This document shows, one piece after another, positions 1-64,000 of a stretch of DNA of 64,000 nucleotides (position 1 is its first letter; the number at the start of each line of letters is the position of its first letter). A program made the position numbers and the translations under genes. This DNA is from Streptomyces graminofaciens. GTDB taxonomy: Bacteria > Actinomycetota > Actinomycetes > Streptomycetales > Streptomycetaceae. The notes under the pieces were generated by a model. The model was not told where the DNA came from. It made no database searches and saw nothing but the letters and a program-made list of their open reading frames with translations. The stretch spans positions 2,294,001 through 2,358,000 of the forward strand of contig NZ_AP018448.1 of NCBI RefSeq assembly GCF_030294945.1, in the 5' to 3' direction.

Positions 1-191
1 GTGAGCTGAAACCAGGGCTCACGAGGTACATCCGCGACTCACCCAACTCCCGTGCCGCAGCGCCCTTTCCGCCTCTACTGCCGCGCGGCCTGGACCGTGC
101 CTTCGAAGGACCCCCTTGTGACAGCTCCCTACCCTCCCCTGCCCGAACACCGGCCCCCGGACCGTGACTGCCGCTCGGGAGGCGTCCCCGG
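1..191. other. Upstream region before the first transfer gene
   Basis: No gene is confidently seen here. A short frame opens at GTG 118 and ends in a TGA at 193-195 that overlaps the TTG start of the next gene. It would encode 25 residues and could be a coupling leader peptide, but nothing else supports it. The first nine bases end in an in-frame TGA and could be the tail of an upstream gene outside the window. Confidence 0.3.
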
Positions 192-1307
192 TTGAAGGGC
201 GTAGCCGCCGGCATCGGCGTCGTCGCCCTCTCCCCTCTCCTCCTCGCCGGCACGGCCATGCTGATGGCCTCCTCCAGCGAGGCCGCCCAGAGCACCTATT
301 CGTCCCTCAGCTGCGTGGGCGACGTCGACACCGACGCCGTCGTCGAGCAGGTCACCAAGATCCTCAACGGCGCGTCCGCCAAGGACGTCCGCGTCGAGGG
401 CCTGAGCCTGCCCGAGGAACAGATCCCCAGTGCTCGGACCATCGTGGCCACCGGGATCAGCCTCCACGTGCCGAAGAAGGGCCAGATCATCGCGCTCGCC
501 ACCGCGATGCAGGAATCACGGCTGCGCAACCTCAGCTCCGGCGACCGCGACTCGCTCGGGCTGTTCCAGCAGCGCCCGAGCCAGGGCTGGGGTACCGCCG
601 AGGAGATCCACGACCCTGTCTACGCCTCCACCCAGTTCTACGAGCACCTGCTCGCGGTGGACGGATGGCAGCAACTGACTGTCGCCCAGGCCGCGCAGAA
701 GGTCCAGCGCTCCGCCTACCCCGACGCCTACGCGAAGTGGGAGGAGCTGGCCACCGCCCTGCAGAAGGCGATCGCCGCGACCTTCCCCGACGCCGACCAG
801 GACGCCACGGAGACGGACACCACCTCCAGCACCGCGTCCTGCACGGCGACCGAGGACGGCTCCGGATACGGCACCATCCCCGAAGGGTCCGTACCGAAGG
901 GCTACTCGATCCCCAAGGACGCCGACCCGAAGGCCCGCAAGGCGATCGCCTGGGCGATGGCGCAGCTCGGCACGATGTACCAGTGGGGCGGCACCTGCAC
1001 CGCGCCGCACGGCCCGGACCCGATGGGCCGCTGCGACTGCAGCTCGCTGACCCAGCAGGCGTACGCCCATGCCGGTATCCAGCTCACCCGCACCACGTAC
1101 ACCCAGATCAACGAGGGCCACGCCGTCTCCCCCAAGTCGCTCAAGCCCGGTGACCTGATCTTCTCCCGCGGCAGCGCCGCCCGCCCCGAACACGTCGGCA
1201 TGTACATCGGCTCGGGCCTCGCGATCGAGGCACCCCGGACTGGCAAGCCAGTTCGAATCACGCCCTTGGCGGACTGGGACATCCTCGCCGCCCGCCGTGT
1301 CATCTGA
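192..1307 (+). CDS. Bifunctional lytic transglycosylase / NlpC-P60 peptidase of the transfer apparatus
   Basis: A 371-residue exported cell-wall hydrolase that would open peptidoglycan locally for the conjugation channel. The N-terminus has a hydrophobic signal or anchor (residues 5-32). Residues about 95-195 look like a lysozyme-type transglycosylase domain, with the ES pair in AMQESRLRN and the GLFQQRPSQGWG signature. Residues about 240-371 are an NlpC/P60 domain with the catalytic Cys in RCDCSSLTQQAY and His in PEHVGMYIG. The same domain order is known in cell-wall hydrolases of Gram-positive conjugation systems. The start is TTG at 192, with GGAGG just upstream. It heads the transfer gene set. 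Confidence 0.9.
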   Translation: MKGVAAGIGVVALSPLLLAGTAMLMASSSEAAQSTYSSLSCVGDVDTDAVVEQVTKILNGASAKDVRVEGLSLPEEQIPSARTIVATGISLHVPKKGQIIALATAMQESRLRNLSSGDRDSLGLFQQRPSQGWGTAEEIHDPVYASTQFYEHLLAVDGWQQLTVAQAAQKVQRSAYPDAYAKWEELATALQKAIAATFPDADQDATETDTTSSTASCTATEDGSGYGTIPEGSVPKGYSIPKDADPKARKAIAWAMAQLGTMYQWGGTCTAPHGPDPMGRCDCSSLTQQAYAHAGIQLTRTTYTQINEGHAVSPKSLKPGDLIFSRGSAARPEHVGMYIGSGLAIEAPRTGKPVRITPLADWDILAARRVI

Positions 1308-1531
1308 CCCCTGGTCGGGGCGCAGACCCCACATGCCGCCTGCATCACCTGTTCAGCGCGGGAACGGCCACGCACGGCATGTGAGCCGGATCGCCGCTCC
1401 CAATCCCCCGGGGCTGCTTCCTTACCCCCCGGCATACGGCCCATCGGCAGGACGACCTGCCGGTCCTCTCCCTCCTCTTCTCTTCATTGATTCCCGCGCG
1501 TCGGGCTTCGGCGCGCGCAAGGAGCCTCCCT

Positions 1532-1840
1532 TTGCACCTGCTCGACACCGTGCAGTACCTGGCCTACGACCCCGGCATCACACCCTCGGGTGGCGGCCTG
1601 CCCGGCCTCGCCGTGCTGAAGAACGTCGTCAACTCCATCAACCTGTTCGCGATCGTCGCCGTGGTCGGCGCGCTCGCCGTCTCCCTCGGCGTGTGGGCCT
1701 GGGGCCACCACACCGGCGGACACCAGGCCGAGGCCAACGGCAAGAAAGGCGCGGTCGTTTCGGCCGGCGCCGCCCTCGGCCTCGGCGCCGCGAACGGCGT
1801 GGTCGCGTTCTTCTCCGCTCTCGGGTCGCAAGTCCACTGA
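1532..1840 (+). CDS. DUF6112-like small membrane protein, VirB2/TrbC-like
   Basis: A 102-residue protein with two hydrophobic helices (about residues 30-55 and 75-98) joined by a short polar loop containing GHHTGGHQAEANGKKG. This is the topology of TrbC/VirB2 pilins. I recognise it as the DUF6112 family found beside SCO6880-like genes in Streptomyces. The pilin role is inferred from topology and context. The start is TTG at 1532, ten bases after AAGGAG. An upstream in-frame ATG at 1487 would add a basic stretch that does not look like part of the protein. The stop overlaps the next ATG (TGATG), so the next gene is probably translationally coupled. Confidence 0.75.
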   Translation: MHLLDTVQYLAYDPGITPSGGGLPGLAVLKNVVNSINLFAIVAVVGALAVSLGVWAWGHHTGGHQAEANGKKGAVVSAGAALGLGAANGVVAFFSALGSQVH

Positions 1841-2523
1841 TGCCGAAACGACTCCCCTCCCTGTCCGGCTACGGCATCGGCTGGTCGACCCGGCAGCGCA
1901 TCACGGTCAGCGCGATCGGCCTCGCCATCCTCCTCGCCCTCGCCGCCACCGTCGCTGTGTTCACCGGCCGCACCGGAACCAGCGACAGCCAGACCGCCAC
2001 TCCGCCCAGCCCGAGCAGCACCGCCTCCGCGTCCGCCGACCCGACGGCGTCGGCTGGGACCGGTTCGGTGGCGAAGCCGCCGCCGGTGGCCGACCCGGTC
2101 AACTTCGCCCAGGCCGCCGCAGCGATGCTGTGGTCGTACGACACCCGGACCACCAGCCGTGATCAGCAGCTCGCCGGGATGAAGGCGTGGCTGACGGCGG
2201 AGACGAAGTACGCCGACTGGTCCTCCCTCACTGCCCAGGTACCGGATCCGGTGCTGTGGTCGCGGATGGCCGACCAGGACCAGTCCGCCACTGCCGCCGT
2301 GGACGAGGCCCACTACCCGTCGGCGTTCAAGCAGGCCCTGGCGGACGACCCGTCGGCGATTACCGAGGCGTACATCTACGCCGTCACCGTCACCGGCAAG
2401 CAGCAGATCGCCTGGAAGAAGGGCGGCGCCGGCGCCGAGGACCGCTCGATCACCCTCGCCGTGCAGTGCCGTCCCAACGCCGACTGCTCCCTGGTCTCCA
2501 TCGCCCCCCGCGTCGTGCCCTGA
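1840..2523 (+). CDS. VirB8/TcpC-like bitopic transfer protein
   Basis: A 227-residue protein with a short cytoplasmic N-terminus, one membrane helix (about residues 20-44), a Ser/Thr/Ala/Pro-rich linker (45-80) and a soluble C-terminal domain (about 85-227) that ends in a conserved Cys pair (VQCRPNADCSL). This is the layout of VirB8/TcpC-type NTF2-fold scaffold proteins. I assign the fold by architecture and position, not by recognised residues. The start overlaps the stop of the pilin-like gene. Confidence 0.6.
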   Translation: MPKRLPSLSGYGIGWSTRQRITVSAIGLAILLALAATVAVFTGRTGTSDSQTATPPSPSSTASASADPTASAGTGSVAKPPPVADPVNFAQAAAAMLWSYDTRTTSRDQQLAGMKAWLTAETKYADWSSLTAQVPDPVLWSRMADQDQSATAAVDEAHYPSAFKQALADDPSAITEAYIYAVTVTGKQQIAWKKGGAGAEDRSITLAVQCRPNADCSLVSIAPRVVP

Positions 2524-2565
2524 CACGCGCCCCGAGCCCACTAAAGAAAGGAGGGGTGACTCCCC

Positions 2566-3930
2566 TTGGGCTTCTGCGACCTCCCCCTCGCGGACAAACT
2601 GTGCGCGGTCGGCGACGCGGTCTCCTTCGCCTCCGACCCGGGCGCGGCCATCGGCAACTGGATGGCCAAATCAGCGGGCGAACTCGCCGCCGCCGGAGCC
2701 GACTTGGCCGCCGAGGCGGTCAACACCACCACCAAGGTCGACCTGAACGCCGGATGGTTCCGCGACAACTACGAGATGATCCTGCCGATCGGCCTGATCG
2801 TCCTTGTCGCCACCTTCTGCGCCCAGCTTGTCCGCGCCGCGATCCGCCGCGACGGCCAGGCCCTCACGCAGGCATTCACCGGCACCGCCGCCGGCGTCCT
2901 GTTCGCCTTCACCGCAATCGCCTTCACCACTGTCGCCATCGAAGTGGTCGACGCCCTCTCCGACGGCCTACTCAAAGCGGCGAACCTGTCCATCGATTCC
3001 GCCGTACGCCGCATCGTCAAGGTCGCCGCGATCCCTGGCCTGTCGGCGATGGGCTGGCTGGTCGCCGTCTTCGCCGGCGTCGGCGCTGCCCTGGGCGCGT
3101 TCCTCTACTGGTGCGTGATGATGGTCCGCAAGGTCGGCATCCTCGTCATGGTCACCCTCGCCGTCTTCGCGGGAGCGGGCGGCGGCTGGGAGGTCGCCCG
3201 GCGCTGGCGCAAGGGCTGGATCGAGGCCACCGCCACCCTCGTCGTCTCCAAGCTCCTGATGACCGTGATCTTCGTGCTCGGTATCGCGGCGATGGGCAAA
3301 ACGGAGGCCAAGGACGGCGTCGCCGCCCTCGCCGACGTCATGGCCGGCATCGTCATCATGGCGCTCGTCCTGCTCTGCCCCTACGCCACGTTCAAGTTCG
3401 TCCACTGGGCCGCCTCCGAAGGCTCCGACGCCGAGACGCTGCACCGCTCCGGCGGAGCCGGCGCGCAGATGGCCCGCCAGCACGCCGAACGCGCCGGCCG
3501 CAAAGCCGCCGCCGCGGTCGCCACCGCAGGAACCGGCGGTGCCGCGGCCGGAGCGGGCGCCGCTCCCCAGGGCCCGGACGCCGTGCCGGGCGGTTTCCCC
3601 GGCGACATCGCCACCAACCCCACGCCGGACACCGGCAAGGAAGGCGGCGGTTCGGACGCTCCGTCATCCGGGGGCGAGGGGATCAAGAGCGGTCTGGAGA
3701 AGGCCGTGCAGCCACCGCCGACCAATCCGCGCGACGACACCAGCGGCCACCTCGGCGGCAGCCCCGGCCCGGCCTCCGGCGGAGGATCTCCCACCGGCAG
3801 CGGTTTCATGTCCGCGTCCGCGTCTCCGGCCGACGCTTCCACCCCGCCGCCGCAGGGCGCCCCGCCGGCTTCGCATTCCACGCCTTCGGCCGGAACCGGC
3901 ACTCCACCGCCTCCACCCACCGGCCTCTGA
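2566..3930 (+). CDS. Polytopic membrane protein, VirB6/TrbL-like
   Basis: A 454-residue inner-membrane protein with about six hydrophobic helices (roughly residues 67-90, 105-128, 165-185, 188-208, 222-240 and 253-275). The last 150 residues are low-complexity Ala/Gly/Pro/Ser and probably cytoplasmic. The core contains the RKVGILVMVTLAVFAGAGGGW segment, typical of Gram-positive TrbL/VirB6-like channel subunits. The start is TTG at 2566, a few bases after AAAGGAGG. It lies between the VirB8-like and SCO6880-like genes, the usual place for the channel component. Confidence 0.7.
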   Translation: MGFCDLPLADKLCAVGDAVSFASDPGAAIGNWMAKSAGELAAAGADLAAEAVNTTTKVDLNAGWFRDNYEMILPIGLIVLVATFCAQLVRAAIRRDGQALTQAFTGTAAGVLFAFTAIAFTTVAIEVVDALSDGLLKAANLSIDSAVRRIVKVAAIPGLSAMGWLVAVFAGVGAALGAFLYWCVMMVRKVGILVMVTLAVFAGAGGGWEVARRWRKGWIEATATLVVSKLLMTVIFVLGIAAMGKTEAKDGVAALADVMAGIVIMALVLLCPYATFKFVHWAASEGSDAETLHRSGGAGAQMARQHAERAGRKAAAAVATAGTGGAAAGAGAAPQGPDAVPGGFPGDIATNPTPDTGKEGGGSDAPSSGGEGIKSGLEKAVQPPPTNPRDDTSGHLGGSPGPASGGGSPTGSGFMSASASPADASTPPPQGAPPASHSTPSAGTGTPPPPPTGL

Positions 3931-4017
3931 CCCTGCCCCCTCGCCGGGACGGCACACCCGCACTCCCCTTCAGGTGTGTCGTCCCGGCCCCGCCCCGCGC
4001 TCCCCGGAACCGGCTCC

Positions 4018-5490
4018 TTGTCTGAACTCTCCGTCTCCCCGATCACGGTCAAATTCCCGCACCGCTCACGGCGCGGGATCCTCCTCGGTCTCTCCCTCCC
4101 CCAACTCGCCCTCGTCTCCACTGCGTTGGCACTGCTGCTGATCACGGTGGTGACCACGGGGCTGCTCGGCGCCATCGCCCTGACCCCCCTATGGGCAGTC
4201 GTCGCTGCCCTGGTCGCCGTCCGCCGCGACGGCAGGTCCCTGATCGACTGGGCTCCGATCGTCTCCCGCTACGCCTACCGCCGCCGCACCGGCCAGACGC
4301 TGTGGCTGGCCCGGCCGGTCTCCCGGCCCCGCCAGGACGGCGTGCTGCACCTGCCCGGCACCGCCGCCTCGCTGAAGGTCGTCACCCCCGGCGACTCCGC
4401 CAACCAGGCTGCCGCCGTCCACGACCCGCACCACCAACGGCTCACCGCGATTGCCCGGGTCAGCAGCCGCGCGTACGCCCTGCTCGATCCCGCCACCCAG
4501 AACGCGAACGTGGCGGGCTGGGGCCGGGCTCTGGCCGGCATCGCCCGCACCGGACACGTCGCCACCGTGCAGGTGCTGGAACGTACCGTCCCCGACTCCG
4601 GCGACACCCTCGCCCGTCACTGGGCCCAGCACGGCCGCCCCGACACCCCCGTCGCCGGGCAGGTGTACTCCGAGCTGGTCGCCTCCGCCGGCCCAGCCGC
4701 CGCCCCGCACGAGGCGTACCTGGCCATCAGCCTGGACCTCAAGGCCGCCAAGCGCCTCATAAGCCAGGCCGGCGGCGGGCTCCCCGGCGCCTTCACGGTG
4801 CTGGAGCAGACAACTTCGGCCATCGCGCTCGCGGCGCGCAGCGCGGGGCTGATGGTGACGGGCTGGCTGACTGCGCGGGAGATCGCCGCGGTCATCCGCA
4901 CCGCCTACGACCCTCACGCCCTGTCCGCCCTCCAGCAGTGGTCGCCGAACGGGCGGGCCGAGGCCGACCCTGCTGCTGCCGGGCCGGTTGTCCAGGTCGA
5001 GGAGTACGACCGCCTCGGCACCGACACCGCCCGCCACGCCACGTACTGGATCGAGAACTGGCCCCGCACGGAGACCACTCCCGGCTTCCTGCACGGGCTG
5101 ATGTTCACCGCCGGGGTCCACCGCAGCCTGTCCCTTATATACGTGCCGCAGGGGCTTGAGTCCGCGCTGCGCGACGTCCAGCGTAAGAAGGCGGCGATCA
5201 TCGCCGACGCCAACGAGCGTGCCCGTCGCGGACAGGTGGATTCCGAGGCCGACTCGGTCGAGTACGCGGACGTCAAGGTCCGTGAGCGGCAGCTGATCGC
5301 CGGCCATGCCGACGTCGCCCTGACCGGGCTGCTCACCGTCAGCGCCGAAACGGATGCCGCTCTCGACGCCGCGTGCGCGCAGATCGAGACCGCCGCGGTC
5401 ACCGCCCAGGTCGACCTGCGACGGCTCTTCTTCCAGCAGCCCGACGCGTTCGCCCTCTCCGCCCTGCCGCTCGCCCGCACGGCGCTGTGA
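4018..5490 (+). CDS. SCO6880-like transfer protein
   Basis: A 490-residue protein beginning MSELSVSPITVKFPHRSRRG and then a paired hydrophobic segment (about residues 25-70), which puts it in the membrane with a large soluble C-terminal part. I recognise the SCO6880 family, whose N-terminus resembles PrgI-type proteins and which accompanies VirB4-like ATPases in actinobacterial transfer clusters. The precise role is unknown; partner or adaptor of the VirB4-like ATPase is an inference. The start is TTG at 4018. The in-frame GTG at 3976 would add Pro/Arg-rich residues unlike the family. Confidence 0.8.
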   Translation: MSELSVSPITVKFPHRSRRGILLGLSLPQLALVSTALALLLITVVTTGLLGAIALTPLWAVVAALVAVRRDGRSLIDWAPIVSRYAYRRRTGQTLWLARPVSRPRQDGVLHLPGTAASLKVVTPGDSANQAAAVHDPHHQRLTAIARVSSRAYALLDPATQNANVAGWGRALAGIARTGHVATVQVLERTVPDSGDTLARHWAQHGRPDTPVAGQVYSELVASAGPAAAPHEAYLAISLDLKAAKRLISQAGGGLPGAFTVLEQTTSAIALAARSAGLMVTGWLTAREIAAVIRTAYDPHALSALQQWSPNGRAEADPAAAGPVVQVEEYDRLGTDTARHATYWIENWPRTETTPGFLHGLMFTAGVHRSLSLIYVPQGLESALRDVQRKKAAIIADANERARRGQVDSEADSVEYADVKVRERQLIAGHADVALTGLLTVSAETDAALDAACAQIETAAVTAQVDLRRLFFQQPDAFALSALPLARTAL

Positions 5491-5746
5491 CAGTGGTGCC
5501 GGGATGACGCTCCCGCCGCGCCAGACGGCATGGCCCGGACATCGTCTTCCTGCCCCGGCAGAGCCGCCCCGGGCTGAGCGCTCCCGGTGAGTACGTCGAT
5601 TTTCGCCCCGCCCAGACACTCTCGGCCGGGGCCTCCACCAGCCGCTCCGCGCTCACCGGTATATGCCACTGCCGACCACCACTTCGCTCTCCGGACCACG
5701 TTCCCGCCCTCGCTGACCTCGCCGTTCTGCGGCACCAAGGACTCCC

Positions 5747-6202
5747 TTGAACGCACCCCCCACCACCGACGCGCATCCCTACCTCCGCGCCGCCACCGCC
5801 GGCCTGCGCCACCACACCCGTAGCCACGCCACCTCCGGCGCGCCGGCCGACCGCCTCCACCTGGACACGCTGCACGCCCACCTCACCGCAGCCCACCAGC
5901 TGCTCGACCAGCTCACCGACACCACCCGGCCCCCGCATCCGGCCGCCGGGCGTCATCTGGCCGCCGCGCACCTGCGGTTGTGGCAGGCCACCGCTGCCGT
6001 CCACGACGCCTTCCACACCGTGCCCGCCGGCGCCGAAGGCTCAGCAACCGAGGAGTGCCGACCCGAGCGGCTCCCCGACGGCCCGCTGGTGCTCACGATC
6101 TGCCAGCGGCACCTGGCCGCCTCCCACGCGATCCGCCGCAAGACCACCCCCACCGACCTGGCCACGCCATTGCACGGCCACACCACCAGCTGCACCATCT
6201 AG
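5747..6202 (+). CDS. DUF6238-like protein
   Basis: A 151-residue soluble, His- and Ala-rich helical protein of unknown function. The middle (HLDTLHAHLTAAHQLLDQL) and the C-terminal CQRHLAASHAIRRKTTPTDL segment fit the DUF6238 family, which lies between SCO6880-like and VirB4-like genes in Streptomyces. The start is TTG at 5747, preceded by AAGGA. The 256 bases upstream contain no convincing gene. Confidence 0.65.
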   Translation: MNAPPTTDAHPYLRAATAGLRHHTRSHATSGAPADRLHLDTLHAHLTAAHQLLDQLTDTTRPPHPAAGRHLAAAHLRLWQATAAVHDAFHTVPAGAEGSATEECRPERLPDGPLVLTICQRHLAASHAIRRKTTPTDLATPLHGHTTSCTI

Positions 6203-6231
6203 AACCCGCGCCGAATCGAGCCCGTCCCGCC

Positions 6232-7746
6232 ATGACCCACCGGCCCGCCCGACGCGCCCGCCGCGCCTCGGCATCCCCCCTGTTCACCCCCCACGGCACC
6301 GACCGGGCCAGCCGCAAGACCGCTCGCCGTCAGCTCGCCGAAGCCGCCGCCAAGGCCCGCGCCGAAGCCACCGCCCACCCGGACGGCAGCGAGCCGGTCG
6401 AGCCCGAGATGCCGCCTCCGCTGTACCCGCCCCGCGGCCGTCCAGGCCCCGGCTCCGCCCGCGGCAGCCGGCTGAAGTTGCCGCAGCACCGCATGACCAC
6501 CGCCACCGCCAGCGGGGCGTACCCCTTCCTCGCCGAAGGCGGTCTCGGCGCCGAGGGCATCTACATCGGCCGCGACGTCCACGCCGAAGCCAGCTTCACC
6601 TTCGACCCCTTCTCCCTGTACGGGCGCCTCGAAGGGTTCACCAACCCCAACATCCTGCTCGCCGGTGTAATCGGCCAGGGCAAGAGCGCGCTGGCCAAGT
6701 CCTTCGCCCTGCGCTCCATCGCCCACGGCTACCGCGTCTACGTGCCCTGCGACCCCAAGGGCGAATGGACCCCGGTCGCCTCCGCACTCGGCGGCACCTC
6801 CATCGCCCTCGGCCCCGGCCTGCCCGGCAAACTCAACCCGCTGGACGCCGCCCCACGGCCGGACAATGTGCCGGAGGCCGACTGGGCGGGGGAGATCCGC
6901 AAGCGCCGTCTGCTCCTGCTCGGCTCCCTCGCGCGCACCGTTCTCGGCCGCGACCTGCTGCCGATGGAGCACACCGCGCTCGATGTCGCCCTCGACGCGG
7001 TCGTCGCCCAGGCCGCCACCGTCCACCGCACTCCGCTGTTGGGCGACATCGCGGCCACCCTCAACCATCCCGACCAGCTCGATGCCGCCGCTGGGCTCAT
7101 GTCCGGACGGCTCGGCGAGGCCGCCCGTGACCTCGCCCACGCTATGCGGAGATTGGTCCACGGCGACCTGGCCGGCATGTTCGACGCACCCTCCACCGTG
7201 CGATTCGATCCCACCTCGCCGATGCTGACCATCGACCTGTCAAGGCTCGGCGGCTCCGGCGACGACACCGCCCTCGTCCTCGCCATGACCTGCGCATCCG
7301 CCTGGATGGAATCCGCCCTCACCGACCCGCACGGAGGTCGGCGCTGGATCGTCTACGACGAAGCCTGGCGCCTGATGCGGCACCCCGGACTCCTCCAGCG
7401 CATGCAGTCCCAGTGGAAACTCTCCCGCGGCCTGGGCATCGCCAACCTCATGGTCATCCACCGGCTGTCCGACCTGCTCACCGCCGGCGACGCCGGATCA
7501 CAAGGCCGCGCCCTCGCCGAGGGCCTCCTGGCTGACTGCTCCACCCGCATCATCTACCGCCAGGAAACCGACCAACTCCACGCCGCAGCAGCCCTGCTGG
7601 GGCTCACCTCGGTCGAGACCAGCGCCATTGCCCACCTCAACCGCGGACGCGGGCTGTGGCGCGTCGCCGGACGATCTTTCATCGTTCAACATCAACTCCA
7701 CCCTCACGAGCTGGCCCTGTTCGACACCGACGCCCGCATGCACTAG
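6232..7746 (+). CDS. VirB4-like conjugation ATPase
   Basis: A 504-residue AAA+-type motor of the secretion channel. An Arg/Ala-rich N-terminus leads into the core. Walker A is GVIGQGKSAL near residue 145, Walker B is WIVYDEAWRLM near residue 370, and a VIHRLSDL segment follows, as in VirB4/TraC proteins. It should power assembly or substrate transfer with the VirD4-like protein encoded at 45.1 kb. It lacks the long N-terminal region of full VirB4; the SCO6880-like gene upstream may supply that part. The start is ATG at 6232. Confidence 0.85.
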   Translation: MTHRPARRARRASASPLFTPHGTDRASRKTARRQLAEAAAKARAEATAHPDGSEPVEPEMPPPLYPPRGRPGPGSARGSRLKLPQHRMTTATASGAYPFLAEGGLGAEGIYIGRDVHAEASFTFDPFSLYGRLEGFTNPNILLAGVIGQGKSALAKSFALRSIAHGYRVYVPCDPKGEWTPVASALGGTSIALGPGLPGKLNPLDAAPRPDNVPEADWAGEIRKRRLLLLGSLARTVLGRDLLPMEHTALDVALDAVVAQAATVHRTPLLGDIAATLNHPDQLDAAAGLMSGRLGEAARDLAHAMRRLVHGDLAGMFDAPSTVRFDPTSPMLTIDLSRLGGSGDDTALVLAMTCASAWMESALTDPHGGRRWIVYDEAWRLMRHPGLLQRMQSQWKLSRGLGIANLMVIHRLSDLLTAGDAGSQGRALAEGLLADCSTRIIYRQETDQLHAAAALLGLTSVETSAIAHLNRGRGLWRVAGRSFIVQHQLHPHELALFDTDARMH

Positions 7747-7801
7747 AAGCCCCCGCGACGACCGACAGAAACGACTCCGACCCACCTGACCTGGAGTACC
7801 C

Positions 7802-8344
7802 CTGCAGCACCCCGACTTCGAGCTGTACGACAACGTCGGCCGCACCGCCGACCAGATCAGCGCCTACCACACTCGCTCCGCCACAAGGGACGACCTCTAC
7901 CGCTGGGCGGAGCGCGATGCCGAAGCCTTCCGCACCCGGCACACTCTGCCGCCCGAGCCCTTCCCCGCCCCGGACCTGAGTCCCTACCGCGAGGCTCTGG
8001 ACGCGGCCGAGACTCCGGCCGAGTTCAGCACCATCCTCAACGCCCTGCTGGACGCAGTCGCGCCGTTCCTCAACGAGGTCATCGAGCACCTGGCCGCCAC
8101 TGCCCAGTGGAAGGGCCAAAACCGCGGAGCCGAACCCGAGTCACCGCCCTGGCTGCTGCGCGGCTCCGCCAGCAGCATCGCTTCAGCGCTGGCCATGGCA
8201 ACCGCAGCGGATCTCAAGATCCTCCGCGCGCACTACGACCCGCCGCCGGACCTCGACGCGCTCCTGAAGCAGACCCGCACGACGCCCGGCACGCCCCCGG
8301 CCCCGCCCCAACCGCAGCCCGGCTCCGGAGGCCCACGGCGCTGA
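7802..8344 (+). CDS. Hypothetical helical protein with a CTG start
   Basis: An open frame of 180 residues with no ATG, GTG or TTG near its beginning. An in-frame TGA at 7787-7789 leaves CTG at 7802 as the only start near a ribosome-binding site (GGAG at 7793-7796). Codon use is strongly GC3-biased like its neighbours. The protein starts LQHPDFELYDNVGRTADQIS. Its middle is predicted helical and resembles the helical-bundle paralogues of this locus. It ends in a Pro-rich tail. The function is unknown. Confidence 0.65.
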   Translation: MQHPDFELYDNVGRTADQISAYHTRSATRDDLYRWAERDAEAFRTRHTLPPEPFPAPDLSPYREALDAAETPAEFSTILNALLDAVAPFLNEVIEHLAATAQWKGQNRGAEPESPPWLLRGSASSIASALAMATAADLKILRAHYDPPPDLDALLKQTRTTPGTPPAPPQPQPGSGGPRR

Positions 8345-8386
8345 GCGCCGACGGATCAACCACCCGCCGCCGCACCTCAGGAATCC

Positions 8387-9160
8387 ATGCCCCCGTCTCG
8401 CACCGATCTGTCCGCCTTCGCCGCCGCCCTCGCCGAACGCCTGCCTGGCACGTGGACGAGCGGGTATCACCGCCACACCGCCTACGAGAACCAGTTCCCC
8501 ACCATCGAAGGGCTCTGGGACGCCGGCCACGTCGACTACATCGTCAGCCAGTACGTCCTCGGCCATGACGCCGTCCTCCACGGACAGCAGCTCTACGTCA
8601 CCGACCGGCCCCTGTACCGCCACCAGTTCGTGGTGGCCCCGCTGGAACCCGAGGGCTTCAAAACCCACCAGATCTCCCCGGTGCGTGAGCCGGACGGCAT
8701 CGCTGTCCCCAACGATCCGGTCCGAGCCGCCGCCGCAGTCATCCGACGCTTGCTGCCCCGCTACCAGGTGGCCCTGGACGCTGTCCGTCACAACGCCCTC
8801 GTCCAGCCCGAGCCGCCACACCGCCAGCCCGCCCCCGAGGTCGCCCAGACACTCACGCTGGTCTGGTACCCGGACGGCGTGGTGGGCGCCCCGTACGACT
8901 CGGTGCCCGAGGAGGCGCGCATGACGCTGTTCGGCTGTCGCTTCCAGTACAGCCCGCACGAGTCCGCCTTCGTGCTGCCGGCCTCCTACAGTTCCAAAGA
9001 GCGCGCCTTGCTGGTCCAGCTCGTCGCTCTGCGGCTCACGCTCCAGGGCATCGGGGTCAACTTCCGCCGGGCCGCTCCCCTCTCTTCCCCTCCGGCAGCT
9101 GCCGCGAGAAGGGCGCTGACGACGGTGTCCGCAGCCCCGACGTCCGCCACCCGGCGGTAG
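8387..9160 (+). CDS. Paralogue family P (LAERLPG...GIAVPNDP) hypothetical protein
   Basis: A 257-residue protein of unknown function. The N-terminal half has the family motifs LAERLPGTW, the REPDGIAVPNDPVRAA block and RRLLPRY. The same motifs occur at 10837-11532 and 38274-39023, and a weaker form lies in the middle of 27156-28772. The C-terminal half (about 145-235) is a separate domain that also occurs in the 38274 protein (GCRFQYSPHESAFVLP). The start is ATG at 8387 after AGGA. No signal peptide or membrane helix is seen. Confidence 0.7.
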   Translation: MPPSRTDLSAFAAALAERLPGTWTSGYHRHTAYENQFPTIEGLWDAGHVDYIVSQYVLGHDAVLHGQQLYVTDRPLYRHQFVVAPLEPEGFKTHQISPVREPDGIAVPNDPVRAAAAVIRRLLPRYQVALDAVRHNALVQPEPPHRQPAPEVAQTLTLVWYPDGVVGAPYDSVPEEARMTLFGCRFQYSPHESAFVLPASYSSKERALLVQLVALRLTLQGIGVNFRRAAPLSSPPAAAARRALTTVSAAPTSATRR

Positions 9161-9189
9161 AACCCGGTTCCTGTATCAAGGAGTTGCCG

Positions 9190-9714
9190 CTGTCCGATCC
9201 CGACCAGCGGATGCTGCTGCACGACGTGGCCGACCGGCTCAACACCGTGGCCGATCAGCTTCCGCTCCCCGACCAGATCCGCCCGGATCCCGCGCTGAGC
9301 GAGATCCTGGACGATGAAGTCCGCCATCTGGCCCGCCTGCTGGGATTCCTGGCCGGGGAGAGCGCCTTCCGTCACCGGGCCGCCGCCCGCTACCCGGCCC
9401 GGACCACGGCCACGGTGCGCCGCACGACCCTCGCGCTCGCGAGCGCCGCCGAACCCACCGGGCTCGCGCTCGCCGCCCTCGGCGCCGCCGTCCACCACCT
9501 CGGCCAGCTCGCCGACCTCACCCGCCAGGCCCCCGGCCCCGCCCGCGATCAGGCGGTCACCGCCTCGCACCAAGGGCTCGTGGACCGCCTCGGCGACAGT
9601 CGCATCCACCTCGCCCGCGCCGCGAAGCACCTGCGTGCCGCAGCCGACACTCGCACGGCACCGGCCGCTACCACCGTGCCCTCGGCCACCACTACCCCAT
9701 CCCGTTCCCGCTGA
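9190..9714 (+). CDS. Helical-bundle paralogue H
   Basis: A 174-residue all-helical protein containing HHLGQLADLTRQ and GLVDRLGDSRIHLARAAKHLRAAADT. It is one of several proteins of this type in the locus (compare 11529, 26607, 41207, 42467, 43701 and the C-terminus of 37546). AAGGAG at 9178-9183 is followed directly by TTG 9184, so CTG 9190, six bases downstream, is the better spaced start. The function is unknown. Confidence 0.65.
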   Translation: MSDPDQRMLLHDVADRLNTVADQLPLPDQIRPDPALSEILDDEVRHLARLLGFLAGESAFRHRAAARYPARTTATVRRTTLALASAAEPTGLALAALGAAVHHLGQLADLTRQAPGPARDQAVTASHQGLVDRLGDSRIHLARAAKHLRAAADTRTAPAATTVPSATTTPSRSR

Positions 9715-9736
9715 TCCCCTCCCCCGGAGCACCATC

Positions 9737-10798
9737 ATTTCCCCGCACAACTCCGCCCGCCACGCTGCCCTCCTGCTCACCACGCTCGTGGCGGTCACGC
9801 TGACCGCGTCCGCCTGCACCACCTCCCACACCAGCAGTCCTGACGCCGCAGCCAAGGCCACCCGCGCCGCCTCCCCCACGCCGACCGCCGTCCCGGCGCT
9901 GACGAAGCAGGAGGCCCTCGCCCAGATCGCCCGCTACTCCAAGATCAACAACGCGGCCAACGACGACAACAACCGCATGCTCCTCGGCACCATCGAGGAC
10001 GGCCCGCTGTACGCGATGTCGGTCGCGGACTACAAGGAGAACGAGGGCCTGCCCCAGGCCGACCGCGAGAAGTACAAGCCGTGGTCGTACAACCTCGCCT
10101 CCACGAACCTCTACATCCCGCGCTTCACCGCCGGCCAGAAGAAGTGGTTCGCCGCCGTCACCTACAACGGCAAGAAAGACAAGTACGCCCGCGTCCTGAT
10201 CATGGCCGAGCAGACCAGGACGAAGCGGTGGGAGATGGTCGCGGCCGTCGACCTCGACGATAAGAAGCAGGCTCCGAAGATCGCTCTCGACGCCGACGGC
10301 TACGCCACCGCCCTCGACGCCACCTCAACGAGGAACGTCGCCGCCCCGCTCGACGTCCTGCGCGCGGCTGTCACGGACAACTTCACCACTGGCGGCGACA
10401 CCACCGGCAAGAAGGTGTTCACCTCCTCGAAGGCGTCCGCCCGGCAGATCAAGGCCCACGACTCAACCGTCCACAAGTTCGGCAGCCGCGGCACCACCGC
10501 GTTCTCCGCCGCCACCCCGGAGTTCACCGACAGCTACGCCCTCAAGACCGCCGACGGCCACGCCCTCGTCGTCTTCGCGCACACGCACACCCAGCGCGAC
10601 GCCGTCGCCTACTCCGGGCTCGAGATCGTGCCGGAGAAGAAGGACCGCGCATGGCTCGGCACGGCCAACAGCCCGTCCTTCACGTACACGTTCACCTGCT
10701 CCGATGTCGCCACCGTCCCCACCACGCCGGGCAAGTCGACGCTGATCGGCTACACCTGCCGCCGCACCGATGCCCACGGCATGACCACCTCCTCGTGA
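9737..10798 (+). CDS. Secreted lipoprotein, unknown function
   Basis: A 353-residue protein with a type II signal peptide: a short N-terminus with Arg and His, a hydrophobic stretch (ALLLTTLVAVTLTASAC) and the lipobox Cys near residue 26. A Thr/Ser/Pro linker follows, then a globular, Lys- and Tyr-rich extracellular domain. No ATG, GTG or TTG begins the frame before the signal peptide. ATT at 9737, seven bases after GGAG, is the best candidate start, with ATC at 9734 as an alternative. A surface lipoprotein beside a transfer channel could act in mating contact or surface exclusion; that is inference. Confidence 0.7.
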   Translation: MSPHNSARHAALLLTTLVAVTLTASACTTSHTSSPDAAAKATRAASPTPTAVPALTKQEALAQIARYSKINNAANDDNNRMLLGTIEDGPLYAMSVADYKENEGLPQADREKYKPWSYNLASTNLYIPRFTAGQKKWFAAVTYNGKKDKYARVLIMAEQTRTKRWEMVAAVDLDDKKQAPKIALDADGYATALDATSTRNVAAPLDVLRAAVTDNFTTGGDTTGKKVFTSSKASARQIKAHDSTVHKFGSRGTTAFSAATPEFTDSYALKTADGHALVVFAHTHTQRDAVAYSGLEIVPEKKDRAWLGTANSPSFTYTFTCSDVATVPTTPGKSTLIGYTCRRTDAHGMTTSS

Positions 10799-10836
10799 CC
10801 ACGGCCCTCGACACCCCACCGCACGAAGAACCGCCC

Positions 10837-11532
10837 TTGCACATAACCGAGTTCACCCACGCGCTCGCCGACCGTCTGCCCGGCTGGCAGCCCTCCCCCA
10901 CCGCGGTACCCATCGCCGACGACCCAGCCAGCAACCGGATCTGGGACAGCGGCCCCTTGCCCTACGCCGCGTTCCAAACAGACGACGTCCAGCGCAGCGT
11001 CCTGACGCACCACTGGGGCCTGCAGCTGTACGTCATGCCCCGCCCCCACCGGCCGGACCAGTACCTCGTCCTGCCGATGCTGCCCGCCAACACCAGCCAC
11101 CAGCACGTTCAGGGTCTCAAAGCTCCGCGCGGCATCGCCGTCCCCGCCGATCCCATGCGGGCCGCAGCCAGGATGCACCGCCGCCTGCTGGCCGACTACC
11201 GCTTCGCGTCCCCCACCCCGATCCGGCGCAGCAGCCCCGGCCACCTCCAGGTCCACGTCACCCTCGACGCCCAGCGGCGTCCACGGATCCGCACCGGCTA
11301 CATCACCGTCTTCATCGAACTGCTCGCGCACGGCGGCTTTCTGCTCGACCCCGCCACCGGCGAATGCCACCTGCCGGACACCCTCACCCCCGAGCAGACC
11401 CGGCGTCAGCTGATCAAGAGCCTCCAGCGCCTGCGGCACCGCGACTTCCACATCACCGTGCACTCCATCGAGGGCCCGCGCTCCCACCCGCCCCTTCCAC
11501 GGGGCAACCCGCTCAAGGGAAACCGCCGATGA
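10837..11532 (+). CDS. Paralogue family P hypothetical protein
   Basis: A 231-residue protein that starts at TTG 10837 (LHITEFTHALADRLPGWQP). It shares ADRLPGW, APRGIAVPADPMRAAARMHRRLL and the DYR segment with the proteins at 8387 and 38274. The C-terminal half differs from theirs and carries HLPDTLTPEQTRRQLIKSLQRLRH. The function is unknown. Its stop overlaps the ATG of the next gene (ATGA), which suggests coupling. Confidence 0.65.
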   Translation: MHITEFTHALADRLPGWQPSPTAVPIADDPASNRIWDSGPLPYAAFQTDDVQRSVLTHHWGLQLYVMPRPHRPDQYLVLPMLPANTSHQHVQGLKAPRGIAVPADPMRAAARMHRRLLADYRFASPTPIRRSSPGHLQVHVTLDAQRRPRIRTGYITVFIELLAHGGFLLDPATGECHLPDTLTPEQTRRQLIKSLQRLRHRDFHITVHSIEGPRSHPPLPRGNPLKGNRR

Positions 11533-12074
11533 GCCAGAGCCACGACGCCTTCGTCCACGCCCGCCTGACCACCTGGCAGCGCCGCATCAACGAGACCGCC
11601 GCCGGCCTGCTCCCGCCGCAGACCGGCAGCGCACAGGCTGCCCTCGTACCCGTGCTGGACCAGCTGGTCGCCGTGTACAACCTGTCCTCCGGCCTCGTCG
11701 CCGATCTGCGGCAGTCCACCGACAGCTCCCTCGCAGAGACCGACGCGGGACGTGAGTACCTGACCCAGCTGGCCACCGCCCTCGCGCACAGCAACCGCGC
11801 GGCCACCCACCTGAGCACAACGGTGATCGGTCTCGCCGACACCCACCGGCTCACTCCTCGCCCCGGCACCGCCACCCCGGTCGGGAGCCAGCTGAGCATC
11901 ACTCTCGGCCATGGCGCCGCGCTGCGCAGCCTCCAGCGTGCTCTCGAAGCCGTCACCAACGCGCTCGCTGAGGCTCAACCCGGTTCGGCGTCTTCCCTGA
12001 TGCCGACTGTCAGCGAGCAGCACCGCCGGGCAGCCGACGCCGGTGGCGCCCATCCCGCACGCCGCCGCCCCTGA
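11529..12074 (+). CDS. Helical-bundle paralogue H
   Basis: A 181-residue predicted all-helical protein (YLTQLATALAHSNRAATHLSTTV; LGHGAALRSLQRALEAVTNALAEA) of the same type as the one at 9190. Cys is absent and the tail is Ala/Arg-rich. The start codon overlaps the upstream stop. The function is unknown; a structural or accessory role in the element is possible. Confidence 0.65.
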   Translation: MSQSHDAFVHARLTTWQRRINETAAGLLPPQTGSAQAALVPVLDQLVAVYNLSSGLVADLRQSTDSSLAETDAGREYLTQLATALAHSNRAATHLSTTVIGLADTHRLTPRPGTATPVGSQLSITLGHGAALRSLQRALEAVTNALAEAQPGSASSLMPTVSEQHRRAADAGGAHPARRRP

Positions 12075-12079
12075 AGCGC

Positions 12080-12706
12080 ATGCGTCAACCACCCATCATC
12101 CGCACGTTCTTGGAGAACTCCCTGGCCACCCGTTCCTTCATCGCCCGCCCCACCGACACCGGATATGACGGCGTCTACGTCCACTGGGACGGCTACCCCA
12201 GCCACCACCTCCCGCTGCTGCTCGGCGCCCACCAGTACCGTTTCGACGGTGACCTCGACGCCCTGTGCCGGCACCTGATCGACGAGGCACCCGAGGGCTG
12301 GTCCCAGCTGGGCACCGACCTCCTCGACGGCGCCCCCGAACCCCTGCGCGCCGAACTCGTCGGCAGCGACGAACACCCCAGCAGGAAGCACGACAACGTC
12401 CATGTCATCACCGTCGGCGCAGCCGAGCCTGAGCCGTGGACCGTCACCGAGAAGTCCCACGGGGGCCTGGACTGGGGGTACGTCCTGCACCCGCATGGCA
12501 TCGAGGTCATCTCCCTCCACGCGGAAGACCGCGGCCCCGTCGTGGCCTGGGCCACCGACCCCCGAGCCCGGTTCAGCAACGGCACCTACCGCTGGCGCCC
12601 GGGCCACCCGATCCCGGCCACCCTGCCACCTCGGGCGACCGGCCCCAGCACACCAGCCGCAGCTCCGGCGCCGACCGCCGCACCTCGTACCGCGCCCCGC
12701 CGCTGA
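12080..12706 (+). CDS. Conserved hypothetical protein (YVHWDGYP family)
   Basis: A 208-residue protein with a compact N-terminal domain (about 18-180) containing the block GVYVHWDGYPSHHLPLLLG and later LDWGYVLHPHGIEVI. I have seen this type of protein in actinobacterial mobile DNA but know no function. The tail is Pro/Ala-rich. The start is ATG at 12080, five bases after the previous stop. Confidence 0.65.
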   Translation: MRQPPIIRTFLENSLATRSFIARPTDTGYDGVYVHWDGYPSHHLPLLLGAHQYRFDGDLDALCRHLIDEAPEGWSQLGTDLLDGAPEPLRAELVGSDEHPSRKHDNVHVITVGAAEPEPWTVTEKSHGGLDWGYVLHPHGIEVISLHAEDRGPVVAWATDPRARFSNGTYRWRPGHPIPATLPPRATGPSTPAAAPAPTAAPRTAPRR

Positions 12707-12739
12707 CCCCTTCTCGTCCTCTCTGCCGCGGAGAACCTC

Positions 12740-13159
12740 CTGTACTCCCCCACCGCCAAGATCACAGTCGTCATCGCCACCCAGCTACGCCCCGACCGGC
12801 TCGACCACCTGACGGCCATGTACGAGAGCCTTACCCGGCAGAGCGTGCCCTGGGAGGCTGTGATCGCGCTCGACGGCGCCGACCGCACACGCCTGCCGAC
12901 GCCCCTCGCCGGTGACTCGCGCGTGTGCATCCTCGCGCTGCCCCGGCAGGTCGGCGCGGCCTGCGCCCGTAACCTCGCCCTGGGCTGCGTGCGCACCGAG
13001 TTCGTCAACTGGGCGGACGACGATGACGAGTTCACCGACGATGCCATGACCGTACGGTTGCGCACCCTGGAGATGACCGGCTTGGGCTGGTGCGCGGGAT
13101 ACAGCGAGGACTTGCACCCGTCCGTTTTCCGGCCGACGGAGGCGCTCTGTGGCCGGTGA
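12740..13159 (+). pseudogene. Glycosyltransferase gene, 5' part, split by element A
   Basis: The N-terminal half of a GT2-like glycosyltransferase: a nucleotide-binding strand (KITVVIATQLRPDR), ALDGAD and the metal-binding acidic run NWADDDDEF. The native frame runs to CACCC at 13115-13119. Beyond that the frame enters mobile DNA (VFRPTEALCGR, stop). Joining 12740-13119 to 26205-26607 gives an uninterrupted 260-residue protein. It matches the intact element-borne copy (13293-14063) in length and colinearly in motifs. The start appears to be CTG 12740, six bases after GGAG. Confidence 0.85.
13118..13133 (+). repeat. 16-bp inverted repeat, left junction of element A
   Basis: CCGTCCGTTTTCCGGC here is the exact reverse complement of 26207-26222. 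The right copy lies in host glycosyltransferase coding sequence, while this left copy overlaps the junction and extends into the element. It may be a recombinase binding arm shared by target and element end. Confidence 0.6.
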
Positions 13160-13292
13160 CCTGGGATTGAACGTAGCGGACATGTACGCCACGGCGCTCG
13201 CGATCGAGGCCCGGTCCACTCAATCGGGTGCTGAGGAAGGCCAGTTGTATAACGCCGCGCGAATCGTCGCGGCGCCGAAAGGTAGATCCCCC

Positions 13293-14063
13293 GTGCATTC
13301 CGCACCTGATGCCGAAGTCGCCGTCGTCACGCCTACTCGGCTGCGCCCGGACCGAATCGCGTACCTGCTGGAGCTCTATGCGAGCCTGCGCGATCAGGAC
13401 GTGAGCTGGGAATGGGTTCTGGCCCTCGACGGCGTATCCGAGGACGGCGTGCCCGAAGTCCTGCGCACGGACGCCCGGGTGAAGGTCGTCGCGCTTCCGC
13501 GGCCGGTGGGAGCCGGCGCTGCGCGCAACTTCGCCGTAAACGAGGTGACCGCCGACTGGCTCACCACGTCGGACGATGACGACGTACTCCCCGCGCAGTC
13601 GTTGTCCGTGCGTCTCCGCCACGCGCAGAAGCACGATCTGGGCTGGTGTGCAGGCTGGTCTGCAGACCTTCATCCCAACCGCTCGATCACAACCTGGCGC
13701 TGCTCAACTCCGCCCGGTTTCCATGCGCCTGGTGATGTCTGGCGCCACTGGGCGACTCCTGACTCGACCATTCCCATCGGACCAACGACGCTCCTGGCGC
13801 GCACCGAGATCGTCCGCGCGAGCGGTGGCTATGCCGCCCTGCCCCAGGGGGAGGACTACGCCTATCTCGTCGGCGTCACCGGTGCTGCCCGCGGTGCTCT
13901 GCTGCCGACCGTGGTCTACCACTACCGCAAGCACGCGGAGCAGATGACGGCCCAGCCCGAGTATCCGGCCATGGAGCTGCAGGCCCGCCGGTTCGCCTGG
14001 AACCACGGCAAGCACCTGGAGTCGCTGCGCAAGGGGACGTGCACATGCGCGGCGGTCGCGTGA
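13293..14063 (+). CDS. Glycosyltransferase (GT2-like) carried by element A
   Basis: A 256-residue intact glycosyltransferase with VAVVTPTRLRPDR, LALDGVSEDG, the acidic TTSDDDDVLP metal site and the C-terminal blocks GWCAGWSADLHP, TIPIGPTTLLART and YHYRKHAEQMT. It is colinear with the host gene that the element interrupts and visibly similar along its whole length. GTG 13293, preceded by AAAGG, aligns with the host start; the frame is open further upstream, to 13149, but that extension has no counterpart. The substrate is unknown. It could replace the activity lost by insertion. Confidence 0.8.
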   Translation: MHSAPDAEVAVVTPTRLRPDRIAYLLELYASLRDQDVSWEWVLALDGVSEDGVPEVLRTDARVKVVALPRPVGAGAARNFAVNEVTADWLTTSDDDDVLPAQSLSVRLRHAQKHDLGWCAGWSADLHPNRSITTWRCSTPPGFHAPGDVWRHWATPDSTIPIGPTTLLARTEIVRASGGYAALPQGEDYAYLVGVTGAARGALLPTVVYHYRKHAEQMTAQPEYPAMELQARRFAWNHGKHLESLRKGTCTCAAVA

Positions 14064-14098
14064 CGGTGGCGGGCGCGGTCGTGCGGTCAGCCGCGGCG

Positions 14099-14914
14099 TC
14101 AGTCGTGACGGGCGAGCTTGATGGCGGAGATGAGCAGAATCACAGCCAGCGCGGGGATGAGCACCATGTCGGGGAACACGCCGAGCAGCAGCCCGCCCAG
14201 GACGGCTCCGGCGATCGAGCCCGCGACCATGACCAGGGCGAAGCGTCGGTTGGCGCCCAGCACTGCGAAGCTGCCGTCGCGGCTGTAGCGGGCGAAGGCG
14301 ACCAGCATGGTCGGCAGGGAGACCAGCAGGGAGAGGCTTCCGGCGGTCTTGATGTCCTGCCCGAACAGCAGCACGATCGTCGGGATCAGCAGCTCGCCGC
14401 CGGCCACGCCCATGATCGCGGCGACCACGCCGATGCCGAAGCCCGCCACCACTCCGAGCGGCACCTGCGCCCACAGGGACAGGTCGAGCGTTCCCAGGGT
14501 GGAGATGTGGGTGATCAGCAGGGCGGCGGCCATGAGCACCATCAGCGCGGCCAGCACCTTGTACAGGGTGGTGGAGCGCATGCGCACTGCCCAGGATGCC
14601 CCGGCCCAGGCACCGAGCAGGCTTCCGGCGAGCAGGTTGACCGCGACTGGCCAGTGCCCGGCCATTTCGGAGGCGGACACAGCGGTCAGGCGGGCGGGCA
14701 GCGCGGTCAGGACCACGACCAGGCTCATCGCCTTGTTCAGAATGACCGCGGAGAGCGCGGCGAAGCCGAAGAGGCTGATCAGCAGCGGCAGGCGGAACTC
14801 CGCGCCGCCCAATCCGATCATCCCACCCAGCACGCCGATGGCCGCCCCGGCGCCGAACACGACGGGCAGGGAGTGCGTCGAGCGCAGCGGTGCGAGGATC
14901 TGCTCGGTGGTCAT
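14099..14914 (-). CDS. TSUP/TauE-like membrane transporter
   Basis: A 271-residue polytopic membrane protein with about eight hydrophobic helices. It has the repeated Gly-rich signature of the TSUP family (GVLGGMIGLGGAEFRLPLL in the first half and IMGVAGGELLIPTIVLLFG in the second). Such proteins export sulfite, sulfonates or other small anions; the substrate cannot be read here. The start is the internal ATG at 14914 (MTTEQIL). A longer frame to 14965 would add only a basic leader. It is divergent from the glycosyltransferase and counts as cargo of element A. Confidence 0.8.
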   Translation of the reverse strand: MTTEQILAPLRSTHSLPVVFGAGAAIGVLGGMIGLGGAEFRLPLLISLFGFAALSAVILNKAMSLVVVLTALPARLTAVSASEMAGHWPVAVNLLAGSLLGAWAGASWAVRMRSTTLYKVLAALMVLMAAALLITHISTLGTLDLSLWAQVPLGVVAGFGIGVVAAIMGVAGGELLIPTIVLLFGQDIKTAGSLSLLVSLPTMLVAFARYSRDGSFAVLGANRRFALVMVAGSIAGAVLGGLLLGVFPDMVLIPALAVILLISAIKLARHD

Positions 14915-15040
14915 GCCGAGAATCCTCGCTGGTCGCCGCCCGTGCCCGCTACGGCGCAGGGCCACGTTCGGGGAAAGGTACCGGGTGGCCTGTGGGGATT
15001 CGTCCAGACCTCCCAGTCCGATCAGGTAGGCGGATCGTCG

Positions 15041-15625
15041 TCAGGGGGGTGGGGCGGTGAGCTGCTCGGTGATCTGGGCTTCGAGCGCGGCGATGCGCTT
15101 GTCGGCGAATCGCGCGTTGTCCCGGGCGGCGGCGAGGCGCTTGGTGAGGCGCTCCCGCTCGGCCGTCAGGGCCCTGACCTCGCGTTGCAGGGCGACGTTG
15201 GTGGTGGTGATGCGTACGACGTCGGCGTCGGTCCATTCGCCCTGCAGTGCGGTGATCTGGCCAAGGAGTTCGGCGATGCGTTCCCGCTGGTTGATGACCT
15301 CCGCGTTGGTGTTCTTGAGGGCCTCCTCGGTGTTGAGTGCGCGTTCTCGCCAGGACGCCTCGACCGCGTCGCGCTGGGCTTGATCGGTCTGCGCGCGCAG
15401 TCCGCGGGCCCGGAGGGTGGCCTCAGCGACAATCGTGCGGGCCTCGGTGTGTTCGTAGAGGAAGGTGCGCGAGACGTCCGCCTGCCGGGCGACCGCGGCC
15501 ACGGTGACCAGACTGCCGCTCTTGGCGAGCTGGTCGACGACGCTCTTGATGCGGACGAGGCTGGCTTCGGTCTTCTGGCTGCGCGCCTGCAGAGCCTGGG
15601 CGGTGCGGTGCGATGAGGCGGTCAT
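15041..15625 (-). CDS. DUF6262-like TnpC helper of element A
   Basis: A 194-residue protein with an N-terminal helix-turn-helix (VTVAAVARQADVSRTFLYEH) and a long C-terminal coiled coil rich in Glu, Arg and Ala. This is the layout of TnpC/DUF6262 proteins that accompany Tn554-type recombinases and affect the efficiency or orientation of transposition. The start ATG overlaps the stop of the large recombinase gene. The shorter paralogues at 17012 and 56249 serve the other two elements. Confidence 0.75.
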   Translation of the reverse strand: MTASSHRTAQALQARSQKTEASLVRIKSVVDQLAKSGSLVTVAAVARQADVSRTFLYEHTEARTIVAEATLRARGLRAQTDQAQRDAVEASWRERALNTEEALKNTNAEVINQRERIAELLGQITALQGEWTDADVVRITTTNVALQREVRALTAERERLTKRLAAARDNARFADKRIAALEAQITEQLTAPPP

Positions 15626-16269
15626 GCGGTTTCCTCGTACGAGTCGGTGCCGTCGGGGTCGATCGCGGCGAGGTCGCTGGCCTTGAAGGCGAGCGTCCAC
15701 ATGCGGTCGAAGTAGTCCTGGGGCCGGCGCAGGTCCAGGGCGAGCGCGTCGTCCAGCATGCCGAGGCCGGCCAGCGCCTTCTCCAGGCCGCCGATGGCGC
15801 GGGTGGTGGGCTCGAAGACGGTGTGGAGGTAGTCGGCGGTGCGGTCGTCCGGGGCGCGTTCGGCCAGCGAGGCCCACTGCTCGGCCTTGCGGCGCCAGTA
15901 CAGGAGGTCGGCGCCGGACATCACGAACTTGTCGCAGTTGTGGCAGTCCAGGTCCCACGGGCAGGCGTCCCCTCGCACCACGGGCTGGTAGGTGCAGAAT
16001 CCGCCCTCGGCCGGGGTGCTGCGGCGCGCGAGGTCGATCGCCATGGCCTGGGCCTCGGCCCGGGTCATGTGCTCGGACGGGGAGACGAGCAGCATGCCCG
16101 GCTCGGCGGAGCCGGGACCACTGACCCAGACCCGCTCGAGTGCGTCGTCGACCGCCGAGGAGGCGACCTTGGCGTAGTGCTCGGCCATCCGTACGGAGAT
16201 CTGGCCGAGGTACTGCTTGATGTGGTGGAGGCCAGCGCCGTTCTTCAGCAGGTTCGTGGCGAGCGCATG
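15622..16269 (-). pseudogene. Large tyrosine recombinase of element A, 3' part
   Basis: The C-terminal 215 residues of the TnpB-like recombinase whose first 651 codons lie at 22961-24913. The fragment begins at the HALATNLLKNG continuation of the catalytic HQARH box. It carries the LHHIKQYLGQIS segment and the catalytic Tyr in MAEHYAKVA. A Cys-rich zinc-like stretch (DLDCHNCDKF) follows. It has no start of its own. Together the halves encode 865 residues in one frame, so inner element A2 has inactivated this gene. Confidence 0.85.
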
Positions 16270-16455
16270 CCTTGTGTCCGCAGAGGCCGTGTGCGGATGA
16301 CCTTGTGTCGCGATTGAGCAGGCCAGGTGTCGAGGCCGCATTCGCGACGCAGATCGTCGGTCGTGTTGCTTTCCACGGGGTTTCCTGTGATGCGGATCAC
16401 TTGCGGCTGGTGCTCGTGGTGCCGTGTTGTCAGTGGGTGCTGAGATCGTGCCTCC

Positions 16456-16974
16456 GTGAGCGAACTGGTTGAGCATGTCGATGAGCATGACCGCGTGTTG
16501 GGGATAGTCGAGCGAGACGAAGCGGTGCGCGAGAACTGGCCGCATCGCATTGCAACAACGATCTGCCGTGACCGCGAGGGGCGGATCTTGGTGCTGCGAC
16601 GGGCCGAGACGATGTCCCGGTTCCCGGGCCACTACGACGTGATGGTCGGCGGCGCCGTGGACGTGGGCGAGTCGTATGAGGAGGCGGCGGTCCGCGAGCT
16701 GACTGAAGAGCTCGGCGTTCGCGTGCCGGTGCGCTTCCTGTTCAAGTTCCTCTGCAGGGAAGGGATTAGCCCCATATGGTTCGGGGTGCATGAGGCCCTC
16801 TTGTCGTCGGAGTCCCTGGTCCCAGACCCGGATGAGATCGGCTGGCTGGACTGGCTGACGTTGGACGAACTGCGCGACGTGATTGATCAATGGTGCTTCG
16901 TTCCGGGAGGGCGGGAAGCTCTGCGCCGATATCTGGAGTCCGGCAGCGGTGCGGGCGAAGTGGCAGCTGGGTGA
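16456..16974 (+). CDS. Nudix hydrolase, cargo of A2
   Basis: A 172-residue protein with a complete Nudix box near residues 66-88: G-x5-E-x7-REL-x-EE-x-GV, visible as VGESYEEAAVRELTEELGV. Together with the N-terminal EHVDEHDRVLGIVERDEA this resembles the YfcD/IPP-isomerase-like Nudix branch, which hydrolyses small nucleoside-diphosphate-linked compounds. The substrate is unknown. The start is GTG 16456. It is transcribed towards the helper gene and is the only non-mobility gene in A2. Confidence 0.85.
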   Translation: MSELVEHVDEHDRVLGIVERDEAVRENWPHRIATTICRDREGRILVLRRAETMSRFPGHYDVMVGGAVDVGESYEEAAVRELTEELGVRVPVRFLFKFLCREGISPIWFGVHEALLSSESLVPDPDEIGWLDWLTLDELRDVIDQWCFVPGGREALRRYLESGSGAGEVAAG

Positions 16975-17011
16975 TCGGCGATGCGGGTGGTCTCGGTCCA
17001 GGGCGGGCATT

Positions 17012-17473
17012 TCAGCTGCAGGACCCGATCACCGTGGTTCGTGGTGCTGGAAGCCGCCTGACTTGGGTGGTTCCGCCGGAGGCTTCGCGGAGCCGGACGA
17101 TCTCTTCGTGTTGCGCGGCGAGGCGAGCCAGGGACTGGGAGCGGAAGTCGGTGAGCTCGTCGATCGTCTCCTCAGACTGGGCAATCCGGGCTTTGAGCTT
17201 GGCGTTCTCTGCCTTGAGGCGGGCGATCTGGGCTTCGCGGGGGTCGGGGATTTCGCCGACATCTTGGAGGGCCTGCAGGCGCCGTTCGAACTCGACGCGG
17301 AGGTGAGAGTACGGGCGAGTGCCGTAGAACGCGGTGCGGTCGACGGCGGCCTCGTTGGCGAGGGTTTTGATGTCGCACTTTCCGCCGGGCGGGATCTCAC
17401 CTCGAAGGAGCCGGTCCATGGTGGCCCTGATGCGGTTCTCGTTCTCGGTTCGCTGAGCTGCAGAGATTCTCAT
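17012..17473 (-). CDS. DUF6262-like helper of A2
   Basis: A 153-residue protein beginning MRISAAQRTENENRIRA, with a helix-turn-helix-like region (CDIKTLANEAAVDRTAFY) and a C-terminal coiled coil (IARLKAENAKLKARIAQSEE). It is a clear paralogue of the element B helper at 56249, down to the terminal GSCS. The ATG at 17473 overlaps the stop of the third recombinase, giving a four-gene operon. Confidence 0.8.
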   Translation of the reverse strand: MRISAAQRTENENRIRATMDRLLRGEIPPGGKCDIKTLANEAAVDRTAFYGTRPYSHLRVEFERRLQALQDVGEIPDPREAQIARLKAENAKLKARIAQSEETIDELTDFRSQSLARLAAQHEEIVRLREASGGTTQVRRLPAPRTTVIGSCS

Positions 17474-19671
17474 GCGGAGTCCTCGTTCATGGTGGTGCGG
17501 GCGGCGTCGATCTCGGTGACGACGCGGAGAGCCCGGTCGTAGTCGGCCTGGAGTCGGGTGCGTTCGGTCTTGCGTGTGGTGCCGAGCTGGCCGATGAACG
17601 TCTCGGTGCGGTCGGCGTGTTCGGCCCAGACGGGACGGTGGCAGGGGTGGTGTGTGGCCTGCGGGCAGCGGGCGGAGTCGCACATTCCGACCAGCGGTCG
17701 GTCGGCGGTGGGGGTGCCGGCGAGCTTCAGGCAGAGCGCCCGGGACGGGTCGGTGAACCAGCAGTAGTTCGCGGGTCCGAGGTGGAGGACCTTGGCTCGT
17801 TTGGTCAGCAGGTTGAGCACGTCGCGGTCACTGCGCTGCGTCTTCGGCGCCAACGCTGCTGCCGGGTCGAGCTTCTCGTCGATGCTGGCGAAGAACTCGG
17901 TGAGGCTCCGAGCTCCCGGGCCAGCTGGCAGAATTCCTTGCTGGTAGTTGCGGAACTCGGCCAGAACCAGATTCAGGTTGCGGTCGCTCTCGTGCTTGTT
18001 CACCTCGGCCAGCAGCTCGGCCTGTGCTCCGCCGGGGCGCGAGGCATACCCTTCCGTCGTGGCGACAACGACATGCTTTAGGTGGATCTTGGAGGCGAGC
18101 ACGCCGCCGGGACGGTAGGCCAATTCCAGGGCCAAGGTCCTCCTCAGCATCCGGAGGTTGACCGGTCCGTTGGGGATCGGGGCAAGCCCAAGTCGTTGTC
18201 CGGCTTCGGAGTTGACCCAGTTCTTGAACCACTTGTAGCGGACGCCGAAGGCGAAGCGGCCGAAGAGCAAGGACCCGTCGTGCGGGTCGTCGTGCAGTTG
18301 CTCGGCGAATGAGATCGCGTGATAGACCGGTTCGATGACGACCCACTCATCGTCGGTGCCGCCCAGCGGTTGGCCTTTGACGACCTTGCTGGCGACGCGG
18401 TAGCGGGTCAGACCAGGGACGGACTCCTCGGGCGGGCGGCGGCAGCCGACCCGCAGTTCCATCAGCTCACTCGCTCTCATCCCGGAGACCGCGGCCAGAA
18501 CGATGATCACGGCCGTGCGGACGATCCCGACCAGCGCGACGGCCTGGAACCGGTGCAGCGGCAGGGTCCAGGACAACGAGGACGCGCCGTCCGCCGTGGT
18601 GACCTCGGAAGCCTGACGGGCGAACATCTTCTCCACTCCCACCGAGGCGACCGCGGATTCCAACGGCCCGCGCAGAGCCGGGAACCATCTCGACCAGAAC
18701 TGGCTGAACCCGGCCTGCCGGGCCAGGACTCCGGTGGCCACCGGCAACAGGGGATCGTCCGCGGACCAGCCATCGGCCCGTCGGTCATCGGCATAGTTCT
18801 CGGCCAGCATCGGCAGGGGTGTGCACGTTCGCGTGTACTCGGCCAGCAGCTTCACGATCTCATCAGCGAAGTCCGGACCGCCGTGTCGCAACCCGGCTGT
18901 CTTGCAGGAAATGCTGCTGTCGTTCTCCCGTACTTCCCGGTCCAATTTGACGGCGTGCGGGCCGAGCGCGGACACGACGTAGAGCGCGGCCGCGAGCAGG
19001 GGCTGCAGCACGCTGTCCTCGACCGGCGGGGTCTTGTTCTCGGTGCGGCCGCTGGGCATCTCGGCGACAGCTGAGGCTGTGGCCCCGCCCCAGGGCCGCA
19101 GGGCCCCAGGGACACGGTCAGCTGTGAACAAGTCGCCGTAGTTGACCAGGTCGACGACGACCTGTGCGGCGGCGCGTCGCGTTGCGGGGCTCTGTTCGCC
19201 GACAACCGTGCCGTTCTCGTCGAGCACGTAGCGGCGATGGGCCATGTATGCCTCGCAGATCTGCGTACTGATCTGCTGCAGACTCCCGATGGCCTGCTTG
19301 TCCAGCCAGGCAAAGAGCCTGGTGAGCTCGTCCAGCCGGCCCGCGCAGCTGCGCAGGTGCAGGGCCGTGCGATGAGCCCTGGGCAGTGGGGCGACGGCTG
19401 GATGACGCGGAGCGAACAGAGCCAGCACCAGTTCCTTGGCAACCAGGCGCCACCGAGTGTCGGTGATCGCGGTGAAGTTGAAACGGCGGGTGCAGAGGGC
19501 GAGTTGGACGGGCAGCCCGACGACGTCGGTGAAGTCCCAGGTGTCGTCCTCGAACAGCGGTCGCTGTGTGCCCTCGGGAAGAAGGAATCCGGCCTCGCGG
19601 CAGACATCAGCGCCGGCGAAGATCGCGGACCGGCCGTCGAAGGCGGCAGCAGTGGCAAGGGCAGTGGTCAA
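17470..19671 (-). CDS. Tyrosine recombinase 3 of A2
   Basis: A 733-residue recombinase. The catalytic region has Arg in AVSGMRASELMELRVGC, a second box around RMLRRTLALELAY, LKHVV and the nucleophile Tyr in ATTEGYASRPGG. The C-terminus has a conserved Cys/His segment (CDSARCPQATHHPCHRP) that may bind zinc. It is the paralogue of 54091-56232. The start is TTG, overlapping the upstream stop (TTGA). Confidence 0.85.
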   Translation of the reverse strand: MTTALATAAAFDGRSAIFAGADVCREAGFLLPEGTQRPLFEDDTWDFTDVVGLPVQLALCTRRFNFTAITDTRWRLVAKELVLALFAPRHPAVAPLPRAHRTALHLRSCAGRLDELTRLFAWLDKQAIGSLQQISTQICEAYMAHRRYVLDENGTVVGEQSPATRRAAAQVVVDLVNYGDLFTADRVPGALRPWGGATASAVAEMPSGRTENKTPPVEDSVLQPLLAAALYVVSALGPHAVKLDREVRENDSSISCKTAGLRHGGPDFADEIVKLLAEYTRTCTPLPMLAENYADDRRADGWSADDPLLPVATGVLARQAGFSQFWSRWFPALRGPLESAVASVGVEKMFARQASEVTTADGASSLSWTLPLHRFQAVALVGIVRTAVIIVLAAVSGMRASELMELRVGCRRPPEESVPGLTRYRVASKVVKGQPLGGTDDEWVVIEPVYHAISFAEQLHDDPHDGSLLFGRFAFGVRYKWFKNWVNSEAGQRLGLAPIPNGPVNLRMLRRTLALELAYRPGGVLASKIHLKHVVVATTEGYASRPGGAQAELLAEVNKHESDRNLNLVLAEFRNYQQGILPAGPGARSLTEFFASIDEKLDPAAALAPKTQRSDRDVLNLLTKRAKVLHLGPANYCWFTDPSRALCLKLAGTPTADRPLVGMCDSARCPQATHHPCHRPVWAEHADRTETFIGQLGTTRKTERTRLQADYDRALRVVTEIDAARTTMNEDSA

Positions 19672-21383
19672 GCGGTCATCTCCTCGGGCCGCAGGGGCAG
19701 TTCATCGTCCTGGTCGGCGATATGGGCGGCGCCCGCGGCCAGGACGGTGGGGTCGAAGCGGTCCAGGACCTGCTGGATGCGTGCGGCGTAAGGGCCGAAG
19801 ACGGCCATGAACTGGGCGGCGGGCATCTGCTGCCACTGTCGGGAGAAGAACGCCTTCAGCCGCAGCAGGTTGACCGCATGCCGAGGGGCGAACACCGCCA
19901 GCGGGCAGAGCAGACAGACCCAGGGCCGGGCCGGACAGGGCTTTCCCTTGGGACCGTGCAGCCCGGACAGCTGGTCACCGCAGGCAGCCGTGAACACGTC
20001 TCGCTGGCCGCCGACCAGCTCGGCGATCGCCACATCGTCCAGGTCCATGGCCGCCACCAGCTGCGGATAGCCCCCGGCCAACGCGGCCGCGTCCTCCTCG
20101 GTAATCACCGTCGGCGGGTGGGCCCGCCGGAGCATGTCGTGCTGGGCGTCCTCGACGACCGTCTCGATGGCCTGCTGCTGGGCCGGTGTCGCGGCCGTCA
20201 GGTAGTGATCACCTTCGACGGCCGGTGTGTGGTTCGGGTCGATGGTCGCCCGCGAGCTGCCTGTCCAGGTGCTCTTGTCCCGCATTGCTTCGTGGGTGGT
20301 GCGGATCCGCGACCGGTGGATCTTGAGGGGCTGGCCGTCGTTCCCGACGACTCCATGGCGAAGGGCCCATCGCTGAACTGCGACCCGGTCGATCCTGCGG
20401 ACGCGGCGTGAACCGCCGGCCCGGCTCACTCCCACCCACAGTTTGCGGCGTTCTTCCGGCGGCAGGAAGGTCCGCAGCAGTGCCGACTGCGCGAGCCACT
20501 GTTCCAGCACGCGAACCGCCCGGCGGGGCAGGTTCAGGCTCTCCGCCGTGGTGCGGCGCTTGATGTAGGAGAGCAGGACCGTCGAGTCACCGGCCCAGTC
20601 GATGTCCTCGGTGACCAGGTCGTCGATGCCGTCGGGGACGATGCCGGAGTAGATGCCGAACAGCAGCCGGTAGGCGATCAGCGCGTCCAGGTGCGGGAAG
20701 ACGGCCCGGGTCGCGTCGTGGAAGCCGCCGCGGTTGTGGACCACTGCCGCCGAGACGTCCAGGTGCTGGCCGAAATCGCTGATGCTGACGGGCCCGACCC
20801 GGGTCAGCAGCCAGCGCAGATTGCCCGGCTTCCAGCCACCTTCGAGGGGGTGCTGTCCGTCGGCGGCATCGGCGAGGGCTCGTCGGTGGGCGGCGTACGA
20901 ATCGTCGACCAGGGTGCGGCAGACCTCGGTCAGCCGCTGCCATTCCTCCTCTGCGTAGGGCGGCAGCGCCTGGCGGTTGGGCTGGATGTTGAAGTGACGC
21001 CCGGAGGCGAGTTCCAGTACTCCCTCTCCGAGGGTGCCGCCGCTTTGGGTAAAGCCCTCCACCAGGCTGCGGGTCAGGGCCTCCAGCCTGGTCGGACTGG
21101 CCATCCAGAACTCGGCCAGCTGGCCCCGCCGTAGCTGAGCGGCTCCACCAGCGAAGCCCTGCGCGGCCAGAGTGCGGACCATGTTCCGCAGAGCCTGGAT
21201 ATAGAAGTTGACCGTGCCGTCCGAGTCCGCGGTGCCGTGCGGATGGATCAGGTCCACGAGGCCGGTGGCCAGGTCCCGGGCCAAGACCGGGTTCGGCAGC
21301 CCGTCCAGGCTGTAATCGGCCCGGCGGCCGTCACTGAACACGCAGGTGAGGCCGAGGGGTTCGTCGACGAGCATGGTCGGCAT
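19668..21383 (-). CDS. Tyrosine recombinase 2 of A2, catalytically atypical
   Basis: A 571-residue protein, paralogue of 52337-54094. The C-terminal region keeps a recombinase-like layout: HRSRIRTTHEAM resembles the H-x-x-R box and NHTPAVEGDHYL the H...Y region. The position where the first catalytic Arg is expected reads YSGIVPDGIDDL and lacks it. It may therefore be a structural or accessory member of the trio. It has a conserved Cys-rich C-terminal segment (CPARPWVCLLCPL). The start overlaps the stop of recombinase 1. Confidence 0.75.
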   Translation of the reverse strand: MPTMLVDEPLGLTCVFSDGRRADYSLDGLPNPVLARDLATGLVDLIHPHGTADSDGTVNFYIQALRNMVRTLAAQGFAGGAAQLRRGQLAEFWMASPTRLEALTRSLVEGFTQSGGTLGEGVLELASGRHFNIQPNRQALPPYAEEEWQRLTEVCRTLVDDSYAAHRRALADAADGQHPLEGGWKPGNLRWLLTRVGPVSISDFGQHLDVSAAVVHNRGGFHDATRAVFPHLDALIAYRLLFGIYSGIVPDGIDDLVTEDIDWAGDSTVLLSYIKRRTTAESLNLPRRAVRVLEQWLAQSALLRTFLPPEERRKLWVGVSRAGGSRRVRRIDRVAVQRWALRHGVVGNDGQPLKIHRSRIRTTHEAMRDKSTWTGSSRATIDPNHTPAVEGDHYLTAATPAQQQAIETVVEDAQHDMLRRAHPPTVITEEDAAALAGGYPQLVAAMDLDDVAIAELVGGQRDVFTAACGDQLSGLHGPKGKPCPARPWVCLLCPLAVFAPRHAVNLLRLKAFFSRQWQQMPAAQFMAVFGPYAARIQQVLDRFDPTVLAAGAAHIADQDDELPLRPEEMTA

Positions 21384-22855
21384 CAGAGGTCACCGTCCTC
21401 GATCTCGTCGGCGAACTCGGCCACAGCTTCCCGCTCGGCCGCCGCATCCTCGGTCAGCCCGGCAGCGGCTCCGGCCCCCTCGTATGCCTCGCGGTAGATG
21501 CGCGTCGTATCCAGGCGGCGAAGGTACTTTTCCGTGGTTAGGACGGTGGTATGTCCAAGAAGATCACGAAGCACCAGCAGCGGGTCCGCCTTGCTCAAGT
21601 AGAAGACCAGAGCGGCGTCGGCGTCGGTGTCCCGGACGAGTTTCGCGGCCTGCCGGTAGTGCCCGGTGACCAGGTATTCCAAGGTCCTCATCGAGAAGGT
21701 GTGGCGACATCGGTGGGGCCAGACGTGCGGGAAACGGGGCTCGAAGCGGGCCCGGATCCGGTCGGATGTGCGCTCGAAGACGGTGGACCAGGCGGTGAAC
21801 GGGCCGCCGCCGTTCTTCACCGCCAGCAGGCACGAACCGCCCTCCGGGGCGACCAGGCGCCGTCGCTCGGACGGAGTCAGCGAATCCCACGGGCGCCGGA
21901 TCCCGTTGATCAGCCCTCCCCGGGCGTCGGGCTGGGTGACCATCAGCGGATCGCCCCATCGCCGTGGCGGCTGCCAGCGTGAGCCGTCCGTCGTGGCGGC
22001 GCGGTCCAGGTCGAGATAGTCGTGCAGTCCGGCCAGGGCCTCGTAAGAGGTCCACGTGGTGCGGAACTTCTTGCCCTTGGTGATTCCGGCCGGCACCGGA
22101 AACGGGATGGGGACCGCGGTCGGCTCCGGCGGCAGAGCGGGGATCTCCCAGGGCAGCAGGTAGGTGAACTCCTGCAGCCGCATCCCGGTGGCTAGCGCGT
22201 GATCCCCGACCGCTGCGTTGCGGGTCAGTTCCCGTCCGTGGAATCCGGTGTCCTGCGAACCGTCCGGGGCCAGCCCCCGCAGCCCCTTGCGGAACAGCTC
22301 GGTGAAGTCCGGCTCCAGGTACTTGATCGTCACGTGTGGCTTCGGGGTGCGGCGGACCGCCAGATTCACCTTCACCTCCCGTCCGGTCCCGGCGAACAGA
22401 GCCCGCGCGGCGCGGTAGGTAAACGGCTCGTCTGGCGCGTACTCCTCATGTATCGCCCACCGGTAGAACAGCGCCAGGATGCTCATGTGCTGGCCCCACG
22501 TCGTCGCCACGAACCGGGCCTTCAACGGACCGGCGGCGCGGTGTTCGGCGTACCGGCTCAACGCGGCCTTCAGCCGTACTCGCGAGTCGAACAGCTCCAC
22601 CCCGTGCTCGGCCAGAAACTCCATCCATTCCTTGACCACGCGTGCGTAGTTCTCCCACGAGCTCGGCGCGGGCGCCCCGCTGGTCGGGAGCTCACGCAGC
22701 CACCGGTTCACCACCACTGTCGGACGCGGCGCAGCCGGGCCGTCCTCGAAGCACAGATCGTCGTCGACGAGCACGGGCATCCCCTCGGAGATCAACGGCC
22801 GATGCTCGACATCCCAGGACTGCCAGCCCCGGGACGAAAAGAAGTTCAGGATCAT
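21383..22855 (-). CDS. Tyrosine recombinase 1 of A2
   Basis: A 490-residue tyrosine recombinase with all core boxes: Arg in ATGMRLQEFTYL, H-x-x-R in WPHRCRHTFSMRTLEYL and LRDLLGHTTVLTTEKYLRR with the nucleophile Tyr. The start ATG at 22855 (MILNFFSSRGWQSWD) aligns with the paralogue at 50877 (MLMTFFSSATWESWG). The frame is open 15 codons further upstream without similarity. It is the first gene of the A2 operon, about 100 bases from the right end of A2. Confidence 0.85.
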   Translation of the reverse strand: MILNFFSSRGWQSWDVEHRPLISEGMPVLVDDDLCFEDGPAAPRPTVVVNRWLRELPTSGAPAPSSWENYARVVKEWMEFLAEHGVELFDSRVRLKAALSRYAEHRAAGPLKARFVATTWGQHMSILALFYRWAIHEEYAPDEPFTYRAARALFAGTGREVKVNLAVRRTPKPHVTIKYLEPDFTELFRKGLRGLAPDGSQDTGFHGRELTRNAAVGDHALATGMRLQEFTYLLPWEIPALPPEPTAVPIPFPVPAGITKGKKFRTTWTSYEALAGLHDYLDLDRAATTDGSRWQPPRRWGDPLMVTQPDARGGLINGIRRPWDSLTPSERRRLVAPEGGSCLLAVKNGGGPFTAWSTVFERTSDRIRARFEPRFPHVWPHRCRHTFSMRTLEYLVTGHYRQAAKLVRDTDADAALVFYLSKADPLLVLRDLLGHTTVLTTEKYLRRLDTTRIYREAYEGAGAAAGLTEDAAAEREAVAEFADEIEDGDL

Positions 22856-22945
22856 GAGAGCCGACAGTAGAAACACCACACGGCTCAGTGCAAAGCCCAA
22901 ACCCCCAGGCCATCACCCCAGTTGGAGCCAATCGCCACACGGAAA

Positions 22946-24913
22946 CTAAGCAGAGACAATGTGGCGGGCCTGGTGCGGTACCCAGGCGCCGATATCCAGC
23001 GCCTCCAGCCAGTCGCGGAAGGCGTCACCGAAGATGCTGTAGGTGATCGCGACCGTGCCGTCCGGGTTCTTCTGGGGCGACGGGAAGAGAGCCAGTCCCG
23101 TTCGCTCTCTCGGCCCGGGACTGCGGCCGTAGAGGTCCTCGAAGCGTTCGATGGTGATCTGTTTGCGCTGCTCCAGTCGTTCGTAGAGGCGTTGTGGGAT
23201 GCGGATGGCCTCGTCGAGGTTGCCCACCTTCGTCTGGTCGTGCCAGAGGAAGGGGACCCTGCGGTGGATCGAGGTGCACTCCAGCCGCAGCTCGGTGACC
23301 TCCGAGGCCCGGCGGCCGGTGAACACCAGCGTCTCCCAGATATCGCGGTAGCCCATGTCGTTCGGGTCGAAGCGGTCGGACAGCAGCTGCAGGTTCGTCT
23401 CGTCGGCCAGCGCCCGGGCCACCGGGTCGGGGAAGGGACTGCGGGTGCGCTCGGAACGACGAGCGGTCGGCAGGGCGATGATGAACTCACGGGACAGACC
23501 GATGCGTTCAGCCTCTCCGGTCTCCAGCGCGTCGCGCAGAATCGAGCGGGCCTGGTTGAAGACCTGGCGGTGGGTGTAGCCGGTGACCTTCATCGGCCGT
23601 CCGTCACGTCTGATCGCCAACGACGGCAGGCCCTCACGCGCCCGCTTGTTGTGATCGGCGACGAAGCGCCGCATGTGATCCGCGGTGAGCACCGTCGGAT
23701 CGTGGCCGCCTCCGGGCGCGACAGCGGTCAAGAACACACCGAGCTCGACGCACGCCTTGCGCCCGCACTCGATGTGCTGCGGGCTTCGCGGTGCCTGCGG
23801 AGAGCGCAGGCGGCGAGCCACACGGTCCCAGAGCAGATCACGCAGCCACCGCTGCGGCACGTCGGTGAAGTCGAAGTGGCTGGAGCGGCGCTTGTAGCGG
23901 ATGCCGTAGTGCTCGGTCTCCAGGAAGCCGGCCTCCTTGGCCTCCTGCTCAGTGACGTAGACGATCCGCAACTCGTCCGCGGTCTCCCTGAGGATCCTGC
24001 GTTCGCGCTCGGCGAGCGCCGCCGGATCGGACAGCAAGTCGAGCACGGAGTTCACGCCGCGCAGGCGGGCCAGGTTCGCCACCGCCTGGATGTGCCACAG
24101 CGGCCAGGCCGAGCGCTGAGCCTTCTGGGCATGGGCCAGCAGCCCGAAGCGGATCTCGGCCTGGACCAGCGGCGCAAGGCCCAGAAGATTGACGGTGCCG
24201 GCGCGCGAGGCGGGGCGGGCGGTGCGGCACCAGTGCCGGAAGGCATCAGGGGCGGTGCAGGTGATCTCGACGGGCTCGCGCCCAACGACCCGGTCACCGC
24301 CCCACCCCGCTGGCCGCTGGGCTCCACCGGGCCGCCCGTCATTGCGATAGCGCTCATCATGGACGTAGCACAGCCGCAGGGGACTGTCCGCCCGGCCGAC
24401 GCAGCCCGCCACCAGGCAGTCGCCGTAACCGGGCAGGGCCTCGGTCTGCAGCGCGACGAACTCGTCGTAGGTGAGATCCCGCTTCCTGAACAGGACCTTG
24501 TTCCACCGGCTGAAGTGGGTCAGGCACAGCCGCAGCCCGAGATGGCGGGACGGGCGCTCAGGGCAGAACCGGCAGTCCGGCGGCTCCATGAGCCGAAGGT
24601 CGAGGACCTTGGGCTGGGCCGTGCGCAGGAACTCCCGCCGCGTGGCGCCGGGTTGTTGCTTCGCGGTGCGCCAATCCGCCCGGTGCAGATGGCACAGGTC
24701 GACGGTGTTGGTGCGGGCGGCCCGGCAGCCGTTGACCCGGCAGAACCAGCCGTAGACCGGGTGATCGCCGGGCCAGTGCAACACGGACTCGCGATAGACC
24801 GGCTCGACGCCCGGCGCCGCCAGAAGGGCCGTCAGGATCTCCAGCCGATCACGTCGCTCACGAGCCGACGCGTTGACCAGCAGCTGAATAGGGGCGCGTG
24901 TCGCTTCGCTCAC
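22946..24913 (-). pseudogene. Large tyrosine recombinase of element A, 5' part
   Basis: The first 651 codons (down to 22961) of the TnpB-like recombinase of element A. The frame then runs five residues into A2 and stops. Several Cys/His clusters in the N-terminal half (WFCRVNGCRAARTNTVDLCHLH; CRFCPERPSRHLGLRLCLTH; CLVAGC) look like zinc-binding modules. The catalytic Arg is in TGRRASEVTEL. The break falls right after HQARH. The missing 215 residues, with the nucleophile Tyr, are at 15622-16266. Confidence 0.85.
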
Positions 24914-26088
24914 CGCAGCTCACCCCACGTCGCAAGGAGGGCGTCATGGAACACCGGGTCGTTCACATCGACGTGCGCGTAGATCTCATCGACGACCTCG
25001 GTCGAGGCCCACCCGCCGGCATCGCGGACGATGGCCAAGTTCCCGTCGGCGGCCTCCAGGACCGCGCTGGCCCAGGTGTGCCGGAACATGTGCGGCTTGA
25101 TCAGTCCCAGTCCCGCCCGGCGGCCGGCCCGCCTGAGCATCTTGCGGGCCCCCTCCGGGGCCCACGGCAGACCACGCCCGGGACCGTGCTGCTGAACGAG
25201 CAGCATGCCGTGCGAGGCGCCGCGCGGGTACTCCAGAGTCAGGTAGTCGAAGTACGCGTGGACCATGGCCGGGCTGACCCTCTTGATCAGCCCGCCGTGG
25301 ATCACTCCGTCACGAAGTTCCCACTCCCACTTCGTCTTGGCCCGGGCCCCATTGACCAGCCCGTCCCGATGGCAGACGTGGGCGTGCGGACCACGGCACT
25401 CCCCGCACGCGGCCTCCTCCCGAAGGTGCAGGTCGCACAAGTGAAGGCCGCACATCTCACCCGCACGGAACCCGCCGTCGCTCAGCCACTCCACCACCAG
25501 CCGATCCCGCAAGGAGTTGACCTCATCCAGCAACACCGCCCGAGCGCCGTCCGGCAGCATCTTCTTGTGCCGACGCCGCACCGACTTCGGCGCCAGCGGA
25601 TTCGCCTGCATGCTCCGCTGCAGATGACCGAGCAGCGACCGGTCCCGATCCCGTTGGGTCGGCATCCGGTGCAGCTTCAACGACGCCACCAGCTCGGTGT
25701 TGACGCCCAACTCGGCCTGCTTCAGATAGAAGCCCTTCAGGCACGCCGCGGCACCGCGCAGAGCGTCGTTGCCGTACGGCCGCTTCCCCACCCGCCACGG
25801 CCGGCCGTACGGCCCGGCGACCTTCGCTCCGATCGCGCCCATGTACCGCTCAAGGTCACCGAACCCGACGTCCTCCGGCGTCAGCCCCTCGTGCTCCAGC
25901 CACCGAAGGTGATCGACGAGCAGATAGGCGTACGTCCGATCCGACCCCGAACAAGCATATCCACCCAAGTACCGCTCCGCCCCGCCATGCACTCCTCGCA
26001 CCGAGTCGAAGATCGTGTACGCCACACGACCATCGCCGTACCGCACCGACTGCACCCTGAGCTGCCCAACCGACAGCGTCCGCACCAC
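24910..26088 (-). CDS. Tyrosine recombinase TnpA-like of element A
   Basis: A 392-residue phage-integrase-family recombinase: Arg in DGGFRAGEMCGLHL, the H-x-x-R box in HMFRHTWASAVLEA and the nucleophile Tyr in STEVVDEIYAHVD. A Cys/His knuckle (CGECRGPHAHVCH) is inserted in the catalytic domain. The start is GTG at 26088 after a strong GGAGG. It overlaps the next gene and is the first gene of the element A mobility operon. Confidence 0.85.
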   Translation of the reverse strand: MVRTLSVGQLRVQSVRYGDGRVAYTIFDSVRGVHGGAERYLGGYACSGSDRTYAYLLVDHLRWLEHEGLTPEDVGFGDLERYMGAIGAKVAGPYGRPWRVGKRPYGNDALRGAAACLKGFYLKQAELGVNTELVASLKLHRMPTQRDRDRSLLGHLQRSMQANPLAPKSVRRRHKKMLPDGARAVLLDEVNSLRDRLVVEWLSDGGFRAGEMCGLHLCDLHLREEAACGECRGPHAHVCHRDGLVNGARAKTKWEWELRDGVIHGGLIKRVSPAMVHAYFDYLTLEYPRGASHGMLLVQQHGPGRGLPWAPEGARKMLRRAGRRAGLGLIKPHMFRHTWASAVLEAADGNLAIVRDAGGWASTEVVDEIYAHVDVNDPVFHDALLATWGELR

Positions 26089-26199
26089 AGTTCCTCCGAG
26101 CCGACCCGTCCACCGACATGGCGAACATCACGGCAGCGGTCGGCAAACGAGCACGTGACGTACGCGGTCACTGGCTCGACGAACATCCCGAACAGCCCT

Positions 26200-26607
26200 C
26201 ACCCCAGCCGGAAAACGGACGGCACGACCTCGCTGTGGCGGTGCCCGACACCGCCCGGCCGGCACGCGGCCGGAGACGTGTGGACCTACTGGACGAGGCC
26301 CGAGGACACCATCCCGATCGGGCCGACCACGATCCTGGCGCGTACCGATCTCGTACGCGCAGCCCCGATGGGCGGGCTCGTCCAGGGCGAGGACTACATG
26401 GCGGCGATCGGCGTCACCTGCCTCGCGCCGGGCATCCTGCTGCCCGTCCCGGTCTACCGCTACCGCAAACACCCAGGTCAGATGACCCGCCAGGACGGCT
26501 ATGACGTCCTGGAGCCGGGGGCTCGGCGGCATGCGTGGAACTACGGACGCAGCCTGCGAGCCACCCTCTCTGGCCGGGAAACGAGCGATGCAGCCGGGGT
26601 GGTCTGA
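26200..26607 (+). pseudogene. Glycosyltransferase gene, 3' part, split by element A
   Basis: The C-terminal half of the host glycosyltransferase interrupted at 13119: HPSRKTDGTTSLWRC, TIPIGPTTILARTDLV, QGEDYMAAIGV and YRYRKHPGQMT, all with counterparts in the element copy. It has no start of its own, since upstream frame sequence belongs to element A. Its stop overlaps the ATG of the next gene, the coupling usual for the backbone. Confidence 0.85.
26207..26222 (+). repeat. 16-bp inverted repeat, right junction of element A
   Basis: GCCGGAAAACGGACGG, reverse complement of 13118-13133. It is part of the host glycosyltransferase reading frame just outside the element and may mark the recognised target half-site. 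Confidence 0.6.
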
Positions 26608-27134
26608 TGTCTTCCTCCGTGACCCCGGCCACGCTCGATTACCTGGCCCAGCGTCTGGACGAACTGGCCGCGCAGTTCCCCACCAGCCCGGACGCTGTCG
26701 ACCTGGTCACGCTTACCGATGACATCGGCACACTGGGCCACCACCTGCAGCACGCCATCGAACGCGCACAGGAACGGTTCACCGCGCCGGAGACGGTCTA
26801 TCCGCCCGAACGCGTCGCCCTGGTCCGGCTCGCCAGGGCCGCCGCCGGTATCGCGCGAGCTCTGGACACACTCGCCGAGGCCCTGACCTATGCCACGACC
26901 GGCTTCCAGCGCGAGGCCGTGGAGGACCTCGCCCACTCGCCTCTGCGCAACGACCCCGAGGTCCTGCGGATCATGACGGCCGAGAAGTACGTCGCGGCCC
27001 GCGCCCGCCTGCGCCACACCGCCGCTGCCCTGCGCACGGCATCCACACCGGCTGGGTCATCCACGCCTCGAACGACCGGGCTACAGACCCAGCCTGCTGC
27101 TGGCCCGCAGCCACGGCAGCCGAACCGCCACTGA
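26607..27134 (+). CDS. Helical-bundle paralogue H
   Basis: A 175-residue helical protein (DDIGTLGHHLQHAIERAQERF; RLARAAAGIARALDTLAEAL; RARLRHTAAALRTAS), the same type as the protein at 9190, whose tail it resembles. The ATG overlaps the stop of the glycosyltransferase (TGATG). The function is unknown. Confidence 0.7.
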   Translation: MSSSVTPATLDYLAQRLDELAAQFPTSPDAVDLVTLTDDIGTLGHHLQHAIERAQERFTAPETVYPPERVALVRLARAAAGIARALDTLAEALTYATTGFQREAVEDLAHSPLRNDPEVLRIMTAEKYVAARARLRHTAAALRTASTPAGSSTPRTTGLQTQPAAGPQPRQPNRH

Positions 27135-27155
27135 GCCTGTCGAAGGACCCCCGAG

Positions 27156-28772
27156 ATGCCCCCGAACCCTCCTGCCGAGATCCGGCTTGCCTACAGCCGT
27201 GCCGCCGGTCTGGTCGCCATCGCCCACGGCGAGCAGTACCGGTGGGCCAACACTGCCTTGGAACAGGCCGGATTCACCAAACGGGACGACGGAAGCTACA
27301 GCACGCCCGGCCCCGACGTCCGCGCTGCCGCCGCGAAGCTGCTGCCCCTCGCCCAGCGCCACCACGCCACCGTGGGTGTCAGCCCCCGTCCGTTCCTCGG
27401 CGACATCGCCGACCGAATCGCCGCGCGGCTGCCCGGGACGTGGACCGCGCAGGTCGAGATCTACGCCCATCCCGTCTGGCAGGGCGATCTGCTGCCCTGG
27501 TTGTGGGACGGCGGTGAACTCGTTCGGACCGTGGAGGACCAGCGGGTGCCATACGCGGCGACCCTCACCAGTGACACCAGCGTCGAACTGCTGCTCGCGG
27601 AACGGGGCGAGGATCCCCAACTCGGCTATCTGGCGCTCGCCTCCCCCCAGGAGTTCGACGACAGCTACGACAACCCCTACGCACCGACCAACATCGTGCT
27701 CCCCTCCCAGCCGGACCTGGCGGTCGAGGCCATCACGGATGCGTTCCTGCCTGCCTACCACCGGGCCCTGCACGCACGGCGTCTGGACGCCGTGATCACG
27801 GCACTTGACGAACTGCGCGCCGAGTACGACGAGGTGACGGCGATCTGGGTATCCGGCCGCTCCAGCGACGGCACCCTCCTCGACGGCCACGGACTGAGGG
27901 AGGCGAACAGGACCTTCGCCGAGCGCGCCTGGCGCACCTTCCAGCCTGTCCTCACTCACGCCCCCGGCCTGCTGAAACAGTGCGGTGTCACGGTCACCGG
28001 ACGTTCCGCCGACGCCGACATCGTGGCCCAGCTGAGCGAGACGCTTGCCGCCAGCCAGGCAGCACTCGACGCCTGGCGGCTCCGACACCACCCCGGCTCG
28101 GCCCAGCCCTGGCGCCTGGTGCCGCCGGCCGAAGTACGCACCCGGCTCGGCCTGCAGGCGGTGCCCGCCATCGAGACCTGGCTCGCCGGGCGCGGCGCGT
28201 TCGTGCGCATCGCGCGCTCGGCCGAGCCCAGCGGCCCCGCCCGGCCGCCCGTCGGCGGGGAGCGTTCCCTGCGCCCAGCCCGCCGTACCACGCCCCTCAC
28301 ATCCACCGGCCCCTCGCCGCTGACCAGCAGAAAGGATCCCTCTCTGTCCGACCACTTCCGCTTCCGCCACCATCCCGAACACGGCTTCGTCGCCACCGCC
28401 GCTCCGAGCTTCACGCCCCACCTGGCCGAATGGTTCCTCGTCCGCGAGCAGTTCGAGCCCGTCCCCTTCTCGCCGGGCCTGTACCGGCTCACCGAGCCCA
28501 ACCGCGACGGGCTGCGCCGCACCCTCCAAGCCGTCCACGACCTGCGCAACCTCGGCTACCGCGTGCGGGACGACAGCGCACTCGATCCCGCCCACGCATC
28601 AGCTCCACCCCGGCCGACGGCCAGCAACGACCTGGCCGAACGGCGCTCCCGCATCGCACGGGCCGCCGCCGTACGCCCCTCCCGGATCACAGCCCTGGCC
28701 AACGCCACACCGTCGGCGCCGCCTGCCGCCGCCGGTAAAGCCCCAACTGCCGGTCAAGGACGGAGCCGGTGA
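27156..28772 (+). CDS. Multidomain hypothetical protein, probable fusion of two genes
   Basis: A 538-residue frame. Residues about 15-80 carry the small AGF domain (ALEQAGFTKRDDGSYSTP). Residues about 85-200 resemble paralogue family P (IADRIAARLPGTW). Residues 205-340 are helical. At about residue 397 the frame passes through what looks like an intergenic signal, AAAGGA at 28331-28336 and then CTG at 28344. After it a new AGF-type domain begins (LSDHFRFRHHPEHGF). Just before it, CCTCGCCGCTGA in another frame looks like a usual gene end of this locus. A frameshift that removed a stop would explain the fusion. Confidence 0.6.
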   Translation: MPPNPPAEIRLAYSRAAGLVAIAHGEQYRWANTALEQAGFTKRDDGSYSTPGPDVRAAAAKLLPLAQRHHATVGVSPRPFLGDIADRIAARLPGTWTAQVEIYAHPVWQGDLLPWLWDGGELVRTVEDQRVPYAATLTSDTSVELLLAERGEDPQLGYLALASPQEFDDSYDNPYAPTNIVLPSQPDLAVEAITDAFLPAYHRALHARRLDAVITALDELRAEYDEVTAIWVSGRSSDGTLLDGHGLREANRTFAERAWRTFQPVLTHAPGLLKQCGVTVTGRSADADIVAQLSETLAASQAALDAWRLRHHPGSAQPWRLVPPAEVRTRLGLQAVPAIETWLAGRGAFVRIARSAEPSGPARPPVGGERSLRPARRTTPLTSTGPSPLTSRKDPSLSDHFRFRHHPEHGFVATAAPSFTPHLAEWFLVREQFEPVPFSPGLYRLTEPNRDGLRRTLQAVHDLRNLGYRVRDDSALDPAHASAPPRPTASNDLAERRSRIARAAAVRPSRITALANATPSAPPAAAGKAPTAGQGRSR

Positions 28773-29125
28773 ACCTGACCAGCGAGCCGATCCGCATCAC
28801 CCGCGGCGAAGGCGGCGAGGTCGAAGTCGAAGGACCGTACGACGAGTTCGCCGCACGCATCCTGGCCCGCGCCGGATTCATGACCTTTCCGACGCTGCGC
28901 GGGCAGTGGGTCCGGCTGCCCTTCGACCTCGGCCGCGCCTGGGAGAACGAACACGCCAGCTGGGCGGCCGACATGCTCACCGCCGCCCGCTACCACGTCG
29001 ACCTCGACCCGGACCTGCGACCCGGCCCGCCCGACGGATCCACGCCGCCGACGACCCGCCGTACGAAGGCCGCGATGACCGCTCAGCCCGCACCGCCCGG
29101 TAGCGCCCGGCGCCCTCGCCGCTGA
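28769..29125 (+). CDS. AGF-domain small protein
   Basis: A 118-residue protein built on the domain that recurs across the locus: an N-terminal beta-rich part, AARILARAGFMTFPTL, a line ending in RLPFDL, then a helix and AARYHVDLDPDL. The GTG start overlaps the upstream stop (GTGA). The function is unknown. Confidence 0.7.
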   Translation: MNLTSEPIRITRGEGGEVEVEGPYDEFAARILARAGFMTFPTLRGQWVRLPFDLGRAWENEHASWAADMLTAARYHVDLDPDLRPGPPDGSTPPTTRRTKAAMTAQPAPPGSARRPRR

Positions 29126-29129
29126 TCCC

Positions 29130-30368
29130 GTGAATGGAAACACGTCTCCTCAATTGACCACGACTGATCATGCGGCGGGCCAGGCCCCGGCCGCCGCCTC
29201 GACTTCCTATCGCGCTGTGCTGGGCAGTCGGCATGTCGCCCGGCTGCTTGGCGGCACTCTCATCGGACGCATGCCCAACGGCATGGCGCCCGTGGCCATC
29301 GTGCTCCTGATCACCTCCCAAGGTGCCTCCCTTGCCTCCGCCGGACTGCTGAGCGCCCTGTACGGGCTGGCTGGCGCACTCTCCCAGCCGGTCAAAGGCC
29401 GCCTGATGGACCGTCATGGCCAGATGCCGGTGTCCGCACCCGGCGCAGTCATCAACTCCGGCTGTCTGCTGCTCCTGCTGGTCGGAGACGATCCGACCCT
29501 CGCGCTAGCCGCGGTCGTGCTCGCGGGCCTGTCCTCCCCTCCCCTGGAGGCAGGACTGCGGGCCCTGTGGCCCACCGTCCTGCCCGACGCCCATCGGCGC
29601 CGGGTCGCCCTCGCGCTCGACACCGGCTCCCAGGGCCTGCTCTACATCGCCGGCCCGCTCCTGGTCGCCGCGCTCGCCACCGCCTACGGTCCCCGCGCCG
29701 CGATCCTCGCGACCGTCGTACTCGGCCTCCTGGGCACGACCGTGGTGCTCACCGCGCCCCCGTCCCGCACCTGGCGCCCGCAGCACACCGCTGGCTCCGC
29801 CGCGGCCAGGCTGCACGGCACGCCCCTGTCGCTAATCTTCCTGGCCCATGCCGGCTTCGGAATCGCCCTCGGCGTCATGAACGTCTGGGCGGTGGCCATG
29901 GCCGAACTGCACGACATGGATCTGCTGTCCGGACTGATCCCCGCCGCCTTCGCCACCGGCAGCTTCCTCGGCGGCCTCGTCTACGCCCGCCGAGCCTGGC
30001 CGGGCTCGCCCATCGTCCAGCTGCTGTCGGCCGCGGCCGGATTCTGCGCCGGGTGGCTGCCACTGCTCGCCCTTCCCGGCCCTCACATGGCGACCGTCGT
30101 GGTCACCGTGCCGGGCATGTTCCTCACTGTGGTGATCGCCTGCGGCTTCACGACCGCGGACGCCCTCGTGCCAACTCAGCGGAGAACCGAAGCGTACGCA
30201 TGGCTGATCGCCTCGGTCGGCGTCGGCCAGGCCGCCGGCACCGCTCTGGCCGGGGCCCTCGCCACCCACCGCCTCACAGCCGCGGCCCTGCCCGCGGCCG
30301 GAGCAGCCCTCGCCCTGACGGTCCTCGCCGCCGCCCGCCACCGCATCACCGCCCGTGGTGGCCACTGA
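29130..30368 (+). CDS. MFS transporter
   Basis: A 412-residue membrane protein with about twelve helices. It has the MFS loop motif between helices 2 and 3 (GRLMDRHGQM) and Gly-rich helices throughout. It is of the type that exports drugs or small metabolites. The substrate cannot be inferred. The start is GTG 29130, four bases after the previous stop. It is the only clear metabolic cargo of the backbone region. Confidence 0.8.
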   Translation: MNGNTSPQLTTTDHAAGQAPAAASTSYRAVLGSRHVARLLGGTLIGRMPNGMAPVAIVLLITSQGASLASAGLLSALYGLAGALSQPVKGRLMDRHGQMPVSAPGAVINSGCLLLLLVGDDPTLALAAVVLAGLSSPPLEAGLRALWPTVLPDAHRRRVALALDTGSQGLLYIAGPLLVAALATAYGPRAAILATVVLGLLGTTVVLTAPPSRTWRPQHTAGSAAARLHGTPLSLIFLAHAGFGIALGVMNVWAVAMAELHDMDLLSGLIPAAFATGSFLGGLVYARRAWPGSPIVQLLSAAAGFCAGWLPLLALPGPHMATVVVTVPGMFLTVVIACGFTTADALVPTQRRTEAYAWLIASVGVGQAAGTALAGALATHRLTAAALPAAGAALALTVLAAARHRITARGGH

Positions 30369-30536
30369 ACCCACCGCCGTCGTCCCACCCGTCTGTTGTC
30401 CACCCAGCGACAGCGGCACGACGCGCGGGCCCCGAATGGGGCGACTGCCGCTGGCCCGAGTCCGACACACCCACCTCCCCGTGGATGTCGCCGCCGCCCC
30501 GCTTCCCATCCCTCACCTCTGAAAGGTCCTTCCGCC

Positions 30537-30980
30537 TTGCCCCACCCGTCTTCGTCCGTCTGGGACCACCACATCGAGGACTGTGCGGTCTGCACCTCAC
30601 CCGACCGCGACGAGCCGGCCCTGCTGCGCTGCGCCGTCCTCACGGTCTTGCAACACGGCGTCTTCATGGCCGAGGACGACATCCCGCTGCCCGAGATCCT
30701 CAGCGACGGCGGCCACTACCTGCGCGGCCTGGCTTCGTCCCTGGGCGGCGACGAGACCACCCCGGTGCCCAAGACCGAGCACTGGCCCTGGGTCGACGCC
30801 GAACTGCGCCTGGCCGTAGCCCGCGCCGCAGGTCTGGACGCCGTCAGCACCCTCGACACCCGTATCGACGGCGCCCTGGCCACCGCTGCCCGCAGGACCC
30901 CGCGGCGCCAGGCGGACCTCATCGAACGCGCCGCCGAGCAGTTCGCCCAGCAGCACGCACCAGCCTCCCGCACCCCCTGA
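30537..30980 (+). CDS. Hypothetical protein
   Basis: A 147-residue protein from TTG 30537 (GAAAGG about ten bases upstream): LPHPSSSVWDHHIEDCAVCTS, followed by a helical C-terminal half. The N-terminal C-x2-C may bind metal. There is no recognised family. In-frame codons further upstream (to 30396) are Arg-rich and look non-coding. Confidence 0.6.
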   Translation: MPHPSSSVWDHHIEDCAVCTSPDRDEPALLRCAVLTVLQHGVFMAEDDIPLPEILSDGGHYLRGLASSLGGDETTPVPKTEHWPWVDAELRLAVARAAGLDAVSTLDTRIDGALATAARRTPRRQADLIERAAEQFAQQHAPASRTP

Positions 30981-31240
30981 CCCCGCCGGCGCCCGCGCCG
31001 CCCCCACACAAAGGAGAATCCCCGCCCATGGCCATTGTTGGTACACCCGGCTATCAGAACGTGCGGAAAGGCGAGTCAGGTAGCTGCGGGGCGGTGAGGC
31101 CCGCCCTGGAGCATGTCGGCAGTCATGGCCCATCGTTCGTGGTCCAGCCACGCACCGTTGATGTGCTGGAAGTTCTGGGCCCGCCTCGCCTTCGCCCAAC
31201 ACCCCACCACTTTCCCGCCACCACCGATAGGAGATCCGCC

Positions 31241-31608
31241 TTGCCCGAAGCACCAGCAGAGCCGTTCATGACGATCCGGCACACCATCACCGGCGAGATC
31301 ACCACCACCGGCTACAACGCCGCCGCCCGGCGGATCCTGCTCCAGGCCGGCTTCGAAGAGACGCCAGGCTGCGCCTGCCGAGCGACGGAACCCGGTACGG
31401 AGCGGACGCACGGGCCCGCTCGGCAGCCAGCGAGCTGCTCGTCGCCGGCCATCCCCTGCACCTGGACCGAGCCCTCGGTCGGCCGGTGAGCGCCGACGGT
31501 ACGCCCCGGTTGTCCCGGTCGCCGATGCCGGCACAGTCCGTGATCCCCTCCGCGAGCGGCCAGCCTCTCCAGCGCATCGCCAACCCAACCCGCACCCGCA
31601 CCTGTTGA
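31241..31608 (+). pseudogene. AGF-domain protein with a frameshift
   Basis: Starts at TTG 31241 after AGGAGA and reads PFMTIRHTITGEITTTGYNAAARRILLQAGFEETPG. At about 31370-31385 the family pattern continues in another frame as RLPSDGTRYGADARARSAASELL and HPLHLDRALGR, to the stop at 31606-31608. One base appears to be missing or extra at the join. This is either a sequencing error or a recent inactivation. Confidence 0.6.
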
Positions 31609-31620
31609 AGGGGCCTCGTT

Positions 31621-32826
31621 TTGACCACACCCGGAACGCCTACCAGTCCAGCGCGCACCAAGGGCGGCGAACTACGGGCCAAGGTGGCCCGACTGCTGGC
31701 CGACCGGCCGGCGGACACGCTCACCATCGGGGACATGGCCAGGCAGTTGGGCCACTCCCACGGCGCCGTCCGCAACGCCGCCCTCACCCTGGTGCGACGC
31801 GGCGAGGCCGACCAAGGCGGAACCGGACAACCGGAGTTCCGCGCGAACGCGAAAACCGCCGCAGCCGCGCAGACCGCTGTGATCAGCCCACCGGGCACCC
31901 ACTCTCCCCGCGCCCAGACGACCACGGCCCGCACGACCACTCCCGCCGCAGCCACGCCCAGGCAGACCGGCCCGATCCGCCGCGCGGGGGGCCAGCTCTA
32001 CCACCCGCGGGAGCTGGCCGATCTGCCCGACGTCGAGGCGTTGAATCGCTTGCGCGACGCCGACGTGCCGGTGCTGCTCTACGGCCCTCCGGGCACCGGC
32101 AAGACGAGTCTGGTCGAGGCGGCGTTCCCGGACCTGCTCACCGTCGCCGGTGACGGCGACACCACGGTCGGCGACTTGATCGGCGAGTACACACAGGACG
32201 ACGCGGGAGCCTACGTCTTCCAGTACGGTCCGCTGGTCACCGCGATGACCGAGGGCCGCGCCCTGCTGATCGATGATGCCACCCTGATCTCGCCGAAGGT
32301 CCTGGCGGCGCTGTATCCCGCGATGGACGGGCGCAGGCAGATCCAGGTCAAGGCCCACAAGGGCGAGACCATCAAGGCCGAGCCGGGCTTCTACGTGGTG
32401 GCGGGCCACAATCCCGGCGTCCACGGCGCGGTGTTGACGGAGGCGCTCGCGAGCCGGTTCAGCGTGCAGATCCAGATCGGCACGGACTATGACCTCGCCC
32501 TGGCCTTGAGGATCGATGCACGGGTTGTCCGGGTCGCCCGACACCTCGCCCACCAGGTCGAACTCGGCGAGCTGGGCTGGGCCCCCCAACTGCGGGAACT
32601 GCTCAGCTACCAGAAGACCGAGGCCGTCCTCGGCACCAAAGCCGCGCTCGCGAACCTCGTCGGCATCGCTCCTGTGGAGGATCGCGACGCCGTCGCCGCC
32701 GCCGTCATCAAGGCTGTCGGCGTCAAGAAGATCGCGCCCCTCACCCTCGGCAAGCAGCTCTCCGCCTCGGCCGTCCGGCAGCCCCCGGGCAGCACCGGCT
32801 CCGCGCACCGGGGCCGCTCGCGATGA
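31621..32826 (+). CDS. MoxR/CbbQ-like AAA+ ATPase
   Basis: A 401-residue ATPase. Residues 15-75 form a winged-helix-like domain (LTIGDMARQLGHSHGAVRNAALTL), then a Thr/Ala/Pro linker, then the AAA+ core with Walker A GPPGTGKTS and Walker B ALLIDD. Residues GHNPGVHGAVLTEALASRF resemble the CbbQ/NorQ subgroup. MoxR-type ATPases act as chaperones together with VWA proteins, and such a gene follows with an ATGA overlap. The start is TTG 31621. Confidence 0.85.
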   Translation: MTTPGTPTSPARTKGGELRAKVARLLADRPADTLTIGDMARQLGHSHGAVRNAALTLVRRGEADQGGTGQPEFRANAKTAAAAQTAVISPPGTHSPRAQTTTARTTTPAAATPRQTGPIRRAGGQLYHPRELADLPDVEALNRLRDADVPVLLYGPPGTGKTSLVEAAFPDLLTVAGDGDTTVGDLIGEYTQDDAGAYVFQYGPLVTAMTEGRALLIDDATLISPKVLAALYPAMDGRRQIQVKAHKGETIKAEPGFYVVAGHNPGVHGAVLTEALASRFSVQIQIGTDYDLALALRIDARVVRVARHLAHQVELGELGWAPQLRELLSYQKTEAVLGTKAALANLVGIAPVEDRDAVAAAVIKAVGVKKIAPLTLGKQLSASAVRQPPGSTGSAHRGRSR

Positions 32827-34622
32827 GCGCCCACCACCACGTCCAGTCCCCTGCCACCACGCCGGACGACGACGCCGACCTCGCGCGCTGGGACGACGAC
32901 GGCGCCCCGCCCGCGCAACCCCGTTCCTCGCCGGACGCGTGGCTGCGCGTGGGAGCCGAACTCGGCGATCGCCTGGTCGCCCTCTCCGGCCGCCAGGACC
33001 TCGTCGTCACCTGCCGCCCCGGCACGCGCAGCGGCGCACCGGCCGCGTTCTTCCCCACTCTGGGCGAGGTCGAGTTCGACGCCGGCCTGTTCGCCCCGCT
33101 GAAGCCCCACGAGATCCATCCGCGGATTGTGGGCGACGAGGAGCGCTATCCCGCCGCCTGGGGAGTGTTCGTCCACGAGGCCGCGCACGCGGCCCACTCC
33201 GTCTGGACACAGCCTGCCGGAGCGGACCCCCGTGTCGTCGAGGCCGCGCTCCTGCTGGAAGAGAGCCGTGTCGAAGGCGCACACCTGATCACGCGGCCCT
33301 CGGACCGCACGTACCTGCGCACCAGTGCCCGAACGCTGGTCATGCCCGACATCGCCCACCCCACTCTCCAGGGCATCGAGCACGCCGCCGCCGTGGCGGC
33401 CCTGATCCTCGGCCGCCGTGACGTCGGCATCCTGGACGCCGGCGAGACCCGGGCCGTCGCCGATCTGTGCGAAAAGGTGCTGGGCGCAAACCTGCTAGCC
33501 ACACTCACCCGCATCTGGACCACAGCCCACCAGTGCGCCGACCACGACGCCACGACCATGCTCGCGCACGCTCAAAAATGGTGCGACGCTCTGGACACCG
33601 CGGCCCCCGCCCTGCCCGTACCGGAGAACCTCACCGATCTGCTGTCCGGCGCCGTGGGGGTCGTCATGGACAGCACGGCAGCCACCGACGCCGCCGACCT
33701 CGCGGCACAGGCCGCAGCGACCAACGCCATGGCCGCGCAGTCCAAGGCGCAGGCTCAGGACCGCGCGCAGCGGGCCGGCCGGCGACGCAAAGCCGCCGCC
33801 ACCGCCAAGTCGGTCTTCAACGCCCGTGGCACCACCGTCACCCCCGACGGCACACCGGCGCCCTCCGGCAACCCGGTCACCGGCAGCCGCAGGCCCACCG
33901 CCGCCGAGCAGAGTGCCGCCGCGCGCCTGAGCCGCGCCCTGCGTGCCGCCGCCTACCGCGAGCGGACCGAGGAGCGGACCACCAGCCCCACCCCGCCCGG
34001 CCGCCTCAACATGCGCGCGGCCCTCGCCCGCGACGCTCAGCGCGCGGCCGGGTCGGTCCCCACCGCGGAACCGTTCACCCACACCCGCCGCCGGAACTCC
34101 CCCACCCCACCGCTGCGTGTGGGTATCGCCGTCGACGTCTCCGGCTCCATGCGTGCCGCCTGCGCGCCCGTCGCGTCCGCTGCCTGGATCATGGCACGCG
34201 CAGCAGCCCTGACCGACCCCGACTCCCTTACCGCCACCATCGCCTATGACAGGCACCTGACCGCATTGACCCGACCCACCCACCGAGCACCTGAGCGCGT
34301 GACGACGTTCGACGCCAACGGCGGCCACCACAACCTCGGCGACGCCATCGACGCACTCGACCACAGCCTCGAGCTCAGCCGCCCCGGCGCCGGCCGCCTC
34401 CTCGTGATCGTCACCGACGCCCGGTACGGCAGCGACGAAACCGCTCAAGCCGTCACCCGCGTCAAGCAGCTCACGACCGCCGGCTGCGCCGTACTCCAAC
34501 TCACCCTCACCGCCAAGTCCCAGCACCTGCCGGGGACCACCTTGCTGCACCTGCCCCGGCCCTCCAGCGCTCCCGTCGCCATCGCCAAGGCGGCCACAGA
34601 CGCCATCCGCAGGACACGCTGA
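32823..34622 (+). CDS. VWA-domain protein with a zincin-like N-terminus
   Basis: A 599-residue partner of the upstream AAA+ ATPase. Residues about 110-160 contain HEAAHAAHS and then EESRVEG, an HExxH-like arrangement suggesting a metallopeptidase fold. The middle is Ala/Arg-rich and helical. The C-terminal 170 residues are a von Willebrand A domain with a MIDAS motif (DVSGSM) and a later TDARYG strand end. Such pairs remodel or activate other proteins; the target here is unknown. Its start overlaps the ATPase stop. Confidence 0.85.
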   Translation: MSAHHHVQSPATTPDDDADLARWDDDGAPPAQPRSSPDAWLRVGAELGDRLVALSGRQDLVVTCRPGTRSGAPAAFFPTLGEVEFDAGLFAPLKPHEIHPRIVGDEERYPAAWGVFVHEAAHAAHSVWTQPAGADPRVVEAALLLEESRVEGAHLITRPSDRTYLRTSARTLVMPDIAHPTLQGIEHAAAVAALILGRRDVGILDAGETRAVADLCEKVLGANLLATLTRIWTTAHQCADHDATTMLAHAQKWCDALDTAAPALPVPENLTDLLSGAVGVVMDSTAATDAADLAAQAAATNAMAAQSKAQAQDRAQRAGRRRKAAATAKSVFNARGTTVTPDGTPAPSGNPVTGSRRPTAAEQSAAARLSRALRAAAYRERTEERTTSPTPPGRLNMRAALARDAQRAAGSVPTAEPFTHTRRRNSPTPPLRVGIAVDVSGSMRAACAPVASAAWIMARAAALTDPDSLTATIAYDRHLTALTRPTHRAPERVTTFDANGGHHNLGDAIDALDHSLELSRPGAGRLLVIVTDARYGSDETAQAVTRVKQLTTAGCAVLQLTLTAKSQHLPGTTLLHLPRPSSAPVAIAKAATDAIRRTR

Positions 34623-34767
34623 GACGACGCAGAAGGCGGAAGCGTCCCCGAGACCACCGCCAAGCACTCCAGGCCACCTCCGCCCGCCGCATGAATCGTG
34701 CATCTGATGCACGACCCTCCGCAACGACGCAGGCCACCACCCCAACCGCCAACGAAAGGCACTCGAT

Positions 34768-35323
34768 TTGAAGCCCCAGACCAGCAGCCCGACCTCGAAC
34801 GTAACGCCCACCAAACGGAATTCCCCGGGGGTCCAGAAGACCTGGACCGTCGTCCACGCCTGTGGACACGAAATCACGCATGCCCTGTCTGACCGTCCCG
34901 CCGACCGACGCGCCGGATTCGCCCGCTGGCTCACCGAACGCGACTGCACCGAATGCTGGAAGGCCGCCCGCGACGGCGACAGCGCCGGCAAGGAGGAGTG
35001 GCTGGCCGCCAAGCGAATCGAAGAAACAGCAGGCCGCTACCGTGTGGGCCGAGCAGTTCGAGATGCCGCCGCTGGAGGGCACCGAACGTGCCCAAGGCTG
35101 GGGCGAGCGCTCCCGCCACCAGCTGGTCACCCGCGCATACGCCGCCCTGGTCACCGAGGGCACCTGGGACGAGACCGACTGGACCGTCCTGGAGGAGAAG
35201 GTCCGTACCGTCACCAGGGCCGGATGGTGGATCGACCAGCGCGATGCCGAGGGCACCGATTTGCCCGAACTCCTCGACGCCGCAACCGAGAACGACCGCG
35301 GCACCGAGAACCCATACCGGTAG
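34768..35323 (+). pseudogene. Conserved zinc-ribbon-like protein with a one-base frameshift
   Basis: TTG 34768 opens a frame with HACGHEITH and CTECW (possible zinc ligands) up to EEWLAAKRIEE. The conserved remainder continues in the next frame from about 35026: QQAATVWAEQFEMPPLEG, then RHQLVTRAYAALVTEG and AGWWIDQRDAEG, to the stop at 35323. One extra A in the run GAAGAAACAG explains the break. Corrected, the protein has about 184 residues. This family is common in Streptomyces elements; its function is unknown. Confidence 0.7.
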
Positions 35324-35345
35324 CCGACCAGCGGTTATACCCGAC

Positions 35346-35372
35346 GATCCCCGGTTATCGAAACCGGGGATC
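35346..35372 (+). terminator. Perfect 11-bp hairpin
   Basis: GATCCCCGGTT and AACCGGGGATC form a perfect 11-base stem around a 5-base loop (35357-35361), 23 bases after the stop of the preceding gene. No T-tract follows, as is usual for actinobacterial terminators. It could also be an operator for the following gene. Confidence 0.55.
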
Positions 35373-35429
35373 CTCCGGAGCATTGACCTTCCACCGCCAC
35401 CCCGTGCCGCTCGTGGAAGGACCCCTGCT

Positions 35430-35867
35430 GTGCCCGACGCTCCCGGCCCCTCGCACATACCAGCCGCTTGGAGACCGTCCCTGGAGCCGCTGACCGCCCA
35501 ACGGGACATCACCCACGCCCACTTCGCCCCTGGCGACACCGTTGTGATCCCCACCGGCGTCGCCGACGGCAGGCTGTCGGGCGACGTCATGACGATCGTC
35601 GCTCCTTCGTGGCACCTGCCGACGGACGAGGACGGCTGGCGGCTGCGCAACCCCAGGGGCGGCGAGCGCACCTTCATCACCGCCCACCCCCGCTACATGA
35701 TCCACCTCTCCCGCCACTGCCCCGACTGCCTGATCTTCCGACGCGCCCTGGAGGACTACGTCCTGCGCAAGGTGCCCGTCGGGAGCGGGTCCTTCGACTG
35801 CGGCTGGTACTCGCTCACCCACCTCAACCAGCTCGTCCACCTCGCCGACGCCCGAGGTGGCCGGTGA
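35430..35867 (+). CDS. Hypothetical protein with a C-x2-C pair
   Basis: A 145-residue protein from GTG 35430 (GGAAGGA nine bases upstream). It has a beta-rich centre (GDTVVIPTGVADGRLSGDVMTIV), then HCPDCLIFRRALEDYVLR and DCGWYSLTHLNQLVHL. The paired Cys may bind metal. There is no family I can name. Its stop overlaps the next GTG. Confidence 0.65.
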   Translation: MPDAPGPSHIPAAWRPSLEPLTAQRDITHAHFAPGDTVVIPTGVADGRLSGDVMTIVAPSWHLPTDEDGWRLRNPRGGERTFITAHPRYMIHLSRHCPDCLIFRRALEDYVLRKVPVGSGSFDCGWYSLTHLNQLVHLADARGGR

Positions 35868-36646
35868 CTCTCCCCAACCGCCGCCCCGGAAGGGCCCTGA
35901 CCCTGCTGCGTGCCGGTGCCGAAGCCGCCTCGGCCATCCCGGCGCCCCACTGGCCCGCGCAGCTGGCCGCCAATCTGAGCGAACTCGACGCGACCTGGCA
36001 GGAATCCGCGCAGCTGTGCGCCGACGCCGCGTGGACCGCACGGGCCTCCGGCCACAGCGTGCTGGGCCTCCTGCACCCCGATGACACCCTCGCGCCCGGG
36101 CCGGACCCGATCACGACTACGGCGTATCGGCATCTGTACCTGAGCTCCCTGCGCTACGACTTCCGCTGCCCCACCCTCGCCCTGCTCGTCGAGCAGCTCT
36201 CGGCGCAGGAACGAGAGGGCCTGGACTGCTACAGCCGTGCCCTGTACGCCTTCGCCCTGCTGGGGCAGTCCCGGTCCGAGGGCCTCCCCCTCATGCAGCA
36301 GGTTCTCGACGACGCCGGCGACCACGTCAAGACGTTGCATGTGCTGCTGCACGGACTGTGGCTCGGCCACGATCTGCCCGGGCGTGAGGAGCGCACGCTG
36401 CAGATCCTCGGCCGGCCGCCGTTCGCCTCGCGCACCGACCCGATCGCCCTGTTCCGTGAGGCCGGCGCCCTGCGCGGGCTCGGCGAGTATCAGGCCGCTC
36501 TGGAGTCGATCGACCGTGCACTGGACCTGCTGCCGCCTGGCGACGTATCCGTCCACGCCGACCTCGTCCGCGAACGCTCCCTGATCGCCTCGGCCCGCGA
36601 CGTCCAGCGCCTCGTCGGCCGCCACGCGGAAGCAGGCCCGGAATGA
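35864..36646 (+). CDS. TPR-like helical protein
   Basis: A 260-residue alpha-helical protein. Residues about 115-250 fit tetratricopeptide-like helix pairs (YSRALYAFALLGQSRSEGLPL; LFREAGALRGLGEYQAALESI). It probably mediates protein binding; the partner is unknown. The start GTG overlaps the upstream stop and the end overlaps the next ATG, so three genes are coupled. Confidence 0.65.
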   Translation: MTLPNRRPGRALTLLRAGAEAASAIPAPHWPAQLAANLSELDATWQESAQLCADAAWTARASGHSVLGLLHPDDTLAPGPDPITTTAYRHLYLSSLRYDFRCPTLALLVEQLSAQEREGLDCYSRALYAFALLGQSRSEGLPLMQQVLDDAGDHVKTLHVLLHGLWLGHDLPGREERTLQILGRPPFASRTDPIALFREAGALRGLGEYQAALESIDRALDLLPPGDVSVHADLVRERSLIASARDVQRLVGRHAEAGPE

Positions 36647-37530
36647 TCCCTCGCGTACACACCCGCAGCCCGTACGCCACGGAAGCGCTGACCGAGGCCC
36701 TCGGACGTCCCGTGTCCGATCAGGAGGGACTGACCGGGCACACGGTGGTCGCCCACTGGCCGGGCCTGGCCCCTGTCGCCCCTGACGACGAGCAGCAGCT
36801 CTGGACATCGCAGGATTGGGCGGACCACCTGGACACGCCGTCGTGGGAGTACCCCCGCGCCACGAGTCCCCGGAAGGACCGATTCGCCATCTGGCACGCC
36901 GACGTGCGTCTCGCCCTCGGCGACCGCCAGCTCACCGGCCCGGAGTGGTCCGAGATCGCGCACCGGCTCGCTCGCGCCGTCGGCATCGCCACGCCCGGCG
37001 ACACGCGGAGCTGCCGCTGGATCGCAGTGCAGGCTCAGCCCCGGCGCCTCGATCTGATCGCCAACCTCATCCTTCCCAACGGCACGTGGACTTCCCAGCC
37101 CGGCCTGCTCCTCCGGCTGGCGGCGGAGTGCCGGCGGCTGGAGACGGCCCTCAGCCTCCTTGGGCCCTTGCCTGCCCGGTCCTCGCCGCACGCCGCCGCT
37201 CTCCCGGCCGCCGTGCACTCGGCTGCCGAGACGACGGGGCAGCTTGCCGAGCTGCTGCACCAGCTCGCCGATGAGGCCACCGGGCCGCTGGTCACCGGGC
37301 GCGGCCTCGTCGAGTACGCGGCGCACCGTCTCGGCGCCCTTCCCCACGCCTACGGTCCCGCCATGGAACACCAGCTGGGATGGATCGCCCGCCGCCTGTA
37401 CGGCATCCAGCAGGACCTCGACGCCGTTGTCGCAGACCTGGCTGCCACGCCTGACCGGACAGCTCAGCCACCCGCGCTGCCTGTCCCGCGGCCTCCGACC
37501 GCATCTGCTCGTACTCGTTCAACTCCCTAG
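36643..37530 (+). CDS. Relaxase-like protein lacking the histidine motif
   Basis: A 295-residue protein. Residues about 75-165 follow the pattern of Streptomyces relaxases: MIPRVHTRS at the start, then IWHADVRLALGDRQLTG, EWSEIAHRLARAVGIA and CRWIAVQAQPRRLDLIANLI. In active relaxases the last segment carries the metal-binding His cluster (HADDHIHI type); here it reads QAQPRRLDLI, with no His. The C-terminal half is helical. I infer a degenerate or repurposed relaxase, perhaps DNA- or partner-binding. No other relaxase is seen in the window. Confidence 0.5.
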   Translation: MIPRVHTRSPYATEALTEALGRPVSDQEGLTGHTVVAHWPGLAPVAPDDEQQLWTSQDWADHLDTPSWEYPRATSPRKDRFAIWHADVRLALGDRQLTGPEWSEIAHRLARAVGIATPGDTRSCRWIAVQAQPRRLDLIANLILPNGTWTSQPGLLLRLAAECRRLETALSLLGPLPARSSPHAAALPAAVHSAAETTGQLAELLHQLADEATGPLVTGRGLVEYAAHRLGALPHAYGPAMEHQLGWIARRLYGIQQDLDAVVADLAATPDRTAQPPALPVPRPPTASARTRSTP

Positions 37531-37545
37531 AAAGTTCCTGCCCCT

Positions 37546-38246
37546 TTGGCCCTGGCCGACCGTCTGTTGACTCTCCGGCGCAATGTTCATTCCGGCGAAG
37601 TCCTTGCCCGCGGAGGAGATCCCGAAGCCCACAGCATCCTGGAGCGCACCGGGTTCGTCCTCGTCGCCCGGCTCCACGAGCGCTACCACCGCCTGCCCGC
37701 CTCGACGAGGCCGAGAAGCAGCGGATCGCCACCCGCGCGGTAGCCCGGCTGCGTGCGGTGAACTACCACGTCGACTGCGACGAGGCGTTCGACACCGACC
37801 ACCGGGAACCGTACTACCGGCCCCTCGGCGCCCAGGTCGCACACCTCGCCGATCGTCTCCGCGAGGCGACCACGACCGACGAGGCCGCCGACATCCTCAC
37901 CGAGTTGACCGCCACCCACGACGGCATCCTGACCGCCCTCGGCGACGTACTCGTCGCGGCAGCCGACTTCTTCGAAGGACTCGGCCAACCTTCCGACCAG
38001 TACACCGCCCGGCGTCTGCGCTACCTCGCCGAGGAACGGTTGCGGATCGTCCGGTCCGACCTCGCGCACACCCGCACCGACCTCGTCGGCCGGCACACGC
38101 CCCACCCCGGCCGGCGGCCGTGCACGGCCGAGACCGGCCCCGGCGAGACGGAAGCCTCCGCCGTCTGCGCCTGCCCGCCACCCCGCATCCCCACCAGCCT
38201 CAGTCCCCTCCCCACCGCGCCGGTCCCCACCAGCCGCCGGAGATGA
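37546..38246 (+). pseudogene. AGF-domain plus helical-bundle protein with a frameshift
   Basis: Starts at TTG 37546: NVHSGEVLARGGDPEAHSIL, ERTGFVLVARLHERYHRLP. At about 37700 the frame changes. The conserved continuation DEAEKQRIATRAVARLRAV, NYHVDCDEAFDTD and the helical part (ADILTELTATHDGILTALGDVL) lie in another frame, to the stop at 38246. A one-base deletion in CCCGCCTCGACG explains it. The corrected protein has about 233 residues. The function is unknown. Confidence 0.7.
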
Positions 38247-38273
38247 CCCTCCTGTCCCTTCCCGAGGAGACCT

Positions 38274-39023
38274 TTGCACGCCCCCGATGACTCTCTCGCC
38301 TCCTTCGCCGCCGTCCTCGCCGGCGAACTGCCCGGCCAGTGGAGCAGCCAGTACCACCCCGACCGCGGAGATAACGACCACGACGAACTGGCCGTCGATG
38401 TCTGGGACATGGACCAGGTCGCCGATGCCATGGCCGAGTACAGCCTCGACCACTGCGCGGTCCTGACCCGGCACGTGGACGGCACGCGGCTGTTCGTCAT
38501 GGACCGCAAGGGCCACGACGACGGCTTCCTCATCGCCGCCATGGCGCCCAAGGACCTGCCCATCGAGGCGTTCCGCGACGTTCGCGAGCCCGACGGCATC
38601 GCCGTCGACGCGGACCCCTTCCACGCCGCCAAGCACGTCCGGCTGCGCCTGCTGCCCCGCTACGACCAGGCCCTCGCCCAGGTACGGGACAACGCCTCCC
38701 GCCTTGCTGCGGACCTGGCCGACGAGCAGCGCGTCGTGATGACCTGGTCCGGCGAGGACCTCGTCGTCGCCAAGCCCGATCGCGACGACATCGCCCGGGC
38801 CCTGACCGAATACGGCTTCACCTTCGACACAAGCCGGAACGTGTTTGTACTGTCCGACGGCGACTCAGCCCGGGTGGCCGCGTCCGTCCGCGCAGCCGGC
38901 CACCGTCTGTCCGAGCTGGGTGTCGGCGTCCTCCTGTCCCGCCCGACAGGCCGGGCCGCGCTGGACATCACACCTGCCCAGCGGCCCGCCCCGCCGACTC
39001 CAGCCCCGCACCGAACCCGGTGA
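38274..39023 (+). CDS. Paralogue family P hypothetical protein
   Basis: A 249-residue protein from TTG 38274 (GAGGAG upstream). It shares LAGELPGQW, the REPDGIAVDADPFHAA block and RLRLLPRYDQALAQVRDNA with the protein at 8387, and the C-terminal domain (YGFTFDTSRNVFVLSDGD) as well. The function is unknown. The stop overlaps the next GTG. Confidence 0.7.
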   Translation: MHAPDDSLASFAAVLAGELPGQWSSQYHPDRGDNDHDELAVDVWDMDQVADAMAEYSLDHCAVLTRHVDGTRLFVMDRKGHDDGFLIAAMAPKDLPIEAFRDVREPDGIAVDADPFHAAKHVRLRLLPRYDQALAQVRDNASRLAADLADEQRVVMTWSGEDLVVAKPDRDDIARALTEYGFTFDTSRNVFVLSDGDSARVAASVRAAGHRLSELGVGVLLSRPTGRAALDITPAQRPAPPTPAPHRTR

Positions 39024-39679
39024 CAGGCCGGGCCCCTGGTGGCGCGCCGGAGTTCTTCGTCCTCAGCTACATCACCATCACCCGCGATCCGCGCACGCAG
39101 CTCGTCGTCGCCATCGGCGGCGACGAACCCGCGGCCGGCATTCTCCAGACGGCCGGAGGATTCATCGACGCCCCCGGCCCTCGCGGCCCCTATCACCGCC
39201 AGCCCCACACCATGGCTGTCGACGAGCAGCGCACCGGCGCCACCGCCGCGGCCCTGGCTTTGCTACAGGCTGGCTACAGCGTCCACCTCGACCCCGCCCT
39301 CAACACCCTGAGCAGGCGGGACGAGGACCGGGAGGCCGCCCACCGCTACCTGGACCACCTCGCCGAACGCGCCCGCAACGCCAGCGGCGGCCACGAACTG
39401 GCCTCCATCCTCACCGAGATCGTCGCTCCCGACGACGGTGTGCTGCCCCGCCTGCGCGACATCCTGGTGTCTCTCTGGACGCGTTGGGACGACCGCCTCC
39501 ACGACGCCGGACGCCCAGCGGCCCCCGCCGAGCAGCTGATCGACACGGTCAACGGCCTGTCCCGCCACGCCCAGCGGCTCCAAGACATCCGCAACCAGGC
39601 CGCCCGAATCCCGGCATCTGCTCCATCCCCCGGCACCACGGCCAAGCCCGTCCCCGCGGCGCCCGGCCGGAGCCGCTGA
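39020..39679 (+). CDS. AGF-type plus helical hypothetical protein
   Basis: A 219-residue protein: an N-terminal small domain (AAGILQTAGGFIDAPG; AAALALLQAGYSVHLDPAL), then a helical part (ASILTEIVAPDDGVLPRLRDIL) that mirrors the corrected product of 37546. The start overlaps the upstream stop. The function is unknown. Confidence 0.65.
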   Translation: MTGRAPGGAPEFFVLSYITITRDPRTQLVVAIGGDEPAAGILQTAGGFIDAPGPRGPYHRQPHTMAVDEQRTGATAAALALLQAGYSVHLDPALNTLSRRDEDREAAHRYLDHLAERARNASGGHELASILTEIVAPDDGVLPRLRDILVSLWTRWDDRLHDAGRPAAPAEQLIDTVNGLSRHAQRLQDIRNQAARIPASAPSPGTTAKPVPAAPGRSR

Positions 39680-39712
39680 CCGCCCCTCTTCCGCCATAGG
39701 AGCATCCACCCG

Positions 39713-40114
39713 ATGGGTAACCGTGCCGCCGACGAAGGCACCGACGTCGAGATCTACCGCAAGCCCCTGACCGACACCGTCCACGCCGACACCCCCACCG
39801 GCGCCCCCGAACAACTCCTTGCCCTGCTCGACCGGCTCGGCTTCGAACGCAATACCGTCTCGCCCGCAGGCACCGCGGGCCCGACCTACGCCTGGCACGA
39901 GGCCCCGAGCCACATCAGCGAGGACGAGAAGAGGCGACTGGCCACCCGCGCCGTCCCCCCACTGCTCGCGGCCGGATACGTGGTCCACATCCCCGACTAC
40001 CTCTTCGACCAAGCCGCCTACCTCAGCGCCGCAGACGAACTCCGCACCCAGCGAGCGGCACCGGCCACCGCTTCGCCCGCGACGACCGCCCGGCCCCGCC
40101 GTACGCGTGGCTGA
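39713..40114 (+). CDS. AGF-type small protein
   Basis: A 133-residue protein containing LLDRLGFERNTVSPAG, YAWHEAPSHISEDEKRRLATRAVPPLLAAGYVVHIPDYL, matching the small domain of 28769 and 37546. It has an ordinary ATG start after AGGAG. The function is unknown. Confidence 0.65.
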   Translation: MGNRAADEGTDVEIYRKPLTDTVHADTPTGAPEQLLALLDRLGFERNTVSPAGTAGPTYAWHEAPSHISEDEKRRLATRAVPPLLAAGYVVHIPDYLFDQAAYLSAADELRTQRAAPATASPATTARPRRTRG

Positions 40115-40157
40115 ATCACCCCCGCCCTCGGCCCGTCCCACAGGAGTCCACGCCCCG

Positions 40158-40934
40158 GTGCCCCAACGTCCGCCGCAGGCCGTCCCGTATGTCCTGGCCG
40201 CGCCCGGCTACCTCGCCGGCGGCGGCGACTGGGAACACCTGACCGAACTGCTGCTGCACGGCCACGGCTGGCGCAACGTGTCCACAATCGGCCAGCACAC
40301 CGCCCTGGCCAGCCCCGACGGACGCCTCCACGTCATCCTCAACCGACGCGCGGACTGGACCTGGACCCTGCACGCCACCACCCCTGACGGGCAGGACTGG
40401 GCAGTGCTCCTCGGCGCGCACATACCCGTCGAGTACATCACCGCCATGGTCAACGCCCTGCTCCAGCCACCGCCCACCGGCGACCGGGCGGTCCTCGACC
40501 CGTTGCGTGCAGCGGGCTGGACCGAGCAGGCCACCAGTCCCGGGGCCTCGGCCGTGTCACCGGACGGCCTGGTCCACTTCACCGAGGAACCCGCTCACCC
40601 CAGCGCACCAAGACCCTGGCGCGCCGCCTGCACCGTCAACGGGTACCGGTGGTGGACAGCCACCTTCAGCACCCGCACCCCGCCCGACATCGTCACCGCG
40701 TTCACCCGCAGCCTCGCCAGCGACGATCCGCTGCCGCGGATGGCCATCGGAACACCTCTGTACGGCTGCGGGCCCTACACCCGTCTCACCCCGACACCAC
40801 ACACGTATGAAGACGAGCAGGCGCTGCTCAAGGCCCGGATCGCCGACGTCCGCAGCCGCCGCGTCACCGGCCCAGGCACCGCCACACCGCCGCCGAACCC
40901 CATCGGACGCACGCCGGCCACCCGCACGCGGTGA
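40158..40934 (+). CDS. DUF317-like protein
   Basis: A 258-residue protein with two tandem halves of the DUF317 type. The first starts GYLAGGGDWEHLTELLLHGHGW and ends AHIPVEYITAMVNALL. The second starts LRAAGWTEQATSPG and ends STRTPPDIVTAFTRSLAS. Related proteins lie at 41593, 42838 and 44321. The function is unknown, though the family is almost confined to Streptomyces and often found on mobile DNA. The start is GTG 40158 after CAGGAG. Confidence 0.75.
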   Translation: MPQRPPQAVPYVLAAPGYLAGGGDWEHLTELLLHGHGWRNVSTIGQHTALASPDGRLHVILNRRADWTWTLHATTPDGQDWAVLLGAHIPVEYITAMVNALLQPPPTGDRAVLDPLRAAGWTEQATSPGASAVSPDGLVHFTEEPAHPSAPRPWRAACTVNGYRWWTATFSTRTPPDIVTAFTRSLASDDPLPRMAIGTPLYGCGPYTRLTPTPHTYEDEQALLKARIADVRSRRVTGPGTATPPPNPIGRTPATRTR

Positions 40935-40986
40935 GCCTCACCCCTCTCGTCGACGTGCACCGCACCACCCCGTTCAGGAGATTTCC

Positions 40987-41178
40987 GTACCCCGCACCTC
41001 CCCTCGCCCCACGCCACCGCCGATCACCGCCGAGCGCCGGCCTCGTCTGGCCGTCTTCCTCTTCCGCCGCTACCTGCGCGCCTGCATCGTGCGCGCCCCC
41101 GCCCAGGCCCATCAGCTTGCCGGAGGGCGGCCCGAGGCCGCGCTGGATGAATCCCGGCGCCTCGGCCACCACACCTGA
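40987..41178 (+). CDS. Small basic protein with a non-standard start
   Basis: A 63-residue frame (VPRTSPRPTPPPITAERRP... then VFLFRRYLRACIVRAP and HQLAGGRPEAALDESRRLG). GGAG at 40977-40980 points to codon GTA 40987, at the right spacing but not a normal start. The nearest normal starts are lower down or in other frames. The second half looks like real protein. The function is unknown. Confidence 0.4.
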   Translation, partial: VPRTSPRPTPPPITAERRPRLAVFLFRRYLRACIVRAPAQAHQLAGGRPEAALDESRRLGHHT

Positions 41179-41206
41179 CCCCCACCCGTCTGCCTCCAGG
41201 AGGCCC

Positions 41207-41596
41207 GTGACCGACCCGCCCCTCCACTCCGTCCCCCACGCCCGCGCGATCGCCGAACAGCTCGGCCAGCTCACCAGGCAGCTCGCGCTCGCCCCACCGC
41301 GCGAGGCCGCCCACATCCTCGCCACCGTCCTCGACCGCGACGTCGGCATCCTCGGCCACTTCACCCAACTGATGGCCACCGGCTCCCAGTTCGCCAAACG
41401 CACCTCCGAGCAAGACATCCTCCCGCCCGAGGTCTGGCTCGCTGTCGGCCGCGCCGCCAACGAACTCCACGACATCGGCCTCGACCTCGACGAACACACT
41501 GAAGCCCTCGACGCCCTCGCCAGCGCCGTGGCACCAGCTCCCACGACAGCGCCGAAACCGGTGCCGACCGCCATGGTCGTGAGGAGACGCCGGTGA
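41207..41596 (+). CDS. Helical-bundle paralogue H
   Basis: A 129-residue helical protein: QLGQLTRQLALAPPREAAHILATVL, DRDVGILGHFTQLMATG and ANELHDIGLDLDEHTEAL. It belongs with the proteins at 9190 and 42467. The GTG start follows AGGAGG. The end overlaps the next GTG, coupling it to a DUF317 gene; the same helical/DUF317 alternation repeats downstream. Confidence 0.7.
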   Translation: MTDPPLHSVPHARAIAEQLGQLTRQLALAPPREAAHILATVLDRDVGILGHFTQLMATGSQFAKRTSEQDILPPEVWLAVGRAANELHDIGLDLDEHTEALDALASAVAPAPTTAPKPVPTAMVVRRRR

Positions 41597-42408
41597 GCAG
41601 GAAACAGTGGACCGGCTGGCGCACACCACGCGCCGGAGGCGAACAGGCCGAGCAGCACTACCTCATCGAACCCCGTCATCTCGCCGGCGGCGGCAACCTC
41701 GGCCACGTCACCGAGTTCCTGCGCGCCTCCGGCTGGAAGGACTCCTCCCACCAAGGCGGCCCGTTCGTCTTCGACAGCCCCGACCGCACGATCCGTATCG
41801 GCTACGACCCGCACACCCAGCCTGGCGGCTGGACCATCTCCGGCAAGGCCGCCGGTGCTCAGCCGGCGTGGCATGCCACCTTCGGCCGGCAGACCCCGGT
41901 GGAGATCGTGGCCGGCGTCACCGACGCCCTCACCCGCCCCCGCTCCGCACACGCACCCAACGCCTGGGCTCCGCTGGAGCAACAGGGCTGGACCAGTGAG
42001 CGCGGCGAGGACCAGTCGTTCACCGCCGTCCATCCCGGCCGCGACACCTGGCTGCAGTACCGTCCCGGCGAGCGCGGCCAGGACCTGTGGTGGGCCGGGG
42101 CCCGCACGGAACACGGGCAGACCTGGGACGCGGTGTTCACCCCCACCACCCCGCTGCATCTCATCGAGGCATTCGCCACGGCGCTGGCCGACCCGCAACC
42201 GGTGATGCGACCGCGCGGACATGTCCCGCCCACGAGCCGGGTCCGCACCACGTCCGTCTCGGTGCTGCCCTCCCAGCTCTCCGCCTGGCAGCAGGCCCGT
42301 ATCACCGCCGCCCGCGCCGCTACCTGGGCCCGCTTCGCCACCACCGGCGCCCGCAAGCCGTCCCGCACCGCGGGCCCGTACGCCACCGCCGGTGGCCGAC
42401 GCCGCTGA
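41593..42408 (+). CDS. DUF317-like protein
   Basis: A 271-residue protein with the opening IEPRHLAGGGNLGHVTEFLRASGW and the repeated half-end FGRQTPVEIVAGVTDALTRP / FTPTTPLHLIEAFATALADP. This is the two-repeat DUF317 layout. The tail is Arg/Ala-rich and basic. The function is unknown. Confidence 0.8.
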   Translation: MSRKQWTGWRTPRAGGEQAEQHYLIEPRHLAGGGNLGHVTEFLRASGWKDSSHQGGPFVFDSPDRTIRIGYDPHTQPGGWTISGKAAGAQPAWHATFGRQTPVEIVAGVTDALTRPRSAHAPNAWAPLEQQGWTSERGEDQSFTAVHPGRDTWLQYRPGERGQDLWWAGARTEHGQTWDAVFTPTTPLHLIEAFATALADPQPVMRPRGHVPPTSRVRTTSVSVLPSQLSAWQQARITAARAATWARFATTGARKPSRTAGPYATAGGRRR

Positions 42409-42466
42409 CCCGCCTCGGGCAGCCCTCGCCAGGCGCCCGTTTCCCACCCCCACGCACGAGGAAGTT

Positions 42467-42847
42467 ATGACCGACCTGACCTTTGACGACGCCCTCACCA
42501 CCGAAGATATCCACAGGGCTGTCCACAGCCTGGCCCGGCTCACCGACCATCTGCGCACCGGCCCGGAGAACACCGAAGCCGCCGCTCTGCTCGCCCCGCT
42601 CGTCCACGCCGCCCCCGCCCTCATCGACACCGTCGCCCAGGTCCTGCGTGAGGTCTCCCGGCTCCTGGCCCAGCACGCCGACGTCCCGTGGGACGCGACC
42701 GTGACCGACCTGGTGCGCGAGTATCTCGACGCCGCCACGGCCGTCGATCAGCTGCGCAACCCGCTCAGCAAGACACTGAGCCTGCTGGAACAGGCCCCGA
42801 TCCGTACCGTGCACGGCGATGGCGGGGGGAGCGGTCCATGCCGGTGA
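42467..42847 (+). CDS. Helical-bundle paralogue H
   Basis: A 126-residue helical protein (HSLARLTDHLRTGPENTEAA, LLAPLVHAAPALIDTVAQVL). ATG 42467 lies after GAGGAAG. It overlaps the following DUF317 gene by ten bases. The function is unknown. Confidence 0.7.
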   Translation: MTDLTFDDALTTEDIHRAVHSLARLTDHLRTGPENTEAAALLAPLVHAAPALIDTVAQVLREVSRLLAQHADVPWDATVTDLVREYLDAATAVDQLRNPLSKTLSLLEQAPIRTVHGDGGGSGPCR

Positions 42848-43704
42848 CCGAGCGACAGTTGGCCGGCTTCCGACGCGACCACGAGTCGACGATCCTGCAT
42901 TCCACCAGTCCCCGGCACCTCGCGGGTCCCGGTGACGCCCGCCACGTCACCCACGCCCTGCTCGCCGCCGGCTGGACCATCACCTCCGACCCGGCTTCCC
43001 CCGAGACTGAGGTCACCAGCCCCGACCTGCAGGCCCGGCTGCAAGCCGCACCCCAGTTCAACCCGTCCGGCAGCTGGTGGCGCCTCACGGTCGAGCCGCC
43101 CAACTCCCGTAGTTGGTATGCCTCGTTCACCCAGCAGGTCCCGGCCGAGATCCTGGCCGGACTCACCGACACGCTCCTCACCCCTGCCCCTGCGGACCGG
43201 CCCGATCCGTGGGACCTCTTCCGCACAGCGGGCTGGAGCGTCACCCAGAGCGAGAACGGAACCGGCTTCGAGGCCCGCTCGCTCGACCGGCGGGTGGTCG
43301 TTGAATACAGCCGCCCCTACGACGACGAGATCTCCTCCTCGTTCTCCTGGCGGATCCGCACCCGGGAGTACCCCGCCGAAGCCGCCGAGTCCGCTTTCGA
43401 CGGTCGCCCTGTCTGGAGCGGCTGGCTCGACGGACACGCCCCCGCGCAGGCCATCGCCGGCTTCATCGCCGCCTTGACCAGCGCCGAACCGCTGCTGCGC
43501 GGCTGGGGCCGGCACAACTGGCACCACGACGTCCAGCACGAGCGAACCAGCCGGACCGGCACGGATGTCGCCGACGCTCACCAGCAGCGCCTCAAGCACG
43601 TCCAGGCCCAGGTCCGCGCCGCGCGACGCCGTCAGCGGCTGGACACCGCCCCCTCCTCGGCTTACGTCGGCGCCTCCAACTCCTCGGCGGCTCGCACCCG
43701 ATGA
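42838..43704 (+). CDS. DUF317 protein
   Basis: A 288-residue protein with the clearest DUF317 pattern: SPRHLAGPGDARHVTHALLAAGW, WWRLTVEPPNSRSWYASF and VPAEILAGLTDTLLTP, repeated in the second half (LFRTAGWSVTQSENG; GHAPAQAIAGFIAALTSAEP). The function is unknown. The end overlaps the next ATG. Confidence 0.85.
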   Translation: MPVTERQLAGFRRDHESTILHSTSPRHLAGPGDARHVTHALLAAGWTITSDPASPETEVTSPDLQARLQAAPQFNPSGSWWRLTVEPPNSRSWYASFTQQVPAEILAGLTDTLLTPAPADRPDPWDLFRTAGWSVTQSENGTGFEARSLDRRVVVEYSRPYDDEISSSFSWRIRTREYPAEAAESAFDGRPVWSGWLDGHAPAQAIAGFIAALTSAEPLLRGWGRHNWHHDVQHERTSRTGTDVADAHQQRLKHVQAQVRAARRRQRLDTAPSSAYVGASNSSAARTR

Positions 43705-44315
43705 CTGATGAAAGACCCCCTGTGGCCTCCCCACCCTCCCCTCCGAGCGTCATCCACCAGCAGCGCCTCGACCAGCTCGCCGCGTTCCTCCACACCGGCG
43801 AACAGATCCTCGCCGCGTGGGACGCCTACTCCGAGGAGCACACCGACCCCGACAGCTGGCCGTACGACGACGAGTCCTACGGGCGGCGCGCCGCCCGCCG
43901 CGACGCCGACACGTGGGTCGCCGCCGCACAGATCCGCCCCTTCGCCCGCGAGCTGGTCTCCACCGCCGAAGTCCAGCTCCAGCAGCTCCCCGCCCGGGCC
44001 GTCCAGTCCCACTGGCCGTGGCACCTGGCGGGCGCCGAAGACGCCCTCGACCAGCTCGACGCCTTCGAGGAGGACTATCGCGCCCGCCTCGACGACCTGC
44101 CGCCCTCCGCCCGGCCGGGGACAGAGGCATACGACGACCTCATCGACGCCCGCAACGCAGAGGCATGGCACGCGCTCAACGAGCTGGCCCTGCACGCCCC
44201 CGTGATCCTCGCCATTCACACGACGACCCAACGCACCCCGCCTCGTCTGGAGGCCGTCGCACCTCGACCCGCTCCAACGGCTCCCGCTGCCGCGACGCCC
44301 GTGGCACGGAGGTGA
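43701..44315 (+). CDS. Helical protein
   Basis: A 204-residue, acidic, helical protein (QQRLDQLAAFLHTGEQILAAW; AAQIRPFARELVSTAEVQLQQL; EDALDQLDAFEEDYRARLDDL). It is coupled on both sides to DUF317 genes. It is distantly like the helical-bundle group. The function is unknown. Confidence 0.65.
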   Translation: MTDERPPVASPPSPPSVIHQQRLDQLAAFLHTGEQILAAWDAYSEEHTDPDSWPYDDESYGRRAARRDADTWVAAAQIRPFARELVSTAEVQLQQLPARAVQSHWPWHLAGAEDALDQLDAFEEDYRARLDDLPPSARPGTEAYDDLIDARNAEAWHALNELALHAPVILAIHTTTQRTPPRLEAVAPRPAPTAPAAATPVARR

Positions 44316-44320
44316 GCCGC

Positions 44321-45088
44321 ATGCGTTTCCTGCCTCACGATGCGGCCGACGAACTCCTCGTCACCCCACCCTGCCTGGCCGGGGGCGGGGACCCGCGCTG
44401 GGTCACCGTGGCCCTCCACCAGGCCGGGGGATGGCGCTACAACCACACCCCGCTCTCCCCGATCGTCCATCTGGTCCGGCCCGACCAGCAGGCCGAGCTG
44501 AGCCTGTACCCGGACCCGGACGAGCCGTGGTGGACGATCCTCCACGCCCCCACCGACGAACAACCCGCCTGGTACGCCCGGTTCGGGGCGCGCATCCCGG
44601 TGGAGATCCTCGCCGCGTTCACCGACGCCCTCACCGAGCCCGCCCCCGAAGCGGCGGCGAGTGATCCCTTCGAGATCCTGTACGCGGCCCGCTGGCTGGA
44701 ACACTCCGACGTCTCGGCCTCGTCCCCCGACAGCCCCGTCCGGGTCGAGCGCGCCGACCAGGGGCAAGGCAGCTGGTTCGTCACCACCTCCCTGCCCGGC
44801 GACCCCGACACGGTGATCTGGCGCGCCCACCTCGGCGCCGACACCCCGCTCCACCTGGTCGCCGCCTTCACCAGCGCCCTCACCGACCCCGCACCGCTGC
44901 GCCGCGACCCGCTCGCCCTCCCCTTCCAGACTCGTCCCCACCTGCGGACGGCCCCCGCGCCGACGGGCCCGCCGGACGGGCTGGATCCGCTGGAGCAGCG
45001 CGTCCAAGACCTCGCCGCCCGCCGCCGGCGTGGCGCGCCCTCGCTGCCGCCGCGTCGGCCGCAGCCGCCACCGCGCCGTACGCGCTGA
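44321..45088 (+). CDS. DUF317-like protein
   Basis: A 255-residue protein with two DUF317 halves: TPPCLAGGGDPRWVTVALHQAGGW, ARFGARIPVEILAAFTDALTEP, then LYAARWLEHSDVSASSPDS and LGADTPLHLVAAFTSALTDP. ATG 44321 is eight bases from GGAGG. GTG 44312, overlapping the upstream stop, is an alternative. The function is unknown. Confidence 0.8.
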   Translation: MRFLPHDAADELLVTPPCLAGGGDPRWVTVALHQAGGWRYNHTPLSPIVHLVRPDQQAELSLYPDPDEPWWTILHAPTDEQPAWYARFGARIPVEILAAFTDALTEPAPEAAASDPFEILYAARWLEHSDVSASSPDSPVRVERADQGQGSWFVTTSLPGDPDTVIWRAHLGADTPLHLVAAFTSALTDPAPLRRDPLALPFQTRPHLRTAPAPTGPPDGLDPLEQRVQDLAARRRRGAPSLPPRRPQPPPRRTR

Positions 45089-45121
45089 CCCGGCCACACC
45101 CCTCACTCCGGAATCCTGCCC

Positions 45122-46921
45122 TTGCCCCACGCCTCCCCCGCCTCCTCCAGCAGCGACGGCTACGACATCGCCTTCAAGGTGCTCCTCGGCGCCCTCGCGA
45201 TCGCCGTCCCCCTGTCCAACCTCGCCTGGCTGTGCGGCAACCTCGCCGCCTGGGCCACCCACTCCGGTCCCTGGGCGCCGTACCAGCCCATCAACGCCCT
45301 CCTGCACCCCGACCAGCTCTGGCCCACCGCCGGAGAAACGACCCTGCTCATCGGTGCCCGCATCATCCCCGTCACCGTGATGATCGCCCTCGTCCTCACC
45401 GCCGCAGTAGTCTGGTCACGGCACAAGAACTCCGGCAGTGGCCGGAAGAAGAAGATCGCCGGCATGGCCAAGGCGAAGGACATCGAGCCGCTGATGGCCC
45501 GGGCGATCACCGCCAAGGCCCGCTCCCTGCGCCCCAGCCTGAAGGACGCCAAGCACATCGATGCCGCCGACACCGGCATCCTCCTCGGCAACCTCCAGGG
45601 CAGCCGCCACGAGGTCCGCATGGGGTACGAGGACGTCGCCGTCGCCATCATGGCGCCCCGCTCCGGCAAGACCACCTCGCTCGCGATCCCCTCAATCCTC
45701 GCCGCACCCGGCCCCGTCCTGCTGACCTCCAACAAGGCCGCCGGCGACGCTTACACCGCCACCCTCGACGCACGGCAGAGGACCGGCCGGACGTGGTCGA
45801 TGGACCCGCAGCAGATCGCCCACGCCGAACGGGAGATGTGGTGGAACCCGCTCGCCGACGCCAGGACCCTCGACGGCGCAGGCCGTCTGGCCGGCCACTT
45901 CCTCGCCGCGTCCGTGGACGCCAGCCAGCAGGGCGACTTCTGGTCCAAGGCCGGCAGCAACATCCTGTCGCAGCTGTTCCTCGCCGCGGCTCTCGACGAA
46001 CGGCCCATCACCGACGTCATGCAGTGGCTGGCCTTCCCCGCCGACCGCACCCCTCTCGACATCCTGCGCGACCACCAGTTCACCGCGGTGGCCGCCCAGC
46101 TCAAGGGCACCGTCGAAGGACCGCCCGAAACCCGGGACGGCATCTACGAAACTGCCCGACAGTACGCCGCGGCCCTCCTCAACAGCGATATCGCGGCGTG
46201 GGTCACCCCGCAGAAGGACGTGTCCGAGTTCCGGCCGTCGGAGTTCGTCTCGTCCACGGACACTCTGTACCTGCTGTCGAAGGACGGTGGGGGCGGCGCC
46301 AGTGCCCTGATCGCGGCGTGCGCGGACTCCGTCATGCGCGCGGCGACCGCGCAGGCCGAGCGCGCCGGCGGACGGCTCGACCCGCCGATGCTCGCGATCC
46401 TCGACGAGGCCGCCAACGTCTGCAAGATCTCCGATCTGCCCGACCTGTACAGCCACTTGGGCTCGCGCGGCATCATCCCCATCACGATCCTGCAGTCCTA
46501 CCGCCAGGGCCAGAAAGTCTGGGGCGACGCGGGCATGGACGCCATGTGGTCCGCGAGCACCGTCAAGGTGATCGGCTCCGGCATCGACGATCCCGACTTC
46601 GCCGACAAACTCTCCCGCCTCATCGGCGACCACGACGTGGAGACCACCTCGACCTCCATCTCCGACTCGGGCAAGTCGACCTCCGTGTCGATGCGGCAGG
46701 AACGGATCCTTGCCGCGGACGCGATCCGCGCCCTGCCCAAGGGCACCGCCCTGTGCTTCGCCACCGGCATGCGCGCCGCCATGCTCGACCTGCGCCCCTG
46801 GTACGCGGAGCCCGACGCCGACGCACTGACTGCCGCCTCCGCCCGCGCATCGAAGGCCATCACCGCCCGCGCCATCGCCAAGCACGCCCCGCAGCAAAGC
46901 GACTACGGCCCCGCCGCCTGA
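45122..46921 (+). CDS. VirD4/TraG-like coupling protein
   Basis: A 599-residue membrane ATPase that would link the DNA substrate to the secretion channel. Two N-terminal membrane segments lie at about residues 17-45 and 72-98. The motor domain has Walker A APRSGKTTS near residue 177, then VLLTSNK, and Walker B LAILDEAANV near residue 424. ITILQSYRQGQKVWG is typical of TraG/VirD4. It is far from the VirB4-like gene (6.2 kb) but part of the same transfer system. The start is TTG 45122. Confidence 0.9.
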   Translation: MPHASPASSSSDGYDIAFKVLLGALAIAVPLSNLAWLCGNLAAWATHSGPWAPYQPINALLHPDQLWPTAGETTLLIGARIIPVTVMIALVLTAAVVWSRHKNSGSGRKKKIAGMAKAKDIEPLMARAITAKARSLRPSLKDAKHIDAADTGILLGNLQGSRHEVRMGYEDVAVAIMAPRSGKTTSLAIPSILAAPGPVLLTSNKAAGDAYTATLDARQRTGRTWSMDPQQIAHAEREMWWNPLADARTLDGAGRLAGHFLAASVDASQQGDFWSKAGSNILSQLFLAAALDERPITDVMQWLAFPADRTPLDILRDHQFTAVAAQLKGTVEGPPETRDGIYETARQYAAALLNSDIAAWVTPQKDVSEFRPSEFVSSTDTLYLLSKDGGGGASALIAACADSVMRAATAQAERAGGRLDPPMLAILDEAANVCKISDLPDLYSHLGSRGIIPITILQSYRQGQKVWGDAGMDAMWSASTVKVIGSGIDDPDFADKLSRLIGDHDVETTSTSISDSGKSTSVSMRQERILAADAIRALPKGTALCFATGMRAAMLDLRPWYAEPDADALTAASARASKAITARAIAKHAPQQSDYGPAA

Positions 46922-46984
46922 CCACCCACCAACGCCCGAGCACCCCACCGGGCTGCCCCACTTACCCAGCCACCGGGATGACCG

Positions 46985-47581
46985 ATAGCCATCACCGACC
47001 ACCACGACGTCTTCATCGGCTCGACCGATGACGGATGGACGTTCGCCGTCCTCAACCGCCCCATCCGCAACGCCGCGCGCATCCTTACCGCAGCAGGCTT
47101 CACAGCCCGCCAGCACCAGGGCCGCACCCTCTACCTCCTGCCGCCCGGGACCGCCGAGGACGCGCATGAGCGCGCCGGCGTCGCCTTCTACGGGCTCCTG
47201 TCCCACACCACGGACCTCGTCGACCTCGCCTGGACCACGCGCTACCCCCGCACCACCGACGCCGAGCCCGAGGCCACCATGCGCTTCCGCAACGGCACTG
47301 TCACCGCCACCGCGGTCACCGACCGGGCCAGGGGTGTCCTCATCCAGCACGGCTTCACCTCGACGAAGGCAACGCGGGAGTACACACTTCCCGCCGAGTT
47401 CGGTGAATCCGACGCCGTGGGTGCGGTGGTCTGTGCCGAGTCCCACCTCTACACGCTCGGCGCCAGCGTGCGCGTCGACCTCGGGATCCCGACCCTCCAG
47501 GACATCCCGCCCGCGCCCTCCCGCCGTCCAGCCACGCCCGCGACACCTTCCCCGGACCCGGCCCACCGACGCAGCCGCTGA
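46985..47581 (+). CDS. AGF-type protein with two domain copies and no normal start
   Basis: An open frame of about 198 residues with two copies of the small domain: NAARILTAAGFTARQHQGRTLYLLPPG, and DRARGVLIQHGFTSTKATREYTLPAEF. A normal ATG in frame occurs only in the second copy (47279). The first copy is preceded by an in-frame TGA (46979-46981) and then ATA 46985 or ATC 46991. ATA is better spaced to GGGA. The function is unknown. Confidence 0.55.
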   Translation: MAITDHHDVFIGSTDDGWTFAVLNRPIRNAARILTAAGFTARQHQGRTLYLLPPGTAEDAHERAGVAFYGLLSHTTDLVDLAWTTRYPRTTDAEPEATMRFRNGTVTATAVTDRARGVLIQHGFTSTKATREYTLPAEFGESDAVGAVVCAESHLYTLGASVRVDLGIPTLQDIPPAPSRRPATPATPSPDPAHRRSR

Positions 47582-47617
47582 CCACCAAGCCCCTCGGCCC
47601 TCACCCGGAGCAGCACC

Positions 47618-48454
47618 ATTCCCCAGATCGACCTGCAAACCGAGATCGCCCAACTGCGGCAACTCGGCAGCGCCTTCGAGGACTTGCACAGCGAAGTCCG
47701 CTCACTCACCCTCACACCCGGCACCGACGCCCGGCAGCAGCTCACGTCGAAGATCCTGGCCACGAACGAGCTGGTCCAACAGGCCATGGAACGCCTGGCC
47801 GCCCTCGACGCCAGCCAGTACGCCGCCGTACCCGGCAGCCGCCCGTCCCTGGAAGCGCTCACCTCCGTCGTCTTCGCCGCCAGCATCGCCGCATCCAACT
47901 TGGCCAGCGCGCTGGAGGCCAACCCTCTGGAGGGCGCCGCGTTCCCCGGCCCGCCGGCCGATGAAGCCGCCGTGCGCACGGCACGGCACGCGGAAGCCGT
48001 CCCCGCCATGGCGGAGCACCTCGCGGACGCCGCCCACCAGCTCGACCTGGCCTACACCGGCTGCTACTACCTCGCCAGCGGCATCACCCGGGACCTGAAA
48101 CAGCACGCCGAACAGCAGCAGGAGACACCCGTGCCGGAGATCACGGCCAGCCAGTACGCCGTCCTCGCCCGGCTGTCCGCAGGAGGCGGCACCCGTTACG
48201 TAATCAGCCGACACGGCGTGCTCAAGGCCATCGACAAGGACCGGGCAACCGTGAACGTCGCCACCCTCAACGCCCTGATCAAGCAAGGACTCGTCGAGGT
48301 GGACACCACGACACCCCTGCACCAGGGCCAGCGCCTCGACGTCACCGCCGACGGCCGGCGTGCCCTCGCCCAGCACAAGCCCACCACGGTTGCCGCCCGA
48401 GCAGCGGCCGTGATGCCTCCTGCCACGAAGCAGGGAGCGGGCCGCAGACGGTGA
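47618..48454 (+). CDS. Helical protein with a C-terminal winged-helix-like domain
   Basis: A 278-residue frame starting at ATT 47618, seven bases after CCGGAG. A later TTG at 47684 would cut the first helix. Residues 1-165 are a helical bundle. Residues about 175-265 (QYAVLARLSAGGGTRYV, LNALIKQGLVEVD, LDVTADGRRAL) resemble a winged helix and may bind DNA. A regulatory role is possible but unproven. The stop overlaps the next GTG. Confidence 0.65.
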   Translation: MPQIDLQTEIAQLRQLGSAFEDLHSEVRSLTLTPGTDARQQLTSKILATNELVQQAMERLAALDASQYAAVPGSRPSLEALTSVVFAASIAASNLASALEANPLEGAAFPGPPADEAAVRTARHAEAVPAMAEHLADAAHQLDLAYTGCYYLASGITRDLKQHAEQQQETPVPEITASQYAVLARLSAGGGTRYVISRHGVLKAIDKDRATVNVATLNALIKQGLVEVDTTTPLHQGQRLDVTADGRRALAQHKPTTVAARAAAVMPPATKQGAGRRR

Positions 48455-48696
48455 GCTTCACCCCGACGGACCGCGTCCTGGCCTCCCCGCGCCACCTGGC
48501 CGGCGGCGGACTGGACCGGATCGGCGACACGCTCGGTCCGTTGATCCACCTGTTCGGCTGGAACTACACGCACGACGCCTTCAGCGACCAGCTGCGTGCC
48601 GACGGATCTTTGCCCTCATCGGTATCGACGCAGGACCAAGCTCCAGCCATCGCCGCCACGCCCACCGCTACGCCGCCCTGGGCACGCCACCGCTAA
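48451..48696 (+). pseudogene. Truncated DUF317 gene
   Basis: Opens with the DUF317 signature (SPRHLAGGGLDRIGDTLGPL, then LFGWNYTHDAF) and loses all similarity after about residue 48, ending at residue 81. The expected second part of the domain is absent. The next 186 bases hold no recognisable continuation, so a deletion is more likely than a simple frameshift. Confidence 0.65.
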
Positions 48697-48882
48697 TCGT
48701 CTCGGCGCCCAAAGGCCAGCGGTACGGGGCTGAACGCCCGGCCCCCTCGGAGTCTCGGGGCCCCGGTACCTGCCTACACCCCGCTCACAGCGACAAGCGC
48801 AGTGCGGTGTCCAACAGCTGTCTCCGCCGCCCTCAGCGCACGGCTGCCCCTCCAGCGATCCCACCTTCCGGAGTCCACGCCC

Positions 48883-49841
48883 ATGTCCCATCCGCCTTCT
48901 GTCACGGAGGTGTTGTCCGTCTCCGCCGCGGACGGCACACCCCTGGCCGTCTACCGCGATACGCCTGTGCGCCCGCGTCGCGACGGCGCGACGGTCGTCC
49001 TCGTGCACGGCGCGTCCGTCACCGCCGACTTGTGGCGGCTGCACACCCGGCACCTGACCGGTCTGGGCCTGGGCGTCCTGCGCTACGACCAGCGTGCGCA
49101 CGGCCACACCTCCCGAGGCCGGGCACCGCTGACGGTCGAACAGCTCGCCGACGACCTGCACCAGATCGTGACCCGTCTCGTCCCCACCGGACCGCTCGTG
49201 CTCGCCGGCCACTCCCTGGGCGCCCTGGTCCTGCAGGAACTCACCGCCCTGCACCCCCAACACCTGACCCGCGTACGGGGCATGGTGCTGCTGTCTCCCA
49301 CCGCACGCGGTGCGACGGTGCTGCCCGGCCGCGGCCCGTGCGCCTGGCTGCTGGCCGCCGGACGCAGCCTCGCTGCCCTGACCTGCGCCCACGCACCTCG
49401 CACGGTGGATCTCCTGCGCCGGCGGCTGCCCCCACGCACCCCCACAGCCTCGCCCCACGCCCCAACCGGTCTGCCCACGGGCCACCGCCGTGCCGCCACG
49501 GCGTCCGCCACACCGCGACCGGTGATCTCGCCGCCCTGTGGCAGTCCCTGCGCGACTACAAGCCGCGCGACCTCACCGTCCTGAGCCAGCTCGGCGACCG
49601 GCTGCTGCTCATGGCGGGAGCCGACGACCGGCACATCCCCGCCGCCCACACCAAGCAGCTGGCCGCCCACCTCCCGGCCGCCGCACTGGACGTCCTCCCC
49701 CGCACCACACACGCCCTGCCCATCCGCCACGCCGCCCTCATCAGCGCCCGCATCGCCCGCATCGCCGCCGAACCGGGCCGGCCCCATCACCCCCAGGACC
49801 ATCTATTTCCAAGCTCCCCGCCTTCCACGCGATTTCACTAG
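48883..49841 (+). pseudogene. Alpha/beta hydrolase with a frameshift
   Basis: The frame from ATG 48883 has the hydrolase core: VVLVHGASVTADLW, YDQRAHG and nucleophile elbow AGHSLGALV. After about 49450 the protein sense moves to another frame, where the rest of the fold appears (TGDLAALWQSLRDY, LLLMAGADDRHIPAAHT with the acid, PRTTHALP with the His). A one-base deletion between 49420 and 49490 would explain it. The substrate is unknown. The end in the second frame overlaps the next gene. Confidence 0.65.
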
Positions 49842-50743
49842 GCGCCGGAATTCAATCCAGCACCATGCTCGCCCTGTCCGCCGAAGGAATCCTCCCCAAG
49901 GTCGACTACGCCATTTTCGCCGACACCGGCTGGGAACCCAAAGCCGTCTATTCCCACCTCGACCGCCTCGAACAGGAAATCGCCACCCCTGCAGGCATAC
50001 CCATCCTGCGCGTCACCGCAGGAAACATCCGAGACGACGCCCTAGATCCCGAACACCGCTTCGCATCCATGCCGCTGCACATCCTCAACCAGGACGGGAA
50101 ACAGGGCATGACCAGGCGCCAGTGCACCGGTGAATACAAGATCAAACCGATCAAGAAGAAGGTCCGGGAACTCCTCGGCTACCCCTACCCCCAGCGCATC
50201 CCCAAGGATATATTCGTCGAACAGTGGGTCGGCATCTCGACGGATGAATTTCACCGGGCCAAGGACGCCGACGTCAAGTACATGCGCAACCGGCATCCAC
50301 TCATAGACCTCGGCTGGTCACGCGCAGACTGCATCCGCTATTTGACCTCTATTGGCCTGGCAGACACGCCGAAATCGAGCTGCCTCGGTTGTCCATTCCA
50401 TGGAAACGCGCAGTGGAGGAATATCCGGGACAGCAGTCCGGAGGAATGGGCGGACGTGGTCGCGTTCGACGCAGACATCCGCCAGGGCAACGCCCGCGCG
50501 AACGCCTCCGGGAACCGGCTGCTGGGCCAGGCGTTCCTGCACCGCTCCCGTGTCCCGCTCGACCAAGCCCCCATCGACCACGTCACCGCCGCGGAGTGGG
50601 CTGCGCGCCAGCAGGAACTCGACGATGGTGCCGCCACGGTGGAGGAGCTGGAGAACGGCGTACTCGACGGCTGCTCTCCCTGGGCCTGCCGCGGAGCCTC
50701 CGAGTACGAGCCGGTACAGGACGACTTCGGACTGGCCTCGTGA
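49805..50743 (+). CDS. PAPS reductase/PP-loop-family protein
   Basis: A 312-residue protein of the adenine-nucleotide alpha-hydrolase superfamily. It has the PP-loop-like SLGAGIQSSTMLALSAEG, then IFADTGWEP, RRQCTGEYKI and a C-terminal Cys pair CLGCPFHG. Such proteins on mobile DNA and phages often lie beside DNA methyltransferases, as here, and may act in DNA or nucleotide modification. The only start near the PP-loop is ATT 49805, six bases after AGGA. The stop overlaps the GTG of the methyltransferase. Confidence 0.75.
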   Translation: MSKLPAFHAISLGAGIQSSTMLALSAEGILPKVDYAIFADTGWEPKAVYSHLDRLEQEIATPAGIPILRVTAGNIRDDALDPEHRFASMPLHILNQDGKQGMTRRQCTGEYKIKPIKKKVRELLGYPYPQRIPKDIFVEQWVGISTDEFHRAKDADVKYMRNRHPLIDLGWSRADCIRYLTSIGLADTPKSSCLGCPFHGNAQWRNIRDSSPEEWADVVAFDADIRQGNARANASGNRLLGQAFLHRSRVPLDQAPIDHVTAAEWAARQQELDDGAATVEELENGVLDGCSPWACRGASEYEPVQDDFGLAS

Positions 50744-50853
50744 GGAGGGTCATCCTCGATCTGTTCGCCGGGCCTTCTGTGAGCAGAACTGCAGCGTCTC
50801 ATTGCTGCCTCGCGTCCCCACGACCAGCCCGTTTGCGCTTTGCAGTCGCTTGA
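50740..50853 (+). pseudogene. C5-cytosine methyltransferase, 5' stub
   Basis: GTG 50740 opens VRRVILDLFAGP, the start of methyltransferase motif I (SAM binding). The native frame runs to 50774; element B follows and the frame stops at 50853. The missing remainder resumes at 60967 as GGWSHALTVLGARD. The joined gene is 423 codons including stop and in frame. Confidence 0.85.
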
Positions 50854-50876
50854 GTCGCATAGGTACGGTCCCCGCC

Positions 50877-52337
50877 ATGCTGATGACGTTCTTCTCGTCT
50901 GCCACCTGGGAGTCCTGGGGGCTATCGAGCCAACCGGTCATCCCGGACCGGATGCCGATCTTGCTTGACGACGACCTCCTCTTCGAGGACTCGGCTGGCC
51001 CCCGCGTCACGACCGTGATCAACCGGTGGGCCCAGGAACTCCCGGCGAACGGCTGCCCGGCCCCGAACTCCTGGGAGACCTACGTTCGGGTGGTGCGGGA
51101 CTGGACGCTCTTCCTGGCCAGCCGGGGCTTCCAACTCTTCGACGGCCGCCGCGAGTTGCGGCGCGGTCTGAGCGCCTACGCGGTACACCGCGCGTGCGGC
51201 CCGCTGAAGGAACGGTTCGCCGCATCCACCTGGAACCAGCACATGAGCATCCTGTCCCTGTTCTATGGGTGGGCCGAGGGCGAAGAGCTCACGACCGCGG
51301 TGCCGTTCACCTACAAGCAGGCCGTCACGGCGTACGGCGATCAGGTGCGCCTGCAGTCGGTGAACCTCTCCAAGCGGCGGACGCCGAAGCCGCACGTGAC
51401 GATCAAGTACTTCGAGAAGGACTTCGAGGACCTGTTCCTGAAGGGGCTGGGCGGTCTGCGCCCGGACGGCGCCGAGGACGCCCTCTACCGGGGCCGGACG
51501 ACGGCACGCAACGTGGCGGTGGGCGGCTATGTCTTGTCCAGCGGGCTGCGGCGGCAGGAATTCACGTACATGTTGGAGTGCGAGGTTCCGCCATTGCCGC
51601 CCCGCCGGACAGAGCTACCGATCTGGGTGCCGGTTCCGCCCGGGGTCACGAAGGGCCGGAAGTTCCGCACCACGTGGACGACATACGACCCACTCGCCCG
51701 GTTGCACCAGTACTTGCGGCTGCAGCGTGCCGTGGCGGTGGCTCGCTCGTCATGGATACCGCCAGCCAAGTGGGGTTCGCCTCTGGTGGTGACCGAGGCA
51801 GACGCGGTCGGTGGCCGGGTCGATGGCGAGCGCGTGCTGTGGGCCGAGTTGACGCCTCGGGAACGCCGGTGTCTGGTCCGGCCGGACGGCGGATCGATGC
51901 TGCTGGCCGTGCAGAGTGATGGGAGTCCGTTTCGCGATTGGCCGACGGTCTTCAAGCGGACCTCGGAGCGGATCAGGGATCGATTCGATGCACGGTTCCC
52001 GCATACGGCTCCGCACCGATGCCGTCATACGTTCGCGATCAGGACGCTCGAGATGCTGATCGGCGGCTACTACGCCCAGGTCGCGAAGCTCGTCAGGGAC
52101 ACTGACGCGGACGCGGCCCTGGCTCTCTACCTGCGCCAGAACGACCCGGTGATGATCCTGCGTGACCTCCTCGGTCATACCAGCACCCTCACCACGGAGG
52201 TGTACCTCCGGCGCCTGGATACCACCCGGATCTACCGCGAGGCATACGAGCGCGCGGGCCACAACCACGGTCTGCTCGCCGAGGCCGAACGCGAGGCCGA
52301 TGCCGAGTTCGACGACTTCGATGAGGACGATATCTGA
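50877..52337 (+). CDS. Tyrosine recombinase 1 of element B
   Basis: A 486-residue recombinase with the core boxes: Arg in SSGLRRQEFTYM, H-x-x-R in APHRCRHTFAIRTLEML and LRDLLGHTSTLTTEVYLRR with the nucleophile Tyr. It is a close relative of 21383-22855. ATG 50877 aligns with that start. The stop overlaps the next ATG. Confidence 0.88.
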   Translation: MLMTFFSSATWESWGLSSQPVIPDRMPILLDDDLLFEDSAGPRVTTVINRWAQELPANGCPAPNSWETYVRVVRDWTLFLASRGFQLFDGRRELRRGLSAYAVHRACGPLKERFAASTWNQHMSILSLFYGWAEGEELTTAVPFTYKQAVTAYGDQVRLQSVNLSKRRTPKPHVTIKYFEKDFEDLFLKGLGGLRPDGAEDALYRGRTTARNVAVGGYVLSSGLRRQEFTYMLECEVPPLPPRRTELPIWVPVPPGVTKGRKFRTTWTTYDPLARLHQYLRLQRAVAVARSSWIPPAKWGSPLVVTEADAVGGRVDGERVLWAELTPRERRCLVRPDGGSMLLAVQSDGSPFRDWPTVFKRTSERIRDRFDARFPHTAPHRCRHTFAIRTLEMLIGGYYAQVAKLVRDTDADAALALYLRQNDPVMILRDLLGHTSTLTTEVYLRRLDTTRIYREAYERAGHNHGLLAEAEREADAEFDDFDEDDI

Positions 52338-54094
52338 TGCCCGCGGAGATCCTGGAGAACCCTCTGCGGCTGTTCTGCACATTCACCCGCGGCACCACGT
52401 CGACCTTGAACGTCGACGAATCGGTGAACCCCGTGCTGGTCCGCGAGTTGCTGACGGGCCTGGTCTACCTCATGCACCCGCACGGTCCGGGTGACTCGCA
52501 CCGGACTGCGGAGAAGTACAAGGGGACCATCGACTGGTTCGTCGGCGAACTGGAAAAGCGTGGTCATCGGGGCGGGGTAGCCGAGCTGACCCGCACTGGA
52601 CTCGCAGCGCTGTGGTGGGAGGCGGGAAATCGACGGGAGTCGGAGAGCCGCCGCATGCTCGCCGCCCTGGACGCCGAGACCTCCGTGCTGGCGCCGGACG
52701 TCCGGGAACTTGTCCGAGGGCGTCTGTACAACCGGCACCCGAACAGTGAGCCACTGCCGCCGTACGACGAAGTCGCCTGGGCAGGGCTGACCCGTGCAGC
52801 CCGAACGATCGTCAAGGAGTCATGGGCTGCGTACCGGGCGGCCAGAGCAACGGCAGAGGCCGGCCAGGACCCGTACGTGCACGGCTGGACGAGAGAGAAC
52901 ATCTTCTGGCTGATGGTGCACCACGGCCCGGTGACGACACGGGAGTTGGGCGAACGCACCGGTATCTCGCACGAGAAGATGCGCCATCGGATCGGCCGTG
53001 ACCGTCAGCGCTACTTCGGGGAAGCACGCGAAGCGCTCTTCCCCAGCCCTCGCATCGTCATCGCCTACCAGGTGCTGTTCGGCGTGTACAGCGGCATCGT
53101 GCCGGACGGCATCGCCGATCTGGGCGTCGACGGCCTTGACTGGGCCGGCGACGGCGCGGTGCTGGTCCGCTATATCAAGGGCCGTACGTCCGAGGAGAGC
53201 ATCACGCTGCCGAGCAAGGCTGTGCGGCTGCTGGAGCGCTGGCTTGAGTATGCCGAACTGGCGAGATCGCACTGCCCACCGCGGCTGCGCAACGGGCTGT
53301 GGCTGTGGCTCGCCTACACCTCACGTCGCGCGGGCGACGAGGGCCTCGGGCCGTGGAGGTACGGGCGCCCCTACAAGTCCACCACCGTCGACTGGTCCCG
53401 GGAATCGGGGGTGGTCGACGCCAACGGGGCGCCGGTCATGGTGCACCGTCACCGGATCCGCACGACGTTCGAGTCCCATCGGGACCGCTCTTCCTGGATC
53501 GGCACCCGGCGCTCGACGATCGACCCCAACCACACCCCGGGAGTAGAAGGCGACCACTACCTGTCGTCGATGACCGAGGCCCAGCAGAGCGCGCTGGAAG
53601 ACATCGTCGAGCAGGCCCAGGGCGATCTGCTCCGCAGGGGGCAACCGCCCATGATGCTGTCGGATGAGCAGGTCGCCGACCTGGCCCGTCAGTTCCCGCA
53701 GCTGGTCAGTGAACTGGAATTGGACGATCGGGCGATCGCCGAGCTCGTGGGTGGCCAGCGCGATGTGTTCGTGGCGTCCTGCGCCGATCCCACCGCGGGA
53801 GTGCACGGTCCGAAGGGAAAGCCGTGCCCGGCCCGCCCCTGGGTGTGCCTGCTGTGTCCACTCGCCCTGTTCACGCCGCGGCACGCGGCGAACCTCCTGC
53901 GCATGAAGGCGTTCTTCGCTCGGCAGTGGCAGCAGATGCCCGCCGCACAGTTCATGACCGTCTTCGGTCACTACGCCCAGCGCATCGAGGAAGTCCTGAT
54001 CAAGTACGACCCCACGCAGCTCGCTGCGGCCGCCGCCCAGGTCACCGACACCGACGCCGAGATACCGCTCCTGCCCGAGGAGAGCACCCTGTGA
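52337..54094 (+). CDS. Tyrosine recombinase 2 of element B, catalytically atypical
   Basis: A 585-residue paralogue of 19668-21383. It has the HRHRIRTTFESH box and NHTPGVEGDHYL, but YSGIVPDGIADL stands where the first catalytic Arg would be. The same loss in both elements shows it is a stable family trait. The CPARPWVCLLCPLALF segment is conserved. It overlaps the genes on both sides. Confidence 0.78.
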   Translation: MPAEILENPLRLFCTFTRGTTSTLNVDESVNPVLVRELLTGLVYLMHPHGPGDSHRTAEKYKGTIDWFVGELEKRGHRGGVAELTRTGLAALWWEAGNRRESESRRMLAALDAETSVLAPDVRELVRGRLYNRHPNSEPLPPYDEVAWAGLTRAARTIVKESWAAYRAARATAEAGQDPYVHGWTRENIFWLMVHHGPVTTRELGERTGISHEKMRHRIGRDRQRYFGEAREALFPSPRIVIAYQVLFGVYSGIVPDGIADLGVDGLDWAGDGAVLVRYIKGRTSEESITLPSKAVRLLERWLEYAELARSHCPPRLRNGLWLWLAYTSRRAGDEGLGPWRYGRPYKSTTVDWSRESGVVDANGAPVMVHRHRIRTTFESHRDRSSWIGTRRSTIDPNHTPGVEGDHYLSSMTEAQQSALEDIVEQAQGDLLRRGQPPMMLSDEQVADLARQFPQLVSELELDDRAIAELVGGQRDVFVASCADPTAGVHGPKGKPCPARPWVCLLCPLALFTPRHAANLLRMKAFFARQWQQMPAAQFMTVFGHYAQRIEEVLIKYDPTQLAAAAAQVTDTDAEIPLLPEESTL

Positions 54095-56232
54095 GCACCA
54101 CACCTCTGACCGAGGTCCCGCCGTCCCAAACCGCACCGTCACCCTTCGCCGGGGCTGACATTTGCGGCCTGGCCGGCTTCGTCCTCCCCATCGGGGCGGC
54201 CCGTTCGGTCTTCGAGGACGACGTCTGGGTCTTCACCCAGGTCATCGGGATCCCCGCCTACGTGGCGAAGTGCGCCCGGCGTCTGGACTTCTCGGGGATC
54301 ACCAATGAGCGGTGGAAGACGGTGGCCAAGGAGTACATCGCCGCCCAGATGGCCCCCGGACATGAAGCCGTACGGACGCTGCCGTACGCCAACCGGACGG
54401 TCCGCGTCGTCAACAGCCTCTACGGCGAACTGCTGGAACTGGTCCGGTGGCTGAACTGGCTGACCGCTCAGGGGATCACCGAGCTCGGCGAGGTCACCGA
54501 ACACCACTGCAAGTCCTTCGCCCAGTACCGCGCCACCCACCGCCCCGACGGCAAGAAGACACACGACCGCCCCAGCGTCCGCAGGGCCGTCGAGCTGACG
54601 ATCATCGGGCTGGCCCGCTACAGCGAATTGTTCACCACCGACCGCTATCGCCCCGGGCTGCGGCCGTTCCCGGGACAGGCCACCAGCAAGCCCAGCGGCA
54701 ACGCGAACAAGACGCCGCCGGTCGCGGATCCGACGTTCCAGCCGCTCCTGGGTGCAGCCCTCTACCTCGTCCAGACCCTGGCCCCGCCCCTGCTCCGCGA
54801 ACTTGACGCCAAGCGGCGCTATGTCGCCCATCGGGCAGCGCTGCCCGCAGCACGTATGAATTTGAGCGAACTTGAGGCGGTTATTCGCCGCCATGTCGAA
54901 GAACAGCGTCCCTTCGACCGGAACGTCAACTGGGCCAAGGCCCGGAAGTGGATCAGCAAGGACGACCCGTTGGGCCAGGTCAACCTCTACGCCCTCGCCG
55001 CAGAAGCCGGCCGGAGGGAGATCAGCCCTTCCACGTTGCTGGCGGTGCGCGACGTCCTGGAAGGCGCGGTGGAGGCCGTTGGGATCGAGGAGCCGTTCTG
55101 CCGCGGGGCCAGCGTGGTGGAGCGAGCCGACGGCCAAGGGGAGGTGCCCTGGTCGGGGCCGCTGTCCGAGCGCGGTCTGCGGGCGCTCACCGGCGTGGTG
55201 AAGACCGCCTCGCACGTGGTCATCGTGGCGCTTTCCGGTATGCGCCAGAGCGAACTGCGAGAGATGAATGTGGGTTGCCGTGTTCCCCCTATCGAGGCCG
55301 GCCCGGGGCTGAAGAGGTACAAGCTGGCGAGCCGGGTCATCAAGGGAAAACCTCTGGGCGGCGTTCCCGATGAATGGGTCGTGATCCGGGAGGCGTATCA
55401 GGCGGCGGAGGTTGCCGAGCAACTCCTGGGCCCGGACGCCCAGATCGGTGACCCCCTGCTCACCTCGCCACTCGATAGCGACCGCTTCACGCTGTTCCGC
55501 CAGTGGGTCAACGGCGCCGCGGGACAGGCACTGGGGCTGGCTCCGATCCCGGAGGGACAACTCACGACGAGGATGCTCAGGCGCACACTCGCCTTGGAGA
55601 TCGCCTACCGTCCCGGTGGCCTGCTGGCCGCAAAGGTGCAGCTCAAGCACTTGTCTGTGGTGACAACGGAAGGATATGCGGCCCGTCCGGGCGGGGCACA
55701 GGCCAAGTTCCTCGCGGAGGTCAACGCCGAGGAGGCGGAGCGTAACAAGGACCTCGTGCTGGCCGAGTACCGACGCTACCAGCAGGGCGAGATGCCGTCA
55801 GGTCCCGGCGCCCGCGATCTGATCAGCTTCTTCGCCAGCGTCGACGGGAAGCTGGCCCGCGCTGCCGCCGAGGACCCCACGGTCGTCGGCAGCGACCAGG
55901 AGGTCAGAGCCCTCCTCGCCGAGATCGCCAGCGTCCTACACCTGGGGGTGGCGAACTACTGCTGGTTCATCGACCCCTCCAAGGCGTTGTGCCTGAAGCT
56001 GGCCGGCACCCCGAACGCGACGAAGCCGCTGGCGGGCATGTGCGATTCCGCCCGCTGCCCGCAGGCTACCCACCATCCCTGCCACCGCCCGGTGTGGGCC
56101 GAGAGCGTGCGGACCAAAAAGGTCTTCATCGGGTCGATCGGCCGCAACCACAAGACCGAAAAGGCCCGACTGCAAGCCGACTTGGATCGGGACGTGAAGG
56201 TCCTGGCCTCGATCGACGCCGCCACCGCGTAA
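54091..56232 (+). CDS. Tyrosine recombinase 3 of element B
   Basis: A 713-residue paralogue of 17470-19671. The catalytic Arg is in LSGMRQSELREMNVGC, with the RMLRRTLALEIAY box, LKHLSVVTTEGYAARPGG with Tyr, and the C-terminal CDSARCPQATHHPCHRP motif. The GTG start overlaps the upstream stop. Confidence 0.87.
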   Translation: MSTTPLTEVPPSQTAPSPFAGADICGLAGFVLPIGAARSVFEDDVWVFTQVIGIPAYVAKCARRLDFSGITNERWKTVAKEYIAAQMAPGHEAVRTLPYANRTVRVVNSLYGELLELVRWLNWLTAQGITELGEVTEHHCKSFAQYRATHRPDGKKTHDRPSVRRAVELTIIGLARYSELFTTDRYRPGLRPFPGQATSKPSGNANKTPPVADPTFQPLLGAALYLVQTLAPPLLRELDAKRRYVAHRAALPAARMNLSELEAVIRRHVEEQRPFDRNVNWAKARKWISKDDPLGQVNLYALAAEAGRREISPSTLLAVRDVLEGAVEAVGIEEPFCRGASVVERADGQGEVPWSGPLSERGLRALTGVVKTASHVVIVALSGMRQSELREMNVGCRVPPIEAGPGLKRYKLASRVIKGKPLGGVPDEWVVIREAYQAAEVAEQLLGPDAQIGDPLLTSPLDSDRFTLFRQWVNGAAGQALGLAPIPEGQLTTRMLRRTLALEIAYRPGGLLAAKVQLKHLSVVTTEGYAARPGGAQAKFLAEVNAEEAERNKDLVLAEYRRYQQGEMPSGPGARDLISFFASVDGKLARAAAEDPTVVGSDQEVRALLAEIASVLHLGVANYCWFIDPSKALCLKLAGTPNATKPLAGMCDSARCPQATHHPCHRPVWAESVRTKKVFIGSIGRNHKTEKARLQADLDRDVKVLASIDAATA

Positions 56233-56248
56233 GGAGATTCCCCACCTC

Positions 56249-56746
56249 ATGGCTCGAATCAGCGCAGAGACCCGCGCCCGCAACGAGGAGGCCGTCCGGG
56301 CCGCGATGGACCGGCTCCTGAAGGGTGACCTCCCGCCCGGTGGCAGCTGCGACTTGAAGACACTGGCCGCCGAAGCCGGCGTGACCCGCACCGCGTTCTA
56401 CCCGAAGAAGAACCGTGACGGCACCACCCGCCCCGGCCCCTACCAGCACCTCGCCGAAGAGTTCGAGCGGCGACTTCGTACTCTGCAGGAGGCCGGAGAG
56501 ATCCTCGACCCGCGGATCGCACAGATCGAGCGACTCAAGGCCAAGGTCGCCGAGCTCAAGGAACGCCTGGCTCAGCGGGACGAGACCGTTGCCGAGCTCA
56601 CAACGTTCAAGGAACTCGCCGTCTCACGCTTGGCCGCACAGCACGACGAGATCGTACGTCTACGGGAACAGGCCACAGCCCTCGGCAACGTCCGCCACCT
56701 GCCCGCTGCCCGGCCCGGAACGGCCCCGTACGGATCGTGCAGTTGA
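56249..56746 (+). CDS. DUF6262-like helper of element B
   Basis: A 165-residue protein: MARISAETRARNEEAVRAAM, helix-turn-helix-like CDLKTLAAEAGVTRTAFY, coiled coil IERLKAKVAELKERLAQRDE and terminal GSCS, as in 17012-17473. It probably helps the recombinases select or bind ends, by analogy with Tn554 TnpC. It has a good AAGGAG about twelve bases before ATG. Confidence 0.82.
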   Translation: MARISAETRARNEEAVRAAMDRLLKGDLPPGGSCDLKTLAAEAGVTRTAFYPKKNRDGTTRPGPYQHLAEEFERRLRTLQEAGEILDPRIAQIERLKAKVAELKERLAQRDETVAELTTFKELAVSRLAAQHDEIVRLREQATALGNVRHLPAARPGTAPYGSCS

Positions 56747-56787
56747 CACCGCTGTCAGGAGGGTCAGTGACGGGCAAGATCATCCTC

Positions 56788-59700
56788 TTACGCATTGGGG
56801 TTATCCGTCGCCAGCCGACTTCGAATTTCCATAACATGCTCTGCGGCGATGAGAGCTTCGCCTCTCCGCCCCATCTCCGACAATCGCTGGAAAAGGGCGG
56901 TCAGTGCGGTGGCAAGGTAAGGCTCATATGTCGCCGGATTATTCACCGCCAACCGGCGGTAGATCTCCACGGCCTGTTCTGCGATGGTAAGCCCTTCGGC
57001 ACCCGATAGCTCAGCACTGAGATTGGTCAGGGAGGCGGCGAGGTGAGACTCGTACGCAGCCGGGTTATCCTCAACCAACCCACGCTGGATCTTTACCGCT
57101 TCCTCCAAGACGGCGAGAGCTTCGGCCCCACGATCCGCTGTAGAGAACCGGATGCCAAGATTGGACAGCGAAACGGCGAGGGTGGCTGCGTACGAGCCCG
57201 GGTTAGCCGCTGCCAGCCGGCGGTAGATCTTCACCGCCTGTTCTGCAGCGGCGAACCCTTCGTCCTCCAACTGCGCCTCGCCCAGCCGAAGGCTGAGGTT
57301 GGACAGCGACCGGGCGAGGTCGGGCTCGTACGCATCCGGGTTATCCGCCGCCAACCGACGCTGGATATCCACCGCCTCCTGCACGGCGGCGAGAGCTTCG
57401 GCCCCACGTCCCAACTCACAGAGACGGTTGCTGAGGTTGGACAGCGAGCGGGCGAGGTCGGGCTCGTACGCATCCGGGTTATCCGCCGCCAACCGACGTC
57501 GGATATCCACCGCCTCCTGCTCAGCGGCGGCAGCTTTGGCACGCCGCCCCAATCTCGCTAGCGGGATGCCGAGGTTGGACAGCGCGGAGGCCAGGTAAGG
57601 TTCGTATTTGGTCGGGTTATCCTCAACCAACCCACGCTGGATATTTACCGCTTCCTCCAATACGGCGAGAGCTTCGGCCCCACGCCCCACATCCGACAAC
57701 CTAAGACCAAGAGTGGAGAGTGACAGGGCAAGGTCGGGCTCGTACTCGGACGGGTTATCCGAAACCAAGCGACGCTGGATATCCACCGCCTCCTCGACGG
57801 CGGCGAGAGCCTCAGCCCTACGCCCCGCATCCGACAACCGGATGGCAAGGTTGGACAGCGCGGCAGCTAGGTTGGGCTCGTACTGCGCCGGGTCGTCCCG
57901 CGCGAGCTGTCGGTCAGCTTCGACGAGGCCGGCGGTGAACCTCAGTGCGAGCAGGGCGGTGACGCGGGACGAGTCAGGCAATGCGGCTGTTGCGGCCTCA
58001 ACGGTTTGATAGGTGAGCGTGGCTTTGTCCAGGGCAGCGTCGACGGTTTGGAGGAGCTGGCTGCTGTCGATGATGCGGCTGGCGTTGTGGTGCGCGATGG
58101 CGGCACGAGCCAGCACTGTGATGAGTTGGACCTGTTGCCTCGATGTGGCCGCTTCGAGGAGAGTGGGCAGGCGAATGCCGCCCCGGGCCAGGGTGCGCGA
58201 AGCGTGGTGTTCCGCGATGCGGTCGGGCTGCAAGGAACCCCAGTAGCGGCCGGCATCGGCCGGGTACAGCTTGGAAAGCCAGTACGCGGTGCGGAGCGTC
58301 CTGTCGGCGGGCAGGCCCGGAACCGTGTTGATGACTGCGGCAGCCTCCTCCTCGCTGGTGGCCCCGCACATGGCAGCGGCGGCAACGGCTGCGGCCAGGG
58401 CGGGGGTAGTCAGGTCCAGCTTGTGAGCGGGGGCTTCGGCGCTCTCCTCCCAGAAACGTTCCTCGTGCAGTAGGAGGATCTCTTCCGCGGGGGCCTCTGG
58501 TGCGGAGTCGGCGGGATTGGGGCCACGCTGCAGCAGGGTGACCAGTGCCGTCATCTGCAGGGTAAGGGCGTTGTCGTAGCGAGGATCGCCCAGGTCGTCA
58601 GGTGGCTGTAGAGCGGAGGCAAGAGCTTCCCAGTCATACGCGGGAACGGTGCGCACGCGGGGCAACAAACGGGCAAGATCTCGGGCGGCGCGGGTGAAGG
58701 CGCTCAGACGTTCATTGGCAGGCTGAGTGCGAGGGATGAGGGGGGCGAGTGGCGTCATGATGGCTGCGGTGAGCAGAGTGCGGACAGCCGGGGCAGCGTT
58801 GAGCGCGTCTGTGCGCCACTCGCCGTCGGAGCGGGCGATTAGCAGCAGCCGCACGCGGTGACGGGAGCGGCGCAGCTGGTCCGCGAGGCGGCGGATCAAC
58901 CGGGGGCGGGTTTCGGCATAGTCGACGACGACCAGCAGGGGCAGGGCCGTGGCTAGCGTGGAGAAGTCGGACGGGGTGTCGTGGTCCACGAGCTCGGAGC
59001 GCAGATGCCCGGTGGCCCACCCCTGTTGACTGAGGATGTCGGCTAGGCGGCGGGCCAGGCGGGTCTTGCCCTGGCCACCGGGACCGGTCAAAGCTCGTAC
59101 CGACAGGGAGACCGACCCTGTCTCGCACCAAGTGCGCAGGTCGGCGAGTTCACTCTCACGGCCGTGGAAGGCCACGACTTCAGCATCTGCGCGCAGCAGA
59201 GCGGCCGTTGAGTTTAGATCGCGTTCTGAGGCGGCCGGGGCGAACAGACTGACTGCCTCGGCCGGTTCCAGAACCGGTTCCCAGCCAGTGTGCCGGGTGA
59301 TCAGTGTGTAGAAGTCCTCGTCGGCCAAGAGGTGGGCAGTGGGAGTGGCAGACAGACGGGTTCCGTCGTCGCTCTGTCGGTCGCGACGGATGACCCCGCA
59401 CAACAGCTCCTCCCCGAAGGGGTCGTCGCTAAGGACTGCGGCTCCCGATACTCCGGACCAACGGCTGTCGCTCACGGCGGCGGGCAAGGTGGGCACGGTG
59501 CTGGAGATTTCGTAGCGGCCGGCGAGGGAACCAGTGCCAGGAAGAATGTGCCCGATGAGCTGTTCATCCAGGCGGCGCCCGTCGCCAGGGGCTTTCTGCA
59601 TGCGGGGAAACCCGACCAGGGTGACCGGGTGCGGGCGCGTGCCGATCAGGCGGCCGAACCGCTGGGGTGGCCGGGCGAGTAGATCAGTAAGCGACTCAGG

Positions 59701-59973
59701 CGTATGCCAGCCGTGGCCGTCGTTGACTTCGATCAGCGCGGCATCCACCATGTCATCGTTTCGCTGCCAGCAAACGGCCGCGGGAAACTCTTCGTCTCCC
59801 ACATCCGGGCGAGACACAGTCACCGCGTCTCGCCCCACCGCGGACATGCCGTCAAGGACATGTGCGGCTGTCAGCACCAGGCGCGGCGCCAGCAGATAGC
59901 CAGTGCCGAAGCCTCGCTTATCCTTGCCGGGCTTGCGGACCCGGATTTGAACCCTGCGGTCTAACTCCACCAC
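56788..59973 (-). CDS. Trypsin-STAND NTPase-TPR conflict protein
   Basis: A 1061-residue protein. Residues 1-230 are a trypsin-like serine protease: His38 in LTAAHVL, Asp77 in DMVDAALIEV, Ser176 in SGVSGAAVL. Residues about 265-640 are a STAND-type NTPase with Walker A GPGGQGKTR near 295 and Walker B LLVVVDYAETRP. From about 655 to the end there are about eight tetratricopeptide-like repeats of 46 residues. This sensor-switch-protease plan is that of predicted bacterial conflict or programmed-death systems. It lies 45 bases after a Trypco2-like gene, its usual partner. The start is GTG 59973. Confidence 0.85.
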   Translation of the reverse strand: MVELDRRVQIRVRKPGKDKRGFGTGYLLAPRLVLTAAHVLDGMSAVGRDAVTVSRPDVGDEEFPAAVCWQRNDDMVDAALIEVNDGHGWHTPESLTDLLARPPQRFGRLIGTRPHPVTLVGFPRMQKAPGDGRRLDEQLIGHILPGTGSLAGRYEISSTVPTLPAAVSDSRWSGVSGAAVLSDDPFGEELLCGVIRRDRQSDDGTRLSATPTAHLLADEDFYTLITRHTGWEPVLEPAEAVSLFAPAASERDLNSTAALLRADAEVVAFHGRESELADLRTWCETGSVSLSVRALTGPGGQGKTRLARRLADILSQQGWATGHLRSELVDHDTPSDFSTLATALPLLVVVDYAETRPRLIRRLADQLRRSRHRVRLLLIARSDGEWRTDALNAAPAVRTLLTAAIMTPLAPLIPRTQPANERLSAFTRAARDLARLLPRVRTVPAYDWEALASALQPPDDLGDPRYDNALTLQMTALVTLLQRGPNPADSAPEAPAEEILLLHEERFWEESAEAPAHKLDLTTPALAAAVAAAAMCGATSEEEAAAVINTVPGLPADRTLRTAYWLSKLYPADAGRYWGSLQPDRIAEHHASRTLARGGIRLPTLLEAATSRQQVQLITVLARAAIAHHNASRIIDSSQLLQTVDAALDKATLTYQTVEAATAALPDSSRVTALLALRFTAGLVEADRQLARDDPAQYEPNLAAALSNLAIRLSDAGRRAEALAAVEEAVDIQRRLVSDNPSEYEPDLALSLSTLGLRLSDVGRGAEALAVLEEAVNIQRGLVEDNPTKYEPYLASALSNLGIPLARLGRRAKAAAAEQEAVDIRRRLAADNPDAYEPDLARSLSNLSNRLCELGRGAEALAAVQEAVDIQRRLAADNPDAYEPDLARSLSNLSLRLGEAQLEDEGFAAAEQAVKIYRRLAAANPGSYAATLAVSLSNLGIRFSTADRGAEALAVLEEAVKIQRGLVEDNPAAYESHLAASLTNLSAELSGAEGLTIAEQAVEIYRRLAVNNPATYEPYLATALTALFQRLSEMGRRGEALIAAEHVMEIRSRLATDNPNA
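57303..57578 (-). repeat. Near-identical tandem TPR-coding units of 138 bp
   Basis: Two adjacent units beginning at 57303 and 57441 share long identical stretches (for example TACGCATCCGGGTTATCCGC in both). The period of 138 bases equals 46 codons, one TPR unit. This points to recent unit duplication or gene conversion in the sensor domain. Confidence 0.75.
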
Positions 59974-60018
59974 AGCCCTCGCCCTTCAGATCCCCATAGA
60001 TGCCGAACTAGGTCGGAT

Positions 60019-60360
60019 CTACTCCTCGTCGCTAACATCGATGTCGCCGCCGCCCGGCTGATGCGGCTGCAACTTCACCGTGACCGTGTGGGTCGCCCGG
60101 TCTGCGGTGCTCTTCTTTCCCCCCAAGCTGACAACGCTCCACCTCAGCCCACCGTTCTTCTCGCGGGTGTGCGCCAGCTCCATACCGAGCTCCACCGTGA
60201 TCTCTCCAAGAGTGAATAGCACCTGCTTCGTGGGGTCGTCCCCAGTACCGGCAGGAGTAGCGATCCGCTTCTGCGCTACGGCGACCTGGTCCCGTAGCAG
60301 CGTGATTGCGTCCGCCAGGTCCATCCCATCCTGCTCCGCACGGTCTGCGTCGCTCATCAC
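60019..60360 (-). CDS. Trypco2-like protein
   Basis: A 113-residue protein matching the trypsin-co-occurring domain 2 type: MDLADAITLLRDQVAVAQKR helix, VLFTLGEITVELGMEL strand and a C-terminal VTVKLQP strand. These small domains accompany trypsin-like proteases and STAND NTPases and are thought to be their adaptors or substrates. It precedes the protease gene in the same operon. GTG 60360 or ATG 60357 may be the start. Confidence 0.78.
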   Translation of the reverse strand: MMSDADRAEQDGMDLADAITLLRDQVAVAQKRIATPAGTGDDPTKQVLFTLGEITVELGMELAHTREKNGGLRWSVVSLGGKKSTADRATHTVTVKLQPHQPGGGDIDVSDEE

Positions 60361-60966
60361 AGCCCCCTTCTTCTCTCTTCCCTACAGCGGGAACGTATCT
60401 GACTGCCTGTCCCAGGGCGAACTGTCAGGAACTCATTCCACTTCTGCCACGCGACAAATACGCTCCGGCCAGTGCCGTCGCCGCACGAGGCTGAACCTAG
60501 CCCCAGGTCACACACCCTCGCTTCACGCCGGATGTCTCATGAGACGTGTTGCGCGCGAAGAACAGTCCCAGGCGACACCTTCCTGGGTGCGGAAGCTCTC
60601 GTAGAGCTCCTCAAGGAGGAGCAAGCCCGTCGGAGTTTTGACGCGCGACGGAGGGCCGGTCGGGGCGGCGCATGGTTGTTCTCCGTGTTGGTGAGGCGGC
60701 AGGGTGGCTACAGCAAGCGGAAGTTAGATCGGGTCCGGACGGGCTGGCGACGAGAGGCGCAGGGCGATCGGAGGCGTGTCACGGCAGGAGGTTTACGCCC
60801 ATCGAGGACGCGCGATCGGTTGTGATATGCGTCACGTGAGCTGGTTGACGCCGAAGTAAAATGAGACTCATGGCCCGGCTGGTGTATCCGACATCTCTCC
60901 CTCGGCTAGCGGGGAGTTAAGCGACACGACCTGCGGGGGACACGGAAAGTGCCGGGATAAAGGTCC
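60361..60966. other. Non-coding right end of element B
   Basis: About 600 bases with no frame I trust. A frame at 60472-60825 has no protein-like composition. It holds two TGAGAC-type palindromes (GTCTCATGAGAC at 60534-60545, ATGAGACTCAT at 60861-60871), the shared 9-mer ACACGGAAA (60940-60948) and, at the junction, GCCGGG/CCCGGC arms around an 8-base loop (60951-60970). The promoter of the conflict operon must lie here. Confidence 0.5.
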
Positions 60967-62200
60967 CGGCGGCTGGAGCCACGCGCTCACCGTCCTCGGC
61001 GCGCGGGACATCGGCCTGGAGTGGGACGAGTGGGCCTGCAAGACCAGGGCCATGGCAGGGCAGTTGACGATCCGGACCGATGTCGCCCGCTATCCGACGT
61101 GGATCTTCTCCGGCCGCATCCTCGGGCTGATCGCCTCCCCTCCGTGTCAGGCATGGAGCATGGCGGGCAAGCGCCTCGGTCTGGTCGACCAGCCGCTCGT
61201 CCACCAGGCCGTCGCCGACCTCGCGGCCGGACGCGACACCCGTGAGCAGCTGCTCGGCGCGTGCGCGGACGAACGCTCTCTCCTGGCGGCCGAGCCCATG
61301 CGCTACCTGCACGCCCTGAACACCGTGGGCGAGCCCGAATGGGTGGCCATGGAAGAGGTCCCCGACGTTCTGCCGTTGTGGAAGCAGTACGCGGCCATCC
61401 TGCGCACTTGGGGCTTCTCGGTGTGGGTCGGCATTCTCAACGCCGCTGACTACGGTGTCCCGCAGACCAGGCGGAGGGCGATCTTGCTCGCCTCGCGGGT
61501 ACGGACCGCCGAGCCCCCACCTCCCACGCATGCACAACTGGCCGAGCCGGAAAGCCTGTTCGGGCCCGGCCGCGCCCGCTGGGTGTCCATGGCGGAGGCT
61601 CTGGGCTGGGGCGCCACCGACCGGCCCGTGCCCACTGTGTGCGCGGGCGGCGGACCAGGCGGAGGCCCAGAGCCCTTCCCCTCCGGCTCCCGCAAGACCC
61701 TCACCGACGCACGCGCCCGCGGCACCTGGGCACCCCGCCCCGACTCCGAGATCGTCCTGGCCTCCCGGCGAGAGGGCTCCGGCTGGACCGCCCGGCACGG
61801 CGCCCGCGACAACCGCCCCGCAGACGCTCCAGCCCCCACGTTCACTGCCGAGGCGCACCGCTGGTCGTGGTCGCTTCGTAGCAACAACCAGACCAACGCC
61901 ACCATCCGCCGGTCCGACGAACCCGCCGGCACGCTCTTCTTCGGCCACCGAGCCAACGAGTGCACCTGGGTCGCCGAACCCACCGTCGAGGCAGCGGGGT
62001 CGGCACCGGAGCCGATCAAGATCACCGCCCGGGAAGCGGGCGTGCTGCAGAGCTTCCCCGCCGGCTATCCGTGGCAAGGCAACAAGGGCCAGATGTTCTC
62101 GCAGATCGGCAACGCCGTCCCCCCTCGCCTGGCCGCACACCTGCTCGCCCCGCACCTCAACATGCCCTTCAACCCTGCTGACTTCACCCTCGCCGCCTGA
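60967..62200 (+). pseudogene. C5-cytosine methyltransferase, main part
   Basis: The rest of the methyltransferase split by element B: GGWSHALTVLGARD completes motif I, catalytic SPPCQAWSMAGK (motif IV), MEEVPDV (motif VI), YGVPQTRRRAILLAS (motif VIII) and QIGNAVPPRLAAHLL (motif X). An ATG at 61052 remains, but a product from it would lack motif I and so SAM binding. The gene should be inactive while B is inserted. The intact enzyme would be 422 residues. The target sequence is unknown. Confidence 0.88.
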
Positions 62201-63324
62201 TGCCCCACACCCCCGATCCCCATGACGACGACGGCCTCGACCGCGTCCCGGCGCCGAAGCCCGTGCACTACGCCGAGCAGGCCCTGCTCGGCGCCCTCCT
62301 CCTCGAGCCTGCGCGTCTGGCCGACACCGAGCCGCTGATCGCCCACCACTTCGACAGCCACACCCACGCCGCGTTGTTCACCGCGATCCGCACGCTCCCG
62401 CCGCCCGACCCCGCCGCCCACGCCAAGGACACCGCCTGGCTCAACGCGGTGCTGGACCACGCCCGTCCTCACGCTCGCGGCCTGAGCGCCTCCTACCTCC
62501 ACGCCCTCATCCAGTTCTGCCCGCAGCCCAAGCACGCTGCGGCATACGCCAGGATGATCCGCGCCGACAACGCCCGCCGGATTCTGCGCGGGCACGCCGA
62601 GCGCCTCGCGTCCACCGCAACCGACCCGGGCCTGCCCAACCCGGTAGCCGCGACGCTCGGCCTGGCCGACGACATCGGCCGCGTCCTGGATTCCCTCGCC
62701 GAACAGTTCGCCCCGCACCCCGGCTCCTTCCCCCGCACGGCACTCCCCCCGGATGTCCCACGGCAGGCCGGCGAGGAGGACCTCGACGAAGAGCGCCTCC
62801 TCCTGGCGACAGCCACCGCCTATCCGGCAGAGGTCCAGCAGATGCGGTGGCTGACCGATGCGGACTTCCTGCTGCCGCTGCACGCCGCGCTCTGGCAGTC
62901 CATCACGGCGCTGGTCCACCGCGGCGACATGGTCGACCCGGTCACCGTCCTCGGCGAGGCCCAGCACCGCAGACTGCTCACCGACTCCCTCACCCCCAAA
63001 GACCTGATGACCCTGGTCTCCACACCCGCCGGCTCCCCCGAGTACTGGGGCGAGAGAATCCTCCGACGCGCCCTCCTCGCCCGCGCCCGCGCAGTTGCCG
63101 ACCGGATCACCGCCTACACCGACGACCCCGCGAACACCCCCCACCAGCTCATCACCGGCAGCCGCCGCGCCCTGGCCGAGCTCAACTCCCTGCACACCCG
63201 CTGGAACCGCGCCACCACTCCAGCCCCATCGCCCGCCACCCGGCCCTCGGCACGCCCCACCCCGGCCCCCCGAGCCGGTCCGCCCAACCGGCCGGCCTTC
63301 ACCTCCGCACGCGCCCACCGATGA
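62200..63324 (+). CDS. Protein with two DnaB-N-like domains and no helicase motor
   Basis: A 374-residue protein. Residues about 20-130 (YAEQALLGALLLEPARLADT, FDSHTHAALFTAI) and 195-330 (DEERLLLATATAYPAEVQQMRWLTDADF, LHAALWQSI) each resemble the N-terminal domain of the replicative helicase DnaB. No Walker A follows; the tail is Pro/Ala-rich. It may interact with host DnaB or primase during element replication. The ATG overlaps the methyltransferase stop. Confidence 0.75.
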   Translation: MPHTPDPHDDDGLDRVPAPKPVHYAEQALLGALLLEPARLADTEPLIAHHFDSHTHAALFTAIRTLPPPDPAAHAKDTAWLNAVLDHARPHARGLSASYLHALIQFCPQPKHAAAYARMIRADNARRILRGHAERLASTATDPGLPNPVAATLGLADDIGRVLDSLAEQFAPHPGSFPRTALPPDVPRQAGEEDLDEERLLLATATAYPAEVQQMRWLTDADFLLPLHAALWQSITALVHRGDMVDPVTVLGEAQHRRLLTDSLTPKDLMTLVSTPAGSPEYWGERILRRALLARARAVADRITAYTDDPANTPHQLITGSRRALAELNSLHTRWNRATTPAPSPATRPSARPTPAPRAGPPNRPAFTSARAHR

Positions 63325-63387
63325 CCTCAACTACCGGACCCGGCCAACCCACCAGCCGGGACCGAACCCGAATCGAGCCCCACCTCC

Positions 63388-64000
63388 ATGTCCGACCACC
63401 CGATCGACGCCCACGTCCGCTTCGACACCCACCCCGCCCACACCAGCGCCGTGACCGCCACCCTCACCGGCACCCACCACCGCGCCGCCCAGGCCCTCCT
63501 GGCCGCCCGCGGCTTCGAGAACCTCGACGACCACACCATGGTCCTGGCCCGGATCGACCACGAAGAGCCCTACTGGGCCCACCAAACCACCCACGCCCTG
63601 CACGCCGAAGGCATCACCACCGAGACCACACCCCGGCTACGTGAAGCCATCGACGAGGAATGGACCTGGGCGAACTACCCCATGCACTGGCTGACCCGCG
63701 CTGAGGTACGGGAGGTCTCCAACGCAGCCCAGACCATCTACGACGACATCCGCCACGGCCGGCTCATCATCCACGCCCATGCCCACGACGGCTGGACCAC
63801 CGTCGCCATCGGCACCTACTTCGACGGAGGGACCGTCGCCCTGCACGGCGAGAACCACCTGCGCTCCATCGCCGACAGATTCGAATCCCCCGCCCAGGCC
63901 CTCACCTCCTTCCAACGCCTTCACAGCGACGCCGTACGCCCCGGACCCGCACCCATGACCGACATCGAACAGCAGACCGCCCAGGCACGCACCAGCCCTC
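63388..64000 (+). CDS. AGF-type protein, runs off the window
   Basis: An open frame from ATG 63388 with no stop before the end of the window (204 codons seen). The N-terminal domain follows the small-domain pattern of the locus (RAAQALLAARGFENLDDHTMVLARID; THALHAEGITTETTP). The rest contains YPMHWLTRAEVREVSNAAQTIYDDI and a beta-rich GWTTVAIGTYFDGGTVALHGE. The function is unknown. Confidence 0.65.
   Translation, partial: MSDHPIDAHVRFDTHPAHTSAVTATLTGTHHRAAQALLAARGFENLDDHTMVLARIDHEEPYWAHQTTHALHAEGITTETTPRLREAIDEEWTWANYPMHWLTRAEVREVSNAAQTIYDDIRHGRLIIHAHAHDGWTTVAIGTYFDGGTVALHGENHLRSIADRFESPAQALTSFQRLHSDAVRPGPAPMTDIEQQTAQARTSP

Follow-up and report, generated by a model that had tools for sequence, protein, structure and literature searches.

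A lineage of actinobacterial integrating elements very probably uses the DNA encoding box II (HxxRH) of tyrosine recombinase genes as its attachment site. One member, A2, was found in the window, the whole stretch of 64,000 nucleotides analysed here (positions 2294001-2358000 in an 11.6-Mb single-contig Streptomyces graminofaciens genome). A2 cuts in two the large recombinase gene (tnpB) of another element, A, which itself lies inside a glycosyltransferase (GT) gene. The observations that bear on this target rule are the junctions, both flanks, one natural empty site, the 6-bp cores, two sites occupied by identical copies, the recovery of box II by a DNA motif and the grouping of the copies in one clade.

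The outer element A and its glycosyltransferase target

The features of A and of the gene that it interrupts are as follows.

12707..13118, + strand: interrupted glycosyltransferase gene, N-terminal part (open frame; Pfam Glycos_transf_2, E 5.6e-9)
13119..13124, + strand: core at the left end of A, 6 bp, CGTCCG (empty sites in L172-L174)
13125..26215, no strand assigned: outer element A, Tn554-like, 13,091 bp (ends TTTTCCGGC / GCCGGAAAA, 9-bp inverted repeat)
13293..14063, + strand: family 2 glycosyltransferase, intact, paralogue of the target gene, within A
14099..14965, - strand: TauE/SafE exporter, cargo of A
15041..15625, - strand: tnpC-like gene of A, DUF6262 (E 3.5e-8)
15622..16265, - strand: tnpB of A, C-terminal part with the catalytic Tyr
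22966..24913, - strand: tnpB of A, N-terminal part, with box II codons HQARH at its end
24910..26088, - strand: tnpA of A, tyrosine recombinase of 392 aa (PF00589, E 3.8e-17)
26216..26221, + strand: core at the right end of A, 6 bp, CGGACG
26222..26607, + strand: interrupted glycosyltransferase gene, C-terminal part

The first-pass annotation had placed an element at 13115-26204; the element is there, but both ends were about 10 bp off and are refined here to 13125-26215. Its claim that A splits the GT gene was borne out. Among 199 genomes of the same genus, 24 matched the joined GT protein (264-aa query) at E<=1e-30. One is the window's own (two pieces and the paralogue); in the other 23 the matches cross the join, with a best identity of 82%. 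At the three loci compared together with their surroundings (L172, L173 and L174), the GT gene is uninterrupted and has neighbours in common with the window. The join is in frame, as is that of A2, and spans 267 codons from stop to stop whichever core is kept. The annotated length of 260 residues for the restored protein fared less well than the join itself: no in-frame ATG, GTG or TTG occurs between the upstream stop and codon 12818, so this length implies an unusual start. A second, intact GT gene lies inside A (13293-14063) and was absent from the first-pass annotation.

The labels tnpA, tnpB and tnpC were given by position and size, modelled on Tn554. TnpA, a long TnpB (865 aa in the relative L165, described below) and the DUF6262 protein, all in one direction, form a Tn554-type layout, and by this layout A agrees with those Tn554-related transposons of actinobacteria in which one recombinase is abnormally long. 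In L165, A likewise lies in a GT gene, at the same place as in the window and with a 6-bp core; a fixed target and a short core without target duplication, also Tn554-type features, were thus found in two cases only. The L165 version carries at its left end a partial GT paralogue (85%) that matches the GT inside the window's A, which suggests, from these two cases, that A regularly carries the paralogue. The TauE gene of the window's A has no counterpart in L165.

The inner element A2, its empty site and the fate of A

16266..16271, - strand: core at the right end of A2 (attR), 6 bp, GGCATG on the - strand
16272..22959, - strand: inner element A2, 6,688 bp (ends TTGTCTCTGC / GCGGACACAA, 8 of 10 bp inverted)
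16456..16974, + strand: Nudix gene, cargo of A2 (related genes occur within the L039 and L041 copies)
17012..17473, - strand: A2 gene 4, 153 aa, small coiled protein in the position of GinD/Srap/TnpC
17470..19671, - strand: A2 gene 3, 733 aa, large recombinase-type protein with RMLRR box II and H..Y (motifs by eye)
19668..21383, - strand: A2 gene 2, 571 aa, with GIVPDG in the place of box I
21383..22900, - strand: A2 gene 1, tyrosine recombinase of 505 aa
22960..22965, - strand: core at the left end of A2 (attL), 6 bp, GCCACA on the - strand

The nesting and the order of insertion, A and then A2 within it, are supported by an empty A2 site in L165. This locus, in genome G267, holds a relative of A that lacks A2 (identity of 95% for tnpA, 89% and 87% for the N- and C-terminal parts of tnpB and 89% for tnpC). 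Its TnpB reads GTWVPHQARHTLATNLLKNGAG and forms an open frame of 865 aa, matching the length predicted in the first-pass annotation for the recombinase restored in frame by removal of A2, and at the empty site the window's two alignments overlap by exactly 6 bp (6640-6645). Uninterrupted versions of both genes were therefore present in related genomes, where that annotation had proposed looking for them (L172-L174 for GT, L165 for TnpB). It had treated the inner insertion as a single event; the insertion is real, but the lineage census below makes it one case of the box II rule.

The loss of A's own full-length large recombinase is likewise supported, tnpB being cut by A2. A search of the window's own genome at E<=1e-5 found only this one TnpB N-terminal part, so a further copy able to assist A in trans was not seen, and the ends of A are still present as their 9-bp inverted repeat. 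The movement of A by its own means is probably lost, and the proposed trapping of A by A2 is plausible; A2 might excise, or the TnpB of an incoming relative might act on the ends of A.

The four genes of A2 overlap or abut in the window, as they do in most full-length copies compared, and among them gene 1 alone is supported by Pfam or NCBIfam. The box I Arg is absent from gene 2 in 21 of 21 alignment rows read by eye. The predicted structure of gene 2 is a weak model (mean pLDDT 65.7) and retrieved no PDB match at E<=0.001; the sequence of gene 3 likewise found no counterpart in the PDB. Profile comparison gave moderate links between gene 4 and the TnpC of A (probability 58) and between gene 3 and TnpB (66). 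Gene 1 had no match in phage records; 20 plasmid records matched it at E<=1e-80, including one with 88% identity. It was found in 8 of 394 genomes in a class-level search (E<=1e-150) and in one of 356, the window's own, in a phylum-level search (E<=1e-215). The attL core starts at the second base of the Arg codon, takes in the whole His codon and stops after one base of the codon that follows, and the attR core is probably the footprint of the previous site.

Insertions of the A2 lineage at box II codons

The census comprised copies with a gene 1 at least 71% identical and a left flank present, a limit chosen after the data had been seen, and yielded 30 copies at 24 distinct sites; six Mycobacterium loci count as one shared site, and L039 and L113 as one locus. 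The 38 loci from a search with gene 2 comprised 22 clade members with a left flank, 12 that were not usable (four on contigs that start at the terminus, eight without a left end) and 4 from other clades. Hosts were Streptomyces, other Streptomycetaceae, Nonomuraea, Actinocrinis, Kribbella, Nocardia, Mycobacterium, Mycolicibacter and a Micromonosporaceae MAG. One copy is on a Streptomyces chartreusis plasmid, where the fragment just upstream is annotated as a site-specific integrase, and in several loci pieces of other recombinases lie directly upstream of gene 1.

At 23 of the 24 distinct sites, the left flank, read in the frame in which the 6-bp core covers the Arg and His codons, ends in register in [HRY]xxR[HRK], the junction motifs including HQARH, HDLRH, HMLRH, HDFRR, HSFRR, RQFRR, RELRH and YAYRH. 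His occupies the first place of the motif at 20 of these 23 sites, which are not all independent, against 0.15% of open-frame codon positions. In the remaining locus (L039/L113), HTVRH, read by eye, is shifted from the register by one base; the open frame on the left runs for a mere 34 codons, and an older gene-1 fragment 3 kb upstream indicates that the locus is rearranged. The right end was located at 19 of 24 sites, where a recombinase-like C-terminal part follows in frame with the consensus RHxxA...LGH...T..Y. Pfam PF00589 was recovered at E<=0.01 in 13 of 23 N-terminal and 10 of 19 C-terminal parts; the fragments below Pfam significance, about half, were assigned by alignments. Four sites are weak: L073 (N-terminal part with a LacI domain, right end not found, last codons as the only recombinase support), L111 (poor N-terminal alignment), L116 (cut after 82 codons) and L064 (a composite of two partial copies). 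Some sites, such as L067 and L131, may stem from one insertion. When 44 gene-1 proteins were placed on a tree, the 22 from box II sites grouped as a single clade (support 97/94), with one label change against a shuffled mean of 15.

Sister clades and the DNA address

As controls, we used 22 sister-clade copies with identities of up to 66%, including a second element of the window. HxxR was found at none of their junctions, the terminus being placed by pattern in 10 and the junction being approximate in 12. Their targets include an MFS transporter gene (L133 and L041), a ParA-like gene (L126, a weak case) and LDLFA(G) codons (the window's second element, L068 and, read by eye, L121).

A DNA matrix was built from 22 left and 17 right flanks (18.0 and 11.2 bits). 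When each site was scored with a matrix made without it, a median of 91 out of 3.1 million positions ranked above it, a number that includes other sites and recombinase genes; the worst result was that of the Mycobacterium site, with 708 positions above it. In the recombinase-rich control loci, 55 of 61 matches above 15 bits agreed in register with a loosely defined box II; at least two of these 55 (L001 and L117) lie in genes that are not clearly recombinases. The 26 Phage_integrase loci of this genome gave 15 positions above 15 bits, 14 of them at box II; 14 of these loci hold such a site and 12 do not. As for XerD, the genes of this genome all scored below the family cut-off. Since a matrix made from flanks finds box II elsewhere, the address lies in the DNA and coincides with the catalytic codons.

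Identical copies and cores indicate movement

A later search of 345 same-family genomes gave six with a match at E<=1e-215: the window's own, genome G832 with two copies, and four contigs that were not counted, three taken as contigs already used and one beginning at the element. The G832 copies, 7,360 bp each, are 100% identical and 5.7 Mb apart, and they interrupt two different recombinase genes, one at HILRH and the other at HVLRH, with a C-terminal part behind each copy. One copy has GTCACA as its own attL core and GGCACA as its attR core, the latter being the attL core of the other copy. In SE, attR keeps 6 bp from the left side of the donor site (PMC10214605), and by this rule, taken from the part of that paper drawn on here, the core match gives the direction of the move between the two copies. 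The donor's attL core is thus the attR core at the new site, as in SE; the window fits this pattern, and L165 reads ACG where the attL of A2 implies A. Among the 20 elements with both cores, every attR core reads as His or Arg in the box II register, so the previous sites were probably recombinase genes as well; in 15 of the 20, attR differs from the element's own attL core.

Relation to known elements

The comparisons that follow rest on parts of the cited papers. GInt elements (ginABCD) encode three integrases and target an ABC transporter gene, ssb and nrd (PMC5385486). A2 resembles them in its three recombinase-type genes with a small fourth, the cargo behind these, the site-specific insertion and the 6-nt staggered exchange (PMC5385486), the last two of which were observed for A2. 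The likeness is one of gene layout and manner of insertion, and A2 differs in having recombinase box II as its target. A circular intermediate and a need for all four genes are further traits of GInts. SE, a strand-biased circularizing integrative element, likewise has a recombinase, a recombinase-like protein without the full catalytic motif, a large recombinase and a small protein, together with a 6-bp donor footprint (PMC10214605). The box I Arg is absent from the second gene in both A2 and SE, whereas in GInt this concerns the third gene. SE is likened to A2 by gene order, but comes from Gammaproteobacteria and has other targets (PMC10214605).

RIT elements share with A2 the three recombinase genes, and isolated cases are described in which one has entered a transposase gene or the radC gene of an ICE (PMC3414803); single RIT or SE insertions in transposase genes are mentioned in both sources (PMC3414803; PMC10214605). 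RIT recombinases are smaller (315-410 aa), each with a catalytic Tyr, the terminal repeats are 34 bp long (PMC10214605), and the passages drawn on contain no target rule at the level of a motif (PMC3414803). Classification of A2 as a RIT was rejected, as its proteins have 505, 571 and 733 aa and its terminal repeat matches at 8 of 10 bp. Actinobacterial Tn554-related transposons combine a normal-sized and an abnormally long recombinase with a TnpC-like protein (PMC3414803), as A does, but A carries a paralogue of its own target gene and is cut by A2. Tn552-II is also a tnpABC-type transposon carrying a relative of the gene it disrupts; unlike A, it is staphylococcal, with another target and cargo and a 7-bp site (PMC12486829). 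IMEs reported to insert in the oriT of ICEs, like A2, use a hallmark sequence of other mobile elements, this being a transfer origin rather than catalytic codons (PMC7563843). In full-text searches of open-access papers, we recognised no report of an element aimed at the catalytic codons of recombinases. The component parts of A2 are of known kinds, and the target rule seems new.

Proposed mechanism and alternative readings

We propose that A2 is one of a lineage of GInt/SE-like integrating elements in actinobacteria that are addressed to box II codons, with a crossover that would take place over the 6 bp of the attL core. Protein function would hold box II DNA constant, so that very different recombinase genes could serve as targets. 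The four products of A2 most likely form a circle that recombines with this DNA, presumably by binding and cutting it. Insertion splits the catalytic Tyr from the rest of the protein, and the target element should lose that recombinase; in the window, the victim is the tnpB of a Tn554-like transposon, with its Tyr half stranded. The loss of the victim's mobility and any benefit to A2 are what we infer from this. Had A2 been an ordinary insertion that happened to strike tnpB, the single locus alone would look as it does, but the positions at the 24 distinct sites, and at the two found later, coincide exactly or with a shift of a single base, on a strict-motif background of 0.15%. Chance nesting was rejected on the junction census, different target genes excluding one common insertion for most sites, and we give this explanation practically no credence.

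Whether the disabling of other elements is selected or incidental divides two views of similar weight. A2 could be a dedicated hyperparasite that moves between tyrosine recombinase genes and disarms each at its catalytic motif, its own first recombinase having drifted off the motif as self-protection. The box II of gene 1 scores a median of 12.2 bits (n = 26) against 20.2 in sister clades (n = 22; Mann-Whitney p = 0.0012, kinship uncorrected), which hints at self-avoidance, and we hold this view tentatively, at somewhat less than an even chance. The same targeting could equally have arisen because box II is conserved, dispensable to the host and common on mobile DNA, the disabling being a by-product, and to this we give about an even chance. 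The targets of sister clades (MFS transporter, ParA-like gene, LDLFAG codons) and of published GInts in ssb, nrd and transporter genes (PMC5385486, in part) indicate that a conserved address is a general habit, and 14 of 26 Phage_integrase loci in this genome offer a site above 15 bits; nothing decisive speaks against it, as loss of target function is equal in both views. It is unlikely that the leftover N-terminal part is expressed and, without the catalytic Tyr, occupies the target element's DNA sites and blocks it. In the window, this part does run into A2 for four codons (I-V-S-A) before a stop, and the TTAG there in the left end of A2 is 95-100% conserved over the 24 sites, but such conservation may serve recombinase binding. 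A switch in which precise excision of A2 turns the host element's recombinase off and on, as some prophages do with host genes, would suit the two open, in-frame halves of tnpB; we consider it still less probable, as an empty site often went undetected after related elements had excised, in the parts of the reports drawn on (PMC5385486; table in PMC10214605).

If the proposed targeting of box II by the A2 lineage is true, a natural integrating element is directed to its sites by catalytic codons of an enzyme superfamily and in this way disarms competing mobile elements. This would provide a tractable case of conflict between mobile elements and a recombination system of several proteins whose range of targets is wide yet defined, and it would explain split integrase genes in actinobacterial genomes.

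Predicted targets within element A

Scored with the DNA matrix built from the left and right flanks of the A2 clade, the tnpB site actually entered by the inner element A2 reaches 25.8 bits, less than the box II of the tnpA gene of the outer transposon A (window position 38899, reverse complement), which reaches 32.1 bits, and A therefore contains two predicted targets. The glycosyltransferase gene disrupted by A has a paralogue carried within A (window 13293–14063); the corresponding paralogue in L165, a relative of A lacking A2, is partial (11626–12068).

Neighbouring, remnant and contig-edge copies

Among the loci fetched from other genomes, L041 (8425–19821) carries an A2-clade copy followed, less than 2 kb on, by a sister-clade element inside an MFS transporter gene. 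A 61-residue gene 1 fragment with HRLRH ahead of it was found in L039 (5297–5539), and a fusion of two partial copies in L064 (8425–18597); both are remnants of older copies adjoining younger ones. Four contigs (L036, L038, L043 and L051) have the exact left terminus of an element at position 1, as expected for assembly breaks at a repeated element.

Possible insertion addresses of other elements

The window contains a second element:

About 50775–56746 (right end provisional), + strand: element whose overall organization is like that of A2, with which it shares 60% identity in gene 1

VILDLFAG codons directly precede its start (about 50775); they are similar to the motif with which C5 DNA methyltransferases bind SAM. 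L068 and L121 show the same insertion place. Several relatives of A (among L138–L155) encode a TnpA about 63% identical to that of A, and LVLID or FLDVD-type codons, recognized by eye, precede their start, upstream of tnpA, as if this family too used a short protein-motif address.
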